From assembly GCF_000702545.1 (NCBI RefSeq), contig NZ_JNIO01000008.1, positions 1,426,001-1,490,000 on the forward strand: DNA of 64,000 nt. Direction: 5' to 3'. The stretch's first letter is position 1. Each line of letters begins with the position of its first letter. The stretch is from Selenomonas sp. AB3002 (lineage in GTDB: Bacteria > Bacillota > Negativicutes > Selenomonadales > Selenomonadaceae). Position numbers and translations under genes: made by a program. The notes under the pieces were generated by a model that saw only the letters and a list, made by a program, of their open reading frames with translations, ran no database searches and was not told the origin of the DNA. This document shows positions 1 through 64,000 of this stretch, piece by piece.

Positions 1-181
1 AAGGATGTTCGAAAAATCATATTTAGACTGCCGACTTTTCTAATTCACATAGAATATTGTTTCTTCCTCGAAAAATTATACTGGTATTTTCGAGCAGGCA
101 ATCTTCACCAATGATAATTTTATTGTCACCATCCAATTCCATAATTGTATTGTTTCCTAAAAGTTTATTTATGATTACCAC
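1..181 (-). pseudogene. Start of a hexapeptide-repeat-like protein, apparently frameshifted and cut by the window edge
   Basis: A GTG start at 181 follows a clear GGAGG (189-193). The frame reads 52 codons, then stops at 25-23. The residues alternate short hydrophobic beta-strand triplets with Gly/Asn turns (for example NKIIIGEDCLLENTSIIF), as at the start of left-handed beta-helix acyltransferases. Just before the stop, shifting by one base in a short A run continues the same pattern (VGSLNMIFRTS) to the window edge. This suggests a one-base deletion or a sequencing error. The gene is the last visible member of the polysaccharide operon, 14 bases after the beta-propeller gene. The family call is tentative because only about 60 residues are visible. 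Confidence 0.4.
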
Positions 182-194
182 AAATTATCCTCCA

Positions 195-1301
195 TCATAA
201 AACTTTCATATATTGTGAATAAATAAGTGCCCGCATGTCATCCGAAACAATAGCTTTTTTATCAAAATGCAATTCACATACAAATCTTCCAAAAGCAGGA
301 GTCAAATAAATATTGCCATTCTCAAGTAAAACACCTCCCGCCCATTTTGCTGTATTGAATCTTCCATCATTAAATGTAGATACAACTTTACAATTTTGCT
401 TAGTAGGATCATATTCATATACATATTTACTATTTCCAGGTATATTATATATCTTCCCATTGTAATGAAGCACGGTTCCATAAGACCCAAAAATTTGACA
501 TCCTTCTTCTGTCTTTTCCAAAACCAACTCCACGCAGCCACGTTTGGGGTCTATGCAATACAAGCCTTTATTTTGAGAAAAGCTATAAATACATCCATCA
601 ATGTAAACAGCACCGCCAAAAAGAGAGTTAGATATCCTCTCTCCTACCATCCTTACAGATAAATTCTCTAAATCAAACTCGGCAACTGCCGATCCATGCA
701 TCGGTGTAAAGTACACCTTCCCATTTGGATGCAATACCGCTCCATTATAATTATTATCTCTAAAAGCAGAATGTCTAACTTGTTTACAGGTTTGATGTTC
801 CAAATCTATCAGCAATACGTCCTCTGCCAAACGAGGAGGGATAACCAATGTATCATTTTTCATTACACCACCATAATGATGTCCCATAACTGTCCTGCTA
901 TTTAATTTAGAACCGTCTATACTACAATCTACTTCTTTTACCGTTTTCATATTAATATCAATATCAAGTAGCCTGCAGGAATTCCTCATAAAACCATAAA
1001 TATGCCTATTTTTCCAAGTGCATCCCCCTGTATAGGAAAAATGTAAACCAGGGATCTCTCCAATAAATTCAACATCACACTTTTTAGGATAATAAAGCAT
1101 AGTTTTGGGGGCAGAATTATTGATATTTACAATAACTTCTTCATCATTATCATTTTTACAATGGACGCAGCCAACGTATTTTTCCGAAGATTCAGAGGCT
1201 ATACATTTTACAAGAGAAATGCGTTTAAAGTTTACATCCTTGTTCAACTCGAAGGTTCTCAGCAGTACTTTGCGATATTGCTCCTCATCAAAAAGCAGCA
1301 T
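195..1301 (-). CDS. Beta-propeller (kelch/NHL-like) repeat protein in polysaccharide locus
   Basis: A 368-residue protein made of repeated units of about 45-55 residues with the pattern G-G/T-hydrophobic, N/D-G-x-I/V-Y, then Y/F-x-Y/I-D. Examples are GGAVYIDGCIYSF, YGTVLHYNGKIYNIPGN and AGGVLLENGNIYLTP. This is the signature of a multi-blade beta-propeller. I see no signal peptide or membrane segment, so it is probably cytoplasmic. The start at 1301 is chosen because GGAGG lies five bases upstream; a longer open frame to 1352 would only add sequence lying inside the SDR gene. It overlaps the SDR gene by 14 bases, so the two are probably translationally coupled. Function is unknown; the context suggests a role in or around capsule assembly. 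Confidence 0.7.
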   Translation of the reverse strand: MLLFDEEQYRKVLLRTFELNKDVNFKRISLVKCIASESSEKYVGCVHCKNDNDEEVIVNINNSAPKTMLYYPKKCDVEFIGEIPGLHFSYTGGCTWKNRHIYGFMRNSCRLLDIDINMKTVKEVDCSIDGSKLNSRTVMGHHYGGVMKNDTLVIPPRLAEDVLLIDLEHQTCKQVRHSAFRDNNYNGAVLHPNGKVYFTPMHGSAVAEFDLENLSVRMVGERISNSLFGGAVYIDGCIYSFSQNKGLYCIDPKRGCVELVLEKTEEGCQIFGSYGTVLHYNGKIYNIPGNSKYVYEYDPTKQNCKVVSTFNDGRFNTAKWAGGVLLENGNIYLTPAFGRFVCELHFDKKAIVSDDMRALIYSQYMKVL

Positions 1302-2034
1302 AAAATCCTCCAGAAGCATCCAACATTTCCCCGCAACAAATAGTCGCTGCATCTGACATCAAAAATAGTGCACAAGCTGCTATTTCTTCCGGGGATAAAA
1401 TTCTCCCTAAGGCACAACTTTTTGTAGGATCTCCTGCATTGTAATCATTAAGAGAAGATGCTACTATACCCGGACAGATTCCATTAATCACAATCCCTAA
1501 ATTTAAAACTTTCTTTGCGTGACTTCGCACCATTTCGGAAAAAGCATATTTACTCCCCTGGTAACTTCCCTGTATATTATAATTTCTGCTTTCAATAGAC
1601 GAAACGCAAAATATATTCCCCTTTATATGATTATTATTTAAATACGTAGCAAATTTCCTTAATAAAAACATAGGACCTTTTAAATTAGTATCCCATACAG
1701 CATCCCATTCCTCCTCCGTTTCATTCCAGGGCTTCCAATTATGATGGCTTACATAAACGCCAGCATTGTTTACCAATCCATCCAAATATCCTCCGCACAG
1801 GCTTGCAGCCTCATTGATTTTCTCCCATATAAGCGAAACATCCCTAACATCCCATTGCATACACGAAAGTCTATCGTTTCCGAATTCTTCTTTCACCTTC
1901 TCCAGTTTCTCAAGATTTCGTCCACAAATACACACATAACAACCTTCGTCAAGGAGAGCCTTGGCAATCGCCTTGCCAATACCGCTCCCCCCTCCTGTAA
2001 CCAGCACCCTTGAAACCCGAAGCTTAAATTCCAC
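1288..2034 (-). CDS. Short-chain dehydrogenase/reductase (SDR family)
   Basis: A 248-residue classical SDR. The NAD(P)-binding motif TGGGSGIG is near residues 13-20, NNAG near 90, the catalytic Ser in VSSIES, YQGSK supplies the Tyr-x3-Lys pair, and CPGIV is the usual C-terminal motif. GTG at 2034 is preferred because GGAGG sits eight bases upstream, overlapping the end of the 916-residue fusion gene. The substrate cannot be read from sequence. Its place between a pyruvyltransferase/acetyltransferase fusion and a propeller protein suggests a sugar or sugar-nucleotide oxidoreduction in surface polysaccharide synthesis. Confidence 0.85.
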   Translation of the reverse strand: MEFKLRVSRVLVTGGGSGIGKAIAKALLDEGCYVCICGRNLEKLEKVKEEFGNDRLSCMQWDVRDVSLIWEKINEAASLCGGYLDGLVNNAGVYVSHHNWKPWNETEEEWDAVWDTNLKGPMFLLRKFATYLNNNHIKGNIFCVSSIESRNYNIQGSYQGSKYAFSEMVRSHAKKVLNLGIVINGICPGIVASSLNDYNAGDPTKSCALGRILSPEEIAACALFLMSDAATICCGEMLDASGGFYAAF

Positions 2035-2039
2035 AGTTT

Positions 2040-4790
2040 TTACCTCCACTCGATGTTTGAACGCACAACCTTGGCAGGAACTCCCACTGCCAAACTATCG
2101 GCAGGAATATCCTTTGTCACCAGGCTCTTTGCTCCTATACAGCATCCTCGCCCGATAGTAACTCCTTTCAAAATGGTCACATTCTGCCCTAGCCAAACAT
2201 GCCCTTCAAATTTCACGGGAGCTGGCGGGTTTATAACCTTTCCATCCTCAAGGATTTTATGATAGTCGCTATCAACAATATAGCAATTGGGTGCAATTAT
2301 AGCGTCACCAATATTGATACTCTTTGCACATACAACAATAGAATTTGTATTCATATATCCATTGCCAAGAGTCAGGACTGCATTTTTGTGTACCTTAATA
2401 CGACAAGAATGATAAATTTTAAAGTTACCTTCTACTATTATCTTTGAACCTTCATCCATTTCAATCAAACAATCACTATTGCTTCCCGGTAATTTCCCAG
2501 CATTTAATATTAGGCTAGAATTTGAATTTGTAATGATTTTTGCTGTAGAATGTGCACGAACAACAGCACCATTCAACTTTACAGAAGATTCATCAAGCTT
2601 ATTCACATCTTGTTCTTTCACTAGCTTATTAGTATCAATTTCATCAATTATTTTTGAGAAAGGGATGCCTTGAGCAAGTCTCTGATAAAAATACTTAGAA
2701 TTACGTCCCAGCTGAGTTGAGGACATAAAATTAACATTCCCCTTGCTAACTGCCTCAATATTTTTCTCTTCTACATACAGTTTCTCTTTTATTTCATCAA
2801 AGAGCTTCACGCCCTTGTCTGTATGTATAATAGCCGTACTAATACCATGGCTTTTATCACAATTCATAGCTATTCCCCAGGCATCTGCAAGGGTTATATC
2901 ACTATGGCGCTTCTCTCCCTTAAAATTACAATGTGAACAAGACGGACGGGAATACAAATGGTGCTTCAAAAAACCTTTGTAAAAACTATCTTCATAACGA
3001 TTTTTAATATAATAAGGTTCCTTTGTCTCAAAATCTATCCTAGTTGAGAACTTCTCCCAAGATATTTCTTTATTCTTGAACCAAACCTTTTTAATTGAAT
3101 CTCCAATGTTATTTTCAATCTCAGCCAAATATGCCTGATAAGCCTTTGGGCTATTCACAGAATGGCAAATAAAATCAACAAGATACAAATTATCATCAGG
3201 AATTTTTTTAGCATTTATAAATGAACGAACCGCTGCGCATTGACAAGGTGTACCACAAAACATAACATTTTTCCCGTCTCTTAAATGTCGTTCCATTTTT
3301 AAATATGTATCACGAACTTCACTTTGTACATATTTTGATTGTCTGATACGAGGAATATCTTTTTCATCAAATATTTCAGTGTGAACAACCTTTTGCGGTG
3401 TTTCGTAGGCTGCTCCAAATACCACCGCATTACCTTTTGCAAAAACGCCCTTGGCTAATTCTGAGAAAAAACCTCCACTAGTAGAGAGATAACGTATTTC
3501 TTTGTCCTTACTGAACCCACACCAAACAGTATTTATTTGACCTGTCAATTCGTTTTTGGACAATACTGGACATGCCTTACCACATATTCCACAATTGACA
3601 CATATAGATTCATCAATTTTAGGATAAAGGAAACCAGTCTCTTTATCTTTCTCTATGCTAATACACTTCTTGGGACAAACATTAACACATGACATACAGC
3701 CAGTACACTCTACCCTAGGCAAGTAATCTATTCTATTCTCCTGCTTCTTTCCATCTGTTATAGCTTTTACAAGAAATTCACGAACCTTATTATTCATAAG
3801 CATAATCTTATCTTTAACAGCATTACTATCCACAGGTTCTTTGATAGCCTTATCAATATCATCCAGCTTGCTGATAAATCTGTTCTTAATGCCAAATTGC
3901 TGCAATAAATCAACCAATCTAGACGATAGTCTTCCTCTTTCTATACCAAATACATTTTTCTCAAAAATATATCCCAAGCAAGCCCCATGAAATGAATTTG
4001 TTATTATAGCTTCACTATGATATAAATAATAAATCCAAGCAGAAAGGCTCTCCGAGAAATTATTTACATATATATACCTCTCCAACCTCTCCCTATTTTT
4101 CTCAATTCTGTCTTTGTCTTTTTGTGCAACAATGAAAACAGGTTTTAAATTCATCTGCTTGGCAGTATTAATTGCAAGTTCAATTGAATTATCACTCATA
4201 TCTAGCAAGTACACTGCAGCATATTTTCCTTCTATCGATTTATGAGAATATGCTTGAGCGATCTTGTAGTAATATTCCTTTCCTTGAGAAAAAATAGGAT
4301 CTGGCATGATAACCGCGTGATCTATCCCAATCTTTTTGCATAAATCCAATCCGAATTTTTCTCTAATAGACAAATGTCGAAACCTCTTCAAATATGAATA
4401 AAGCATAGGATAATCGCTCTTATCATAATTACCTGTTTCTGTACCGAAACTAGCAGCCATACTAATTATATTATTCTTTTCCACCCAGGAAAACATTCGC
4501 ATATCAAGAGGCAGAAACCAATTTTTATATAAAGTCCAATCAGAACACAATAAAAAATTACTAAAATATCTATTCCAGTCTTTGGGAGGCATAGGATTAT
4601 TTATCAACACTTTAGTAAAATCGCACAAACGATTGTATATCACATTTTTATCGTCATCATGCCCTTTCACTTTCAAAAGTTTAGCCTTAAACCCCATGTC
4701 ACTTATCGTAGAATAAGTAACAAGAACAGTCAAACTGCCTCCCCAATTAGAATTATTGTATCGTCCTAATATCCCAACATCATACTTCAT
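2040..4790 (-). CDS. Fusion: polysaccharide pyruvyltransferase + 2[4Fe-4S] ferredoxin + FrhB-like reductase + hexapeptide acetyltransferase
   Basis: A 916-residue multidomain protein. Residues 1 to about 345 resemble the polysaccharide pyruvyltransferase family (CsaB/WcaK type), with SFHGACLGYIF near the end of that domain. Residues about 355-410 hold two four-cysteine clusters (CTGCMSCVNVCP and CVNCGICGKACP), a bacterial-type 2[4Fe-4S] ferredoxin. Residues about 410-735 resemble the coenzyme F420 hydrogenase/dehydrogenase beta subunit family (FrhB), with further cysteines such as CGTPCQCAAV and CSHCNFKG. The last roughly 170 residues are a left-handed beta-helix acetyltransferase ending VWLGQNVTILKGVTIGRGCCIG. 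In many polysaccharide loci the first and FrhB parts are separate neighbouring genes. RBS GGAG is 14 bases upstream, a long spacing. AT-rich composition. Confidence 0.8.
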   Translation of the reverse strand: MKYDVGILGRYNNSNWGGSLTVLVTYSTISDMGFKAKLLKVKGHDDDKNVIYNRLCDFTKVLINNPMPPKDWNRYFSNFLLCSDWTLYKNWFLPLDMRMFSWVEKNNIISMAASFGTETGNYDKSDYPMLYSYLKRFRHLSIREKFGLDLCKKIGIDHAVIMPDPIFSQGKEYYYKIAQAYSHKSIEGKYAAVYLLDMSDNSIELAINTAKQMNLKPVFIVAQKDKDRIEKNRERLERYIYVNNFSESLSAWIYYLYHSEAIITNSFHGACLGYIFEKNVFGIERGRLSSRLVDLLQQFGIKNRFISKLDDIDKAIKEPVDSNAVKDKIMLMNNKVREFLVKAITDGKKQENRIDYLPRVECTGCMSCVNVCPKKCISIEKDKETGFLYPKIDESICVNCGICGKACPVLSKNELTGQINTVWCGFSKDKEIRYLSTSGGFFSELAKGVFAKGNAVVFGAAYETPQKVVHTEIFDEKDIPRIRQSKYVQSEVRDTYLKMERHLRDGKNVMFCGTPCQCAAVRSFINAKKIPDDNLYLVDFICHSVNSPKAYQAYLAEIENNIGDSIKKVWFKNKEISWEKFSTRIDFETKEPYYIKNRYEDSFYKGFLKHHLYSRPSCSHCNFKGEKRHSDITLADAWGIAMNCDKSHGISTAIIHTDKGVKLFDEIKEKLYVEEKNIEAVSKGNVNFMSSTQLGRNSKYFYQRLAQGIPFSKIIDEIDTNKLVKEQDVNKLDESSVKLNGAVVRAHSTAKIITNSNSSLILNAGKLPGSNSDCLIEMDEGSKIIVEGNFKIYHSCRIKVHKNAVLTLGNGYMNTNSIVVCAKSINIGDAIIAPNCYIVDSDYHKILEDGKVINPPAPVKFEGHVWLGQNVTILKGVTIGRGCCIGAKSLVTKDIPADSLAVGVPAKVVRSNIEWR

Positions 4791-4997
4791 GTGTGAATTC
4801 GCATCTCCTTAATTTTACGCAAAAAACATTATGTCTCTAATTCACTCACCATCAATCTAATCTTTTCTTTGCTATCATAAAACATCAAAAGCCGTCTTTC
4901 TGCTAAGATACCGATTAGATCATGAAACGGCCTTCCACCAACATTTCGAAGTCCACGTTCAAAATCTTACGTTTTAACTGTTGTGGACATGGCAAGT
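4791..4997 (-). other. Intergenic stretch with glycosyltransferase 3'-end remnant
   Basis: Between the caspase stop and the fusion gene. Read on the minus strand, one frame from ATG 4990 has a TAA after seven codons and then runs open to a TAA at 4828-4826, ending LLMFYDSKEKIRLMVSELET. That end closely matches the C terminus of the KpsC-GT8 protein (FLMFYNCTEKIRLMVSE). An imperfect stem (GCCGTTTC ... GAAAGACGGC) followed by TTTTGATGTTTT could act as a weak terminator for the caspase unit. I take it as gene debris, not a functional gene. Confidence 0.5.
4830..4890 (-). repeat. 61-bp direct repeat, copy 1 (left flank of membrane protein-caspase unit)
   Basis: This segment matches 6674-6734 in the same orientation over 61 bases with about six mismatches (roughly 90% identity). 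The second copy is the 3' end of the glycosyltransferase gene; this copy is a detached duplicate that still encodes the same C-terminal residues. The 1.84 kb between the two starts contains the membrane protein and caspase genes. Confidence 0.85.
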
Positions 4998-5732
4998 CTA
5001 TAAACCCAAAGCAAATGGATATGTCCTTGCACCTATCATCCGAGGCTTACGAATCTGTGGTCTTTGTAAAACGTCTGGCCTATTCTCAAAGTTATTTACC
5101 ACCATTTCATGAGCCTCTCCAACAGTAAGAATAGTTACCCCGCACCAGTTTTCTGCAATATCAAGAAGTTCCGTACTATAAACTCCCCCCACCCCTGATA
5201 TATCCTCCGAAAATTGTCCATGACTACAACTATAAAGGACAACAGCCTGACCGACGCATTGCCTAATTGCCTCGTCATACATGCTTCGAGCCATCTCCCG
5301 TGTGATTCCACTCCAAGAATCAAAAACAGGGCGGGAAGCCTTTTTTATCTGTACCTCTTCCTTCCCAAAAGGCGCTCTACAACAATCTAAAATTACCGTC
5401 CGCCCCACTTTGACAAATTCGGTTTCACTAATAACATCCTCGCAATCTTCCGAGAGAGCCAGAATAGTTTGTCTCCCCAGTGAACCTCCATGTCCACTGA
5501 ATACTACTATCGAGTACTCCATTGAGTCCAACCAACGCAAGGCTTTACGCACTTCATTACTCGAAGTATATATTGGAAGTGAACATATCTCATCCTCATC
5601 CCATGCGCCACCCTGCATACTAAGAAAGAATTCCTTATATCTCTTTAAGTCAGCAAATACGCCTTTGCAATATTCATCAGCTTTATATCTATCTCCCGGA
5701 TTGCCTATCAACAGCACGCCCCGCCTCATCAT
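4998..5732 (-). CDS. Caspase-fold cysteine protease (peptidase C14 family)
   Basis: A 244-residue single-domain caspase-like protein. The N-terminal strand VLLIGNPG is followed by the VVFSGHGG motif with the catalytic His at about 81, and by VILDCCRAPFG with the catalytic Cys at about 118. Both strand-loop motifs are in canonical order and spacing. YSCSHGQFSED and VYSTELLD match the later conserved part of the metacaspase/caspase domain. There is no pro-domain, signal peptide or membrane segment, so it should be cytosolic. GGAGGGGGAG precedes the ATG. It follows a four-helix membrane protein by 22 bases, implying one transcript. Bacterial caspases are often effectors in anti-phage or cell-suicide systems; that role here is inference from the family and the pairing. 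Substrate unknown. Confidence 0.85.
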   Translation of the reverse strand: MMRRGVLLIGNPGDRYKADEYCKGVFADLKRYKEFFLSMQGGAWDEDEICSLPIYTSSNEVRKALRWLDSMEYSIVVFSGHGGSLGRQTILALSEDCEDVISETEFVKVGRTVILDCCRAPFGKEEVQIKKASRPVFDSWSGITREMARSMYDEAIRQCVGQAVVLYSCSHGQFSEDISGVGGVYSTELLDIAENWCGVTILTVGEAHEMVVNNFENRPDVLQRPQIRKPRMIGARTYPFALGL

Positions 5733-5754
5733 CTATCTCCCCCTCCACAGTAAA

Positions 5755-6360
5755 TCACTCCAATATGGACGGAACCATTTTGGCACTAAACCCGCCTACA
5801 ACTCCCAGAATTGCCAACAGTACCCCTTCGTTTTCTCCACCTTGAAAACTATGGAAAACAACCCCCGCCTTAAACAGCAACGTCAAGAAATATGCACCTA
5901 TGCCTCCAGCCACATACCTGGATAAAATTTGCAGTAAGTGCAGATACCATCCCGCCCCGCTGCTATATCTAAGCTTGGCAATGTTATGGATGCCATAAAG
6001 CATAACTCCCGTACAACCGTAGAAGACTGTATATCCTACAGTCCTCACGTCATAACTCAAACAATCTCCAAGGTTGTAAAAACAAGTAAACATTAACAAT
6101 ACGATGAAATATATCGCAAAAGAACAAGTATGCTGACACTCTCTACATCTTTCCAAAAGACGAGCTGAATAAAATTTAGCTGCAACCGTAACCATGCGTC
6201 GCGCCAACGCTTCCTGCCCATCTATTGCCAATACAACAGCTCGCCCCAATTGCCACAAAAGATCACGCTTTATCTCAGGATGAAAGAATCTCATGCCTGC
6301 CTGATGAGATAAAAGATCTACATCAGCTAATATATGGTGAAAATAGTTCTCCCTATTCAA
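5755..6360 (-). CDS. Four-helix membrane protein paired with caspase
   Basis: A 201-residue open frame (TTG start) with a soluble N-terminal part of about 78 residues and four hydrophobic helices near 80-97, 108-126, 148-170 and 178-198; the protein ends directly after helix 4. I do not recognise the family. TTG 6360 has no good RBS, and the same frame stays open upstream to a TGA at 6471-6469. Beyond that TGA it continues as plausible coding sequence to ATG 6570, so the real product may be about 70 residues longer or the gene may be interrupted. It is immediately upstream of and cotranscribed with the caspase gene, which makes it the likely membrane partner, sensor, substrate or pore of that protease. 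Confidence 0.6.
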   Translation of the reverse strand: MNRENYFHHILADVDLLSHQAGMRFFHPEIKRDLLWQLGRAVVLAIDGQEALARRMVTVAAKFYSARLLERCRECQHTCSFAIYFIVLLMFTCFYNLGDCLSYDVRTVGYTVFYGCTGVMLYGIHNIAKLRYSSGAGWYLHLLQILSRYVAGGIGAYFLTLLFKAGVVFHSFQGGENEGVLLAILGVVGGFSAKMVPSILE

Positions 6361-6468
6361 TAATTCTGCATCAATCGCATCACTTGTTTCCCAGTCTAGA
6401 TCATTTTCAACATCAATAAAAACTACAAATCTATTACTCTCATAATGGATAAGATGACCGATATTATC

Positions 6469-6570
6469 TCACTGATGAGGATATTCCTGGTATACTGGTT
6501 CAAGGGAAGCCTGTATTATGCTCTGTATGTCCTTAGCCTGGTTGCACTCAATAGTCAAGCTAATCACCAT
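6469..6570 (-). pseudogene. Upstream in-frame 5' extension of the membrane-protein gene, split by TGA
   Basis: ATG 6570 opens 33 codons ending EPVYQEYPHQ and then TGA at 6471-6469. It is in the same frame as the 201-residue protein downstream. Between the TGA and TTG 6360 there are 36 further sense codons (including RFVVFIDVENDLDW) without an ATG, GTG or TTG start. This looks like one ORF of about 270 codons with a nonsense mutation, rather than two genes. A short independent ORF cannot be excluded. Confidence 0.4.
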
Positions 6571-6605
6571 CCTAAAAACATTTATAAGTCAAGTTGTCAT
6601 ACCTG

Positions 6606-6634
6606 TTTAAATTTGACAGACGACCGCGTTTCAA
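6606..6634 (-). promoter_or_regulatory. Weak candidate promoter for membrane protein-caspase unit
   Basis: TTGAAA (6634-6629) and TTTAAA (6611-6606) are separated by 17 bases, about 36 bases before ATG 6570. The -10 box is poor (4/6). Read-through from the capsule operon on the same strand is also possible. Confidence 0.25.
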
Positions 6635-6673
6635 AAAAGCATTAATCAGCCAGCTTTAAAACCAGAATGAAAT

Positions 6674-6734
6674 TATATCTCTCATTCACTCACCATCAAT
6701 CTAATCTTTTCTGTGCAATTATAAAACATCAAAA
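6674..6734 (-). repeat. 61-bp direct repeat, copy 2 (3' end of glycosyltransferase gene)
   Basis: The resident copy of the repeat found at 4830-4890, same orientation, about 90% identical. It covers the last 17 codons and stop of the KpsC-GT8 gene plus eight bases beyond. It forms the upstream border of the membrane protein-caspase unit. Confidence 0.85.
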
Positions 6735-9378
6735 AATATTCTTCTATTTTCCCCTTTTCCACATATTCTTTGGTATATAAATACAGCCCCCTATGATCTA
6801 TAAAATAAGAAAGTTTCCCATAATTTTTGTTTACCAAAATTTCTATTTCCTGCTTTGTTTTCCGGACTTGCTGCTCTCCACTAATCCACATCCCGCACAT
6901 AAATTTTCCTTTAAAGTTCACCTTAAATTCATAATAGCAAACTTCATTATAATCAAATATCAACCATTTTTTATCAAAAAACTCTCTTATCTTTAACTCT
7001 TTAGGAAGGACTTTATATATTCTCGCTAATAATCCCAACCACATGTCACGAATTAGCTCTTTCTCCACCAACATCCCTATTCTATCACTGCGGACCATTT
7101 TAGATGACAGCCCAAATTCTTTCACACACTGCTGATAATATTCCATCCACATAGGGAACACATGAGAAAGCAGTAAGTCCGACCATACTTTCTTTCCCAT
7201 AAAGTGTATGATTTTGCTACCCGAAAAAGCCAAATATGGGAAAACATTATATACTTTATTGTCAAATGCGTGCAGACGAAGTTTGTTTTTCGCTGCAAAA
7301 AAGGCAAAAATAATTTCATCTCCGCCCCAAAGCCTATTTTGATTAATAATATATTTTCTAAAAAAGTCTACCCCATCAGAATAGCATTTCATGTAGTCGA
7401 AATTATCATTTACAACAATTAGGCCTCCATTAGGAGTTACTGTATCTTTTGTTATATTGTGTTTTTCTAATAAATCACGCTTTATTTTCTCCTTATCCTC
7501 GAATGCATCTAGATCAAATTTTTCGGAGAAATTTAAACCATTTTTCCACGCGATGTTGCAATCCAATGCAAAAAGTTCATCTATCTTATCCAGAACTAAA
7601 ACGTCTAAATCTATCAATATAACCGTCGAAAACTCTCTTAAATGTTTTAGGCAAAGAAATTTAGTATAGATGAGAAAAGAATACCTTGTATCCACCGCCT
7701 TAAAATGTAAACTACCCGTTCCAACAGAAAATTCTGCACAGAATTCATCGTGTGTATATAAAATCCACCTAACCTTATAGGATGCGAATTTCTCCTTCAA
7801 TCTTTCGTCAATTTCCACATCACTGTATACAATAACTGTATCATAATCAATTTCCATCTTCTTTAGATTAATAAGAAAAGTGCCCAAAGCAAACATCAAC
7901 TTCTCATTAACCACTACCATAAATGCCTTATGCTTTTTTTTCATTGAATTCACATAGCTCCTCCGCAGCTCCAGCAGCTCATCAATAACATCCTCAATCT
8001 CACATACCTTCCCCGTCCTATAGCTAAGATATACCGTAGAGAACACATACGCTGCATAAAAGATTTCCTCCACAGAACGTCTTTTCTTCCTGCGGGGGCA
8101 GCTTTGCCTATCCCTGGTCACCCCCCAACCAGCATAAAACGGCATACCAAAGACATGCACTTCCTTGCCACACATCAGAGCCTCAAACCCCAGCTGGCTG
8201 GTGCAGACGTAAACCTTGTCCACCTGCTCCAAAAGGGCTATGGGGTTCATGGTTGCCTCCAGCCAGATAACGCGGGGATGATCCTCATAGCCAGCAAAAT
8301 GCTTTTTCCCCTTGACTGGATGAGCCTTGACATAAATATCCGCTTCCGGGTTCTCCTCCAGGGCCACCCCCAGCATTTCCGAGAACATCTCATCCGTGGC
8401 CTGGCCGTAGGATATGGACATATCACCATAGAGCTGGTCTACCACCAGCACCTTCTCCCCACCCTTGACAGCAGGCAGACGGAAATCTGTGGCGGTCTGG
8501 GAATTGTACTTGCTGAGCTTTTGCTCCAAAATTGTCTTGATAAGCCCCTCTGCACGGTACCTTTCTTCCTGTGACATTTCCCAATCCGAATTTAGGATAT
8601 TTTCTACCCGGGAAGGGGAACCGGCGTTGATGTAGTCCCCACCCATGTCCAGCACCAGGGAATGGCCCTGGCGGAATTTATTCTTCTCCAGCTGCTCCAC
8701 CGGCTCGATGCTATGGAGAAAGCCCTCATCAGAAAGGATAACCGGCACGCCCCTCCGCATAGCCTCCAGCTCCATGAATTTGGCATCATAGTCTTCCTCA
8801 TAGAGACTGTGGGTGAAAAGCAGATCTGCCTCCTCTGGCAAATGCCTGCCCTTCACCAGTTCCACCTGCCTGCCAAAGAGGATATTCACAGAGTCCGCCG
8901 CACTACGGGAACGGTAGTGAAGCACAGGATGCTTAGCCGCCTGGCACATCTGCAGCAGACGATTCTGCCGCCCTTCTTTGCTGCCACTGCGCAGGAAGCA
9001 TTCATAAAAATAGTTGTGCTGCAACTTCTTGACCTTGCCCAGTTGCAGGCAGGTCGCCTCATACAGGAAGGACAGCTGATCTTTTTTCATTCCCTCAGCG
9101 CTGTTTCCAGCCAGAATGTCATTGTAGGTGACCCATTTGTCCACCCCGGCCTCCCGAAGCTGTTGAAGTATGCTGCTGCAAAAATGAGGTGTGACCAATA
9201 ATATAGGCCTGTTCTCCATAGCCAGGAAGTCACTAAAGGATATCAAAGGGATGCCATGCCATTTCTGCCCCTGCAGTTTAGGATTGTTGTCCACCACAGC
9301 TTCTATCTGCCAGCCTTGCAACAGTTCCCTTGCTTCCTCCGCACGGGAGCCACTGCCCCAAAAGACAACACGCTTCAT
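6682..9378 (-). CDS. KpsC-like capsule glycosyltransferase fused to GT8 glycosyltransferase
   Basis: An 898-residue fusion. Residues 1 to about 100 are a Rossmann-like module (VVFWGSGSRAEEA). Residues about 115-475 match the KpsC/capsule-synthesis glycosyltransferase family: DQLYGDMSISYGQA, VKAHPVKGKKH, CTSQLGFEALMCGKEVHVFG and PFYAGWGVTRD. Residues about 483-760 resemble GT family 8, with the metal-binding DLDVLVLDKIDELF and PNGGLIVVND; the last roughly 140 residues are unassigned. Base composition changes abruptly near the 7.95 kb junction: the KpsC part is GC-richer, the GT8 part AT-rich. An ideal GGAGGAG (7958-7964) lies six bases before an in-frame GTG at 7953, suggesting a fusion of two genes or an internal translation start. 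It belongs to the capsule-type polymer operon. Confidence 0.85.
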   Translation of the reverse strand: MKRVVFWGSGSRAEEARELLQGWQIEAVVDNNPKLQGQKWHGIPLISFSDFLAMENRPILLVTPHFCSSILQQLREAGVDKWVTYNDILAGNSAEGMKKDQLSFLYEATCLQLGKVKKLQHNYFYECFLRSGSKEGRQNRLLQMCQAAKHPVLHYRSRSAADSVNILFGRQVELVKGRHLPEEADLLFTHSLYEEDYDAKFMELEAMRRGVPVILSDEGFLHSIEPVEQLEKNKFRQGHSLVLDMGGDYINAGSPSRVENILNSDWEMSQEERYRAEGLIKTILEQKLSKYNSQTATDFRLPAVKGGEKVLVVDQLYGDMSISYGQATDEMFSEMLGVALEENPEADIYVKAHPVKGKKHFAGYEDHPRVIWLEATMNPIALLEQVDKVYVCTSQLGFEALMCGKEVHVFGMPFYAGWGVTRDRQSCPRRKKRRSVEEIFYAAYVFSTVYLSYRTGKVCEIEDVIDELLELRRSYVNSMKKKHKAFMVVVNEKLMFALGTFLINLKKMEIDYDTVIVYSDVEIDERLKEKFASYKVRWILYTHDEFCAEFSVGTGSLHFKAVDTRYSFLIYTKFLCLKHLREFSTVILIDLDVLVLDKIDELFALDCNIAWKNGLNFSEKFDLDAFEDKEKIKRDLLEKHNITKDTVTPNGGLIVVNDNFDYMKCYSDGVDFFRKYIINQNRLWGGDEIIFAFFAAKNKLRLHAFDNKVYNVFPYLAFSGSKIIHFMGKKVWSDLLLSHVFPMWMEYYQQCVKEFGLSSKMVRSDRIGMLVEKELIRDMWLGLLARIYKVLPKELKIREFFDKKWLIFDYNEVCYYEFKVNFKGKFMCGMWISGEQQVRKTKQEIEILVNKNYGKLSYFIDHRGLYLYTKEYVEKGKIEEYFLMFYNCTEKIRLMVSE

Positions 9379-9447
9379 CTACACAAACATCCTTTCTTCG
9401 GCTTCAGGAAAAATCATCACACACGCACAGGCTAATCCTGACTTTAC

Positions 9448-10734
9448 TCAGCCTACGGCCAACCCCGCAAATATTTGTGGCTCGTCATGGTGAAAGACAT
9501 CTTTATGCCCGGCCTGGGCTAGTGCCTCCGTCACCTGAGGCACATAACGCCCATTCAAGGCCAGCAGGAAAACTGCCTCCCTGCCTATTTCAGATAAGTG
9601 GAAAACACGTGCCCCCTGGAAAGCAGGCGGCGACACCTGTCCATCACTGACCACACAACCTGAGCAAATCATGCCTTCCCCGGACAGCAGCAACAGATAG
9701 CATTTGGCTGCAATGCCCGCGCCATAAAGATAGACGGGCAGCCCTGAAGCAAAAGCAGCTCGCGCCGTCTGAAGCATGGCAAGCCTTGCTTCCTCATAGC
9801 ATGCCTGCAAGGCCTCGGGCTTCTGGCGATAAAACTCTAGCTGCCCTTTTGCGAAAAGCACTGGCTCTGTTATTTTTCCTGCAAGCTTCTCCATTCGCCC
9901 AGCATAGTCCAAGAGTTTTTCCTTATATGCCACACTGTCAGTAAAGAACATCTCCCTATACTGCCTGACAAGGTCATATAGGTACGATTCAAGCAGCAGA
10001 TCCAGTACATTCCTTTCCTGCACCCATAAGTTGGCCAGCATATACTCATAGACCGGGGTCAGGTCAAGTTCCATGGTGGTGCGCTTTGTCACTCCGGCAG
10101 GGTTTTCCCTGTAGCAATAAGCACTGCCTGGCAGACAAATTACCTGCCTTGCCCCGGAGAGCAGCAAATAATTGCCATGCAAATCCTCTCCGCTGGCAAT
10201 GCACTCATCCGGTTGCCATCCCTCAAAGAGACTGCGGCGGTAAACCTTCCCTGCCAGATGCCAGCCAAAATGGCGCTGGCGGAACATCTCCCCCAAGGCT
10301 TCCTCTCTCCCCATGAGTTTTTCCTCAGCCCTGGGGAAGATGGGACGGCAGCTGCCATCAGCGTAGACCCGCTTCATGCTGCCAGCTGCCACATCCACCT
10401 GGGGATTGCTTTGCATAAAAGCAGTCAGATGTGGAAAATACCCTGTCTCAAGCCAATCATCCGCATCAACAAAAGCCAGCAGTTCCCCCTTGGCTGCAGA
10501 CAATCCGCTCTTCCGGGCAGACAGGATACCGCCATTGGGCTTGTGGATGACAGTGACGCGCCTGTCCTTGGCGGCATAGCAATCACAGATTTCTCCCGAG
10601 CCATCAGTTGAACCATCGTCCACCAGGACAAGCTGCAAATCTTCGACCTCCTGCCCCAGAATGGATTCCACGCAATGCTCCAGGTATGCCGCCTGATTCC
10701 AGACTGGCACTATGACACTTAATGAAACAGCCAT
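9448..10734 (-). CDS. Glycosyltransferase family 2 with C-terminal Rossmann module
   Basis: A 428-residue protein. The N-terminal GT-A domain has VIVPVWNQAAYLEHCVESIL, VDDGSTDGSGEICD and the metal-binding DADDW near residue 92. The last roughly 100 residues carry a separate nucleotide-binding-like module (VYLYGAGIAAKCYLLL ... VFLLALNGRYVPQVTEAL) that recurs in the neighbouring genes. RBS GGAG precedes ATG. It lies four bases after the next GT2 gene, in one operon. The sugar donor and acceptor cannot be read from sequence. Confidence 0.87.
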   Translation of the reverse strand: MAVSLSVIVPVWNQAAYLEHCVESILGQEVEDLQLVLVDDGSTDGSGEICDCYAAKDRRVTVIHKPNGGILSARKSGLSAAKGELLAFVDADDWLETGYFPHLTAFMQSNPQVDVAAGSMKRVYADGSCRPIFPRAEEKLMGREEALGEMFRQRHFGWHLAGKVYRRSLFEGWQPDECIASGEDLHGNYLLLSGARQVICLPGSAYCYRENPAGVTKRTTMELDLTPVYEYMLANLWVQERNVLDLLLESYLYDLVRQYREMFFTDSVAYKEKLLDYAGRMEKLAGKITEPVLFAKGQLEFYRQKPEALQACYEEARLAMLQTARAAFASGLPVYLYGAGIAAKCYLLLLSGEGMICSGCVVSDGQVSPPAFQGARVFHLSEIGREAVFLLALNGRYVPQVTEALAQAGHKDVFHHDEPQIFAGLAVG

Positions 10735-10738
10735 TCTC

Positions 10739-12034
10739 TTACTCCGCCCCCAAGCTCTGCCTGAGCTCCAGATTCATAGCTATATAATTGCTGCAATGCA
10801 ATTCTCGCAGCGTACCAAGCACCTCTGGCAGTTTCTCGTCACCTACGCATGCCAGTACCAATATCCCGGGGCAGTCCAGTGGAAGTCTACTTGCCTCAAA
10901 CAGCGGGATACCTTCCAACTCCTTCTTATCCCTCAGGCTGGTCACCAGGAAACCTGCAGGAGCAAAGCCTCGCTGAGCCAGGCAATCCTTTACCAGGCAA
11001 GCCACCCGGCCTGCACCGTAAAGATAGATCATGCCAGCTCCTTCCAGCTCTCGCCAAAATCCTGAGACACACATTTTCTGTTCCTGCCATTGCAAAATGG
11101 CATTCATGCGAATCTGCTCATCGGTGTTTTCCATTAGCTGTTGCCAGCAGAGAGATAGCGCAGCTTCACCATTAGCTGCTTCCCTTTGCAGCTCTTCCTT
11201 GACACGGATAAGAAATTCTGCCTGCTCCAAGGCTTTCAGACGACGTTTGCCAGTGAGAAACTGGGCATGTTTTGTCTGCCTTATAACCTCGCCCAGCTTT
11301 TTACCCAACTCCGGTCTCTGTACCAGAAAATCTTCCACAGCCTGAAACTCGTCAAAAAGGAAATGGCTCTTACCCCCATCCCTGACGGATTGGCCGGCGT
11401 TGTCCCTGCGGTAATGCAGGAAAGCCTCACGACAGAGAACCACCCGCCTGGACGCCGCCAAAGCCTTTATGGCAAAAGACACATCCTGATAGGCAGCTCC
11501 CGGCGTCTCCAGAAAATCAACACCCTGTTCCAGAAGCCAGGAGCGGCGGTAGACAGCCGACCAGATGCTGGGGCTGACCTTCAGCAAGGACGGGTCATCT
11601 TCACCAGGGCAAATAAGCTTGTCATAGGGATGACCTGCCAAAGTTTCATGAAAAAATTTCCTGCCATTGCGGTATTCCCAATAGTTGCTCTTAACCAGGT
11701 CAGCTTCATAGGCATCTGCCAGGCTGCACAGCCTTTCAAGCATATCCGCCTCAGCGAAATCATCCGTTTCCACGATGGCTATATACTCGCCCCGGGCCTG
11801 CTTTATGCCCAGATTCATCTGGAAGCCATAGCTTTTGCGCTCCGAGGGCAGGAGCATCAGACGGCTGTCCTCTTCTGCCCTTTCGCGGATAATCTCTAAA
11901 GTGCCATCCTCTGAGCCAGCATCTATGCAGATAACCTCTATATCCTGCAAGGTCTGTCCCAGGACACTGTCTATACTTTGCCTGATATAGGGTGCCACAT
12001 TGTATGAGGGCATGAGCACAGATACTTTCGGCAT
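10739..12034 (-). CDS. Glycosyltransferase family 2 with C-terminal Rossmann module
   Basis: A 431-residue protein. The GT2 domain has VSVLMPSYNVAPYIRQSIDSVL, CIDAGSEDGT and the acidic motif ETDDF. The C-terminal part (MIYLYGAGRVACLVKDCL ... GILVLACVGDEKLPEVLGTL) is the same kind of Rossmann-like module as in the next gene. It begins immediately after the stop of the 860-residue glycosyltransferase (TAA then ATG), so it is translationally coupled in the polysaccharide operon. Confidence 0.87.
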   Translation of the reverse strand: MPKVSVLMPSYNVAPYIRQSIDSVLGQTLQDIEVICIDAGSEDGTLEIIRERAEEDSRLMLLPSERKSYGFQMNLGIKQARGEYIAIVETDDFAEADMLERLCSLADAYEADLVKSNYWEYRNGRKFFHETLAGHPYDKLICPGEDDPSLLKVSPSIWSAVYRRSWLLEQGVDFLETPGAAYQDVSFAIKALAASRRVVLCREAFLHYRRDNAGQSVRDGGKSHFLFDEFQAVEDFLVQRPELGKKLGEVIRQTKHAQFLTGKRRLKALEQAEFLIRVKEELQREAANGEAALSLCWQQLMENTDEQIRMNAILQWQEQKMCVSGFWRELEGAGMIYLYGAGRVACLVKDCLAQRGFAPAGFLVTSLRDKKELEGIPLFEASRLPLDCPGILVLACVGDEKLPEVLGTLRELHCSNYIAMNLELRQSLGAE

Positions 12035-14617
12035 TTAGGCTTCCCCTTCCAATCCCAGACGTACATCCTGCCAATAAACTCTTTCCTTATCTACCCCAAG
12101 CTGGCGCAGGCTGCGGCGGATTTTTTCCGCTGCTTCTGCCTCCTCGGCAGCGATAAGGACAATATCGAACTCCATCTCCATCAGGGCTTCAGGGGGCAGT
12201 ACCTCTGCCTCCCCGGCATACTCTGCCGGCTTTTCTGCCACAATGCCTGCCAGAAGGAAACGTCTGCCATGGCGGATCTGCCATGCATAATCCTTGCCCA
12301 TATCCCCATAGCCATAAACCACCAGCCTTGCACCTTCCCTGAAACCATGCTCAGGAAAAAACCAACGCTTGTACTTGCGCATAGCAGCACTGGATTCACT
12401 ATGCCGGGCAGGGAGATAGTTCTCCACTGGCATTCCCAGGGCTGCCGAAGCAGAATGCTCCTGGGCCTCCAGCCTCAGCAGTTCCATTTCCTCCTGACAC
12501 CGTTTTTGCAGCCTCTCCTTAGCCATCTGCTGATAGCTGGTGATATATCTGAAAAGCATCGACATGGCATTGGATGCCTCGCCGCGCCCTTCTTCTTCTG
12601 AAGTAACAGCAGAGAAAACCTCCCGCCAGCTGGCGGCTATATCCGTTTTTTCCAAATCTGCCAGATGAGATTTGCCCTTTGCCCCCAGTTCCTGGGCCAG
12701 CCGGGGGAACTTGAGTAGCTTATCTATTTCCGCCGCCAAAAGCTCAGGCCGTCCCTGGGGCACAGACAAAAGTCCCTCATTATTCTCAGCCATGGAAAGC
12801 CAGGGCAATTCATAAGCCACCACCGGCAGACCATGGGCAAAAGCCTCTGCCATGGCCAAAGGGAAGCCCTCGTAAAGGGAAGTGGAAAGGAAAATACTTG
12901 CCCGGCGATAATACTGCTCCACATCCATGGTGAAACCCACCAATTCTACACTGTCCTCCAGCCCAAGCAACTTGATTTCCTGCCGCAATTTAGAAAGACT
13001 TAAATCGCTATCTTCCCCTATCATGCAAAGCTTTGCCTGTCTACCGCGTTTCCTCAGCAGGTATATCATGCGCACAGCTTCCAAAGGCTGCTTTTCAGGA
13101 CTCAGCCGTCCCACCCAAATAATCAAGTCCTGCTCATAACTGGAGTTTGGCGTGGTACCAGTGGAAAAGGGGATAGGGTTTGGAATACAGTAAGTATGTG
13201 GTGCGAAGGAACCTACAAATTCCCTGTCATATTCGGACAGAACTACGCAGCCATCCGCCAGACTGTACATGGTCAAAAGATTCGAAGCCAGACCATCCAT
13301 GCGGGTATAAGGCATACAGCAAAATTCATGACTCTGCAGCACAAAAGCTGGATGCAGAGGATGGCTCTTTATAGAGAGCCAATCCCATATCACTGCTTCG
13401 TGATGCAACCAGGCATAAACTACTACATCCACAGCATATTGGGCCAGCATTTCCTGCCATGCTCTGCAGCGCTGTGCATAATTTTCGCCAGAAGCTTCTT
13501 CCGGTGAGGGCAGATAAACTCGTTCCACCTGCTCCGACAGGGGATACTCTGCCTCTTTCCCGGCAGTTGCCTGATCCAGTACCAGCACCACTCTATACAA
13601 AGGAGCACCATTTTCCTGGCGCGCTTCTGCCCAGAGGCTGGCCAGCATGGCTGTCACCCGCTGTGCGCCACCATTGGCAAGAGAACGGTAGTAGATGGCC
13701 ACCGTCAAATCTTCCTGATGATCCTTGCTTTTACGTCTTCCCAAGGGAAGCCCACTTACATAGTCAGCAATTTCCTGCCAGGGCTGTCCCCAGCGGGAAG
13801 CAGCCAGGGCACCAATGAAGTCTGCTGGATCAGTCGAGTAATCCTCCAGTTTCGGCTCTTTGGAAGCTGCATTTTCCAACACTTCCCAATGCCCGCTGGA
13901 GAGCAAATTCAACATGCCGTTCTCATCCGGTAAGGTGCGCCAGGAAGCATCTATGATTTTTGCTTCCGGCACTCTCCAGGCCAGCAAATCTTTGCGCACC
14001 GCTTCCACAATGCGCTCCTCGTTGATAGCAATTACCACGGCATCATAGGCTTCTTCCTGTATCTTGTCTGGTGTAATGAGCCTGACCGCCTCAGACCGAT
14101 AGTCCGTGTTTTTGTCCGCCACGGCTTCTACCTTGCAATACGGCACCACTTCCAGCTGTGCCAGAAACTGACGGCACACATCCCCTGCCCCATAGATGAT
14201 AACCCTGCTGCCGGGCCTCACTAATTCAAAGGGGAACAGATAAAGCATGACATCAAAATTGCGCATGGTGCTGCTGCCAGGACGGTTAATCTTATGGTAA
14301 CGCAGGACAGGGCGAGGGCTTGACAGGACAATCCGCTCCCTTTTTATGCCAGACTCAACCAGCTGCTCAGCCATTCGACTACCTGCGGTTCCATCCTCAG
14401 CAGCTATAACCAGCAAGTCGTAGTCACTACGCCCCAGTCTTTCCAAGGCAGACTCCGGCAGACCCCCATCCTCCTGTTCCTTTACAGATACAGCAACAAC
14501 CTTGGCATAGCCGGAAGATGTCAGCTGCCCCAGGAACTGTACGAGTATATTTTCTGATCCGTGCAGTATGACCTTGCTGCCTTGGGGCACCTTATCAAAG
14601 GGAAACAGATATATCAT
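12035..14617 (-). CDS. GT4-type glycosyltransferase flanked by three Rossmann-like modules
   Basis: An 860-residue protein. Two similar modules lie in tandem at the N terminus: LFPFDKVPQGSKVILHGSEN at residue 4 and LFPFELVRPGSRVIIYGAGD at about 126. A GT-B glycosyltransferase of family 4 type follows (about 300-690), with YYRSLANGGAQRVTAML, IIWVGRLSPEKQPLEAVRMI and YEGFPLAMAEAFAHGLPVVA. A helical linker leads to a third module at about 745-860 (VVYGYGDMGKDYAWQI ... RVYWQDVRLGL). That last module is a close copy of the protein encoded immediately upstream. The modules may bind nucleotides or sugar nucleotides. GC-rich compared with the flanking AT-rich genes. Confidence 0.85.
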   Translation of the reverse strand: MIYLFPFDKVPQGSKVILHGSENILVQFLGQLTSSGYAKVVAVSVKEQEDGGLPESALERLGRSDYDLLVIAAEDGTAGSRMAEQLVESGIKRERIVLSSPRPVLRYHKINRPGSSTMRNFDVMLYLFPFELVRPGSRVIIYGAGDVCRQFLAQLEVVPYCKVEAVADKNTDYRSEAVRLITPDKIQEEAYDAVVIAINEERIVEAVRKDLLAWRVPEAKIIDASWRTLPDENGMLNLLSSGHWEVLENAASKEPKLEDYSTDPADFIGALAASRWGQPWQEIADYVSGLPLGRRKSKDHQEDLTVAIYYRSLANGGAQRVTAMLASLWAEARQENGAPLYRVVLVLDQATAGKEAEYPLSEQVERVYLPSPEEASGENYAQRCRAWQEMLAQYAVDVVVYAWLHHEAVIWDWLSIKSHPLHPAFVLQSHEFCCMPYTRMDGLASNLLTMYSLADGCVVLSEYDREFVGSFAPHTYCIPNPIPFSTGTTPNSSYEQDLIIWVGRLSPEKQPLEAVRMIYLLRKRGRQAKLCMIGEDSDLSLSKLRQEIKLLGLEDSVELVGFTMDVEQYYRRASIFLSTSLYEGFPLAMAEAFAHGLPVVAYELPWLSMAENNEGLLSVPQGRPELLAAEIDKLLKFPRLAQELGAKGKSHLADLEKTDIAASWREVFSAVTSEEEGRGEASNAMSMLFRYITSYQQMAKERLQKRCQEEMELLRLEAQEHSASAALGMPVENYLPARHSESSAAMRKYKRWFFPEHGFREGARLVVYGYGDMGKDYAWQIRHGRRFLLAGIVAEKPAEYAGEAEVLPPEALMEMEFDIVLIAAEEAEAAEKIRRSLRQLGVDKERVYWQDVRLGLEGEA

Positions 14618-14635
14618 AGCCCCTCTCCTCCAGTC

Positions 14636-15262
14636 TTAATCCTTGATGCCCAAGCGCACATCATGCCAATAGATACGCCGCCTGTCCACTCCCACAGAAC
14701 GAAGCTTCTTTTTGATAGCTTCAGCTGGCTCAGGCTCCCTAACGGCTATCAGCACCACATCATAGTCCAACTTATCTAAAGCTTCCAGTGGCAGGACATC
14801 TGCCTCCCTATCATAACTGGAGATATTGGAATCCACGATTCCCTCCAGGCAAAGCCGGTCCGAATGGCCTATTTGCCACACGTAATCATGCCCCATATCT
14901 CCATAGCCATAGACCACCACCCGTGTCCCCCTGGGGAAGCGGTAGTCCGGGAAAGTCCAGCGCTTGTACTTATGCATGGTAACAACGTGATGCTTGAGGA
15001 TTTTTACTCGCTTGGAGAAATCATTCACCATCTTGGCATCTGCTTTTGACTTGTCATCCGCTTTCTTGGCATCTGCCTTTGACTTGGTCAAAAGTTTATC
15101 ATAGTCATCTTCCAGCTGCTCCACCAAAGCAAGAACTTCCTCTGGGCGGGAGCAGGAGTACATGTTGGTTCTATAACGGTCAAACACAGCATCTTTTTTC
15201 AGATTGCAATTTATTATGAACGGCTCACCATTCACATCTGTTATTTCATAATTTTTTGACAC
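14636..15262 (-). CDS. Stand-alone Rossmann-like module protein of polysaccharide locus
   Basis: A 208-residue protein starting at GTG 15262. Residues 1-85 are charged and helical with a repeated Lys/Ala/Asp stretch (KSKADAKKADDKSKADAK), probably a coiled coil. Residues about 95-208 are a Rossmann-like domain (RVVVYGYGDMGHDYVWQI, YDVVLIAV, RRIYWHDVRLGI) nearly identical in layout to the C-terminal module of the next protein. No glycosyltransferase domain is present. It may be an accessory subunit, or a remnant of module duplication. Confidence 0.75.
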   Translation of the reverse strand: MSKNYEITDVNGEPFIINCNLKKDAVFDRYRTNMYSCSRPEEVLALVEQLEDDYDKLLTKSKADAKKADDKSKADAKMVNDFSKRVKILKHHVVTMHKYKRWTFPDYRFPRGTRVVVYGYGDMGHDYVWQIGHSDRLCLEGIVDSNISSYDREADVLPLEALDKLDYDVVLIAVREPEPAEAIKKKLRSVGVDRRRIYWHDVRLGIKD

Positions 15263-15285
15263 AGCCTATCTTCTCCCGTCCTTAA

Positions 15286-17856
15286 TCAGTTATCATGTTC
15301 TCTTCTATCGCAGGCCGCCAGGCAATATTCAAATTCCTCCATAGCCTTTCTGTTGTACTCATCAATATCCAAATCATAGTCACAAGGGACCTGCCCCAAC
15401 ATAAACTTCTTCATTCCCTCGTAAATATCCTCAACTTCCATGCCAATTACCAATTGGCCTCTTTCGCAACAACTATCTTCTACTGTAGCGAAATTGGAAA
15501 CGATGATGGGCAAATGGAGGATGCGAGCCTCAAGAATGACAATGGGCTGTCCTTCATAATGTGATGGCATAACAAAGCAATCACATTTCTCCATAATAGG
15601 GAATGGATTATCTAAATTTCCCGTCATGACAACACAATCCTCAAGCTTATAGGCGGTTATAACCTGACGCAACCTCTTTTCATCAGGACCAGCGCCAATC
15701 AGATAAAGCTCAGTATCGGCATATTCATTATGGAGCATCGCAAAAGCCCTAACCAAAGCTTCCGTATTCTTAGCTTCTGCCAATCTCCCAACTGTTACAA
15801 ATGTTTTTTTATAATTTGATGGCCAACGAACCAAAAGTCCTTCTCTAAGTTCTTTCTTGTAAGCGCTTATGAAAAAATCTCCCTGACTAGTTCTTAGTCC
15901 ACCATAATTTTCCAGTCCTAAAAGGACCTTTTCTTTATTAAAAAAATTTCTTACATATAAATGCTTACATTTTATTCCCAGCCTATCAAAATATCGTGCA
16001 TTTTCCTTCATAACAGCATGAGAACAACTCACACAACCATCAAACAACGAATACAGCTGATATATATTATCCAAATCTCTTCTAAGAGCATAAGATCCTT
16101 TATTGTTTAACCTGTTATATTCTTTTTCCATGGTATTATGCATCCAAATAAGTTTTTTGGTTTTAAGCTGTGACGCGTAAATATTGGCAAAAAATGCAGA
16201 AAAGCCACTAAATTCTATGATATAATCAAATTTAGCATTCCCAAAACATCTTCTATACTCAATTTCATAAAACTCCTTTGGAAATAGATTTGATCCACTT
16301 TCTATAGTGATAGCATTGTCAATGCATGACTCTATACGGGCATAAGTTTCAATATTATTTATTCTTGCACCAATTCTAGCAATAACTCGAACATCATCAT
16401 CCAGGCTTTTGAGATATTCACAATAACAATCTCCGAATCCTTGCGCTTGTACTGCGTAGAATGATACATCGTACTTCTCTTTATCCAGCTTTTCCATAAA
16501 ATTCAGAGCTGCTGTACTTATACCATTAAATCTAATACCACCAATATGAACCAATAGCTTAATCTTATTATTCTTCAGTTCCTTCGTATATGTCTCATCC
16601 CCGAAGAAAACTGCATCAACGACACGTTCACATACCTTTCCATCTTCTAAATAGGCGAATTTATTTATAGCTTCTTCATATCTACTATATGTAAAGAATT
16701 CCTTATAATGCTCCAAATCCCGAATCCATTCGCCCAACTGATCAAGATTATCCGTCACCGGCCCTGGCAAATAATCTACAGTAAAATACAATCCTCTGCT
16801 CTCACTATATGCTTCCAAATCAGTAATATAGAAAAAAATCGGACGCTTTGTAACCAGAAAATCAAAGAAAATACTGGAATAATCAGAGATGAGGACATCT
16901 GTCACTCCAAGCAGCTTATTGGTATCGACCACAGCGGGAATGAAATTATCCTGCATCAAGCCTTTTTGCACTAATGCTTCATATACAATCTGATGTGGTT
17001 TAACCAATATCTGGTACTCAGCCATATCCACAAACTGACTAATTTTTTTTATGAATGCTTCGTATTCATCAACAATATCCAAATCTATGTATGATATACC
17101 ATACTTTTCTCCCCGCCAGGTAGGGGCATAAAGTATCAACTTTTTATTAACATCATACTTAACACCACATCTTGTAAGAACCTTCTGTATTTCATATTTA
17201 TCCGCATCAAACATGCAGTCAATACGGGGATGGCCTGCCTCAATCACCTTTCCTGGATATATCCCCTCAAGCTTGAACGAATTCCTATATATATCTGTCA
17301 TGTATTCAGCCGGACTTATTACATAGTCAGTAAATAGCAAATTCCTGATCATATTGGCTGTACCAGCCTTACCATCAGGTACATCAAAGCCAAGATATTT
17401 GAGGGGTATGCCATGCCAGGTGTTGATTACCACCTGACTATCCTTTGGTGTAAAGTAATTGGGCCATGTAACATTATTGATTAGATATTTAGCCGTAGAA
17501 ATATAATAAAAGTATTCATTGGAATATGGCTTTGTAAAAACAATATTATCATAATCAGCATACATTTCTATAGCTGTATCCCTAAACTCACTCTCCTCCA
17601 ATGACCAAACGTGTGTATAGCCTTCAAAGCGTGGATCATCCAATAAGTACCTGAATATTTGACCAGGATTACAGGTAATGCCTCTGCCTGAGAAGGCCTC
17701 ATACATAATCATTTTCTCGTTAACATTTGTGTTTATGTAGGCATCATAATAATCACTGCGTACTCTAAACCATTCCCTAGTATCATACAAATTCTGTGCA
17801 GCCTTCAGTCTTGCCTCATACCCATTGAGCTGTTTTAATTTATTGCTGTCCACCAT
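15286..17856 (-). CDS. TagF-like CDP-glycerol glycerophosphotransferase fused to GT4 glycosyltransferase
   Basis: An 856-residue protein. Residues about 45-410 match the CDP-glycerol:polyglycerophosphate transferase family, with YLINNVTWPNYFTPK, VINTWHGIPLKYLG, LILYAPTWRGEKYG and TDVLISDYSSIFFDFL. Residues about 430-850 are a GT-B/GT4 domain with TFVTVGRLAEAKNTEALVRA, LYLIGAGPDEKRL and HYEGQPIVILEARILHLPII. The gene is AT-rich compared with its downstream neighbours. It follows tagD by 21 bases, which fits use of CDP-glycerol made by TagD to build a glycerol-phosphate-containing polymer or to add glycerol phosphate to a polymer. Confidence 0.87.
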   Translation of the reverse strand: MVDSNKLKQLNGYEARLKAAQNLYDTREWFRVRSDYYDAYINTNVNEKMIMYEAFSGRGITCNPGQIFRYLLDDPRFEGYTHVWSLEESEFRDTAIEMYADYDNIVFTKPYSNEYFYYISTAKYLINNVTWPNYFTPKDSQVVINTWHGIPLKYLGFDVPDGKAGTANMIRNLLFTDYVISPAEYMTDIYRNSFKLEGIYPGKVIEAGHPRIDCMFDADKYEIQKVLTRCGVKYDVNKKLILYAPTWRGEKYGISYIDLDIVDEYEAFIKKISQFVDMAEYQILVKPHQIVYEALVQKGLMQDNFIPAVVDTNKLLGVTDVLISDYSSIFFDFLVTKRPIFFYITDLEAYSESRGLYFTVDYLPGPVTDNLDQLGEWIRDLEHYKEFFTYSRYEEAINKFAYLEDGKVCERVVDAVFFGDETYTKELKNNKIKLLVHIGGIRFNGISTAALNFMEKLDKEKYDVSFYAVQAQGFGDCYCEYLKSLDDDVRVIARIGARINNIETYARIESCIDNAITIESGSNLFPKEFYEIEYRRCFGNAKFDYIIEFSGFSAFFANIYASQLKTKKLIWMHNTMEKEYNRLNNKGSYALRRDLDNIYQLYSLFDGCVSCSHAVMKENARYFDRLGIKCKHLYVRNFFNKEKVLLGLENYGGLRTSQGDFFISAYKKELREGLLVRWPSNYKKTFVTVGRLAEAKNTEALVRAFAMLHNEYADTELYLIGAGPDEKRLRQVITAYKLEDCVVMTGNLDNPFPIMEKCDCFVMPSHYEGQPIVILEARILHLPIIVSNFATVEDSCCERGQLVIGMEVEDIYEGMKKFMLGQVPCDYDLDIDEYNRKAMEEFEYCLAACDRREHDN

Positions 17857-17877
17857 GTGAAATAACTCCCCTAAATA

Positions 17878-18270
17878 TTATTTATGCAAATCCTTCTTTA
17901 TCTGCGTAGTGCTGATTTCCGGAGTACGGGGCAAATACACTACCTCACACCCTTCTTCCTCCAAGAAATCAAACTTCCCTTTCCAGTCATCCCCCATAAC
18001 CATGATGTCCGCCTGGTAAAGCTTTACATCCCTGCGTTTCTGCTCCCAGTTTTCCTCTGGTATCACCAGATCTACATAACGAATGGACTCCAGCAGTTCC
18101 TTGCGCTGTTCATAGGTGAAATAACATTTTTTCTGCTTCTCCCGCCAGTTGAACTCCTCTGTGGAAAGAGCAACAATCAAATAGTCTCCCAAAGCCCGAG
18201 CCCTTCTCAGCAAGTTGATATGACCATAATGCAGCAAGTCAAAAGTTCCATAAGTTATAACCCTTTTCAT
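17878..18270 (-). CDS. tagD: Glycerol-3-phosphate cytidylyltransferase
   Basis: A 130-residue cytidylyltransferase, the usual TagD length, making CDP-glycerol from CTP and glycerol 3-phosphate. The nucleotide-binding motif GTFDLLHYGHINLLRRA holds the HxGH histidines, and RTPEISTTQIK corresponds to the family motif RTxGISTT with Glu in place of Gly. Start 18270 is chosen because homology begins there and AGGAG lies upstream; the open frame to 18381 adds an unrelated tail. It is first in the polysaccharide operon. Confidence 0.92.
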   Translation of the reverse strand: MKRVITYGTFDLLHYGHINLLRRARALGDYLIVALSTEEFNWREKQKKCYFTYEQRKELLESIRYVDLVIPEENWEQKRRDVKLYQADIMVMGDDWKGKFDFLEEEGCEVVYLPRTPEISTTQIKKDLHK

Positions 18271-18348
18271 TTTCTCATCCGCTCCTTTTGATTGTCCTGT
18301 CCTCTTACACTTCACCTGTTTCGTACATCCAAATGGGCGCACGAAAAG

Positions 18349-18377
18349 AAGCCAAGCGCATATCCTACGCTTGGCTT
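18349..18377 (-). terminator. Hairpin in tagD leader (possible attenuator)
   Basis: AAGCCAAGCG (18349-18358) pairs with CGCTTGGCTT (18368-18377), a ten-base perfect stem with a nine-base loop. On the minus strand it is followed by TCTTTTCG, so it may be a weak terminator or attenuator about 80 bases before tagD. Confidence 0.4.
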
Positions 18378-18426
18378 GCAAAATCTAATGTATAATTATA
18401 AGGAGAGACTACAGGCGCATTATTCT

Positions 18427-18445
18427 GAATTATCTCAGATAATTC
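18427..18445. promoter_or_regulatory. Palindrome, possible operator
   Basis: GAATTATCTcAGATAATTC is a perfect inverted repeat of nine-base arms around one base. It lies between the two candidate -10 boxes upstream of tagD. A dimeric regulator site is possible; no known consensus is recognised. Confidence 0.3.
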
Positions 18446-18707
18446 GCCACTATGCCCCCCCCCCTGTGAACATATGTCTATTCAGATTATACATAAGGGC
18501 TGAACATGTCTTTTTTTCCATCTTCAACAACATAGCAGACACACACCCCTCTATCATCAGAATTCCTAATGATTAAAATCATCCCTCACAGGATACCATA
18601 TCTAAAAAAAATTTGCAAGAGATAGAAACACTCCATGTGATTGAAACACTCCACCTTACTCCCCAAAGGTCAGTCCGTACTGCCACGGCTCCCTTGTCTC
18701 GCGGTGC

Positions 18708-20186
18708 TCAGATCCTGCTATTCCCCACCTCGTCAAAGGTGCGGGTGATGCTCTCGGCAGGAGCCTTATCCAGCAGGCTCACCACATAGATGGCAAGCAG
18801 CGAGAAGATGAAGCCGGGCACGATCTCATAAAGGCCCAGCCAGGCGAACTGCTTCCAGATGAGGACGGTGAGGCCGCCCACCACGATGCCAGCCAGCACG
18901 CCATTCCTAGTGGTCCTGCGCCAGAACAGGGACATGAGCACAGCGGGGCCAAAGGCGGCGCCGAAGCCTGCCCAGGCGTAGGACACCATATCCAGGATGA
19001 AGCTGTTGGGATTCAGGGCAAAGCCGATGGCCATGGCCGCAATGGCCAGCACGGAAATACGGCTGACCCAGACCAGTTCCTTTTGCTCTGCCTTGCTATT
19101 TATCATGGAACGATAAAAGTCCTGCGACACAGCAGAAGCCGCCACCAGCAGCTGGGAAGATGCGGTGCTCATGATGGCTGCCAGCACTGCTGCCAGTATC
19201 ATGCCTGCTATGGCAGAGGGGAACATGGTATTGGTCATCACCAGGAACACCGTCTCACGGTTGGCTTCCGTCAACGGCTCGGTGAGGAACACTGAGCCCA
19301 CCATGCCCACGGCCAGGGCCGCAGCCAGGGAAAGCACCACCCATACCATGGCAATATTGGTAGCCTGGGGAATGTCCTTGGTGCTCTTGATGGCCATGAA
19401 GCGCACGAGGATGTGGGGCTGGCCGAAATAGCCGATGCCCCAACCCATCAGGGAGATGATCTCCAACGCCGTGATGGTGCTGCCGTCCACCTTCTGGAAA
19501 GGCTCGAAAAAGGAAGCATGGTAGGTATTGATAGCCTCAATCGTAGCTCCCGGCCCCCCCAGGAGCATCATGGCAAAGAGTGGCACAATCAAAATGGCGA
19601 AGAACATCATGACACCCTGAATGAAGTCCGTGCGGGACACTGCCAAAAAGCCCCCGGTGAGGGTGTAAAACACCACCGCCCCCGCAGAAAGCAGCAAGGC
19701 TGTAGCGTAATCCATGCCAAAGATAGTCTCAAAGAGCCTGCCCCCGGACACGAAGCCGGAAGCGCTGTAGATGACGAAGAAAATCAGGATAAAGATGGCA
19801 GGGATTACCCGCAGGAGACGCGAAGTGTCCTCAAAGCGATTCTCCAGAAAATCCGGCAGGGTCAGTGAATTGTGGGCCAGCTCTGTATAGACCCGCAGAC
19901 GGGCCGCCACAAAGCGCCAGTTGGCCCAGGTGCCAATCACTATTCCCAGGGTGATCCACCCGGCATTGAGCCCCGCCACATAGGCAAAGCCCGGCACCCC
20001 CATGAGCATCCAGCCGGACATATCCGAAGCCTCGGCGGAAAGGGAAGTGACCCAGGCACCCAATTTGCGGTTACCAAGGAAGTAATCGCTCATATTGCGA
20101 GTACGGCGGTAATAGTAGACGCCAATGCTCATCATAATGAGCATGTAGACAACGAAAGTAATGATAATGGCTATATCATGTGTCAA
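18708..20186 (-). CDS. putP: Sodium/proline symporter
   Basis: A 492-residue, twelve- to thirteen-helix transporter of the solute:sodium symporter family, PutP subgroup. Visible features are NMSDYFLGNRKLGAWVTSLSAEASDMSGWMLMGVPG near the N terminus, GWGIGYFGQPHILVRFMAI in the middle and MILAAVLAAIMSTASSQLLVAASAVSQDFY, all typical of PutP. TTG at 20186 is chosen: GGGGG lies six bases upstream and the mature family start is there. It imports proline with Na+ across the inner membrane. It is monocistronic and divergent from the flavoprotein gene. Confidence 0.9.
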   Translation of the reverse strand: MTHDIAIIITFVVYMLIMMSIGVYYYRRTRNMSDYFLGNRKLGAWVTSLSAEASDMSGWMLMGVPGFAYVAGLNAGWITLGIVIGTWANWRFVAARLRVYTELAHNSLTLPDFLENRFEDTSRLLRVIPAIFILIFFVIYSASGFVSGGRLFETIFGMDYATALLLSAGAVVFYTLTGGFLAVSRTDFIQGVMMFFAILIVPLFAMMLLGGPGATIEAINTYHASFFEPFQKVDGSTITALEIISLMGWGIGYFGQPHILVRFMAIKSTKDIPQATNIAMVWVVLSLAAALAVGMVGSVFLTEPLTEANRETVFLVMTNTMFPSAIAGMILAAVLAAIMSTASSQLLVAASAVSQDFYRSMINSKAEQKELVWVSRISVLAIAAMAIGFALNPNSFILDMVSYAWAGFGAAFGPAVLMSLFWRRTTRNGVLAGIVVGGLTVLIWKQFAWLGLYEIVPGFIFSLLAIYVVSLLDKAPAESITRTFDEVGNSRI

Positions 20187-20509
20187 AGAATTTCCCCCTT
20201 TACTTGAATAAAGTTTACAACATAGCACCCATTATAACATATTTTCTCCTTCAATGCTCTACTAATATACACATATTTTGTATGCAAGATATATTCCATA
20301 GACATAGTGTACAAGCTATAATTTTTTTAAAAAATAATGCTTGCATTCTGTAAACACTTCCCGTATACTATCTTAGGTTTGTTTCCAAACCGATCCCATT
20401 AGGTATGATTCGCAGATGGATTTTCAGCAGATTCTTTGCAGCATTCTCACTGAAAATTTTCTCTGCGTACTTTTCGTGCGCAAAAACGCATGTATTTAGG
20501 AGGACAACT
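20187..20509. other. 323-bp divergent intergenic region between putP and flavoprotein gene
   Basis: AT-rich. It contains the flavoprotein promoter at 20341-20369 and about 130 bases of 5' leader after it. No gene is supported; an in-frame extension of the flavoprotein to 20405 lacks an RBS and homology. No clear putP promoter was identified. Confidence 0.6.
20341..20369 (+). promoter_or_regulatory. Sigma-70-type promoter for the flavoprotein gene
   Basis: TTGCAT (20341-20346), a 17-base spacer and TATACT (20364-20369). It lies 140 bases before the start codon, leaving a leader of about 130 nt. Confidence 0.6.
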
Positions 20510-21886
20510 ATGAATAAGTATGATGTGGCAATCGTGGGCGGCGGCCCTGCTGGTATCTTTGCGGCCTATGAGCTTTGCCTGAAAAAGCCAGAGCTGAAGA
20601 TCATCCTGCTGGAGTCAGGCAAGGATATCTATAACCGTGTCTGCCCCATTTCAGCAGGCAAGGTGAAGAGCTGCATCGGCTGCAAGCCCTGCAGCATCAT
20701 GCGCGGCTTCGGCGGCGCAGGCGCCTTCTCCGACGGCAAGTACAACTTCACCACCCAGTTCGGCGGCTGGCTCAACGAATATCTGGATGACAACGAGGTC
20801 ATGGACCTCATCAACTATGTGGACAAAATCAACCAGGAACACGGCGCTCCCAGCCAGGTCTTCTCCACAACGAACTCCGATCTCGGCCGCCAGGCCCTGC
20901 AGCATGACCTGCACCTGCTGTCTGCCAGCGTCCGCCATTTGGGCACGGAAAACAACCTGAAAATGCTTCAGGCCACCTACGAGCACCTGAAGGATAAGGT
21001 GGAGTTCCGCTTTGAGTGCCCTGTGGAGCACATCGATTCCGATGGCAAGGGCACCAATGGCATTACTCTGGAGAGCGGCGAGAAGATTGAAGCCGAGTAT
21101 CTTATCGTAGCTCCTGGCCGCGCCGGGGCCGAGTGGTTCTCCAACGAGTGCGAACGCCTTGGCCTCCAGCAGGAAAACAACCGCGTAGACGTGGGCGTGC
21201 GGGTGGAGACTCCCGACGAGGTGTGGAACCACATCACCAGCCAGGTATATGAGGCCAAGCTGGTGTACCGCACCAAGCGCTACGGCGACTCCGTGCGCAC
21301 CTTCTGCATGAACCCCCACGGCCATGTGGTCATGGAGAACACTGACGGTATCATGACTGTCAATGGCCATTCCTACAGTGACCCCAAGCTCCAGAGCAAG
21401 AACACCAACTTCGCCCTGCTGGTGAGCAACCGCTTCACCGAGCCCTTCAAGGAACCCCATCAGTACGGCAAGCGCATTGCCTCCTTCTCCAATATGCTGG
21501 GAGGCGGCATCATCGTCCAGCGCTTCGGCGACCTCATGAAAGGCCGCCGCACCAACGCCCACCGCATGAGCAAGAGCTTCACGGTGCCCACCCTGGCCGC
21601 CACCCCCGGCGACCTGTCTCTGGTGCTGCCCAAGCGCCACCTGGACAACATCATAGAGATGATCCAGGCCCTGAACACAGTAGCTCCCGGCATGACCAAT
21701 GATGATACCCTGCTCTACGGCGTCGAGGTGAAATTCTACAGCTCCCGGGTAGTCCTCACCAAGGATCTGGAAACCGAGCACAAGAACATCTTCGCCATCG
21801 GCGACGGCGCCGGCGTAACCCGCGGCCTCTCCCAGGCCAGCGCCAGCGGCGTGCACGTGGCAAGAGCTATCTTAGGGAGAATGTAA
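20510..21886 (+). CDS. FAD-dependent dehydrogenase (COG2509-type)
   Basis: A 458-residue flavoprotein. The dinucleotide-binding motif VAIVGGGPAGIFAAYEL is at the N terminus, followed by the conserved cysteine-rich CPISAGKVKSCIGCKPC and GGAGAFSDGKYN. The C-terminal FAD motif is NIFAIGDGAGVTRGLSQA. This is the layout of the uncharacterised FAD-dependent dehydrogenases of COG2509. The start at 20510 follows AGGAGG by six bases. The reaction is not known. It is the only gene of its transcript and is followed by two terminators. Confidence 0.87.
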   Translation: MNKYDVAIVGGGPAGIFAAYELCLKKPELKIILLESGKDIYNRVCPISAGKVKSCIGCKPCSIMRGFGGAGAFSDGKYNFTTQFGGWLNEYLDDNEVMDLINYVDKINQEHGAPSQVFSTTNSDLGRQALQHDLHLLSASVRHLGTENNLKMLQATYEHLKDKVEFRFECPVEHIDSDGKGTNGITLESGEKIEAEYLIVAPGRAGAEWFSNECERLGLQQENNRVDVGVRVETPDEVWNHITSQVYEAKLVYRTKRYGDSVRTFCMNPHGHVVMENTDGIMTVNGHSYSDPKLQSKNTNFALLVSNRFTEPFKEPHQYGKRIASFSNMLGGGIIVQRFGDLMKGRRTNAHRMSKSFTVPTLAATPGDLSLVLPKRHLDNIIEMIQALNTVAPGMTNDDTLLYGVEVKFYSSRVVLTKDLETEHKNIFAIGDGAGVTRGLSQASASGVHVARAILGRM

Positions 21887-21899
21887 TCCCCGGGACCGC

Positions 21900-21935
21900 G
21901 TAAACATGCCACTGGCATGTTTACCTTTTGGTTCG
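21900..21935 (+). terminator. Rho-independent terminator of flavoprotein gene
   Basis: GTAAACATGCC (21900-21910), loop ACT, GGCATGTTTAC (21914-21924): a perfect eleven-base stem followed by a T-rich tract. Confidence 0.8.
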
Positions 21936-21980
21936 TTTTCTTTGCGCCAAAGAAAATGAACAGACGGCACTATGAGCACA

Positions 21981-22023
21981 AAAAATTTCCCTTCAACGGA
22001 CAAACCGTTGAAGGGAATTTTTA
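21981..22023. terminator. Bidirectional terminator between convergent genes
   Basis: TTCCCTTCAACGG (21987-21999) pairs with CCGTTGAAGGGAA (22005-22017). An A run precedes and a T run follows it, so it can stop the flavoprotein and HD-GYP transcripts. Confidence 0.85.
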
Positions 22024-23100
22024 TGCCTCTAATTCCGCAGCCGTAAGGATAGCCTTGACCTTCAGATCCGTATGGACTTCAAGATCTATGAACTCATCTT
22101 GGACTGTATGTATCATGGGTTTCGCCACAATGCAGCTTTCTGGGATATAGACAATCCTTCCCCGCACCCCATTAGAAATCTCCACCCATGTGCCAATCAA
22201 AGCCCGGCAGGTCTGCCGCATGAACTGCACCGTATACACCGGGTCCAGTTTCCCTGACATAGTGTCGTCTGCCATAGCCGCAAAAGCATCAAAGGGAGAA
22301 TACCGGGGCACGAAGGCCCTGTCACTGGCCATGGCATCATAAATGTCCAAGAAGGCAATGATGCGTCCGTTGACAGAAATCTGCTCTCCTTCAAGCCCCT
22401 GCGGATAGCCGGAGCCATCACAGCGCTCGTGATGCTGGGCAGCACCATTCAGCACTTCCTGCCGGTTTTCTCCGGCATTTTTCAGCATGGCTATGCCAAA
22501 CTCCGTGTGCCGCTTGATATAAGCAAATTCCTCTGCTGTCAGGGGATCCGTCTTGTCCAAAAGAGCTCTGTCAATGCTGAGCTTGCCCACGTCATGGAGC
22601 AGGCCTGCCAGAGTAAGTTTCTCCCGCCTGTCCTGGTCCCATTCCAGCCAGCTGCCCATCAGGGCTGCCAGAATCCCCACATGAAGACTGTGGTGAAAAA
22701 GATATGCCCCTGCCCTCTCCATATTGTGTATCTGGGAGATGGCCTTGGCACCGTCTGCGGCCAGGTCATGGTTGATATCTGCCACAATGACATCCAGAAG
22801 GCCTCTGTCCAGCCTCCCCGCGGCAGCCAGGTTCAGCAGCAGGCGCTTCACCCTCTCATGGGCACGCTCGTAGCAAGCCACATAACCAGCATCCAGCAGA
22901 TGTTCCTTGCCGGGAATATCCACCACCTCGGCATCTTCATCTACATATATGGAATAGATGGGACGCTCCAACAGGCTGCAGATACTCTCCCGGGTAAGTA
23001 TCTGCCCTCTGCTCAGCAGGACTTCACCGTTCTCTGACAATACGTCACGACCGACCCTCATGCCTGCCCGAAGATTCTCTATGGCATAGGCTTGCACCAT
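22021..23100 (-). CDS. HD-GYP domain protein (probable cyclic di-GMP phosphodiesterase)
   Basis: A 359-residue protein. An N-terminal region of about 120 residues (MRVGRDVLSENGEVLLSRGQ) of the kind often found before HD-GYP domains is followed by the HD-GYP domain: LLHDVGK with the HD pair, YIKRHTEFG, and HHERCDGSGYPQGLEG with the GYP motif. HD-GYP proteins usually hydrolyse cyclic di-GMP in the cytoplasm. The C-terminal 80 residues (GTWVEISNGVRGRIVYIPE) are a small accessory segment common in this group. ATG 23100 with AAGGG nine bases upstream is preferred over TTG 23109, which would overlap the leuS stop. It sits five bases after leuS. Confidence 0.87.
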   Translation of the reverse strand: MVQAYAIENLRAGMRVGRDVLSENGEVLLSRGQILTRESICSLLERPIYSIYVDEDAEVVDIPGKEHLLDAGYVACYERAHERVKRLLLNLAAAGRLDRGLLDVIVADINHDLAADGAKAISQIHNMERAGAYLFHHSLHVGILAALMGSWLEWDQDRREKLTLAGLLHDVGKLSIDRALLDKTDPLTAEEFAYIKRHTEFGIAMLKNAGENRQEVLNGAAQHHERCDGSGYPQGLEGEQISVNGRIIAFLDIYDAMASDRAFVPRYSPFDAFAAMADDTMSGKLDPVYTVQFMRQTCRALIGTWVEISNGVRGRIVYIPESCIVAKPMIHTVQDEFIDLEVHTDLKVKAILTAAELEA

Positions 23101-23105
23101 TTCAA

Positions 23106-25583
23106 TCAACCCTTTACGACAATGTTCACCAGCTTCTTAGGTACGCAGATAACCTTCACGATGGTCTTGCCCTCAGTGAGCTCCTTGGCACGGGGCAGTT
23201 CCATGGCCACCTTCTCCATCTCGGCGCGGTCAATGCCGGCGGGAATCATGACTTTGTCGCGGACCTTGCCGTTGATCTGGAGCACGATTTCCACCTCGTC
23301 CTGCACCAGGGCTCTCTCCTCATAGGAGGGCCACTTCTGGGCATGAACGGAGCCTTCGCCACCAAGATTGTGCCAGAGCTCCTCGGTGATATGGGGTGCA
23401 AAGGGTGCCAGCATGCGCACTAAGGCGCTGGCCAGTTCCTTCACAAGACCGGCATTGACATCCTTTCCATCGAAAGCATAGAAGGCATTCACCAGCTCCA
23501 TGATGGAAGAAATGGCGGTGTTGAACATGAAGCGGTCACGCACATCCTCGGTGACCTTCTTGATGGTGGTGTGGAGAATGCGGCGCAGCTCCTTTTCTTC
23601 CTTGGTGAGGGAAGCGGCATCATATCCCTCGGCAGCGCCCTTGATAGTCTCCTCGAAATGGGAGAGGATGCGCCACACGCGGGCCAGGAAGCGGAAGGAA
23701 CCCTCCACGCCCTGGTCGCTCCACTCAAGGTCGCGGTCTACGGGAGCTGCGAAGAGGATAAAGAGGCGGGCCGTGTCAGCGCCATACTTCTCAATGATTT
23801 CCTCCGGGGAAACCACATTGCCCTTGGACTTGCTCATCTTGGAGCCGTCCTTGATGACCATGCCCTGGGTCAGCAGGTTGTTGAAGGGCTCGTCAAAGTC
23901 CACCAGCCCTGCATCGTGGAGGACCTTGGTGAAGAAGCGGGAATAGAGCAGATGCAGGATAGCATGCTCAATGCCGCCGATATACTGGTCAACAGGTGCC
24001 CAGTAGTTCACCTTGTCCTTGGCAAAGGGTGCCTTGTCATTGTGGGGGTCCGTATAGCGCAGGAAGTACCAGGAAGAGCAGATGAAGGTGTCCATGGTAT
24101 CCGTCTCGCGCTTGGCATCAGCGCCGCACTTGGGGCACTTGCAGTTCACGAACTCTTCGCACTGGGCCAGAGGAGAAACAGCGCCCTGCTCGAAGGAGAC
24201 ATTCTCTGGCAGCTTCACCGGCAGGTCTTCCTCCGGCACCAGCACCTCGCCGCAGTGAGGGCAGTGGATGACAGGGATGGGAGCGCCCCAATAGCGCTGG
24301 CGGGAAATCAGCCAGTCACGCAGGCGGTAGTTCACCTTGCGCTTGCCGAACCCCTCTTTCTCTGCCTTGTCCATGATGGCACTCATGGCAGCGTGCATTT
24401 CCATGCCGTCAAACTCGCCGGAGTTCACCAGCTCGCCGTTCTTCTCGTCGTAAGCATGGTCCATCTCCTCCAGTTTCAGGGTCACACCCTTGGGCTGGCA
24501 GGTGATGATGATGGGCAGGTCGTACTTCTTGGCAAACATCCAGTCGCGCTGGTCACCTGCAGGCACGCCCATGACGGCGCCGGTGCCGTAGTCAGCCAGC
24601 ACATAGTTGGTGACCCAGAGCTCCACCTTGTTGCCGTTGAAGGGGTTCACTGCATAGACGCCGGTGAAGACGCCTTCCTTCTCGGACTCGCTGGAAGTGC
24701 GCTCCAGCTCGGACTGGTTGCGGGCCTTCTCGCAGAAAGCCTTGATTTCCTCAGCCTTGGGGTTGTCCTTGAGGATTTTCTCGATAATGGGATGCTCCGC
24801 AGCCAGAGCCACGAAGGTGATGCCGTAGGCCGTATCGGGACGGGTAGTGTAGACGGACAGCTTCTCATTCAGCTGGGGCACATCAATATCGAACTCCAGA
24901 CCCTCGCTGCGGCCAATCCAGTTGTTCTGCATGGTCTTGACCCGCTCCGGCCAGCCGGGCAGCTTGTCCAGGTCCTTCAGCAGCCTGTCAGCATAGTCCG
25001 TAATCTTCAGGAACCACTGGGACAGGTCTTTCTTATGCACCTCGTTGTCACAGCGCCAGCACTTGCCGTCAATGACCTGCTCATTGGCCAGCACCGTGCC
25101 GCAGGTGTCGCACCAGTTGACGGAAGCCTCTTTCTTGTAAGCCAGTCCCCGCTTGTAAAGGAGTTCAAAGAACCACTGGGTCCACTTGTAGTAATCCGGG
25201 CTGCAGGTGATGGCCTTGCGGTCCCAGTCGTAGGACAGGCCCATTTCCTTCTGCTGGCGGATCATGTTGTCGATATTGCTGTAAGTCCAATCCCCTGGCC
25301 TTACACCGTGCTTGATAGCCGCATTCTCTGCGGGCATGCCGAAGGAGTCAAAGCCCATGGGATGGAGCACATTGAAGCCCTCCATGGTCTTGTAGCGGGC
25401 CATGACATCACCGATGGAATAGTTGCGCACGTGCCCCATGTGCAGATTACCGGAAGGATAGGGGAACATCTCCAGGGCGTAGTATTTGGGACGCTCTGCA
25501 TCCATCTCCGTCTTGTAGGCCTGCTCCTCTTCCCACTTCTTCTGCCACTTTTTCTCAATCTCCGAGGGTGAATATTTCTCCAA
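23106..25583 (-). CDS. leuS: Leucyl-tRNA synthetase
   Basis: An 825-residue class I synthetase, normal length for bacterial LeuRS. The HIGH-type motif is [11 protein letters not shown], the KMSKS motif is [18 protein letters not shown]. The editing domain carries [20 protein letters not shown], and [11 protein letters not shown] belongs to a zinc site. Start TTG 25583 is preferred: GGAGGAG lies seven bases upstream and [13 protein letters not shown] matches the family start. Charges tRNA-Leu. No T-box motif was found in the leader. Confidence 0.95.
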
Positions 25584-25665
25584 TGCAATCTCCTCCAACA
25601 TACACGACACCCCCACAGCACAAGCAGCGGGGATGATTGAAATTTGCAGTTTACAGCTGACAATA

Positions 25666-25695
25666 ATTATAGAACACTATCGGCCATAGCGTCAA
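25666..25695 (-). promoter_or_regulatory. Promoter of leuS
   Basis: TTGACG (25695-25690) and TATAAT (25671-25666) with an 18-base spacer, about 83 bases before the leuS start. Confidence 0.65.
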
Positions 25696-25739
25696 CCATC
25701 AACTAAGCCTGTCCACGGCGCAAAAACAACTGTCAGAAG

Positions 25740-26657
25740 TCACAATTTTTCTTCCAGACAGCGCTGTTCGTGCCACTTCTTCAAGGCCTCCTCGTAGCTC
25801 TCGCACTCCAAAGTGAAGCCCTTGCCGGACACCTCAGAGGTGTTGGACACGATCATGAAAGCCTCGCTGTCATAGTGGTCCACAATGGTCTTCACCCGGC
25901 TCACCTGGGTGAGGCGCACCACCACGAAGAGGATTTCCTTCTGCTCCCGGGCAAAGCCTCCCTTGCCCTCGATGATGGTGACACCCCTGTGGACATTGGC
26001 CAGGATGTCATTGCAGATTTCCTGAGCCCGGGGAGAAACAATCATGATGCTCTTCTCCCGGTTCAAGCCTGCCGCCACCCGGTTGGTGAGCTCCGCCGTC
26101 ACATAGATGGACACCAAAGTGTAGAGGGCTTCCTCCAGGCTGAAGATGAAGGAGGACCCCAGCACGATGACGAAGTTCAGCACGAATATCACCGTGCCCA
26201 CGTCAATGGACCAGAACTTCTTCACCACAGCCCCCACCACATCCAGGCCGCCGGTATTGGCGTTGGAGCGGAAAATCAGGCCGAAGCCAATGCCCGCCAG
26301 CACGCCGCCGAAGATGGCGTTCAGCATGGTGTCCCCGGTGATATGCACCGCAGACTGCAGAAAGGCCGTGGCATCCCAGATCACCGACAGAAGCACCGTG
26401 CCCAGAATGGTGTCCACGGCATAGAGCCTGCCAAAGACCCGGTAAGCCAGGTAGATGATAGGCAGGTTGTAGACAATGTTCTGCATACCAACAGGAATAC
26501 CCGTCAGATAGTAAATAATCAGGGCCACACCCGACAGGCCCCCTGTCAGCAGATGGGCCTGTATCAAAAACAGATTGAAGCCCATGCAGACAATGAAGCA
26601 GCCCAGGAAAATCTGGAAATAACGCATGCACTGCTTCTTAACTTCCGCTTTAGCCAT
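25740..26657 (-). CDS. yitT: YitT family membrane protein (DUF161/DUF2179)
   Basis: A 305-residue protein. The N-terminal 190 residues contain about five hydrophobic helices with the repeated family motifs HLLTGGLSGVALIIYYLTG and SNANTGGLDVVGAVVKKF. The C-terminal cytoplasmic DUF2179 domain follows (REKSIMIVSPRAQEICNDIL, HRGVTIIEGKGGF). The function of the family is not firmly established. The gene starts 44 bases after NIF3 and could share its transcript. Confidence 0.87.
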   Translation of the reverse strand: MAKAEVKKQCMRYFQIFLGCFIVCMGFNLFLIQAHLLTGGLSGVALIIYYLTGIPVGMQNIVYNLPIIYLAYRVFGRLYAVDTILGTVLLSVIWDATAFLQSAVHITGDTMLNAIFGGVLAGIGFGLIFRSNANTGGLDVVGAVVKKFWSIDVGTVIFVLNFVIVLGSSFIFSLEEALYTLVSIYVTAELTNRVAAGLNREKSIMIVSPRAQEICNDILANVHRGVTIIEGKGGFAREQKEILFVVVRLTQVSRVKTIVDHYDSEAFMIVSNTSEVSGKGFTLECESYEEALKKWHEQRCLEEKL

Positions 26658-26701
26658 AAATCTCTTTCACTCTTTCTTGCGGCTTCCTTGCCTGATAAAA
26701 C

Positions 26702-27514
26702 TTAAATTACAGCAAACACATCACGGGAAAGGGTATCAGTCACCACTTCAACCTCTCCCTTAAGCCCGGAGAGTTCTTCCCTCAGCCGCTCCGCCAATAC
26801 TGCCGCCACGGGAAACTCCGTGCCGAAGTGGCCGCCGTCTATGACATGGATGCCCATTTCCACTGCCTGCTGGGCTTCATGATACTTCACATCGCCGGTG
26901 ACATAAGCATCCGCCCCCAGGAAGGAAGCTTTGGCAATAAACTCAGCACCAGCCCCGCTGCAAAGGGCCACCTTCTTGACCGCCTTGTCCCCTGCCCTGA
27001 CCAGCCGCACATACTCCACAGGCAGGTTTTCCTTCACCTGACGGGCAAAATCTTCTATCGCAATGGACTCAGGCAGATAGCCAATGCGTCCCAGGGTAGG
27101 CTCTGCCCCTTCCTCGGCCTTGGCGGCAAAGGGCTGGATATCCGTAAGGCCAATGGCCTTTGCCAACACATCGTTCACGCCGCCCTCGGCAGTATCGAGA
27201 TTGGTATGGGCAGCAGCCACGGCAATGCCATGCACCATCAGCTTCTGCAGTCTTGCACCTAAGGGCAGGTCCGTGCGCAGCTTCTTGATGCCCTTGAAAA
27301 TCATAGGGTGGTGGGCCACTATCATATCTGCCCCCAAAGAGGCAGCCTCAGCCACTACCTCATCGGTCACATCCAGGCAGGTGAGAATCTTATGCACTTC
27401 CTGCGCGGGACTGCCCAACAACAGACCTGGATTATCCCATTCTTCTGCCAGCCTCTTGGGTGCAATGCGCTCCAAGGCTTCCATGACCTGCTGGCACTTC
27501 ACAGCTTTGCTCAC
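26702..27514 (-). CDS. NIF3/YbgI family metal-binding protein
   Basis: A 270-residue protein with the NIF3-family histidines in DMIVAHHPMIFKGIKKLR and VAAAHTNLDTAEGGVND near the N terminus and VIDGGHFGTEFPVAAVLAERL near the C terminus. These bind a dinuclear metal site. The exact reaction is uncertain; databases often label it GTP cyclohydrolase 1 type 2 homologue. GTG 27514 overlaps the TGA of trmK (GTGA), with GGGAGG upstream. The trmK-NIF3 pair next to rpoD is common in Firmicutes. Confidence 0.92.
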   Translation of the reverse strand: MSKAVKCQQVMEALERIAPKRLAEEWDNPGLLLGSPAQEVHKILTCLDVTDEVVAEAASLGADMIVAHHPMIFKGIKKLRTDLPLGARLQKLMVHGIAVAAAHTNLDTAEGGVNDVLAKAIGLTDIQPFAAKAEEGAEPTLGRIGYLPESIAIEDFARQVKENLPVEYVRLVRAGDKAVKKVALCSGAGAEFIAKASFLGADAYVTGDVKYHEAQQAVEMGIHVIDGGHFGTEFPVAAVLAERLREELSGLKGEVEVVTDTLSRDVFAVI

Positions 27515-28197
27515 CAGTAAAGCCTCCCTTCAAGCTCCTTGATAAGTTCCAATACCTTGACATACTTCTTGGTCTTCTGGGCCCGGGGACTTTTCTCCAT
27601 GCCCGAAGCCACCCGCTTCTGCTGGAACAGCAGCTGCTCGATATGGTGACGCAGGAGGGGCGGCTTCTTTTCCCAAAGCTTAGGGCCTATCAAAAGCTCC
27701 ACAGGGGCTGGATAGCGCTTCCTGCCCTGCTCTGCCTTGATGATCTCGTAAATGCGCCCGTCATCCACGGCCAGGGCCTCATCCACGATATGCCAGCCGT
27801 TGCGGTAAAGCCAGCGGCGCAATTCCTCCGCCCCGTTCATAGGCTGCAGGATGAGATACTTCAACCCCTCAACCACTTCTGGCCTCACTGCCAGTATCTC
27901 CGTCATGAGGACGCCCCCCATGCCTGCCAGGCACACGGTGTCCACTTCTCCGGGCTTCAAGACCTGCACGCCGTCCCCCAGCCGCAGGGTTATCTTCTCT
28001 GTCAGCCCCTCCATCTTCAGGCTCCTGCCCGCTGCCTCCAGGGGACCTGAGTTCTTGTCACTGGCAATGACGAAATCCGCCTTGCCGGACTTTATAAGCT
28101 CTATAGCCAGATAACCGTGGTCCGTACCCACATCAGCCACCCGGCTCCCCGGCTCCACAAAATCCGCCAGGGCCTGCAATCTATCATCCAATCCCAT
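27511..28197 (-). CDS. trmK: tRNA (adenine-22-N1)-methyltransferase
   Basis: A 228-residue SAM-dependent methyltransferase of the TrmK family. RVADVGTDHGYLAIEL is the SAM-binding motif I, VIASDKNSGPLEAA motif II, and VCLAGMGGVLMTEIL the GMGG motif typical of TrmK. It methylates A22 of some tRNAs in the cytoplasm. ATG 28197 is chosen because GGAGG lies seven bases upstream and the family start fits; the longer frame to 28254 has no support. Coupled to the NIF3 gene. Confidence 0.92.
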   Translation of the reverse strand: MGLDDRLQALADFVEPGSRVADVGTDHGYLAIELIKSGKADFVIASDKNSGPLEAAGRSLKMEGLTEKITLRLGDGVQVLKPGEVDTVCLAGMGGVLMTEILAVRPEVVEGLKYLILQPMNGAEELRRWLYRNGWHIVDEALAVDDGRIYEIIKAEQGRKRYPAPVELLIGPKLWEKKPPLLRHHIEQLLFQQKRVASGMEKSPRAQKTKKYVKVLELIKELEGRLYW

Positions 28198-28272
28198 GAG
28201 GATACCTCCTCCGCAAATACAAGAAAAAGAAAAAGGGCGCAACGCCTCCGTCACACCCTTGTGTATTCATAA

Positions 28273-28348
28273 TGGCTCCTCGAGCAGGATTCGAACCTGC
28301 GACAGCCTGATTAACAGTCAGGTGCTCTACCGGCTGAGCTATCGAGGA
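28273..28348 (-). tRNA. tRNA-Asn (GTT)
   Basis: A 76-nt cloverleaf with encoded CCA. Acceptor stem TCCTCGA/TCGAGGA, D-loop AGCTCAGCCGGTAGAGCA, anticodon loop CTGTTAATC with GTT, T-loop GTTCGAATC. A TATAAT-type promoter with a palindromic -35 region begins 20 bases upstream. Confidence 0.97.
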
Positions 28349-28367
28349 ATAAAAACCAACGTAGACA

Positions 28368-28407
28368 ATTATAACGCATTGTTCAAATTTTGTCGATAGA
28401 CAAAATT
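28368..28407 (-). promoter_or_regulatory. Palindromic promoter (copy D) of tRNA-Asn
   Basis: TATAAT at 28373-28368 on the minus strand. Thirteen bases upstream of it ends the palindrome AATTTTGTC-n4-GACAAAATT (28386-28407). TCGACA with an 18-base spacer can serve as -35. The inner C-G pairs of the sister copies are replaced here by T-A pairs on both arms. A downstream block CGTTTCGACGAGGC is shared with copy B. Confidence 0.7.
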
Positions 28408-28549
28408 CACCAATTTACGTTTCGACGAGGCCACCGCTCAGTACAAGTCAAGCATAAGTTGTTTGCGTTGCCACGTTAATATATTTTCATAACCTGCAAA
28501 ACGAGTCATAGGCACCTCGACCAATACTGTCAAGATGCCTATAGAAAGT

Positions 28550-29665
28550 TTAGTCTAAGAAATCCTTCAGCTTGCGGCTGCGGCTGGGATGCCTGAGCTT
28601 CCTCAGGGCCTTGGCCTCAATCTGGCGGATGCGCTCGCGGGTGACCCCGAAGCTCTGACCCACTTCCTCAAGGGTACGGGCCCTGCCGTCATCAAGACCG
28701 AAGCGCAGGCGCAATACCTTTTCCTCACGGGGAGTAAGGGTTTCAAGCACCTCTTCCAGCTGCTCCTTCAGCAGCATGAAGGAAGCTGCATCGGCGGGAG
28801 CAGGCGCATCCTGATCCTCGATGAAGTCTCCCAGATGGGAGTCCTCCTCCTCGCCGATAGGAGTTTCCAAAGAAACAGGCTCCTGGGCAATCTTCATGAT
28901 TTCCCGGACGCGCTCCACGTTGATGTCCATTTCCTTGGCAATTTCCTCTGGCTGCGGCTCGCGGCCTAGCTGCTGCAGGAGCTGGCGGGACACGCGGATG
29001 AGCTTGTTGATGGTCTCCACCATGTGCACGGGAATACGGATGGTGCGGGCCTGGTCTGCAATGGCGCGGGTAATGGCCTGACGAATCCACCAGGTAGCAT
29101 AGGTACTGAACTTATACCCCTTGTTGTAGTCAAACTTCTCCACAGCCTTGATAAGGCCCAGGTTGCCCTCCTGAATGAGGTCCAGGAACAGCATGCCGCG
29201 GCCCACATAGCGCTTGGCTATGCTGACCACCAGGCGCAGGTTGGCCTCTGCCAGACGCTTCTGAGCCTCTTCGTCGCCCTCTTCCATGCGCTTGGCCAGA
29301 GCCACTTCTTCCTCGGCCGTGAGCAGGGGCACGCGACCGATTTCCTTCAGGTACATGCGCACAGGGTCATCAATGCTGATGCCCTCAGGAACAGAGAGGT
29401 CAATCTCTACCTCTTCCTCATCTATGGGCTCCTCTTCCTGATTGTCGGAGCCGGAATCATCTACGATCTCAATGCCCTTCTTGCTGAAGGTATCATACAT
29501 ATCATCAATTTCGTCAGGAGAAAGATCCTGTGTCTGCAGGGCTTCCACCAGTTCCCCATAAGTGAGGGTCCCGCCATTACTCTTGCCTTTAGAGAGCAGA
29601 TTGGCGATGATTTCGGAGCTGCGGTTCTTGCCCATAGCCGCAGCGGCACTGCGTACATCAGCCAT
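28550..29665 (-). CDS. rpoD: RNA polymerase primary sigma factor
   Basis: A 371-residue sigma-70 (RpoD/SigA), a typical Firmicutes size. Region 1.1 lies at the N terminus ([23 protein letters not shown]) followed by an acidic linker. Region 1.2-2 holds [37 protein letters not shown] and [13 protein letters not shown]. Region 4 holds [20 protein letters not shown]. Start 29665 follows AGGAGGGAG. It lies 47 bases after dnaG in the classic dnaG-rpoD arrangement. Confidence 0.97.
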
Positions 29666-29712
29666 TGAGCTCCCTCCTTTCCTGACCAGCAAATTCCATC
29701 ATAAAATACAAT

Positions 29713-31503
29713 TCACATACCATCCATTTCATCTTTGATTCTCTTAACCTCATTCAGTTCCTCAAGATATGTCATGTCCCCGGCCTGCATCTTTGCCTCG
29801 GCTTTCTCCGTATGGGCCAGGTACCGGGATTCAAGATAGGCTTTTCTCAGACTCCGCAGGGAATCCGTATAGGCCTCGGCCTCCTCCCGTCCCCCAAGGT
29901 CTTCCACCAGGGCGCGGGAGAGTTCTGCTGCCGCCTCCTCTGACAGGCGACCCTGCAGGGAAGCATCCTCAGGACGCTCTCCACTAGTGGCACAGTCCTG
30001 CAGGAAGGACAGCACTTCGCGCTGCACAGGGTCTGCTATGCCCTCCAGGGGCACCACCGTCAGGGTGTGGAGAATTATCCCCGGGTCCTGCCAGGCCGAC
30101 CTGATGACCAGCCTGCCTGCCCTCTTGGCAGCGGTGTCCTTTTCCCGGACAGCCTGCCTGATGGGAGCCCGTTCCGGCTCCACCATCTCCACCGGAGCTT
30201 TCCTGTAGCGGCGCAGCTCCTCCAGCACCAGCCCTTCGTCTATCATGAGAGTCTGGGCCAGCTTCTTGACGTACTCCCCCAACAGGGCCTGGCTGACGCC
30301 TGTCAGCACAGGCATGATTTCCTGCAGAGCCCTGCCCTTGCCCTCCAGCGTGTCGTAGGGCACATGGGAGAGCACGTAGGAAATGCGGTAGTCCACCAAG
30401 GGCTTGGCCTCTTTCACCAGGGCGCGGAAAGCCTCAGCCCCGTGCTTCCTAATAAACTCATCGGGGTCCTTGCCATCCGGCACGGTGATGACTTTCACCA
30501 CCGCCCCCGTGTCCCTGGCTGCTATGGAAAGAGCCCGTATGGTAGCCTGCTGTCCCGCTTCATCGCTATCGTAGCAGAAATAAATTTCCTTCGCATAGCG
30601 CATGAGCTTTTTGGCATGGTCCACCGTAAAAGCAGTGCCCAGGGAGGCCACCACGTTCTCCACTCCGGCTCCAAAGACGGAAATGGCATCCATATAGCCT
30701 TCCACGACTATGGCATACCCTGCCTCCTTGATAGCCCTGTGTGAACGGTTGAGACCAAAGAGCAGCTTTCTCTTGTTGAAGAGCACCGTCTCCTGGGTAT
30801 TGAGGTATTTGGGCTGGCTGTCGTCCAGCACACGGCCGCCGAAACCAACCACCCGCCCCCGCTCATCGGCAATGGGGATAATGACCCGGCCCCGGAAGCG
30901 GTCGTAGACGCCTCCGCCCCCCCTCTGGCTTTCGGACACAAGTCCTGCCTTGAGGAGCAGCTCCGGTTTTACCCCCCGCTTCATGAAAGCGGAGGAAAGC
31001 TTGTCCCAGGAATCCGGGGCAAAGCCCAGGGAAAACTCCTCTATCACCGTCTCACTTATGCCGCGGCCCGCAAAATAAGCCAGCCCCGGCCTGCCATAAC
31101 CGGTCTTGGTGAGACAGTTGTGGAAGAAATCCCGGGCCATCTCATTGACTTTCCGAAGGGCATTTAGCTCCCTTTCCCTGGCCTCCTCAGCGGGAGTCCT
31201 GGGCCGCTCCGGCATGGGGATATTCAGCTTTTCTGCCTGAAGCTTGATAGCCTCGAAATATGTGACGTTCTCAATCAAGGATATGAACTTGAAAACATTG
31301 CCACCTGCATGACAGCCAAAGCAATAGAAGAATCCCTTGTCCGGCACCACGGAAAAGGAGGGGGTCTTCTCATGGTGGAAGGGGCAGCAGCCCCAGTAGC
31401 GTCCGCCCTTGCGCTTCAAGGGCACATAGCTCTGTACCACCTGCAGGATGTCCGAACGGGAACGCACCTGCTCCACGAATTCGTCCAGCCTGCCGTCACC
31501 CAC
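29713..31503 (-). CDS. dnaG: DNA primase
   Basis: A primase of about 596 residues that makes RNA primers at the replication fork. The N-terminal zinc-binding domain has CCPFHHEKTPSF and FYCFGCHAGGNVF. The catalytic TOPRIM domain has VVEGYMDAISVF and the acidic CYDSDEAGQQA. The C-terminal part would bind the helicase. GTG 31503 is chosen for its distance of about ten bases from GGAGGGG; GTG 31509 is an alternative. It is upstream of rpoD in one transcript. Confidence 0.95.
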   Translation of the reverse strand: MGDGRLDEFVEQVRSRSDILQVVQSYVPLKRKGGRYWGCCPFHHEKTPSFSVVPDKGFFYCFGCHAGGNVFKFISLIENVTYFEAIKLQAEKLNIPMPERPRTPAEEARERELNALRKVNEMARDFFHNCLTKTGYGRPGLAYFAGRGISETVIEEFSLGFAPDSWDKLSSAFMKRGVKPELLLKAGLVSESQRGGGGVYDRFRGRVIIPIADERGRVVGFGGRVLDDSQPKYLNTQETVLFNKRKLLFGLNRSHRAIKEAGYAIVVEGYMDAISVFGAGVENVVASLGTAFTVDHAKKLMRYAKEIYFCYDSDEAGQQATIRALSIAARDTGAVVKVITVPDGKDPDEFIRKHGAEAFRALVKEAKPLVDYRISYVLSHVPYDTLEGKGRALQEIMPVLTGVSQALLGEYVKKLAQTLMIDEGLVLEELRRYRKAPVEMVEPERAPIRQAVREKDTAAKRAGRLVIRSAWQDPGIILHTLTVVPLEGIADPVQREVLSFLQDCATSGERPEDASLQGRLSEEAAAELSRALVEDLGGREEAEAYTDSLRSLRKAYLESRYLAHTEKAEAKMQAGDMTYLEELNEVKRIKDEMDGM

Positions 31504-31692
31504 GGACACACACCCCTCCAGCTTTACAACCAAATTCCATCAGTACGACACCTGCTATAAATTCTATACAAAAGAGAATTTTCCTGCCCGTAAAAGTATC
31601 TAAGAGAAATATTTCCCAAATTGTGCAGACCATTCCCTAATTTAACTATATTCACCGCAAAATATAAAAATCCTCTACAGCTCAGCAATTTA

Positions 31693-32688
31693 CTAAACCA
31701 TTTGTTCCGCCGGAGGGACAAAGATGCTCTTGAAGAGCTGCACAGCATAGCTGTCCGTAAGACCGGCCACATAGTCAACCACCGTCTGCTGGCGTCCCCA
31801 GCGGGCTTCCCGCTCGATGAACTCATCAGGCAGCTCGGAGAAATTCTCCATATAATAGCCAAAAAGCTCCTGCAGCACGAACACCGCCTGCTTCCGCTCC
31901 CGGGCCAGCGCCTCAGAATGGTAGATATGCTTGAACATGAAGCGGCGGAACACATCCATTACATGGGCAACTTCCTCAGACTGGGCAATCTCGCCCCTGG
32001 CCAGGGAGGTTTCAATCATATCCGCCACCATGCTGGTTATCATCTGTGAGGTATCTGAGCCAAAATGCGCTGTGACCTCCGAGGGAAGTTCCCCCGGCTT
32101 CAGCAGCCCTGCCCTGATGCTGTCATCATAATCATGGCAGAGGTAGGCAATGCGGTCAGCTGTGCGCACGATCCTGCCCTCATAAGTCCTGGGCAGATTC
32201 GGTCCCGTGTGGTTCAGTATGCCATCCCGGGTTTCGGCAGTGAGATTCAGTCCCCTGCCCCCCCGCTCCAAAAACTCCACCACCCGCAGGCTCTGCTCGT
32301 TGTGGGAGAAATGGCCTATGAGCTTGGCCATGGCCGCCTCTCCCGCATGGCCGAAGGGGGTGTGCCCCACATCATGCCCCAGGGCAATGGCGTCCGTCAG
32401 ATCTTCATTGAGCCGCAGAGCCCGGGCGATAGTGCGGGAAATCTGGGAAACTTCCAGGCTGTGGGTCATGCGGGTGCGGTAATGGTCCCCCGCCACGATA
32501 TAGACCTGGGTTTTCCTCTTCAAGCGCCGGAAAGACTTGGAATGAAGTATCCTGTCCCGGTCCCGCTGGAACTTGGTGCGAAAAGCGCACTCCTCCATGG
32601 GCTCCTTCCTCTCAGCCTCACGGCTCTTGGCTGCCTGAGGAGAAAGGTACTCGTACTCAAACGCCTCAGTCTGCTCGCGAACGTTCAT
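31693..32688 (-). CDS. dgt: dGTP triphosphohydrolase-like HD protein
   Basis: A 331-residue HD-domain phosphohydrolase of the deoxyguanosinetriphosphate triphosphohydrolase-like family. RTRMTHSLEVSQISRTIARAL, ALGHDVGHTPFGHAGE with the HD pair and VRTADRIAYLCHDYDD are the metal-ligand motifs. It degrades dNTPs in the cytoplasm, by family analogy. Start 32688 is chosen for GAGGAGGGA upstream. It precedes dnaG by about 190 bases; a TATAAT lies about 40 bases before its start without a clear -35. Confidence 0.92.
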   Translation of the reverse strand: MNVREQTEAFEYEYLSPQAAKSREAERKEPMEECAFRTKFQRDRDRILHSKSFRRLKRKTQVYIVAGDHYRTRMTHSLEVSQISRTIARALRLNEDLTDAIALGHDVGHTPFGHAGEAAMAKLIGHFSHNEQSLRVVEFLERGGRGLNLTAETRDGILNHTGPNLPRTYEGRIVRTADRIAYLCHDYDDSIRAGLLKPGELPSEVTAHFGSDTSQMITSMVADMIETSLARGEIAQSEEVAHVMDVFRRFMFKHIYHSEALARERKQAVFVLQELFGYYMENFSELPDEFIEREARWGRQQTVVDYVAGLTDSYAVQLFKSIFVPPAEQMV

Positions 32689-32788
32689 TCCTGTCCCTCC
32701 TCTGACAATTTTCTCCAGTAACACTATTATACGTGATTTGTCAAGTCCTTTCCTGCCGGGAAGCAAATAAATTTGGCTGGCAGACGGT

Positions 32789-32817
32789 TTGACAAAGGAG
32801 GGGTAAGATGCTAAGAT
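32789..32817 (+). promoter_or_regulatory. Promoter of tRNA-Leu
   Basis: TTGACA (32789-32794), 17-base spacer, TAAGAT (32812-32817), 31 bases before the tRNA. Confidence 0.75.
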
Positions 32818-32848
32818 ATATCATGTTTTGCTGATATAGCAGACCTAT

Positions 32849-32933
32849 GCGGATGTGGTGGAATTGGCAGACACGCTGGACTTAGGATCCAGTGCCTTTC
32901 GGCGTAAGGGTTCAAGTCCCTTCATCCGCACCA
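32849..32933 (+). tRNA. tRNA-Leu (TAG)
   Basis: An 85-nt class II tRNA with a long variable arm and encoded CCA. Acceptor stem GCGGATG/CATCCGC; anticodon stem CTGGA/TCCAG with loop CTTAGGA, anticodon TAG; T-loop GTTCAAGTC. It is the only plus-strand RNA gene here. Confidence 0.97.
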
Positions 32934-32942
32934 GAGGGAAAC

Positions 32943-32980
32943 AAAAGGCTTCGCAAGCTTGGCTTGCGGAGCCTTTTTTG
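32943..32980. terminator. Bidirectional terminator after tRNA-Leu
   Basis: AAAAGGCTtCGCAAGC pairs with GCTTGCGgAGCCTTTT around TTG, flanked by A and T runs. It serves tRNA-Leu and the convergent lipid-kinase gene. Confidence 0.85.
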
Positions 32981-33859
32981 TCAACAATAAACTTCTATAG
33001 CCCTCTTGATGGCCTGGACTGTCAACGGCAACATAGGCCCCACTTCACCGTCCAGATCGCTCTCCAAGGCTTCCTCTGTGCTGACTGTGAAGCTCTCAGC
33101 CTGCAAGTGCAGCACCGCATCCATTTCCGATACAGGCCGTCCTGCGATGAGATCTTTGCCTATTGCCATCAGCTGAGGCACGCCGACCTTCCTGATTGCC
33201 AGGAAGTCAAGCAGCCCATCATCGACCTCCACGCCTTCAGCCACATGCTTCATGCTGCCCACCGTAGAGCTGTTGATGATGACAAAAAGGTAAGCCTCAA
33301 CTTCATGGGCCTGCCCGTCTGCCAGTACCTTGAGCTTCCAGCTGTGGAATCTGGCCAGTTCACCAAGTCCTTTCAGATAATAGGCATTCTTGCCCAGGGC
33401 ATTCTTGAGACTTGGCGCCACCTCATGGGCAATGGAGGTCATCATGCCGGCGCTGGCCACATTGATGAAGTATTCCTCACCTACAAGGCCCAGGTCGCAG
33501 CGACGCGTCCTGCCCTCAACTATCGTGTCGAAGTATTTTTCCAAATCCTCGTTGATGCCCAGATAGGTGGCAAAGTCATTGGAAGTGCCGCTGCCGATTA
33601 TCCCCAGGGGCAGGTCCAGCTTCCCCTTCATGATGAGGTTGGCAGCTTCATGCACTGTGCCGTCGCCGCCGGCAGCGATGAGGCCGTCCGGCTGCAGCTC
33701 ACGCACGAAATCTATCAGGCCGTCATTGCCCCCCGCCTTGGTGCGGTAGGGAATCAGCAGGGCTCCCCGGCGCTGGAAGGCTTCTACCATCATGTCAAGC
33801 TTGCCCTTGAAGGCGGCGCTGCCGCTGACGGGGTTGTAGAAAAGCACGAACTTACGCAA
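32981..33859 (-). CDS. Diacylglycerol/lipid kinase family protein (YegS/DgkB-like)
   Basis: A 292-residue protein of the diacylglycerol kinase catalytic family. The start KFVLFYNPVSGSA is the family N-terminal motif; LIAAGGDGTVHEAANLIM holds the nucleotide-binding GGDGT; LGIIGSGTSNDFATYLGI corresponds to the GTxNDFAR motif. TTG 33859 with GGAGG six bases upstream is a good start. It probably phosphorylates a lipid at the inner face of the membrane; the substrate is not shown by sequence. Twelve bases downstream of the flippase gene. Confidence 0.87.
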   Translation of the reverse strand: MRKFVLFYNPVSGSAAFKGKLDMMVEAFQRRGALLIPYRTKAGGNDGLIDFVRELQPDGLIAAGGDGTVHEAANLIMKGKLDLPLGIIGSGTSNDFATYLGINEDLEKYFDTIVEGRTRRCDLGLVGEEYFINVASAGMMTSIAHEVAPSLKNALGKNAYYLKGLGELARFHSWKLKVLADGQAHEVEAYLFVIINSSTVGSMKHVAEGVEVDDGLLDFLAIRKVGVPQLMAIGKDLIAGRPVSEMDAVLHLQAESFTVSTEEALESDLDGEVGPMLPLTVQAIKRAIEVYC

Positions 33860-33870
33860 GAATAGCCTCC

Positions 33871-35562
33871 TTACTCTGCCTTGGTCTTGAAAACACCTAT
33901 GCGCCGCAGGAACTTGATGCCGAAACGGCCAATCATGGGAATACGCACCAAATCATCTTCACGCAGGCCACCAATCAGCAGCATGACAGCGATGTAGACG
34001 CCGCAGCCGAAGAACACGGCCCCAAAGGTAGCTACAATAGCTGACCCCAGCAAAGCCATGGACTGCACGTAGAAAACATGGGTAGCCGCCGCCATCACCA
34101 AAGCCGCTATAATGGTCTTGAAGAGCTGCCCCATTTCCATCTTATAGCCAATGAACTTGTAGATGAACACCAGGTTGATGAGGGCAGCCACACCCATATC
34201 CGCCGCCGTAGCCCAGGCCGCGCCCATGATGCCCAGCCAGGGAATGGAAGTCAGGTGCCAGTTCAGCAACACCTTGGCCCCTGCTGCCACCACCATGTTC
34301 ACCATGGGAATGGTGGGATGCCCCAGGCCCTGCAAGATAGCCGTGGAAACCTGATGAAGACCAAGGAGCACGATGCTCACAGCAGAAATCATCACCGCCG
34401 GCCCCGCACCCGGCGCATTGTAAATCAACGCTGAAATAGGCGTAGCCAGCACGAACACGCAGACAAAAGCCGGGAAGCAGACGAAGTTGGAAATGCGCAC
34501 AGAAGCCGCCGTCTGGCTGTAGACCCTGTCCTTCTGCTTCAGGGCCCTGGCCTCAGAAATGGCCGGCACAATGCTCATGGCCATGGAAGCCGTAATCAGG
34601 CAGGAAAGGTTCACCAGCGGCACGGCCATACCTGTGAGATAACCGAAGAGCTCCGTAGCCTCCCCCACGGAATAGCCTGCCACTTCCAGACGCTGGGGTA
34701 CAATCATCAGATCCAGGTTAGACACAATAGGCAGCATGATGCTGGCTGCCGATACCGGCAGGGACAGCTGGAAAATGCGCTTGATGATGTGTCCTGCCGA
34801 CTCGTGCTCTGTGCCCGGAGGCGGCGTGAGCACCTTGCCGTAGTCCCTCTCAATGTCCCGGTCCAGCTTGATGTGGAAATACACCAGAACCATCAGGCCC
34901 GTCACCGCACCTGCCAAAGCGCCCAAGGAGGCACCAGCAGCTGCATAGTCAAGTCCCCAGGGCATGAGCAGGCTGGCCAACAGGATCATGGTGATGACCC
35001 GGAAAATCTGCTCCACAATCTGGGACACTGCCGTAGGCGTCATGCGCTGCCAGCCCTGCAGATAACCTCTGGAGCTGGCCAGAAAAGTCACGAAGAACAC
35101 CGTAGGTGCCAGCACCACCACGGACATATAGGCCCGGGGGTCACGGATAAACTGCCACTCGATGAGCCAGTCTGCCAGGAAGTAGGTCAGGAAGGAGAAG
35201 AACAGGCCCGTGGCCAGCATAAGGCCCATGGAAATGCGGAAAACCCGCTTGGCCCCGTAGATGTCCTTCAGGGCCACCCTTTCCGCCGTGATGATGGAAA
35301 TAGCAACCGGCACGCCTGCCTGGGACACGGTCATGGCCAGAAAGTAGATGGGAAAAGCCATCTGATAAAGGCCGATACCTTCGCCCCCCAGGATACGGGA
35401 CACGAAAATCCAGTTCAGGGAGCCGATGACCTTCACCACAAACCCGGCAATGGTCAGGATAAATGTGCCCTTGAGGAAGGACTCGCCCTTGCTGCTCTTC
35501 TTTTCCTCCTGCTCCTGGCTTTCTATCTCTTGATTCGTTTCTTGCTTGTTAATGGAAAACAC
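33871..35562 (-). CDS. Polysaccharide/lipid flippase (SpoVB/MurJ-like MATE fold)
   Basis: A 563-residue integral membrane protein with about fourteen hydrophobic helices after a polar N-terminal 28 residues. FLKGTFILTIAGFVVKVIGSL and FVSRILGGEGIGLYQMAFPI are typical of the SpoVB/RfbX polysaccharide-biosynthesis flippases (MOP superfamily). It would move a lipid-linked intermediate across the inner membrane, for peptidoglycan or for a surface polymer; which one is not decided by sequence. The start is GTG 35562 with only a weak AGGCG upstream. Transcribed from palindromic promoter copy B. Confidence 0.85.
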   Translation of the reverse strand: MFSINKQETNQEIESQEQEEKKSSKGESFLKGTFILTIAGFVVKVIGSLNWIFVSRILGGEGIGLYQMAFPIYFLAMTVSQAGVPVAISIITAERVALKDIYGAKRVFRISMGLMLATGLFFSFLTYFLADWLIEWQFIRDPRAYMSVVVLAPTVFFVTFLASSRGYLQGWQRMTPTAVSQIVEQIFRVITMILLASLLMPWGLDYAAAGASLGALAGAVTGLMVLVYFHIKLDRDIERDYGKVLTPPPGTEHESAGHIIKRIFQLSLPVSAASIMLPIVSNLDLMIVPQRLEVAGYSVGEATELFGYLTGMAVPLVNLSCLITASMAMSIVPAISEARALKQKDRVYSQTAASVRISNFVCFPAFVCVFVLATPISALIYNAPGAGPAVMISAVSIVLLGLHQVSTAILQGLGHPTIPMVNMVVAAGAKVLLNWHLTSIPWLGIMGAAWATAADMGVAALINLVFIYKFIGYKMEMGQLFKTIIAALVMAAATHVFYVQSMALLGSAIVATFGAVFFGCGVYIAVMLLIGGLREDDLVRIPMIGRFGIKFLRRIGVFKTKAE

Positions 35563-35581
35563 CGCCTAGTAATCTGCCTCA

Positions 35582-35620
35582 GTTTTGCTTATGGCAAAAC
35601 GTCCTTGTTGGCGTTATAAT
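35582..35620 (+). promoter_or_regulatory. Palindromic promoter (copy A) of the GalT-like gene
   Basis: Palindrome GTTTTGC-n4-GGCAAAAC (35582-35600) ends 14 bases before TATAAT (35615-35620) on the plus strand. Same geometry as copies B, E and F. Confidence 0.65.
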
Positions 35621-35641
35621 TGTATAAAGTGTAACAGAAGA

Positions 35642-35716
35642 ATTATAACGCAAATAGGTAGATTTTGCCATAGGCAAAATATACCTATTTGCGTTTCGAC
35701 GAGGCAACAGCCGAGT
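35642..35716 (-). promoter_or_regulatory. Palindromic promoter (copy B) of the flippase operon, extended 23-bp hairpin
   Basis: TATAAT at 35647-35642 on the minus strand; palindrome ATTTTGCC-ATA-GGCAAAAT ends 14 bases upstream of it. Here the symmetry extends to 23-base arms (35647-35669 and 35673-35695) with a single mismatch. CGTTTCGACGAGGC follows, as in copy D. It fires toward copy A. Confidence 0.65.
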
Positions 35717-35742
35717 CATAACGCAATTACGATGCAAAGTAG

Positions 35743-35761
35743 ATTTTGCCATAGGCAAAAT
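35743..35761. repeat. Palindrome copy C, without a -10 box
   Basis: ATTTTGCC-ATA-GGCAAAAT, identical to the core of copy B, lies just before the RBS of the GalT-like gene. No TATAAT is found 13-14 bases from it on either strand. CATAACGCA upstream is a degenerate remnant of the shared element. Confidence 0.6.
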
Positions 35762-35779
35762 GCAGAAAGGAGGCTTGCC

Positions 35780-36556
35780 ATGAACATCATCGACTTCGAC
35801 ACCCGCATCGGCAGACAGAAACCCAACAGCCTCCTGCGTGAGGAAGCCTGCCCCTTCTGCGACCGGGAGCACCTGACGGACATCATAGCCGAAGAAGATG
35901 GCATGATTCTTTTGAAGAACAAATACAACGTCATCGTGGGCGCTGACCAGTTCGTCCTGATAGAAGGCCGGGAGTGCCAGACGGATATGCCGGACTACTC
36001 TCGGGAGAAAATGCGCCACCTCATCAGCTTCGGCCTCCATCACTGGCAAAAGCTGATGCACTCAGGCCGCTATGAAGACGTGCTGTTCTTCAAGAACTTC
36101 GGACCTCTCTCTGGCGGCACCATCCGCCACCCCCACATGCAGCTGGTGGGCTTTCCCAAACTGGACAGAAGCTGCCTCTCCCTGCCCGAGTACTTCGATG
36201 GTCCCCTGATCGCCGAGAAAAACGGCGTTTCCCTGCGCCTTTCCCAAAAACCCCGGGTAGGCTTCTGGGAAATCAACCTTCAGACAGAGCGCCTCTACCA
36301 GACCGAAAGCGTAAACACCCTGGCCGACTTCATCCAGCTCAGCGTTGACTACTTCATGAACCATTTCTCCCGCCGGGGCCAGAGTTACAACATCTTCTTC
36401 TACCACGAAGGAGACAAAAAAATCATGGTCAAAATTCTCCCCCGCTACGCCACCTCCCCCCTCTACATCGGCTACGGCATCCGCTTCCGCCCCACCAGCC
36501 TGGAGGAGGCCGAAAAAGAGATTCGGCAGCTTTACTTCCAAGACAGCAAAGAATAG
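35780..36556 (+). CDS. GalT-like HIT-fold nucleotidyltransferase (DUF4931)
   Basis: A 258-residue protein. EEACPFCDREHL (CxxC, possible zinc site) and FGPLSGGTIRHPHMQLVG with the HxHxQ triad are the signature of galactose-1-phosphate uridylyltransferase-like members of the HIT superfamily. Substrate unknown. Start 35780 follows GGAGG by eight bases; the open frame upstream passes through the palindromes and is not coding. Transcribed from copy A with a leader of about 150 nt containing hairpins B and C. Confidence 0.75.
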   Translation: MNIIDFDTRIGRQKPNSLLREEACPFCDREHLTDIIAEEDGMILLKNKYNVIVGADQFVLIEGRECQTDMPDYSREKMRHLISFGLHHWQKLMHSGRYEDVLFFKNFGPLSGGTIRHPHMQLVGFPKLDRSCLSLPEYFDGPLIAEKNGVSLRLSQKPRVGFWEINLQTERLYQTESVNTLADFIQLSVDYFMNHFSRRGQSYNIFFYHEGDKKIMVKILPRYATSPLYIGYGIRFRPTSLEEAEKEIRQLYFQDSKE

Positions 36557-36602
36557 AAACAGCCTCCTGGCGAGCCAGATCTCACCAGGAGGCTGTTTCT
36601 TA
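36555..36602. terminator. Bidirectional terminator between convergent genes
   Basis: GAAACAGCCTCCTGG pairs with CCAGGAGGCTGTTTC (36585-36599), a 15-base perfect stem with a 14-base loop. Confidence 0.8.
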
Positions 36603-37367
36603 TTTGCGGGCCGCTATGCAGAACAGCGGCACCTTATCAAACTGCATGCTTTCATCTACATGCACCCTGGAGCCGATATCCTCCTCCAGAGTCACTTCCA
36701 TGCCCAAACTGCGCAGGAACGCGACATCCCAGCCTGGACGGCGGTGGGTGCTGATCCTCAGCTCATCCTTGATTTCATTGCACTCCGTCACCAGTTCCCT
36801 GCGTATGCCTGCATGGACATCCGTGGGCTCATCCTTCTTCACAAAGGGAGCCAGTCCATAGTCAGAATCAAAATTCAAAAGTAGGCCGCCGGGCTTCAAT
36901 ACCCGCTGCCACTCCCGATAAGCCTCCATCACATCCGGCAGGGTCCAGGTCAGGTTGCGGGTGACCAGCACATCAAAGGAATTGTCTGCAAAGTCAAGGA
37001 CCTGGGCATTGCCCTTGCAAAAATCCACACGGCAGCCTGCCGCCAGAGCATTCTGCTTGGCCTGATGAAGCATCTCACCGGACATATCGACACCTGTCAC
37101 CTCATGCCCCAGCTGAGCCAGCAGGATAGCCAGGAAGCCTGCCCCGGTGCCCACATCCAGCACCTGCAGTTTCCCCTCAGGCAGCTTCTCAGCCAGCACC
37201 TGTCGCCAGGCCGCCCCGCAAGGCCCCGCCAGCTCCTTCAGCCGCAGCCTGCTGAAATCCCCGCTGCGCTCGTCCCAATATGCCTCTATCAGCTCCTGAA
37301 GCTTAATTTCCTGCTCATAGGCAGTTTCCCTCTGCCGAACATTGGCTTTCACTATCAGCACCCCCAT
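36600..37367 (-). CDS. Class I SAM-dependent methyltransferase
   Basis: A 255-residue protein. VLDVGTGAGFLAILLAQLG is motif I, EVTGVDMSGEMLHQAKQNA motif II, FDVLVTRNLTWTLPD motif IV and RVLKPGGLLLNFD motif VI of the UbiE/MenG-like methyltransferase fold. The substrate is unknown. The ATG at 37367 has a weak RBS; GTG codons within the next six residues are alternatives. Monocistronic; the 83 bases to rumA contain nothing notable. Confidence 0.85.
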   Translation of the reverse strand: MGVLIVKANVRQRETAYEQEIKLQELIEAYWDERSGDFSRLRLKELAGPCGAAWRQVLAEKLPEGKLQVLDVGTGAGFLAILLAQLGHEVTGVDMSGEMLHQAKQNALAAGCRVDFCKGNAQVLDFADNSFDVLVTRNLTWTLPDVMEAYREWQRVLKPGGLLLNFDSDYGLAPFVKKDEPTDVHAGIRRELVTECNEIKDELRISTHRRPGWDVAFLRSLGMEVTLEEDIGSRVHVDESMQFDKVPLFCIAARK

Positions 37368-37450
37368 GGTAGTTTCTCTCTGTCTACTATTTTATCTTAG
37401 TAAAGACAGAAAAATAAGCCTCCCAGGGGGTTACTTTTATCAAAAGCCTC

Positions 37451-38821
37451 TCAGTCTTTCTTAACAAGCAAAGCAACATTCTCCACGTGCGAAGTATTTG
37501 GGAACATATCCACCGGCTGCACCTTCACGGCCTTGTAGCCCAGCTCATCCAGCACGGCAATGTCCCTGGCCAGGGTGGCGGGGTTGCAGGAGACGTAAAC
37601 TATCCTGACCGGCTGCATGTCTGCGAAGGTCTTCAGCACTGTTTCCGTGCAGCCTGCCCGGGGCGGGTCTACCACTACCACATCGGGGCGCACACCCTGC
37701 TTGTAGAGGCGGGGCATGACCTGGGTGGCATCGCCTACGATGAATTCTGCATTCCTTACGTTGTTGTCCCTGGCGTTTTTATTGGCATCCTGGATGGCGG
37801 GCTTCACAATCTCGATACCGATGACTTCCCTTGCCTTCTGGGCCAGGAACAGGGTGATGGTGCCTGTGCCGCAGTAAGCGTCAATGACAGTTTCCTCTCC
37901 CTTGAGGTTGGCAAATTCCATGGCCTTGTTGTAGAGGACTTCCGCCTGGGCAGTGTTAACCTGGAAGAAGGAACGGGGGGAGATGTGGAAATTCAGGCGG
38001 CCCAGGCTGTCCTGGATGGTGGGACGCCCCCAGATAAGCCTGGTATCCCTGCCCATGATGACATTGTTGCGGTAGGTCTGGATATTCTGATGAACGCTGA
38101 CCACCTTCGGGAGTCTCGCCCGCAGCATCTTCACGAATTCCTTTTCCCGGGGCAGGGTCTTGCTGGCGGTGACTATGACCACCATGATATCCCCATTGCT
38201 GCCCACGCGGCCCACCACATGACGCAGGACGCCGGTGTGCTTGTCCTCATTGTAGACGGGAATGTTCAGCCTGGTGACAATTTCCCGCACGGCGTTCACC
38301 ACTTCGTTGTTGCCTTCCTTCTGGATATGACAGTCAGTGGTGTCGATGATATTGTGGCTGCCCTGAGCAAAGCAGCCGATAACGGTCTTGCCCTTCTCCC
38401 TGCCAATGGGGAACTGCATCTTGTTGCGGTAGTTCCAGGGAGTGGCTGCGCCGAGGGTGGGCTCCACAAAGAGGTCAGGCTGCTTGCCAATGCGGGTCAC
38501 GGCATCTATCACCTGCTGGCGCTTGGCCTTCAGCTGCGCTTCGTAGCTCAGGTGCTGGAGCTGGCAGCCGCCGCATTCCTTGTAAATGGGGCAGACGGGC
38601 TCCACCCGGTCGCTGCTCTTGCGGACAAGCTCCAGCAGCTTGCCCATGGCATAGGTCTTCTTGACCTCCGTGATGCGCACCTTGGCCTTTTCTCCCGGCA
38701 AGGCGTAAGGCACGAAGACAGTGAAATCCTCATAGCGCCCCACACCCTCGCCGCTGGTGCCCAGGGTGTTTATTTCAATCTCGTAGACTTGTCCCTGCTG
38801 GACAGGTATCTTTCCCTTCAT
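37451..38821 (-). CDS. rumA: 23S rRNA (uracil-5)-methyltransferase, RumA family
   Basis: A 456-residue protein. The N-terminal TRAM domain (residues about 8-65) is followed by the iron-sulphur-type cysteines CPIYKECGGCQLQHLSYEAQL. The methyltransferase domain contains VIDAYCGTGTITLFLA and DPPRAGCTETVL, and the catalytic cysteine is in VSCNPATLARD. It methylates uridine in 23S rRNA; which U is not decidable here (RlmD versus RlmCD types). Its ATG overlaps the TGA of the phosphatase gene (ATGA), so both are cotranslated. Confidence 0.9.
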   Translation of the reverse strand: MKGKIPVQQGQVYEIEINTLGTSGEGVGRYEDFTVFVPYALPGEKAKVRITEVKKTYAMGKLLELVRKSSDRVEPVCPIYKECGGCQLQHLSYEAQLKAKRQQVIDAVTRIGKQPDLFVEPTLGAATPWNYRNKMQFPIGREKGKTVIGCFAQGSHNIIDTTDCHIQKEGNNEVVNAVREIVTRLNIPVYNEDKHTGVLRHVVGRVGSNGDIMVVIVTASKTLPREKEFVKMLRARLPKVVSVHQNIQTYRNNVIMGRDTRLIWGRPTIQDSLGRLNFHISPRSFFQVNTAQAEVLYNKAMEFANLKGEETVIDAYCGTGTITLFLAQKAREVIGIEIVKPAIQDANKNARDNNVRNAEFIVGDATQVMPRLYKQGVRPDVVVVDPPRAGCTETVLKTFADMQPVRIVYVSCNPATLARDIAVLDELGYKAVKVQPVDMFPNTSHVENVALLVKKD

Positions 38822-39540
38822 CTTTCCTCACTTGCCTCGCTTGCATCGTCACCAGTCACAAATTCCACCTTGGTAAAGAGGTCGGCAGGCATCTCCAGGA
38901 TAAACCTGGCGCCGCTTTCCTCCAGCTCCTCACGGGTGCGGAACCCCCAGGTGACCCCCAGGGCAATGGCTCCCGCATTCCTGGCGGTTTCCATGTCCAC
39001 GCTGCTGTCACCGAAGTAGGCAACTTCCTTGGGGCTAACCCCCATCTTCTCCGCCAGCTTCAGCACCTTCAACGGGTCAGGCTTCCGGGGCAGGTCCGGC
39101 TGGTCGCCGATAACCTCAACGAAAGTGCCCTCAGCAAAAAGCTTCCGACAGATTTCCTCGGCGGCGCTCTGATGCTTGTTGGTGCAGACAGCCAGGGGCA
39201 CCCCCATCTCCTGAAGGCGCTTCAGCATATTGAAGATGCCTGCATAGGGGCGGGTCTTATTGAGGATATTTCTGGCATAGCACTCCTTGTATTCGGCCAG
39301 AAGTGCGTCCACCAGTGCCTCATCCCCTGCCTTGTCCTCCGGCAGTACGCGCTCAATCAGCTTGCGGGAGCCGTTGCCCACCTTGTAGCGGTACAGATCC
39401 ACCTCGAAGGTGGGGAAACCGTGGGCAGTGAGGACTTCGTTCACGCTGTCCGCCAAATCTTCCAGCGAGTCGATAAGGGTGCCGTCAAGGTCAAAGACCG
39501 CAGCCTTGGCAGTGACGGCAGCCCTGTTGAAATATTGCAT
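38818..39540 (-). CDS. gph: HAD phosphatase, phosphoglycolate phosphatase-like
   Basis: A 240-residue HAD-superfamily hydrolase. The catalytic motif I is FDLDGTLIDSLEDLADSV, motif II LAVCTNK, motif III KPDPLKVL, motif IV YFGDSSVDMETARNAG. The cap and length match phosphoglycolate phosphatases, but related pyrophosphatases look alike. First gene of a two-gene unit with rumA. Confidence 0.85.
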   Translation of the reverse strand: MQYFNRAAVTAKAAVFDLDGTLIDSLEDLADSVNEVLTAHGFPTFEVDLYRYKVGNGSRKLIERVLPEDKAGDEALVDALLAEYKECYARNILNKTRPYAGIFNMLKRLQEMGVPLAVCTNKHQSAAEEICRKLFAEGTFVEVIGDQPDLPRKPDPLKVLKLAEKMGVSPKEVAYFGDSSVDMETARNAGAIALGVTWGFRTREELEESGARFILEMPADLFTKVEFVTGDDASEASEER

Positions 39541-39560
39541 GATAATCCTTTCTGTTCGAA

Positions 39561-39697
39561 AAAAGCCTTCCCCTTGAGGGGAAGGTGGCAGCCGAAGGCT
39601 GACGGATGAGGTGGAAATGAACTAAATACTTCAGCCTGACTCAAAAAGTCGCACCTCATCCGCCCCTTCGGGGCACCTTCCCCAGAGGGGAAGGCTT
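39561..39697. repeat. Large imperfect inverted repeat (intergenic element, also terminator-like)
   Basis: Left arm 39561-39613 and right arm 39652-39697 pair almost throughout; each arm also folds on itself (CCTTCCCCTTGAGGGGAAGG on the left, CCTTCCCCAGAGGGGAAGG on the right). The central 38 bases are unpaired. It lies between gph and gatB, both on the minus strand. The outer sequence AAAGCCTTCCCC recurs at 56122. This looks like a mobile intergenic repeat or processing element. Confidence 0.75.
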
Positions 39698-39705
39698 TAT
39701 TTGTC

Positions 39706-41148
39706 TCAGCCGTCCAGCTTCTGGGCCAGCAGCTGGTTCACCATCTGGGGGTTGGCCTTGCCCTTGGAGGCTTTCATGACCTGTCCCACCAAGGCGCCTA
39801 TGGCCTTCTTGTTGCCGCCCTTGTAGTCGTCCACTGCCTTCTGGTTCTTGGCAATGACCACGTCTACAATGCCCTCGATGGCCTTGGTGTCGGTGATCTG
39901 CACCAGGCCCTTGTCCTTGACGATCTTCTCAGGGCTGTCAGTGTTGGTCCACATTTCCTTGAAGACCTTCTTGGCAATCTTGCCGGAAATGGTATCCTTC
40001 ATGATGAGCTGGATCATCTCGCCCAGGCGCTGGGCCTCCACGGGAGACTTGCTGATATCCAGGCCTTCATCGTTGAGGTTCTTCAGCAGGTCGCCCATCA
40101 TCCAGTTGGCAGCCAGCTTGGCATCTGCGCCGGTAGCCACCACGGCATCGAAATACTCGGCCATAGCGCGGGAGCTGGTGATGATGCCTGCATCGTAGTC
40201 GGACAGGCCGAACTCGCTTTCCAAGCGGGCGCGGCGGGCATCCGGCAGCTCCGGCAGCTCGCTGCGGTACTTCTCGATGGTCTCCTCGCTGGTGATGATG
40301 GGAGGCAGGTCCGGCTCCGGCATATAGCGGTAGTCGTGGGCATTTTCCTTGCTGCGCATGGAAAGGGTGATGCCCTGTGCCGGGTCGAAAGTACGGGTCT
40401 CCTGGACGATGTGGCCGCCGTCCTCCAGCACCTCAGTCTGGCGCTCAATCTCGTAGTTGATGGCGTCCTCAAGGTTCTTGAAAGAGTTGATGTTCTTCAT
40501 CTCCGTGCGGGTGCCCAGCTCCTTGGAGCCAACGGGACGCAGGGACACGTTGATGTCGGCACGGAGATTGCCCTCCTCCATGCGGCAGTTGGAAACATCG
40601 ATGTACTCCATGATAGCCTTGATTTTTTCCATATAGGCACGGGCTTCCTCAGCGGAGCTCATGTCAGGCTCGGAGACGATTTCCAGCAGGGGCACGCCCG
40701 TGCGGTTGTAGTCCACGTTGGAAGAAGCGGAGTCCTTGATATTGGTGCCGGAATGCACCAGCTTGCCTGCATCCTCCTCCATGTGGATGCGGGTGAGGCG
40801 GATGCGCTTCTTCTCCCCCTCCACGTCGATGTCCACCCAGCCGTGCTCGGCGATGGGCAGGTCATACTGGGAGGTCTGCCAGTTCTTGGGCAGGTCAGGA
40901 TAGTAGTAGTTCTTGCGGTCGAACTTGCTGTACTTGTTGATTTCGCAGTTGGTGGCAAGGCCGGCCTTGATGCCAAACTCCACCACCCGCTGGTTCACAG
41001 TGGGCAGCACCCCGGGCATGCCCAGGCAGACAGGGCACACATGGGTGTTCTGGTCAGCGCCGAAACTGGTGGCGCAACCGCAGAAAATCTTCGTCTTGGT
41101 CTTCAGTTCGCAATGTATTTCCAGGCCGATTACGGCTTCATACTTCAT
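39706..41148 (-). CDS. gatB: Aspartyl/glutamyl-tRNA(Asn/Gln) amidotransferase subunit B
   Basis: A 480-residue GatB. It starts [22 protein letters not shown], with conserved [31 protein letters not shown] and [17 protein letters not shown]-terminal YqeY-like tail runs [28 protein letters not shown]. It phosphorylates the tRNA-bound Glu/Asp and transfers ammonia from GatA. The ATG overlaps the gatA stop by one base (TGATG). Confidence 0.97.
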
Positions 41149-42617
41149 CAGTTGTTACCTCCCAGCTTCGCCATCTTCGTGTGATAGTCCTGACTCTGCT
41201 CATAGGTGTAAGCCGCACGGATAATGGTTTCCTCGTCCAGGGCCTTGCCGATGATCTGCATGCCGATAGGCATTCCCTTGCTGGAGAAACCGCAAGGCAG
41301 GCTGATGCCAGGCAGGCCGGCCAGGTTCAGAGGCACGGTGCAGGCATCCTGCAGGTACATCTGCAGGGGGTCACCCGCCATCTCGCCGATCTTGAAAGCC
41401 GTGGTGGGAGCCACAGGAGCAAGAATCACATCCACCTGCTCGAAAGCCTTGGCATAATCCTCGGCCACCAGAGTACGCACCTTCATGGCTTTCAGATAAT
41501 ACGCATCGTAGTAGCCAGCGGAAAGGGCGTAGTTGCCAATGACAATGCGGCGCTTGACTTCCTCGCCGAACTTCTCTGTGCGGGTATTGGTCATCATGGA
41601 CACCAGGTCCTCGCCCTCCACACGCTCGCCGTAGCTTACGCCGTCATAGCGCTGGAGGTTGGTGGCAGCCTCAGCGGGAGCGATGAGGTAATAGGCGGAA
41701 ATGGCATAATCCGTGTGAGGCAGAGAGATATCCACGATCTCTGCTCCCATTTCCTTGTATTTCTCAATGGCAGCCCGGATGGCTTTCTCCACCTCGGGGT
41801 CCATGCCCTTCACGAAGTATTCCTTGGGCAGTCCGATCTTCAGCCCCTTCACATCCTCCACCAGAGCCCTGGTGAAGTCAGGCACAGCCGCCTCGCTGGA
41901 GGTGGAGTCCATCTCATCATGGCCGGCAATGATGTTGAGCAGATGTGCGCAGTCCGTCACATCCCGGGTCACAGGGCCAATCTGATCAAGGGAGGAGCCG
42001 TAGGCCACCAGGCCATAGCGGGAAACACGGCCATAGGTGGGCTTCAGGCCTACCACGCCGCAGAAGGATGCAGGCTGGCGGATGGAACCGCCGGTATCTG
42101 AGCCCAGGGACCATATAGCGGTGCCTGCAGCCACGGAAGCGGCGCTGCCGCCGGAGGAACCGCCGGGGACGCACTCGGTGTTCCAGGGGTTGCAGGTGGG
42201 ATGGTAAGCGGAATTCTCCGTGGAGCCGCCCATGGCGAACTCGTCCATGTTCAGCTTGCCCAGGATGACAGGATTCTCTGCCTTGAGCTTCTTCATGACC
42301 GTTGCATCATAGGGAGGCACGAAGTGCTCCAGAATCTTGGAAGCGCAGGTGGTCTTCACGCCCTTGGTGCAGATATTGTCCTTGATAGCGCCGGGAATGC
42401 CCTCCAGGAAGGAAATCTCCTCCCCCCGGGCAATCTTCTCGTCCACGGCGCGGGCCTGCTCCAGTGCCTCGTCACGGGTGACGGTGAGGTAAGCCTTGAC
42501 CTCTCCCTCCACCTCGTCAATGCGGGAGAGCACATCCTCGGTCAGCTCTACACTTGTAATCTCTTTATTCACCAGCATATCATGCAGGACATGAGCCGGT
42601 TTCTCGTATAATCTCAC
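41148..42617 (-). CDS. gatA: Aspartyl/glutamyl-tRNA(Asn/Gln) amidotransferase subunit A
   Basis: A 489-residue amidase-signature enzyme providing ammonia by glutamine hydrolysis. The Ser-cisSer-Lys triad is seen in [11 protein letters not shown] (Lys) and [15 protein letters not shown] (the serines), and [19 protein letters not shown] follows. GTG 42617 is preferred because AGGAGG lies seven bases upstream; TTG 42623 would almost abut it. Second gene of the gatCAB operon. Confidence 0.97.
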
Positions 42618-42637
42618 GTTCAATCCTCCTGCCTTAT

Positions 42638-42928
42638 TCAGTCTTCCAGCACCTTGGGCACCTTGAAATAGCCGTCTTCCTTAAGGGGAGCGTTGGCAAG
42701 GGCTGCCTCCCGGTCAAGGGACTCCTTAACCTCGTCCTTGCGGAACACGTTCGCCATGGGCAGGGCGTAGGTGGTAGGCTTAACATTCTCCGTGTCCAGC
42801 TCGGAGAGGTTGTCCATATAGGTCAGGATCTTGTCCAGGTTGCCCAGGTAGCGCTCCGTGTCCTCCTCGGCAATAGAAAGCCGGGACAGCACAGCCACGT
42901 TATCCAGGTCCTCTTTCGTTACTTTCAT
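42638..42928 (-). CDS. gatC: Aspartyl/glutamyl-tRNA(Asn/Gln) amidotransferase subunit C
   Basis: A 96-residue Gat[40 protein letters not shown], ending with the typical [23 protein letters not shown]. It stabilises the GatAB complex. First gene of the operon, 45 bases after the -10 box of palindromic promoter copy E. Confidence 0.96.
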
Positions 42929-42972
42929 TTCTATTCACCATCCAGCTATAAAATTCAACATTACAAATAAAG

Positions 42973-43011
42973 ATTATAACGCAAAATAGCATATTTCGCC
43001 ACAGGCAAAAC
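42973..43011 (-). promoter_or_regulatory. Palindromic promoter (copy E) of gatCAB
   Basis: TATAAT at 42978-42973 on the minus strand, preceded 14 bases upstream by ATTTCGCC-ACA-GGCAAAAC (42993-43011), one pair of which is mismatched. GCGTTATAAT is identical to copies A, B and D. Confidence 0.65.
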
Positions 43012-43014
43012 CAC

Positions 43015-45444
43015 TTAAAGCATGGTTATCGGATCTATATCAATGGCAACTTCTGTGCGTAAATGCAATTTTTGTTCCCGCAGGAATTCCTGCACAGTAG
43101 GCAGGTCAGCGGTCTTGATCAGCACCACGAAGCGGTAGATATTGCGGAATTTGGCAATCACTGCCGGGGAAGGGCCCACTATCACCTGCCTCTTGTCTCC
43201 CTTGAAGCGCTCCTCAAAGGCCTTCACCAGCCGCCTGCCCTTCCCCTTGGCCATTTCTTCGTCTTCATCCTGAAAAAGCAGCTTCACTATCCTGCTGTAG
43301 GGCGGATAGAAAAGTTCCTTTCTCATGGCTAGTTCCTGTCGGAAGAACTCCTCATAGTCCTGCTTCAGGCCTGCTGTCACCGCATAATGCTCCGGATTAT
43401 AAGTCTGCACGATGACCTGTCCCCTGCCGCCATGACGTCCTGCCCGCCCCGCAGTCTGGGTAATGAGCATAAAGCAGCGCTCCGCCGCCCTGAAGTCAGG
43501 CATATTCAGGCTGGAATCTGCGCTGATAATGCCAACTGACGTAACGTTGGGTATATCGTGCCCCTTGGCCACCATCTGGGTGCCCAACAGGATATCGTAC
43601 TCATGACGGCGGAAGCGGTTCAAGATTTCCTGATGGGCAAACTTCGTCCCCGTGGTATCCCTGTCCATGCGGATCACCCGGGCACGGGGCATGATCTCCC
43701 GCAGTTCCTGCTCCAGCTTCTCCGTGCCGGAGCCGAAGTACTTGATATAGCGGCTGCTGCACTTGGGGCACACATCCGGCACCTGCTCGGTCACATCGCA
43801 GTGATGGCAGGAAAGACGCCCGTTCTTGTGGTACACCAGGGGCAGGCCGCAGAGCCTGCACTTCATGACCTCCCCACAGGAACGGCACATGACGAAAGTC
43901 GAAAACCCGCGCCGGTTCAGCATGATGATGGACTGTTCACCACGAGCCAGGGTTTCCTCCAGCAACCGCTGCAAGTCCCGGGAAATGATATGCCTGTTGC
44001 CCAGCTTCAGTTCCCGCCGCATATCCACGGCATGAACCAAGGGCATGGGCAGGCTGCCGATGCGTTCCGGCAGCTCCAAAAGCTTCAGTTCTTCATTATT
44101 CGCACGATAATAGGTTTCAAGTGAAGGCGTGGCGCTTCCTAACAGCAGCACAGCCCTATGGATACGAGCCAGCTGCTCTGCCACCACTCTGGCATGATAG
44201 CGGGGTGACTCGTCCTGCTTGTAACTCATGTCCTGTTCCTCATCCATGACGATAAGGCCGATATCAGCTGCCGGAGTGAACAGGGCAGAACGTGCCCCGA
44301 TGATAATGCCCGCCTCACCTCTTCTGACCCGCAAGATGGCATCATTGCGCTCGGACAGGGAAAGGCGGCTGTGCATCACCATGATATCCTCAGGGAAATA
44401 CTCTTTGAAGGAGGCCACCACCTGCCCCGTCAGGGCAATCTCCGGCACCAGCACAATCACCTGACGCCCCAGGGCACGGACTTTCTTTGCCAGTTCCATA
44501 TAGACCTGGGTCTTGCCGCTGCCCGTGACCCCCTTCAGCAAAAAGCCCTGGAACGCCTTGGCCTCTGCTGCCTGCTCCAGCTCTGCCAGAGCATTTCCCT
44601 GGGCCTCAGTCAGCTGGATTGCCGGCGCGTTGTTCAGTTCGGCTTTTCCTCCATAGCTGTCCCGCAGGACACGCTTCTGACGGACTTCCACCAACCCCTG
44701 CTCTTCCACCAGCTTGATAGTGGCAGGAGAAACCTTCTCTTCCCTAAGCGCAGTATATGAAAGCTCTTTTCCCTCGTTCTTTGCCAGAAGTTCCAATAAA
44801 CGAAGCTGTGCTTTCTTGCGTTTGAAATCAACCTGCAGTTCTTCCGTGACTTCTGCCGTCAGGCAGACATATTTCTCATAACGTGCTTTATCCCGCTTCT
44901 CTGCCAGATAATCCTTGACGAGCACTCCATAGCTGACCATGCGCTCTATCAGGCCAGGCAGTTCCTCCCCCATCCCGGGCAAGGCCTTCCTGATCTCCCG
45001 CAGGCTCTTGGGGCCCTCAGCCATGAGATACTGGTAAACACTGCTGGCCATCGGCATGGCCAGCATCAGGTGCCCGCTCATGCTCTCCTCAGCAGCATAA
45101 CTCACGGTAATCTTCAGCCCGGACTTCCCAGGCATGAAGAGCCGCATAATTTCCGCCAAAGAGCAGAGATAGAAGTCCGCAAGCCATCTGGCAGCCTTAA
45201 TCATCTCCGGGGTGAACCAGGCTTCCTCATCCACTGTGGAAATAATTTCCTTAAGCGCATACTCATGCTTTGTATCCTCGGCTTCCTCCCTGATGGAGAC
45301 AATAAAGCCCTCCACCTTCCGCCCCCCGAAGGGCACGAAAACACGCCACCCCTGCTCCAGAACGAATCCACGCGGCACAAGGTAGCTGAAAGCCTTGGCT
45401 ATGCTTTTGACAGGAATATTGACGAATACCTCTGCAATTTGCAT
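43015..45444 (-). CDS. priA: Primosomal protein N' (replication restart helicase)
   Basis: An 809-residue PriA. The N-terminal DNA-binding part begins IAEVFVNIPVKSIAKAFSYLVP. Walker A is GVTGSGKTQVYMELA. The DEAH-type box reads LIVMDEEQDMSYKQ, with Gln where PriA usually has His. The zinc module has cysteine pairs in CRSCGEVMKCRLCGLP and CHHCDVTEQVPDVCPKC. Later motifs include GTQMVAKGHDIPNVTSVGI and QTAGRAGRHGGRGQVIVQT. It reloads the replisome at stalled forks. ATG 45444 follows GAGGG. Confidence 0.95.
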   Translation of the reverse strand: MQIAEVFVNIPVKSIAKAFSYLVPRGFVLEQGWRVFVPFGGRKVEGFIVSIREEAEDTKHEYALKEIISTVDEEAWFTPEMIKAARWLADFYLCSLAEIMRLFMPGKSGLKITVSYAAEESMSGHLMLAMPMASSVYQYLMAEGPKSLREIRKALPGMGEELPGLIERMVSYGVLVKDYLAEKRDKARYEKYVCLTAEVTEELQVDFKRKKAQLRLLELLAKNEGKELSYTALREEKVSPATIKLVEEQGLVEVRQKRVLRDSYGGKAELNNAPAIQLTEAQGNALAELEQAAEAKAFQGFLLKGVTGSGKTQVYMELAKKVRALGRQVIVLVPEIALTGQVVASFKEYFPEDIMVMHSRLSLSERNDAILRVRRGEAGIIIGARSALFTPAADIGLIVMDEEQDMSYKQDESPRYHARVVAEQLARIHRAVLLLGSATPSLETYYRANNEELKLLELPERIGSLPMPLVHAVDMRRELKLGNRHIISRDLQRLLEETLARGEQSIIMLNRRGFSTFVMCRSCGEVMKCRLCGLPLVYHKNGRLSCHHCDVTEQVPDVCPKCSSRYIKYFGSGTEKLEQELREIMPRARVIRMDRDTTGTKFAHQEILNRFRRHEYDILLGTQMVAKGHDIPNVTSVGIISADSSLNMPDFRAAERCFMLITQTAGRAGRHGGRGQVIVQTYNPEHYAVTAGLKQDYEEFFRQELAMRKELFYPPYSRIVKLLFQDEDEEMAKGKGRRLVKAFEERFKGDKRQVIVGPSPAVIAKFRNIYRFVVLIKTADLPTVQEFLREQKLHLRTEVAIDIDPITML

Positions 45445-45479
45445 TTTACCCTCTACCAATCCCAAGTAATATCACAGAT

Positions 45480-45518
45480 ATTATATCACCATTGCTCTAA
45501 TTTTGCCGTAAGCAAAAT
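45480..45518 (-). promoter_or_regulatory. Palindromic promoter (copy F) of priA
   Basis: TATAAT at 45485-45480 on the minus strand. Exactly 14 bases upstream ends the palindrome ATTTTGC-n5-GCAAAAT (45500-45518). The predicted leader to priA is about 30 nt. Confidence 0.65.
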
Positions 45519-45590
45519 CTGAATATGCTAAGATTTTAGAAGGCGCTTAGAAATACCTCTCTAATCTTCACAACCTTGTTAAGGATTTCA

Positions 45591-45596
45591 TATAAT
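45591..45596 (+). promoter_or_regulatory. Candidate -10 box of ExoVII-like gene
   Basis: TATAAT 63 bases before the start codon; no good -35 at 17 bases. Weak support. Confidence 0.3.
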
Positions 45597-45658
45597 GCTA
45601 CAATTTCCAAAGATTTTCACTATGCAGTATTACGTAACAGCCAGCAAGGAGAAACACT

Positions 45659-46924
45659 ATGTATTTCACCATTGACCAGAGGCCCTTCAATAATCCGGCC
45701 TTTTGCAAGGAAGTAACAGAAACTATCAATAAGTATGCACAAGAACACAATTTTCCTTACACAGACCTCATCCGTGCCAAGCGAACAGCAGACGGCAGCA
45801 GCTACGAGTGGCATATATATCCCAATGTGCTGCTGAAGCATCTGGCCGTAATCGACTACCTGGAAACGCACCTTTCCAGCCATTATCCTGCTGAGATGAA
45901 ACGCCTCAAACGTGAATTAAACACTTCGGTGCCAGATCTTTTGACCGACATTTCCGAAATGGTCAGTGGGAAATCTTTTGAAGCCACTCTCAAAGCTGAC
46001 TGCAAAAACATCTACGCCTCTGCCAAAAACCAGAGCTGCTATACTGGCGCTCTGATTGATTATGAGAATCCCCAAAGCATCATTGGCCTCTTCATATACA
46101 AAGATGCCTGCCAGCTGGAAGGCTGCAAAGATTACAGTGACCTTGTGGATAAAGAACTCCTCATCCATGGAGAAATCTCATACTACCAGCCTGCCAATTG
46201 TTTCCAGCTCAAGGCCACCAGCATAAATGTGCTAGGTGACTGCACGCGACTGAAGAACGAGAAACTATGGGAAACGGAGTGTTTTGATATCCTGCGCAGT
46301 TGGGATGAAGTACGCACATACCCGGAACCGAAAAAGCCAAGCAGGATTGGCCTCGTAGCCAACATCCATACACAGGGATATCATGATTTCATGCAGACAT
46401 TGGAAAAGAACTTTGGCAAGTATATGCCAGAAATTGTCCTCTTCGATATAACCATGGATGCAGAAAGCATCACCAGCACCTTGAGCAACATCAAATACAC
46501 TTACGAAGATGAGTTTGACTACGTTGCCATCGTCCGCGGCGGCGGTGACAAGGAATCCCTTATAAAACTTTGTGAGCCACCTGTACTGAGTGTCATCCAC
46601 GCCCTCGGCAACGTAGTCACTGGCATAGGTCACACAGACGACTTCCTGCTATGCGGCAGAGCCGCCCACTATGATGCAGGCACCCCCACCGCTGCCGCCC
46701 ATTTTCTCAAGACCATGGACAGCAAATTCTACAGCCAGCAAAGGCGCATAGAACTGGCCATAAAGTCTGAAGAAACCAAAGCCAGAACCGGATTCCAAAG
46801 CGACCGCGAAAGAGCCGACTACTGGGAACAGGCTTATAAACGACTGGAAGCAGACTACAATGAACTGATGAACGACAGCCAGTCCAAGGGACTATGGAGC
46901 GCCATAAAGAATTTATTCTGCTAA
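45659..46924 (+). CDS. Orphan exodeoxyribonuclease VII large-subunit-like protein
   Basis: A 421-residue protein. Residues 1 to about 125 are not recognised. Residues about 125-195 resemble the OB-fold of ExoVII large subunits (CYTGALIDYENPQSIIGLFIY ... LLIHGEISYYQPANCFQLKA). Residues about 215-375 resemble the XseA catalytic domain: VAIVRGGGDKESL, VVTGIGHTDDFLLCGRAA and TPTAAAHFL. XseA usually carries the OB-fold at its very N terminus and a long C-terminal coiled coil; here the coiled coil is short (about 40 residues) and an extra N-terminal region is present. No xseB neighbour. AGGAG precedes ATG. It may be an accessory nuclease; function inferred from the domain only. Confidence 0.7.
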   Translation: MYFTIDQRPFNNPAFCKEVTETINKYAQEHNFPYTDLIRAKRTADGSSYEWHIYPNVLLKHLAVIDYLETHLSSHYPAEMKRLKRELNTSVPDLLTDISEMVSGKSFEATLKADCKNIYASAKNQSCYTGALIDYENPQSIIGLFIYKDACQLEGCKDYSDLVDKELLIHGEISYYQPANCFQLKATSINVLGDCTRLKNEKLWETECFDILRSWDEVRTYPEPKKPSRIGLVANIHTQGYHDFMQTLEKNFGKYMPEIVLFDITMDAESITSTLSNIKYTYEDEFDYVAIVRGGGDKESLIKLCEPPVLSVIHALGNVVTGIGHTDDFLLCGRAAHYDAGTPTAAAHFLKTMDSKFYSQQRRIELAIKSEETKARTGFQSDRERADYWEQAYKRLEADYNELMNDSQSKGLWSAIKNLFC

Positions 46925-46930
46925 ATAAAG

Positions 46931-46969
46931 CAAAAACTCCGTGCAAAATTTCCGCACGGAGTTTTTTAT
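46931..46969 (+). terminator. Terminator of ExoVII-like gene
   Basis: AAAAACTCCGTGC (46932-46944) pairs with GCACGGAGTTTTT (46954-46966), followed by further T residues. Confidence 0.85.
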
Positions 46970-47059
46970 TCAAAGCCACCGTTATCGCTGCATATACAGC
47001 AAAAATCACTAAAAAAGCTCGCAAAGCCTTCCACTCTGCGAGCTACAGTATCATATAAA

Positions 47060-47135
<76 letters not shown>

Positions 47136-47186
47136 ACAAACCCCGGCCTTGCCGGTTGCTGACGTTTTTCGCTGTCAACATGTGTT

Positions 47187-47215
47187 ATTATAGGGCATAT
47201 GGAAGAGGTTGTCAA
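47187..47215 (-). promoter_or_regulatory. Consensus promoter of tRNA-Ala
   Basis: TTGACA (47215-47210), exactly 17 bases, TATAAT (47192-47187): a perfect sigma-70 promoter about 52 bases before the tRNA. Confidence 0.85.
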
Positions 47216-47257
47216 CAGGTAATTTACAAAAAAAGAAGTTTTTTGTAAAAAAATTAT

Positions 47258-48943
47258 TCATCCAGACTTTCCTGCCACCAAGCAAATTTTCTTCCCGCAG
47301 AAAGCTACACCATACCGCCAGACTTCATCCACACCTTGCGCACGAAACTCTGCCAGATAGTCTTTCTCCTCTGTCTGCGCCAAAGCCTGTCCTGCCATAT
47401 CTTCCAGCTCTTCCTCGTGTTCTGCCACTTTGAACTCCATCAGAATGCCAGGAATGCCCACTTCCTTCGGAAAAATTCCCAGGTCAAACCTTCCATAGCC
47501 ACTTTCCCGATTTGACACTACACGATACTTTGGCATAAGCCAGGCCATAATCCCCAACAGAAAACCATGATAGAAAGTTTCCTTTTCCGCCGTGTCATGA
47601 AAGCTGGCTATCTGTACCAGATATTCCTGCAACCCTTGGGCAAACTCCTCAGCCTGTCCACGCAGCAAATACCTCAGCAGGACGAAAAGGTCAGAATCCT
47701 CCAGCTCACCACGATAGCGGTTGACAATTTCAGTTTCATATACCGTACTCACTTCCATGTTAGGAATGGCAAGTTCGCAGTAAGTCCTCCCTCCCATAAA
47801 CTCCGTATGCCTGGATGTCAGATAGCCAGTCGTCTGAAGCATGGTATACAGAGCGTCCTTGCTACGATAGATATCCGTATAAATAAGCCCCTCCTGGACA
47901 GCAGTTTCGACAGTCCCTCCCTGCAATAGAGTCAGCAGCTTCTTCTCATCTTTTTTGCCAGCCTGCTTCATAAGGCCAGCAATGATATCATTTCCGGAGG
48001 TATTGAGCCAGAAAATATCAGGCTTGCAATCATTGGCAAAATAGTTCACCACTGACCAGGGGTTATAAAGTTCACAACCTGAGAAGTTGTAGCCATCATA
48101 CCATGCCTTCAATTCTTCCAGTTTATCTTCCCTGTCCAGTTCTCTGGCCAAACCAGCAGTTTCTTCAGGAGTAAAACCAAAAATATCTGCATACTTCCCA
48201 TTCACCACTGTGGAAACTTCCAGATTGTTCAAGGCACTAAAGATACTTTCCTTGGCAATGCGGAGCACCCCGGTCAATACACCAAATCGCAGCGCAGTGT
48301 TTCCCTTGAGCGCTGCAGTAAGGAAAGTACGCATAAAGGCAATGGCTTCATCATAGTAGCTTTCCTTGGCAGACCAGGCCGCTTGAACAGGAGAATCATA
48401 CTCGTCAATCAAAAGGATAACAGTCTTTTGGTGATAACTCTGCAGAAAATACAGCAGTTTTCCCAGAGCCAGCTGCAAATCCCCCTCCGCAGCCCGTCTC
48501 AGGAGTATATCCTCGAAATAAACACGCTCATCCGCACTCAGAAACTCATCATCATACAAATATCTAAACTCAGCATACAAATCATGCATGTGAGACGCTA
48601 CCTGAACCACCATATCTGAGTATTTCAGAGGTTTGATATCCTTCAGGGACAACATAACCACCGGCCACTGCCCCTGCTCTTGCATATACCTGCCTCCAAC
48701 CGCCTCGATATCTGTCCCGGCAAAGAGGGCACGATTCTCCTCTGCTCCCTTCAAGGTGAAGAAGTACTTCAGCATGCTCATAGCCATGCTCTTCCCAAAG
48801 CGGCGGGGACGAGTGATGAGGGTAACTTCGCTATGCTGGTCAAGAATCTCCTTGATAAACCTGGTCTTGTCTACAAAGTAGAAATCTTCCCGAAGCCGCT
48901 TGTAATCATCTGTACCAACTGGCAAACGCTTTGCCCCAGTCAT
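47258..48943 (-). CDS. AAA-ATPase-like protein with C-terminal PD-(D/E)XK nuclease-like domain
   Basis: A 561-residue protein of a family with AAA-ATPase-like and PD-(D/E)XK_9-type domains. DYKRLREDFYFVDKTRFIKEIL is the usual N terminus; TLITRPRRFGKSMAMSML is a Walker A variant (RPRRFGKS) and TVILLIDEYDSPVQ the Walker B. The C-terminal part (YGRFDLGIFPKEVGIPGILMEFKVAE) holds the D...ExK residues of the nuclease fold. These proteins are abundant in Selenomonadales and Bacteroidetes and have no clear role. ATG 48943 follows GGAGG by seven bases. It lies 21 bases after rfbB in the same direction. Confidence 0.85.
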   Translation of the reverse strand: MTGAKRLPVGTDDYKRLREDFYFVDKTRFIKEILDQHSEVTLITRPRRFGKSMAMSMLKYFFTLKGAEENRALFAGTDIEAVGGRYMQEQGQWPVVMLSLKDIKPLKYSDMVVQVASHMHDLYAEFRYLYDDEFLSADERVYFEDILLRRAAEGDLQLALGKLLYFLQSYHQKTVILLIDEYDSPVQAAWSAKESYYDEAIAFMRTFLTAALKGNTALRFGVLTGVLRIAKESIFSALNNLEVSTVVNGKYADIFGFTPEETAGLARELDREDKLEELKAWYDGYNFSGCELYNPWSVVNYFANDCKPDIFWLNTSGNDIIAGLMKQAGKKDEKKLLTLLQGGTVETAVQEGLIYTDIYRSKDALYTMLQTTGYLTSRHTEFMGGRTYCELAIPNMEVSTVYETEIVNRYRGELEDSDLFVLLRYLLRGQAEEFAQGLQEYLVQIASFHDTAEKETFYHGFLLGIMAWLMPKYRVVSNRESGYGRFDLGIFPKEVGIPGILMEFKVAEHEEELEDMAGQALAQTEEKDYLAEFRAQGVDEVWRYGVAFCGKKICLVAGKSG

Positions 48944-48964
48944 CACAGCCCCTCCCCTGAATAA

Positions 48965-49993
48965 TCAAAGTACTTGCTTCTTGCCGTACATATTCTCATA
49001 GTAGCTCTGATACTCGCCGGAGACGATATTCCGCCACCAATCTTCGTGCTCTTTGTACCACTCAACCGTAGCCTTGATGCCTACCTCAGGGCTGGTGGTG
49101 GGCTCCCAGCCCAATTCCTCACGGATCTTGGTGGGGTCAATGGCATAGCGGCGGTCATGCCCCTTTCTATCGGTGACATGCTCGATAAGCTCCTCGCCCT
49201 TGCCCAGCTCTTTCAGGATGGCCTTCACCACCTGGATGTTCTGCCTCTCGTTATGTCCACCGATATTGTAGACCTCTCCTACCTTGCCCTTGCGCAGGAT
49301 GATTTCGATAGCGGCACAGTGATCCTTCACAAAGAGCCAGTCACGGACATTGAGGCCATCGCCGTAAACGGGCAGCTTCTTGTCATGCATGGCGTTGATG
49401 ATCATGAGGGGAATAAGCTTCTCCGGGAAGTGGAAGGGCCCGTAGTTGTTGGAGCAACGGGAGATGGTCACCGGCAGGCCAAAGGTGCGGTGATAAGCCA
49501 TGACCAACAGGTCTGCAGAGGCCTTGGAAGCAGAGTAAGGGCTGCTGGTATGAAGCGGCGTCTCCTCGGTGAAGAAGAGGTCGGGACGGTCAAGAGGCAG
49601 GTCGCCATAAACCTCATCTGTGGACACCTGATGGTAGCGCTTGATGCCATACTTGCGGCAGGCATCCATGAGCACACTGGTGCCGATGACATTGGTCTGG
49701 AGGAAAACTTCCGGGTTCTCAATGGAGCGGTCCACATGGGACTCAGCGGCAAAATTCACGATGACATCCGGCTTTTCTTCCTCGAACATCTTGTAAACAG
49801 CCTCGCGGTCTGCGATATCGCCCTTGATGAATTTGAACTGCTTGTTCTTCTGTGCTTCTTCCAGGGTAGCCAGGTTGCCTGCATAGGTCAGCTTGTCATA
49901 GCAGATGATCCTGTCCTCGGGACGGTTCTCCAGCATATAGTAGACAAAGTTGGCACCAATGAAACCGGCGCCGCCGGTTACAACAATATTCAT
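48965..49993 (-). CDS. rfbB: dTDP-glucose 4,6-dehydratase
   Basis: A 342-residue extended SDR. NIVVTGGAGFIGANFVYYML is the NAD-binding motif, STDEVYGDL holds catalytic residues and SPYSASKASADLL the Tyr-x3-Lys pair. NNYGPFHFPEKLIPLMI and NVRDWLFVKDHCAAI are typical of RmlB. It converts dTDP-glucose to dTDP-4-keto-6-deoxyglucose. Third gene of rfbACB. Confidence 0.96.
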   Translation of the reverse strand: MNIVVTGGAGFIGANFVYYMLENRPEDRIICYDKLTYAGNLATLEEAQKNKQFKFIKGDIADREAVYKMFEEEKPDVIVNFAAESHVDRSIENPEVFLQTNVIGTSVLMDACRKYGIKRYHQVSTDEVYGDLPLDRPDLFFTEETPLHTSSPYSASKASADLLVMAYHRTFGLPVTISRCSNNYGPFHFPEKLIPLMIINAMHDKKLPVYGDGLNVRDWLFVKDHCAAIEIILRKGKVGEVYNIGGHNERQNIQVVKAILKELGKGEELIEHVTDRKGHDRRYAIDPTKIREELGWEPTTSPEVGIKATVEWYKEHEDWWRNIVSGEYQSYYENMYGKKQVL

Positions 49994-50005
49994 GATTCCG
50001 CTCCC

Positions 50006-50581
50006 TTACTTCATTTCCTCATAGACAAAGTTGATTTCATTCTTCTCTATACGTTCGGCCAGGGTAGGCGCCTTCTCGTCCTTGTCAGAGAGAATCAACG
50101 GCTGGATGGGCCACTCCACCCCTATCTCCGGGTCATCCCAGCGCACATTGCCATCGCACTCAGGTGCGTAGTAGTTATCTGCCTTATACTGCACTTCCAC
50201 ATCATCCGTGAGGGTGATGAAGCCATGTGCAAAGCCACGGGGAATAAAAAGCTGCTTCTTGTTCTCAGCAGAGAGCTCCACCCCCACCCACTGGGCATAC
50301 TGGGGAGACCCCTTGCGGATATCTACTGCCACATCAAAGATCCGGCCTCTGGTGCAGCGGACCATCTTGGCCTGACACATAGGGTTCTGCTGATAGTGCA
50401 GGCCACGCAGTATTCCCTTCTGAGAGGAGAAGGACTGGTTGTCCTGCAGGAATTCCACCTCAAGCCCTGCCTCTGCCAGTTTTCTTTTTGACCAGCTCTC
50501 CATGAACCAGCCACGGGCATCACCAAAAACCTGCGGCTCCACTACATAAACACCCTTAAGTTTTGTTTCTGTAACTTTCAT
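50006..50581 (-). CDS. rfbC: dTDP-4-dehydrorhamnose 3,5-epimerase
   Basis: A 191-residue cupin-fold epimerase. FGDARGWFMESW, GILRGLHYQQNP with the catalytic His, FDVAVDIRKGSPQYAQWVGV and FIPRGFAHGFITLTDDVEVQYK are RmlC signatures. It acts on dTDP-4-keto-6-deoxyglucose on the way to dTDP-L-rhamnose. 14 bases after rfbA. Confidence 0.96.
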   Translation of the reverse strand: MKVTETKLKGVYVVEPQVFGDARGWFMESWSKRKLAEAGLEVEFLQDNQSFSSQKGILRGLHYQQNPMCQAKMVRCTRGRIFDVAVDIRKGSPQYAQWVGVELSAENKKQLFIPRGFAHGFITLTDDVEVQYKADNYYAPECDGNVRWDDPEIGVEWPIQPLILSDKDEKAPTLAERIEKNEINFVYEEMK

Positions 50582-50595
50582 TCTCTCTGCGCCCC

Positions 50596-51471
50596 TTACT
50601 TTTCTTTAGCCAGCTGCTGCAAATACTTGCCGTAAGCATTCTTCCTCATGGGCTCCGCCAGCCTCAGCAGCTGCTCACTGTCAATATACCCCATGCGATA
50701 GGCAATCTCCTCGATGCAGGCCACCTTCAGCCCCTGACGAGCCTGAATGGTCTGGACGAACTGGGCTGCCTGCAACAGGGACTCATGGGTTCCCGTATCC
50801 AGCCAGGCATAGCCGCGGCGCATCTTCTCCACCCGGAGTTTTCCTGCCTCAAGATAGGCCTTGTTCACATCGGTGATCTCCAGCTCCCCACGGGGCGAAG
50901 GCTTCACTTCCTTGGCAATGCTCACAATGTCCTTGTCGTAGAAATACAGCCCTGTCACCGCATAGTTGGACTTTGGCTCTGCCGGCTTCTCCTCCAGGCT
51001 GGTGGCGCGCCCTTCCTTGTCAAAAGCCACCACGCCATAGCGCTCAGGGTCGGACACATAGTAAGCAAAGACCGTGGCCCCATCATCACAGGCAGCCGCC
51101 CTCTGCATAGCTTTGGCCAGATCAGAGCCATAGAAGATATTGTCCCCCAGCACCAGCGCACAGGAGTCGCCATTGATAAATTCCTCACCAATCAGAAAAG
51201 CCTGAGCCAGGCCATCAGGACTGGGCTGCACTGCATAGCTGATGCTGATGCCCAACTGGCTGCCATCACCCAGAAGCCTTCTGAAAAGTTCCTGGTCCTG
51301 AGGGGTGGTGATAATCAGGATATCATTGATGCCAGCCAGCAGCAAGGTGCTCAAAGGGTAGTAAATCATTGGCTTGTCATAAATCGGCATAAGCTGCTTG
51401 GATACAACCTCTGTCAAAGGGTAGAGCCTGGTACCAGACCCACCCGCCAAGATAATGCCTTTCTTTATCAA
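50596..51471 (-). CDS. rfbA: Glucose-1-phosphate thymidylyltransferase
   Basis: A 291-residue nucleotidyltransferase making dTDP-glucose. [36 protein letters not shown] is the signature; [19 protein letters not shown] and [14 protein letters not shown] are also typical of RmlA. The start is TTG 51471; its GGAGGG RBS lies inside the 3' arm of a hairpin. First gene of rfbACB; no rfbD is in the window. Confidence 0.96.
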
Positions 51472-51476
51472 AGAAA

Positions 51477-51527
51477 TCCCTCCAATGTCGAATAATAACT
51501 ATCAATTATTATACGACACTGGAGGGA
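51477..51527 (-). promoter_or_regulatory. Hairpin enclosing the rfbA ribosome-binding site
   Basis: TCCCTCCA and TGTCG on one arm pair with CGACA and TGGAGGGA on the other, and the interior AATAATA/TATTATT pairs too. On the minus strand the 3' arm contains GGAGGGA, the rfbA RBS, six bases before its TTG. It could sequester the RBS or terminate ilvB transcripts; the following TTTCTTTG is only moderately T-rich. Confidence 0.6.
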
Positions 51528-51574
51528 ATTTTACCAACAATATACAAATATGTTTGACTTAGATGTCAGCGCAT

Positions 51575-53254
51575 TTACTTGAATTCCACGAATTCGTTGA
51601 TCCGTGCCCCGCCCTTGATCATGGGCTCCACGAAGCTGCGCCAGATGTTCATGACGATGACCCTGGGATGCTCCGTATCCTTCAGAGCTTCCTGCAAAGC
51701 CACGGCGAAGCCTTCCTGGGTGTCTACGGTCTCCGCCTTGATGCCGAAGCTTTCGGCATATTTCTCGTAGTCCATCTGATAATCCAGCTCGCAGGCAATA
51801 TAACGCTCGTTATACATGACCTTCTGCAACTGGCGTATCATGCCCAGGCTGGTGTTGTTGGCGATGATGGAGATAATGGGGAGATTCAGTCTGGCAATGG
51901 TGTAGAACTCATTGCCCGTCATCTTGATGCCCCCATCACCTGCCACATGGATGACCCGCCTGTTCTTGCCATAATAGACCTGTGCCCCCATGGCGGCAGG
52001 CAGGCCGAAGCCCATGGTGCCAAGACCGCCGGAGGTGAGCCAGGTGCGGGGCTGCTCCGGCTTCAGGTGCAGGGCTGCCCACATCTGGTGCTGGCCCACA
52101 TCGGTGGCAAAGGCATAGGGCTTGCCAGCCGTGGCTTTCGCCACCAGGTGCATGGCCCAAGGCACAGTCAGGCGGCTGTGCTGGTAGTCATACTCATAAG
52201 TCTCCCGCCAGCCTTCAATCTGCTGCCACCATTCCTTAAGCTCGCTATGGGGCTCATACCGCATCAAAAGGCCCAGGATGGTCTTCATATCCCCTGCCAG
52301 TCCCAGGGAGCCCGCCACATTCTTGTCAATCTCTGCCGGATCGATATCGATGTGGATGAACTTCTTGTCCTGGGTGTACTTCTTGAGGTTGCCCGTCTGG
52401 CGGTCACCGAAGCGGCTGCCGATGGCAATGACCAGATCAGCCGCCGCAATGGCATGATTGGCAGCCTTCTCCCCGTGCATGCCCGCAAAGCCCAGGGACT
52501 GGGGATGAGAACCGGGCACGGCCCCCAGCCCCATGAGGGTATGCACCACAGGCAGATGGTATTTTTCAATGAAGGCCAATACCTCAGGGGTGGCCCCTGC
52601 CGCAATGACCCCGCCCCCTACAATGGCCAGAGGGCGCTGGGCATTGACTATTTCCTCAGAGGCCTCGGCAGCGCAGATGCGGAAATCCGCATCCGGCTTG
52701 CCGGGCTTCTTCTCCTCAACCGCCTGAGGCTCATAATCCACCTCAGCAAAGAAGAGATCCCGGGGAATATCCACCAGCACCGGGCCGGGACGGCCCTTGC
52801 GGGCCAGCTGGAAAGCTTCCCGCAGGGTGGGGATGAGTTTCTTCACGTCCTTCACCTTGTAGTTGTTCTTGGTGATGGGCATGGTAATGTCCAAAATGTC
52901 CGTTTCCTGGAAGGCATCGCGGCCCAGCAGGGTAGTATCCACCTGACCAGTAATGGCCACCACGGGAATGGAATCCATAAAGGCAGTGGCCAGGCCTGTC
53001 ACCAGATTGGTGGCGCCGGGACCGGAGGTGGCCATGCACACCCCCACCTTGCCGGAAGCCCGGGCGTAGCCGTCTGCGGCATGGGCCGCATTCTGCTCAT
53101 GGGTCACCAATATCTGCTGCAGTCCCTGTTCGTCCTTTTCATCGTAAAAGGCATCATAGAGAGGCAGGATCATGCCCCCGGGGTAGCCGAAGACCACCTC
53201 CACGCCCTGCTCCTTGAGGCAGGCCGCCACTGCCTTTGCACCTGTCATTTTCAT
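51575..53254 (-). CDS. ilvB: Acetolactate synthase large subunit
   Basis: A 559-residue ThDP enzyme condensing pyruvate (or pyruvate and 2-ketobutyrate) for valine, leucine and isoleucine. VEVVFGYPGGMILPLYDAF and THEQNAAHAADGYARASGKVGVCMATSGPG hold the catalytic Glu region; the ThDP/Mg motif is AGDGGIKMTGNEFYTIARLNLPIISIIANN. Last gene of the branched-chain operon, separated from its regulatory subunit ilvN by four genes. Confidence 0.95.
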   Translation of the reverse strand: MKMTGAKAVAACLKEQGVEVVFGYPGGMILPLYDAFYDEKDEQGLQQILVTHEQNAAHAADGYARASGKVGVCMATSGPGATNLVTGLATAFMDSIPVVAITGQVDTTLLGRDAFQETDILDITMPITKNNYKVKDVKKLIPTLREAFQLARKGRPGPVLVDIPRDLFFAEVDYEPQAVEEKKPGKPDADFRICAAEASEEIVNAQRPLAIVGGGVIAAGATPEVLAFIEKYHLPVVHTLMGLGAVPGSHPQSLGFAGMHGEKAANHAIAAADLVIAIGSRFGDRQTGNLKKYTQDKKFIHIDIDPAEIDKNVAGSLGLAGDMKTILGLLMRYEPHSELKEWWQQIEGWRETYEYDYQHSRLTVPWAMHLVAKATAGKPYAFATDVGQHQMWAALHLKPEQPRTWLTSGGLGTMGFGLPAAMGAQVYYGKNRRVIHVAGDGGIKMTGNEFYTIARLNLPIISIIANNTSLGMIRQLQKVMYNERYIACELDYQMDYEKYAESFGIKAETVDTQEGFAVALQEALKDTEHPRVIVMNIWRSFVEPMIKGGARINEFVEFK

Positions 53255-53260
53255 TGTACG

Positions 53261-54325
53261 TCACACCCTTTGTGAGATTTCTCTCGTTATCTCTTCGGTG
53301 TTAGCCTTCTTAAATCCTTCTTTCCAAAGATCTGCAGTGCGCCAGCCTTCTTCTAAAACCTTTTCAACAGCCGCCTCGATAGCCTTGGCTGCCTCTTCCT
53401 CATGGAGGGAATACCTGAGCAGCATGGCCGCAGACAGAATAGTGCCCATGGGGTTGGCAATCCCCTTGCCGGCAATGTCCGGGGCGCTGCCGTGGATAGG
53501 CTCATAAAGGCTGGTAGAGGTGCCAATGGAAGCGGAGGGCAGCATGCCGATGGAGCCCCCCACCACAGCCGCCTCGTCGGAGAGGATATCTCCGAAGAGG
53601 TTGCCCGTGACAATGACATCGAACTGGGCAGGGTTGATGGCCAGCTGCATGGCGCAGTTGTCCACATAGAGGTTCTTCAGCTCCACTTCCGGATAGCCCT
53701 CTGCCACCTTGGCTGCCGTGCGGCGCCAGAGGCGTGAGGTAGCCAGCACATTGGCCTTGTCCACAGAGGTGAGCTTGCCCCGGCGGAGCTTCGCCGTCTC
53801 GCAGGCCAGCTTCACGATGCGCTCCACCTCAGGCACTGAGTAGTTCTCCAGATCCCAGGCCCGCTCTGCCCCTTCGTGCATCTCAGATTCGCAGCGCTCA
53901 CCGAAGTAAATGCCGCCTACCAGCTCACGGACAATGACCAGGTCTACCCCCTTGGCCAGCTCAGGCTTCAAGGGAGAATACTCCACCAGAGCCTCTGCCA
54001 CCTTCACGGGACGAAGGTTGGCGTAGAGGCCCAGTCCCTTGCGCAGGCCCAGGATGGCCTTTTCGGGACGCAGGGCAGGATCCACATTATCCCATTTGTC
54101 CCCGCCCACGGCGCCGAAGAGGACAGCATCGGCTGCCTTGCAGGCTTCCAGTGTCTCCTCCGGCAGGGGCGTGCCAAACTTGTCATAAGCAGTGCCCCCT
54201 GCATCATGGAATTCATATTCCAGGTTCAGGCTGTATTTCTTGTCTGCCGCTTTCAGGACTTCCACAGCGGAGCGGGTGATTTCCTCACCGATGCCATCGC
54301 CGGGTATCACAACGATTTTTGCCAT
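53261..54325 (-). CDS. leuB: 3-isopropylmalate dehydrogenase
   Basis: A 354-residue NAD-dependent decarboxylating dehydrogenase. [22 protein letters not shown] and GPNLR-type residues in [50 protein letters not shown] and [18 protein letters not shown] are LeuB signatures. Acts in leucine synthesis. RBS AAGGTG; nine bases after leuD. Confidence 0.96.
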
Positions 54326-54334
54326 CTTATCACC

Positions 54335-54829
54335 TTATTTATTCTTGATGTAATTGATGAGCCCGCCAGCCTGGGCAATCTCCTGCACGAAGCCCGGCAG
54401 GGGATGAGCCTTGAACACGTCACCGGTGGTCAGGTCCTTGATCTCGCCAGTGGCCACATTCACCATCAGCTCATCATCTGCCTTGATCTTCTCCACCTCA
54501 TCACCGATCTCCAGCAGAGGCAGGCCGATATTGATGCCGTTGCGGTAGAAAATGCGGGCGAAGCTGGCGGCGATGACTACTGGCACCCCTGCAGCCCTGA
54601 TAGCCACAGGCGCGTGCTCCCGGGAGGAGCCGCAGCCGAAGTTCCTGCCACCCACCATGATATCTCCTGCCTTCACATTCTGGGCGAAACTCTCGTCCAG
54701 GTCGGCCATGCAGTGCTTGGCCAGTTCCTGGGGATCAAAGGTGTTGAGATACCTGGCTGCAATGATGATGTCCGTATCTATATTGTCGCCGTAGCGCCAT
54801 ACTTTACCCTGATAGATTTCCTGTGCCAT
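54335..54829 (-). CDS. leuD: 3-isopropylmalate dehydratase small subunit
   Basis: A 164-residue small subunit of the type paired with 420-residue LeuC. KVWRYGDNIDTDIIIAARYLN and VGGRNFGCGSSREHAPVAIRAAG are conserved. It forms the isomerase with LeuC. One base separates its ATG from the leuC stop. Confidence 0.96.
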   Translation of the reverse strand: MAQEIYQGKVWRYGDNIDTDIIIAARYLNTFDPQELAKHCMADLDESFAQNVKAGDIMVGGRNFGCGSSREHAPVAIRAAGVPVVIAASFARIFYRNGINIGLPLLEIGDEVEKIKADDELMVNVATGEIKDLTTGDVFKAHPLPGFVQEIAQAGGLINYIKNK

Positions 54830-54830
54830 C

Positions 54831-56099
54831 TTACTTCACCTCCACATCAGCAGGCACGGCAATGCGGCCCAATACGGCACTGGCTGCCGCCGTCTGAGGA
54901 CCGGCCAGATATACTTCGCTGGTCTTGTCACCCATGCGGCCCAGGAAGTTGCGGTTGGTGGTAGACACGCAGCGCTCCCCAGGAGCCAGGATGCCCATAT
55001 AGCCTCCCAGGCAGGGTCCGCAAGTAGGACAAGACACCACTGCGCCAGCCTCAATGAAGATATCGAAGAGACCTTCGTGCATGGCCTGCTGATAGATGGC
55101 CTGGCTGCCGGGAATGACGATGCAGCGCACCCTGTCATGGACCTTGTGGCCCTTCATGACTTTGGCGGCAATCTGCAAATCCTCCAAGCGTCCGTTGGTG
55201 CAGGAGCCGATGACCACCTGGTCGATTTCCACAGGCTCCTTGATATCTTTCACCGCCTTGGTATTCCCCGGCAGATGGGGGAAGGCCACCACAGGGGTGA
55301 GGGTACTGAGGTCAATGGTCACGGTCTGCACATAGCTGGCATCCTCATCAGGTGCCACCGATTCATAGGACTGCTGCACCCGGCCTTCCACATATTCCTG
55401 CGTCACTTCGTCGAAGGGGAAGATGCCATTCTTGCCGCCGGCCTCAATGGCCATATTGGCAATGGTCAGGCGGTCCGTCATGGAAAGGGTCTTCACACCC
55501 TCCCCGGCAAATTCCAGGGACTTGTAAAGGGCGCCGTCCACACCAATCATGCCGATGAGGGTGAGGATGACATCCTTGCCCGTGATATTCTCCGGCTTAC
55601 TGCCCACAAGTTCCACCTTGATAGCTTCCGGCACCTTGAACCAGGCCTTGCCCGTGGCCATAGCCACCGCCAGATCCGTAGTGCCTACGCCAGTGGAGAA
55701 GCCATTCACTGCGCCGTAGGTGCAGGTGTGAGAATCTGCGCCAATGGTGAGCATGCCCGGGCCTACGATACCCATTTCCGGCAGGATGACATGCTCGATG
55801 CCCACCCGGCCCTGCTCGAAGTAATGCTTGATTTCATGCTTGTGGGCGAAATCCCGCACGGCTTTCGCTAATTGTGCGGACTTGATATCCTTGGCAGGCT
55901 GGAAGTGGTCCGGCACCAAGGCAATTTTCTCTTTATCAAAGACGGGACGTCCAATCTTCTCAAACTCCTTGATGGACGGAGGCGCCGTCACATCATTGGC
56001 CAGCACCATATCCAGGTCGCAGATCACCAGTTCCCCTGCGGAAACCGAATCACGGCCTGCATGGCGGGCCAAAATCTTCTCGCTCATATTCATGCCCAT
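54831..56099 (-). CDS. leuC: 3-isopropylmalate dehydratase large subunit
   Basis: A 422-residue aconitase-family enzyme of the short (archaeal/HacA-like) LeuC type. [37 protein letters not shown] and [15 protein letters not shown] contribute the three cysteines for the [4Fe-4S] cluster. It interconverts 2- and 3-isopropylmalate. ATG 56099 follows GGAGGG. Preceded by an intercistronic hairpin. Confidence 0.96.
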
Positions 56100-56120
56100 A
56101 GCTTGCCCTCCTTATTCACG

Positions 56121-56155
56121 AAAAGCCTTCCCCGACCCAAACGGGGAAGGCTTTT
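56121..56155. terminator. Hairpin between ilvC and leuC
   Basis: AAAAGCCTTCCCC (56121-56133) pairs with GGGGAAGGCTTTT (56143-56155). The arms repeat the outer sequence of the 39.6-kb inverted repeat. On the minus strand only TTTT follows, so partial termination or mRNA processing inside the operon is possible. Confidence 0.6.
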
Positions 56156-56179
56156 ATTGCATTTTTGCTATTGCTAACC

Positions 56180-57703
<1,524 letters not shown>

Positions 57704-57707
<4 letters not shown>

Positions 57708-57778
57708 AGCAAGCCTCCCTTATGCTTCCATGGACTGTGCACAGTCTTCATACAAAAGGGACTGTCCACCAGAATCAT
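57704..57778 (-). CDS. Possible 24-codon leader peptide of the branched-chain operon
   Basis: ATG 57778 opens MILVDSPFCMKTVHSPWK..., ending in TGA that overlaps the ilvN ATG (ATGA). Ile-Leu-Val codons occur directly after the start, as expected for amino-acid-responsive leader peptides, and TGTGCACAGTC sequences in it can form alternative hairpins. Against it: no RBS, and the predicted transcript starts only about 7 bases before the ATG. No terminator precedes ilvN. Confidence 0.25.
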
Positions 57779-57791
57779 ACCGACATCAACC

Positions 57792-57820
57792 ATTATAACA
57801 CGGCTCACCTGTCCATTCAA
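57792..57820 (-). promoter_or_regulatory. Promoter of the branched-chain amino acid operon
   Basis: TTGAAT (57820-57815), 17 bases, TATAAT (57797-57792), about 85 bases before ilvN. No T-box sequence was found in the leader. Confidence 0.7.
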
Positions 57821-58162
57821 TGTGTATCCTTGTAAATATGTATACATTATTGCGCAACTCACCTCTTTTGTCAACAGCAATCTGTAATATTTTATGCATT
57901 TGTATGAACATCTTTGGTATTTTAATCCCTCTTCAGCGGACACACATTTGAACTGTAGGCTTTTATCTGCACTTATATCCTTTCTGCAAGAACAGCAACG
58001 AACACCAAATTACATTTTTCTGAATAATTTCTTCTATCAAACTTCCCAGAGAAAGAAGGGATTCTGACAAATTTAACGAATAGTAGAGGCAAGGTATGAG
58101 ATTAGAAACTATGTTAATTGGCCCTGATGCTTTTAACCTGGAATAAAAGAGGTGTTCGCGCA
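57821..58162. other. Divergent intergenic region between ilv operon and FIST-MCP gene
   Basis: 342 bases, AT-rich. No gene or tRNA seen. No convincing sigma-70 or flagellar-type promoter for the chemoreceptor gene was recognised. Confidence 0.5.
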
Positions 58163-60262
58163 ATGTTTAGTTTTTTCTCCAAAGACAAGAATAACGCTGC
58201 CCCGGAACCCACTCCTGCACCGCCCCCTACTCCCGCTGAGCGGGTGCATGCCACCCCTGCCATGCCCGTGGCCGCTGTCAGCAGCCAGCAGGACATCAAA
58301 GCTGTCTACCTCAATCGGAACGAGCTCTCCAGCGACAAGCTGAAAGACCTCTGTGACCTGGCTGGCGGCGCTGCTCTCATCATGGGCTTCATCTCCCCCG
58401 ATCTTTCCGTACCGGAAGTATCCCGGGCCATCAAGCAGGAAATCCCCGGCAATACCAAGCTGATTCTCATGACCACCTGCGGCGAGCTCTGCCGTGTCCC
58501 CGGCAAGCATACCTACTATCAGGATGCCCCGGATAATCGTGGTAAGGTGCTGTTGCAGGCATTTTCCAAACGCATGCTGGAAGATGTCTACATCGCCAGC
58601 ATTCCCCTGCCCAACGATGATTTGCGCCGTGGTGAAGTCACCATGACGGTGGCAGAGCGCGTGGCGGCCCTAAAATCCGAGTTTGCCAAGCAGCATGTGC
58701 CCTTCCGCGTTTCCGTAAACCACACCTTCGCCTTTGTCTACATTGACGGCGTTTCCAGTTGCGAAACCTTTGTCGTGCAGGCTCTCTTTGACAGCGGCCA
58801 GCTGGCCTGCCCCTATATCGGCGGCAGCGCAGGCGGAGATTTGAGCCTTGGACGCACATACATCTACAATGACAAGGAGTGCCTGGAAAACCACGCTGTC
58901 ATTGCCGTAGTGCGGCTCAGCAAGGAATATCGTTACGGGGTATTGAAATCCCAGGCCGTAGAGCCTGCCTATGGCACCACTTTCATGGTGGGAGCTGCTA
59001 ACAGTTCCCTGCGCTACATTGAAACAGTCCAGGATCCCACCACGGGAGAGGACAACTCTTTCATAGATACTCTGAAAGAGCACTTCCACGTCAGCAGCAC
59101 AGCCGAATTGGAAGCCACCATGCAGGACTACACCTTCGCTTCCAATGTGAACGGCGAATACTTCATCCGCACCATCTCCAAGATTGACGAAGAAAATGAC
59201 CGCATTCATTTCTACTGCGATATCATGACAGGCGAGGAACTGTACCTCATGAAGCGCATTTCCCTGCCCCAGACAGTTCATTCCGACCTGCAGCGCTATA
59301 TGCAGGGCAAGCCTGCCCCCATCGGAGGCATCCTCAACGACTGCATTCTGCGCCGCCTGGGCTATCCCAATGAAATCGGCCATGTGGATGAATTCGAAAA
59401 CGTGCCTGTGGCGGGCTTCTCCAGCCTGGGCGAGATACTGGGGCTGCACGTAAACGAAACCCTCACCGCCATCTTCTTCTACCACGTCCTGCCGGGAGAG
59501 TCCTACCACGATGAATATCTGGACAAATTCGCCAGCTTCTACTCTGACTGCCGGGCCTATTTCTTCAACCGCGAAATCGCCAGGCAGATGCACATGGATG
59601 CCCTGAAGGACAACCTCATCAATATGTTCCGCAACTATCAGGCCAAGATGCCCGGCATCGTGGAAACCATCATGCGCATGTCCAATGATTCCGAAGGTCT
59701 CCAGAGCGCCATCCACCAGCTGGCCAACGGCCTTGAGGAACAGAACAAGCTCTTCAAGATGCTCATGAACCGCATGGGCGAGATTACGCCGAAACTTGAT
59801 CTTCTGAGCCAGCGTGCCCAGAAAATCAACGACGTTATGAACATGATCAACGAGATTGCCGCCCAGACCAACCTGCTGGCCCTGAATGCCGCCATCGAGG
59901 CCGCCAGGGCAGGCGAAGCAGGCCGCGGCTTCTCCGTGGTAGCCCAAGAGGTCAGGAAGCTCTCTGAAAATACCCAGACCAGCCTCCAGACCTCCGACGA
60001 AGCCATCAAGACCCTGCTGGGCGATGTGAAGCAGATAGACGAAATCCTGGCCGAGAACGACCAGTTCGAAGCCAAGATAGCGGAGTTTGACACCAGCTTC
60101 AGCGGCCAGATGAAAACCCTTCATGCCAATCTGGCTGACGGCCTCCGTCACATTCAGAAATCCACAGACTCCATCAAAGAGCTGGAACGGCTCAACGATG
60201 CCACCCAGGAAGAAATGGAAAAACTCACGGTGATCATCAAGAATATCGAGATGGGTATCTGA
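58163..60262 (+). CDS. Cytoplasmic chemoreceptor with FIST sensor domain
   Basis: A 699-residue protein. After a Pro/Ala-rich start ([13 protein letters not shown]), residues about 45-420 resemble the FIST N and C sensor domains ([55 protein letters not shown]). Residues about 500-690 form the methyl-accepting signalling coiled coil with the conserved hairpin tip [20 protein letters not shown] and [16 protein letters not shown]. No membrane helices, so a soluble receptor working through CheA/CheW. FIST is thought to sense small ligands such as amino acids; the ligand is unknown. Start 58163 follows AGAGG by ten bases. Confidence 0.87.
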
Positions 60263-60268
60263 AACCTC

Positions 60269-60312
60269 GCAAAAAGATGCGGGCCCCGCCAAAGGGTCCG
60301 CATCTTTTTTGC
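60269..60312. terminator. Bidirectional terminator between FIST-MCP gene and DUF445 gene
   Basis: AAAAAGATGCGG pairs with CCGCATCTTTTT, with an inner CCC/GGG; strong stem with flanking A and T runs. Confidence 0.85.
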
Positions 60313-60313
60313 T

Positions 60314-61633
60314 TCAATTCAATTCTATAAACTTCATGATGACAAACATGATCAGCCCAATGCCTGCACCCACAATGGATCCATTCATGCGAATCCACAG
60401 CAAATCAGGCTCTACCTTGTCGTACACAAGATGGTTGAGCTGCTTGTCAGTCAGTCCCGACAGCACGGAGGTCACTACCACACCCACCAAAGTCTGGGCA
60501 TGAAGAGCAGAGCGCGCTATGAGATCATAGAGGAAATGCCCCACACTGCGCCGCAGTTCTTCATCCTCCTTCAGAAGGTCCAAAATGCGCTGATACTCCT
60601 CGCCAATCAGGCCTGCCAAGCGGGACTGAAGCACCGGCAGATGCTCGGCCAGGGGGTCCACCTCCCGTGCCTGATCCTCAGCCAGATGAGCACGCAGATG
60701 GGTGAAGGTACGCTGCACCGCCTCCCCCAGGGGCAGGTCTTCCAGCAAGCTGTCCTTCAGATCATGGAGCAACTGATGGAAAGCAGGGTCCAGATTCAGC
60801 ACCATGGACTTCTCATAGAAAAGGGAGAGCAGGTCTTCCTGCAGCTGGCTTTCCGGCTTGGCCAGTTCCTCAAGGATTGAGAGCAGCTGCTTCTGCATCA
60901 GCTCTGCTGCTTCCTCCAGATCCACCAGATTGGTGGCCTCCAGGAAACCAGCTGCCAGCAAGCTCCAAAAGTCCCCCTTGGTGCGTTCCTTCTCGTAATC
61001 CTGCAGGTATTTCTCGATGGCCTTCCTGGTCTCCGGCTTCTCTACCTGCAGATAGCCGTAAGCCGCCAGCTTTGCCAGTATTTCATGGTCCCTGCCGCTG
61101 CGGGAAAGCCAGCGGCCGAACTCACCAAAGAAATCCTCCGGCTCCACCCTGGCCAGGGTGTCCTTGAACCTCTCAGCAATCACCGCCGCCTGCTCACCAC
61201 TGCCCTCCCGGACAAGGATATTCCTTGCATAGACCAGCAACCTGTCTGTCATGCGTGCCCTGGTCTCCGGATGATCCAGCCATTCCAGCAACATGGGCAT
61301 GAGGTGAAGCCTTTCCAGATGGTGGAAAATCTTCCGCTTGGAGAAGAATTCCTTCTGCACCAGGGTCACAGACGACTGGATGAAAGAATCCCTGCGCCGG
61401 GGCAGGATGGCCGTATGATAGGGAAACCCCAGGGGCTTCTCAAAAAGCGCCGTAACTGCAAACCAGTCTGCCAGGCCGCCTACCAGAGCCGCCTCCGCAC
61501 AGAACAGCATGCCATCTGCCAGGAGGCTGGCGGGATAGGAAAGATGCAGGCACAGGCAGAAGAGGAACACCACCAGCACAAAGAGCAGGGTCTTGTCCGC
61601 CTTGTTCCAATTGCTCCAGATCACAGGCCCCAC
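60314..61633 (-). CDS. DUF445 family membrane-associated protein
   Basis: A 439-residue protein of the DUF445 (YheB-like) family. An N-terminal hydrophobic pair contains LVGGLADWFAVTALFEKPLGFPYHTAILPRRRD; a long charged helical middle follows, and a C-terminal helix ends LLWIRMNGSIVGAGIGLIMFVIMKF. Paralogue of the gene just upstream. GTG 61633 overlaps that gene by 13 bases. Function unknown. Confidence 0.87.
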   Translation of the reverse strand: MGPVIWSNWNKADKTLLFVLVVFLFCLCLHLSYPASLLADGMLFCAEAALVGGLADWFAVTALFEKPLGFPYHTAILPRRRDSFIQSSVTLVQKEFFSKRKIFHHLERLHLMPMLLEWLDHPETRARMTDRLLVYARNILVREGSGEQAAVIAERFKDTLARVEPEDFFGEFGRWLSRSGRDHEILAKLAAYGYLQVEKPETRKAIEKYLQDYEKERTKGDFWSLLAAGFLEATNLVDLEEAAELMQKQLLSILEELAKPESQLQEDLLSLFYEKSMVLNLDPAFHQLLHDLKDSLLEDLPLGEAVQRTFTHLRAHLAEDQAREVDPLAEHLPVLQSRLAGLIGEEYQRILDLLKEDEELRRSVGHFLYDLIARSALHAQTLVGVVVTSVLSGLTDKQLNHLVYDKVEPDLLWIRMNGSIVGAGIGLIMFVIMKFIELN

Positions 61634-62856
61634 ATCCTTTCCGCCAGGGTCACCAGGATATAGAGCCCCATGCCCACCAAAGAGCCCACGATTGCTCCGT
61701 TGATGCGTATCATCTGCAGGTCATCCTGCACCCTTGCTTCCACGAACTCCACCAGCTCATCGTCACTGAATTCTGCCAGGCGTTCCCTGATGATACCTGG
61801 AATAAGGTCGTGGTGCTTGGCAAGCTCCGTTTCCAGGAAATCCTTCAGCTTCCTGTCAAAACTCTGCTGCAGCTTTTCCGATTGCACGAAACTGTCCACA
61901 TTGCTGTCCACGAAAGAGCGGAACCCTGGCAGCCAGAAAGGCTCCTCCCCCTTCACATTGGCTTCCAGCCAGCGTTCCAATAGCGGCTCCAAATCCAGTC
62001 TGCCCACCAGGCTGTCCTTCCAGTCCTTCAGCAGGTCATGCAAGCTTTCATCCCGGCTGAAATTCATCAGCATAGTTTCAAGGCCCGCCTTGAGGGCCGC
62101 ATAACTCTGGGTCTGCCCTTGCAGGAGTTCCTGCAGCTGCTTCTGTAGTTTCTCATTGAGGATGGCGAGGATCTTCTCGTCACTGAGGTCCATGAGCTCC
62201 AGCACAAAGGCCCTGCCTGCCGAATCTCCCTCATACTCCTTGCGCAGCAGGCTGATATGGGACAGCAATACCTGCTGGAACACCGGTGAGGAAAGCACCT
62301 CCTGCCCTATGGTCAGGAGGCTGTGTATGATGCTGCGGGAATTTTTTTCCTCCGCCAGCATCCGCACCAGATCCATCAGCACATTTTCCAAGGCCAGGGA
62401 CTTCAGCCCATCCTGGATAGAAGGAGCCAGCTCCCTTGCCACCCTGGCAGTATCAAGGGTGTTGATGCCGCGCAGCAGTACCTGGCATGCTACCTCCTGC
62501 AAGCGTTGCCGCCCTCCCCGGTACTCAAGGTAATCCACCATGAGGCCAGCCGTATCCTGCTGCCTGAGCACTTTCATGACATTTTCGGTGCTCAGGAGGT
62601 CCTCGCTGGCAAACTGCACAATGGCATCCATGATGCGGGGCCGGTTGCGCCGCAAGATATCCGTGCGATAGGCAATACCCAAAGGACGACGAAAGATGGC
62701 CGTCACGGCAAACCAATCTGCCAGACCGCCAATGGTGGCCGCCAGGAAGCCGTGGTGCAGCAGCCCTGCCCCAAAGCCTCCCTGTATGCCCAAAGTCCCC
62801 AGGAAGCCTGCCGCACTGAGTCCCAGGGCAAGATTAGCCTTATTTTTCTTCTGCAT
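61621..62856 (-). CDS. DUF445 family membrane-associated protein
   Basis: A 411-residue DUF445 protein. TIGGLADWFAVTAIFRRPLGIAYRTDILRRNR near the N terminus and QMIRINGAIVGSLVGMGLYILV at the C terminus correspond to the same segments in its downstream paralogue. The ATG shares one base with the galU stop (TGATG), with AGAGG upstream. The galU-DUF445-DUF445 arrangement suggests an envelope role; this is inference. Confidence 0.87.
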   Translation of the reverse strand: MQKKNKANLALGLSAAGFLGTLGIQGGFGAGLLHHGFLAATIGGLADWFAVTAIFRRPLGIAYRTDILRRNRPRIMDAIVQFASEDLLSTENVMKVLRQQDTAGLMVDYLEYRGGRQRLQEVACQVLLRGINTLDTARVARELAPSIQDGLKSLALENVLMDLVRMLAEEKNSRSIIHSLLTIGQEVLSSPVFQQVLLSHISLLRKEYEGDSAGRAFVLELMDLSDEKILAILNEKLQKQLQELLQGQTQSYAALKAGLETMLMNFSRDESLHDLLKDWKDSLVGRLDLEPLLERWLEANVKGEEPFWLPGFRSFVDSNVDSFVQSEKLQQSFDRKLKDFLETELAKHHDLIPGIIRERLAEFSDDELVEFVEARVQDDLQMIRINGAIVGSLVGMGLYILVTLAERMWGL

Positions 62857-63731
62857 CAGAGCCTCTGTCCCAAATCCTTCAGATAAGCTTTGAAATCAGC
62901 ACCCAAATCGTCGCGTCTCAGGGCAAACTCAACCGTAGCTTTCAAGAACCCCAGCTTGTCACCCAGATCGTAGCGCTGGCCCTCAAAATCGTAGGCATAG
63001 ACAAAATCCTCTTTCGCCTGCACCTTCAGGGCATCAGTAAGCTGAATCTCGCCGCCTTTTCCAGGTTTGGTCTCTTCCAGAATATGAAAGATAGAGGGCT
63101 TGATGATATAACGGCCCAGTACCGCCATACGACTGGGAGCGCTGCCCACATCCGGCTTCTCTACCATGTCCAGGACCTTCAGCAGGCGCGGATTATTACC
63201 CTGCTCACCATCAATGATGCCATAAGAAGATACCTTATCCTCAGGCACAGTCTGGCACCCCAGCACAGAACCACCGGTAGTCTCATAAACATCTATCAAC
63301 TGCTTCAGAGCAGGTTTTTCTGGATTGTAGACCACATCATCACCCAGGAGCACCGCAAAAGGCTCATCACTGACAAATGCCTTGGCACAGAGAATGGCAT
63401 CTCCCAATCCGTTCATGTGTCGCTGACGGATGTAGTGGATATTGATATCCGCTGTCTCCTGCACCTGCTTCAAGAGGTCAAGCTTGCCCTTTTTCTCCAG
63501 TTCCCGCTCCAAAGTTGGCGCAGAATCAAAATGATCCTCTATGGAACGCTTGCCATGGCCGCTGACAATGAGAATATCCTCGATGCCACTGGCAATGGCT
63601 TCCTCAACTATATACTGGATAGTCGGTTTGTCCACAATGGGAAGCATTTCCTTCGGGGTGGCCTTGGTGGCCGGAAGGAAACGGGTACCATAACCTGCTG
63701 CCGGAATGACGGCTTTTCTGATTTTCTGCAT
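62856..63731 (-). CDS. galU: UTP-glucose-1-phosphate uridylyltransferase
   Basis: A 291-residue nucleotidyltransferase making UDP-glucose. KAVIPAAGYGTRFLPATKATPKEMLPIVDKPTIQYIVEEA is the GalU signature; GLGDAILCAKAFVSDEPFAVLLGDDV and EKPDVGSAPSRMAVLGRYI also fit. AGGGA precedes ATG. Provides precursor for polysaccharide synthesis. Confidence 0.96.
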   Translation of the reverse strand: MQKIRKAVIPAAGYGTRFLPATKATPKEMLPIVDKPTIQYIVEEAIASGIEDILIVSGHGKRSIEDHFDSAPTLERELEKKGKLDLLKQVQETADINIHYIRQRHMNGLGDAILCAKAFVSDEPFAVLLGDDVVYNPEKPALKQLIDVYETTGGSVLGCQTVPEDKVSSYGIIDGEQGNNPRLLKVLDMVEKPDVGSAPSRMAVLGRYIIKPSIFHILEETKPGKGGEIQLTDALKVQAKEDFVYAYDFEGQRYDLGDKLGFLKATVEFALRRDDLGADFKAYLKDLGQRL

Positions 63732-63795
63732 AACAATCCCTGCCCATCTGAATTTTTATTATTTATTGTATAACCTCTATTATTTTACACCAAAA

Positions 63796-63831
63796 AGGGA
63801 TTCCTCGCCACCTCTGACAACGGGAATCCCT
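63796..63831 (-). terminator. Terminator of the partial gene at the right edge
   Basis: On the minus strand AGGGATTCC and GGAATCCCT form a nine-base stem followed by TTTTT, 29 bases after the stop at 63860. Confidence 0.8.
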
Positions 63832-63859
63832 AAAACACACGTCACGAAAATTGCATCTC

Positions 63860-64000
63860 TCAGCTGGCAGCCATCAGGCATTCAGCACTCTCGTCTGCTT
63901 CCTGCATCCTGCCCACAAAAGAGTCCGTCAGATGCAGTTCATAGGAAGGCTTGCCACGAAGCATCTGCAGTTCCCTGGCATCAGGTGCCAGAGAACTGCC
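63860..64000 (-). CDS. 3' end of an unidentified gene
   Basis: Forty-six C-terminal residues and TGA are visible (ELQMLRGKPSYELHL ... ECLMAAS). Codon use resembles the neighbouring genes and a terminator follows, so it is very likely coding. I do not recognise the family from this fragment. Confidence 0.6.
   Translation of the reverse strand, partial: GSSLAPDARELQMLRGKPSYELHLTDSFVGRMQEADESAECLMAAS

Follow-up and report, generated by a model that had tools for sequence, protein, structure and literature searches.

MurB reduces an enolpyruvyl group to a lactyl ether by means of a flavin and electrons drawn from NADPH, and the capsule of Klebsiella K66 has a lactyl ether. The available portions of published reports describe BciB as an FAD- and Fe-S-containing enzyme that reduces a C8 vinyl group with the electrons of reduced ferredoxin, and a published model of Pvg1p, available in part, places R337 of its R-x-H motif in contact with PEP. 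According to those portions of the Klebsiella literature that were accessible, pyruvyltransferase genes occur among 46 unpyruvylated types only in K8, K22, K37 and K66, the K22 capsule contains 4-O-[(S)-1-carboxyethyl]-GlcA, and the K37 capsule differs from it by an acetyl group only; across 79 Klebsiella loci, one coenzyme F420 hydrogenase gene and two nitroreductase genes were counted. Within the accessible parts of the literature searched, we saw neither a substrate given for FrhB-type genes in capsule loci nor a biosynthetic route given for lactyl ethers in bacterial capsules or O-antigens. A word search of the accessible text of a pyruvylation review returned none of 'lactyl', 'F420' and 'reductase', and the accessible text of a Butyrivibrio paper holds nothing on lactyl or pyruvyl groups.

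Here we describe a fusion gene in a window of 64,000 nucleotides (the whole stretch of DNA that was analysed) from Selenomonas sp. AB3002. The gene is a single 916-aa frame with an ATG start and no internal stops in the ORF listing (Table 1). The sequence-only reading had divided it into four parts, all of which were recovered: PS_pyruv_trans (PF04230; 74.1 bits against a cut-off of 25.3), Fer4_7 (40.6 against 27), FrhB_FdhB_C (PF04432; 85.2 against 23.3) and Hexapep (32.2 against 27) exceed their Pfam cut-offs, with FrhB_FdhB_N falling slightly under its own (21.0 against 22). The same domain order is found in a 935-aa protein of a Lachnospiraceae MAG (L043), which is 56% identical to the window fusion over 924 positions. 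Because L043 shares both the four-part architecture and the next two genes, the fusion is not an assembly artefact, and this full-length relative likewise rules out a frameshift origin. The first of these genes encodes a short-chain dehydrogenase (SDR). From its listed GTG start it shares 10 bases with the end of the fusion, which makes translational coupling likely; the SDR matches the gene after the L043 fusion at 67%, in an alignment that starts at residue 6 of the window protein. The second gene product, taken as a beta-propeller, scores 25.8 bits against DUF6923, slightly below the cut-off of 27, and matches the third module gene of L043 at 50%; that homologue itself scores 40.0 bits, and its start suggests that the real start of the window protein is Met12 (1319). 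A phage-defence label considered for a neighbouring caspase-like gene is unsupported, as PADLOC gave no match at E 0.01.

Table 1. Features of the fusion gene and of the two genes that follow it, in window positions.
Feature	Position	Strand	Basis
Fusion protein PS_pyruv_trans - dicluster ferredoxin - FrhB - hexapeptide acetyltransferase	2040..4790	-	frame, Pfam, L043 match
PS_pyruv_trans domain, aa 17-285	3936..4742	-	Pfam, alignments, model
2[4Fe-4S] dicluster ferredoxin, aa 356-416, eight Cys	3543..3725	-	Pfam, alignments
FrhB_FdhB N+C domains, aa 423-679	2754..3524	-	Pfam, alignments, fold search
Left-handed beta-helix (hexapeptide) O-acetyltransferase domain, aa about 782-911, WbbJ/LacA-like	2058..2447	-	Pfam, WbbJ model and pair alignment
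FabG-like short-chain dehydrogenase (SDR)	1288..2049	-	ORF listing, Pfam, L043 match
385-aa DUF6923-like protein	195..1352	-	ORF listing, Pfam, L043 match

It is quite possible, if short of probable, that the fusion tailors a polysaccharide, carrying out pyruvyl transfer together with reduction and acetylation on a single capsule intermediate. In the chemistry that we propose, the N-terminal GT-B-like domain would attach the enolpyruvyl group of PEP to a hydroxyl of the sugar and leave the ketal unclosed, a MurA-like reaction on another fold. Electrons would pass from cellular reduced ferredoxin through the dicluster domain and an Fe-S cluster of the FrhB part to FAD. We infer that the FrhB part reduces the transferred enolpyruvyl group: FAD would reduce its C=C bond to give a lactyl (1-carboxyethyl) ether, in the way that MurB yields UDP-MurNAc and BciB reduces a vinyl group. 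The C-terminal domain would O-acetylate this same sugar unit, and the SDR encoded by the next gene would probably adjust a sugar carbon. More generally, though this is a tentative and somewhat doubtful proposal, PS_pyruv_trans and FrhB proteins may constitute an undescribed route to lactyl (1-carboxyethyl) ethers, 'reductive pyruvylation', encoded by adjacent genes across several phyla and welded here with an acetyltransferase into one enzyme that would carry out three chemistries on a capsule sugar. The lactyl ethers of K22 and K37, present despite the lack of pyruvate, count in favour of such a route, which leaves K8 unexplained. For every member of the PS_pyruv-FrhB pair, our search found no product, acceptor or activity.

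To compare gene neighbourhoods, we used the best 80 of 580 confirmed FrhB loci, a sample that leans toward relatives of the window FrhB. A pyruvyltransferase homologue is present in 66 of these 80, encoded either by the FrhB frame itself or about 4 kb away at most, a linkage stronger than the frequent neighbourhood claimed by the sequence-only reading; nine are fused and 57 are separate genes, all within 4.1 kb. The fusion itself points toward the redox step tied to polymer substitution that the same reading had proposed. A tenth case of fusion is provided by L063, in which a second FrhB is fused. Both domain orders occur among the fusions, which are dispersed over the FrhB tree; there the fused or separate label changes 11 times, a figure specific to this quick tree, in which 50 of 111 inner branches are open. 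When 14 fused frames were searched with an acetyltransferase profile, only those of the window, L043 and L028 were positive. The last, from the same genus as the window, is a single frame of 1425 aa that joins pyruvyltransferase, ferredoxin, FrhB and acetyltransferase to an SDR-type epimerase; its FrhB sits in a different part of the FrhB tree, and this five-part fusion seems to have been built separately from that of the window. The four-part form is therefore rare among the fusions seen and can still be called unusual, as it had been, but its pyruvyltransferase-ferredoxin-FrhB core is recurrent (nine of the 80 loci). FrhB was found on plasmids in six records, only from Bacteroides, Phocaeicola, Pseudobutyrivibrio and Ruminococcus. 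As the linkage is tight, repeated and seen in both orders, we conclude from gene arrangement that the predicted pyruvyltransferase and FrhB steps form one functional unit.

Linkage by itself does not distinguish steps in sequence from steps in parallel. It is conceivable, though rather unlikely, that the first domain forms an ordinary pyruvate ketal while the ferredoxin-FrhB part, with the neighbouring SDR, reduces a keto- or unsaturated sugar of the same repeat unit, the fusion merely co-locating tailoring enzymes. The available part of a review reports that WcfO and CsaB, members of the PS_pyruv_trans family, make ketals on lipid-linked intermediates, and R143, D164 and H268 are invariant in all 67 pyruvyltransferase homologues compared. 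Parallel modification is also consistent with the SDR that follows the fusion in both the window and L043, with the SDR-type epimerase domain fused in L028, and with the 14 of the best 80 of 580 FrhB loci that show no pyruvyltransferase (in 10 of which at least one flank is shorter than 5 kb, and in 4 of which neither is). However, repeated fusion of FrhB and the transferase in both orders would not be expected of unrelated steps.

The modelled PS_pyruv_trans domain (pLDDT 90.4) adopts a two-domain alpha/beta/alpha architecture whose top fold matches are GT-B enzymes (PimA 2gej, Z 20.7, rmsd 3.8, 313 aligned), with glycosyltransferases and UDP-GlcNAc 2-epimerases scoring best. Pvg1p is absent among the 50 fold matches listed, and no NCBIfam model matches the domain at 1e-5. 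The fusion lacks the R-x-H motif of ketal pyruvyltransferases of the CsaB/WcaK/Pvg1p type: at aa 264-268 it reads T-N-S-F-H, at a site occupied by R-L-H in Pvg1p, in WcaK and in the CsaB-like protein of this genome. In the alignment, TDRLH of 5ax7 stands opposite TDSFH in the profile and TNSFH in the fusion, and the corresponding motifs are TRLH in WcaK and IRLH in the CsaB-like protein. The PEP-contacting arginine of Pvg1p, taken as R337, thus aligns with a serine, in a weak match. The label 'pyruvyltransferase' holds at the level of the Pfam family, but because of this serine the first domain is better not called simply a 'ketal pyruvyltransferase'. These features are compatible with an unlikely alternative, in which the S/T-F-H transferase is a GT-B enzyme that uses another donor, made or reduced by FrhB, and is no pyruvyltransferase. 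Against it stand the PS_pyruv_trans score above the Pfam cut-off and the retention of R143, D164 and H268, which we infer, from spacing, to be the counterparts of R217, D240 and H339. Moreover, all 42 homologues with Ser266 carry Arg at position 291, and 23 of the 24 with Arg266 carry Lys there; the basic residue may have shifted to this site, with PEP held conventionally and a ketal formed, which would tell against the proposed lactyl ether as well. With this covariation, the idea that Ser-type proteins cannot bind PEP was dropped.

Arg-type homologues pair with FrhB too, which also argues against another donor: they account for 24 of the 67 nearest FrhB-pyruvyltransferase pairs. In a sample of 77 pyruvyltransferase matches, from which L206, L207 and L217 were left out as not recovered by our own profile, FrhB lies in the fetched region of 26 of 38 non-Arg pyruvyltransferases (one of them with Tyr, in L180) as compared to 7 of 36 of the Arg type (Fisher p 2.5e-5; one Arg-type homologue, in L157, lies 9 kb from FrhB and was counted as lacking it), and is absent from that of the other 12 non-Arg matches. 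When G000, G091 and G094, the three centre genomes selected for carrying the pair, are left out, the counts become 22 of 33 for the non-Arg and 7 of 35 for the Arg type (p 1.8e-4). None of 20 sampled CsaB-like homologues has FrhB in its fetched region. The excess of FrhB beside non-Arg homologues favours the proposed coupling, and the Arg-type pairings and the 12 non-Arg matches lacking FrhB weigh against it. Since FrhB also partners Arg-type homologues, the notion that loss of the PEP arginine equals coupling to FrhB was rejected, and the Arg/Ser swap is no marker of a reductive class.

Returning to the proposed reduction, the eight ferredoxin cysteines and C516, C542, C618 and C621 are invariant in a 37-row alignment; in a more diverse 14-row alignment, seven of the ferredoxin cysteines are invariant and the first, C362, is nearly so. 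The four cysteines of the FrhB part would ligate a third Fe-S cluster. The ferredoxin-FrhB model (pLDDT 93.7) has the FrhB fold, with Z-scores of 27.3 to 18.3 over the first twelve matches, including 8riu_B (27.3), HCAR 5dqr (20.3, rmsd 4.2, 288 aligned) and FrhB 4ci0 (19.5). Pfam and fold thus uphold the earlier description 'FrhB-like', but the name should not suggest F420: in this genome, 99.83% complete, the best CofD and CofH matches reach 20.7 bits (cut-off 257.45) and 43.5 bits (cut-off 374.1), in searches that each placed 3 of 14 control genomes over the cut-off. F420 dependence was rejected on these results, and with no F420-synthesis genes over the cut-off the reductase is probably ferredoxin-driven. 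The precedent of BciB and HCAR, of the FrhB family, counts in favour of a reductive role. It is highly improbable that the ferredoxin-FrhB part acts as a gate, sensing the redox state of the ferredoxin pool and switching pyruvylation or acetylation with no reduction of the glycan: its tethering to two transferases is the sole supporting point found, whereas the conserved electron path and the HCAR and BciB precedent suit catalysis better, and the separate genes in 57 of 66 pairs (best 80 of 580 FrhB loci) fit gating poorly.

The C-terminal domain matches the WbbJ model at E 2.7e-21 and 76 bits, below the equivalog cut-off of 243, and is 34% identical to WbbJ over 112 positions; its S-D-Y-H motif, with the candidate catalytic His, is offset by one residue when the domain is aligned pairwise with WbbJ.

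The linkage joins two questions, the substrate of FrhB in capsule loci and the origin of lactyl ethers. If reductive pyruvylation is correct, one enzyme pair would answer both, polymer chemistry would become predictable from genomes, and 'polysaccharide pyruvyl transferase' would mislead as a name for many of the family's members.

Compared with known systems, the first domain shares its Pfam family, GT-B-like fold and R143/D164/H268 with the ketal pyruvyltransferases CsaB, WcaK, Pvg1p and WcfO, but it has T-N-S-F-H in place of the R-L-H seen in Pvg1p, in WcaK and in this genome's CsaB-like protein, and it is fused to a reductase. The FrhB part has PF04432 over the cut-off and the FrhB fold in common with FrhB, F420-dependent sulfite reductase (Fsr), BciB and HCAR, and the ferredoxin part that precedes it is also covered in the Fsr and HCAR matches; it differs from the FrhB/FdhB family in that its host lacks F420-synthesis genes over the cut-off and in being embedded in a polysaccharide-tailoring protein. 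The acetyltransferase is similar in sequence to hexapeptide O-acetyltransferases of the WbbJ/LacA type, but forms the C-terminal domain of a fusion and scores below the equivalog level. Klebsiella K22 and K37, known here from publications alone, match the proposal in combining a pyruvyltransferase gene and a lactyl ether without pyruvate. The working analogy is with MurA and MurB: the proposed chemistry is alike, with two steps in the same order, whereas the folds are unrelated, the acceptor is expected to be lipid-linked, and the electrons would come from ferredoxin instead of NADPH.

A single uninterrupted frame of 916 residues on the minus strand of the window (2040-4790) encodes the fusion, and domain searches with Pfam and NCBIfam bear out the sequence-only reading that it joins pyruvyltransferase, ferredoxin, FrhB and acetyltransferase parts in one polypeptide. 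The whole genome, 99.83% complete and assembled in 8 contigs, contains no other gene with an FrhB_FdhB_C domain and just one other with PS_pyruv_trans; that one, with an I-R-L-H motif, is taken from its sequence to be a putative CsaB.

Parts of the fusion and long frames of the polysaccharide island
Feature	Location	Source or content
PS_pyruv_trans	aa 17-285 of fusion	Pfam
4Fe-4S dicluster	aa 356-416 of fusion	Pfam
FrhB N and C parts	aa 423-679 of fusion	Pfam
Hexapeptide repeats	near fusion C-terminus	Pfam
Acetyltransferase part	aa 782-911 of fusion	NCBIfam WbbJ model, longer than Pfam span
898-aa frame	in window 6682-17856	Capsule_synth at 204-453 only
860-aa frame	in window 6682-17856	GT4 at about 495-650; large stretches without assignment
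856-aa frame	in window 6682-17856	CDP-glycerol glycerophosphotransferase and GT4 joined

FrhB relatives were surveyed in GTDB species genomes, PS_pyruv_trans being scored with profiles built here. Among the best 80 of 580 confirmed loci, nine carry it in the FrhB frame (L043, L044, L045, L060, L062, L068, L083, L114, L120) and 57 as a separate gene, always within 4.1 kb, which upholds the claim that the two gene types are frequent neighbours; L063 is scored as separate, yet has a second FrhB that is fused. The other 14 of these 80 lack it, with a flank shorter than 5 kb on at least one side in 10/14. The pyruvyltransferase is N-terminal in eight of the nine, L060 being the exception, and the FrhB-first order recurs in L029, which comes from another genome of the window's family. 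The acetyltransferase lies within the FrhB frame in L043, L050 and L052 of the best 80 of 580 and also in L028, but is the next gene in L045; in L050 and L052 that frame lacks the pyruvyltransferase. Of the pyruvyltransferase-FrhB fused frames, 3/14 contain the acetyltransferase (window, L043, L028). L028, from the window genome's genus, joins pyruvyltransferase, ferredoxin, FrhB, hexapeptide and SDR-type epimerase parts in a single 1425-aa frame. The description of the fusion as unusual thus holds for the form with acetyltransferase, but not for the pyruvyltransferase-FrhB core.

The nearest relative among the best 80 of 580 is L043, a Lachnospiraceae MAG locus with the four parts in identical order and 56% identity across 924 positions. 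In both, the fusion is followed by an SDR gene (67% identical) and a DUF6923-like gene (50% identical) whose product is probably a beta-propeller, and we therefore consider that the three-gene module was inherited or moved as a block. Its GC content is 35-40%, against 54-57% in stretches further along the window, which fits lateral arrival. Putative functions are assigned to the acetyltransferase part and to the SDR and DUF6923-like proteins from family and place only. The module ends a polysaccharide island that also encodes Capsule_synth, two GT2, GT4, a Glyphos_transf-GT4 fusion and a cytidylyltransferase, with many long multi-part frames (table); cobalt-transport genes lie on its far side. 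The listed start (1352) of the DUF6923-like gene at 195-1352 is probably 11 codons too early, because its L043 homologue starts at the residue matching Met12 of the window's protein. Immediately before the fusion, on its upstream side (4998-6360, minus strand), are genes for a 244-aa caspase-fold protein (Peptidase_C14, E 4e-12) and an adjoining 201-aa protein with hydrophobic stretches by eye and no Pfam family; PADLOC matched neither. The L043 island (2118-3965 and 11662-13203) contains nucleotidyltransferase-aminotransferase and nucleotidyltransferase-kinase fusions, the latter presumably LicC/LicA-like, and a Stealth protein, which suggests a polymer decorated with phosphonate or phosphocholine.

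According to a pyruvyltransferase review, the ketal pyruvyltransferase Pvg1p contacts PEP, in a computed model, through R217, R337, L338 and H339, with D240 a further pocket residue. In a comparison with a 40-homologue profile, TDRLH of Pvg1p (5ax7) aligned weakly (E 0.0023 over the whole chain, 0.12 over these residues) with TDSFH of the profile, which is TNSFH in the fusion, and we read the aligned RLH as R337-H339. R143, D164 and H268, kept in 67/67 homologues compared, are taken from their spacing as likely counterparts of R217, D240 and H339. Homologues that have Ser at 266 all have Arg at 291 (42/42), whereas those with Arg at 266 have Lys there in 23/24 cases; because the two positions covary, the positive charge seems moved rather than lost, and with charge at 291 PEP is a possible donor.

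Seen from the pyruvyltransferase side, PF04230 was searched in three genome samples, 60 from the window's class, 40 from the L043 genome's family and 51 from a Prevotella genome's phylum, with about 6 kb fetched either side of each match, cut at contig ends. At the Pvg1p R337 position, 74/77 non-CsaB matches could be classed as Arg or non-Arg (Ser, Thr, one Tyr). FrhB occurs in the region of 26/38 non-Arg genes (9/10, 14/25 and 3/3 by sample) versus 7/36 Arg-type genes (4/14, 3/15 and 0/7; Fisher p 2.5e-5). Every sample contains a centre genome picked for carrying the pair; with these removed, the counts are 22/33 versus 7/35 (p 1.8e-4), and both p values are optimistic because the genomes are related. 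FrhB was near none of 20 sampled CsaB-like genes, also at the threshold used for the non-CsaB classing. The pairing is thus enriched in one pyruvyltransferase subclass but not confined to it. The nearest pairs of the window and 66 loci (best 80 of 580) comprise 42 S-x-H, one T-x-H and 24 R-x-H. A G-A-R-T-H motif marks a second FrhB-linked subclass (L172, L181, L182, L059, L063 and others), and L149, L158, L159 and L205 have other long frames, of 728 to 911 aa, that include an Arg-type pyruvyltransferase domain; the regions fetched around these frames contain no FrhB.

The ferredoxin-FrhB model (pLDDT 93.7), also searched with Foldseek, matches 8riu_B, an F420-reducing CODH component (Z 27.3, rmsd 3.2, 308 aligned), Fsr 7npa (Z 23.2), HCAR 5dqr (Z 20.3, rmsd 4.2, 288 aligned) and FrhB 4ci0 (Z 19.5); four invariant cysteines lie outside the ferredoxin. 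Neither CofD nor CofH scored over the cut-off in the genome; F420 could possibly be taken up from outside the cell. According to PMC4836224, 8-vinyl reduction is restored by BciB, whose gene in Acaryochloris is annotated frhB, and a BciB examined in vitro is an FAD Fe-S protein receiving electrons from reduced ferredoxin, so ferredoxin-driven C=C reduction is within reach of FrhB relatives.

We propose a lactyl ether as the fusion's product: the transferase would halt at the enol ether, which the tethered flavin enzyme would reduce to a 1-carboxyethyl ether. Transfer from PEP to a sugar naturally passes through an enolpyruvyl ether, and the MurNAc lactyl ether forms when MurB reduces such an ether. 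The strongest rival is parallel modification of one repeat unit. A quick tree was built from 114 FrhB domains. In it the window's domain clusters with those of L043, L044 and L045, all fused (SH-aLRT 99), whereas L028 and L029 fall in other parts and the remaining fused ones are scattered. The fused label requires at least 11 changes on that tree, and since 50/111 inner branches are weak we claim only that fusion arose several times. When two genes fuse independently and in both orders, their products usually share one substrate or complex; this reasoning does not test the chemistry.

The open literature, with subscription journals mostly outside it, yielded in its accessible parts no proposal that FrhB and PS_pyruv_trans act jointly or produce lactyl ethers. 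MurA is covered by a section of the pyruvyltransferase review. Ethers of the proposed kind are known: several enterobacterial O-antigens carry (S)- and (R)-lactic acid ethers (PMC10609480). Of 79 Klebsiella capsule types surveyed, 46 are unpyruvylated, four of which (K8, K22, K37, K66) have pyruvyltransferase genes (PMC4616057). A title cited in both PMC7246685 and PMC3857182 describes K22 as "another glycan containing 4-O-[(S)-1-carboxyethyl]-D-glucuronic acid", and K37 differs solely in lacking an acetyl group (PMC3857182). Over all 79 loci, the survey counts a single gene for a coenzyme F420 hydrogenase and two for nitroreductases (PMC4616057). Our guess would place the hydrogenase gene in K66 and the nitroreductases in K22 and K37. 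K66 is presumably, like K22 and K37, of the lactyl-ether type.
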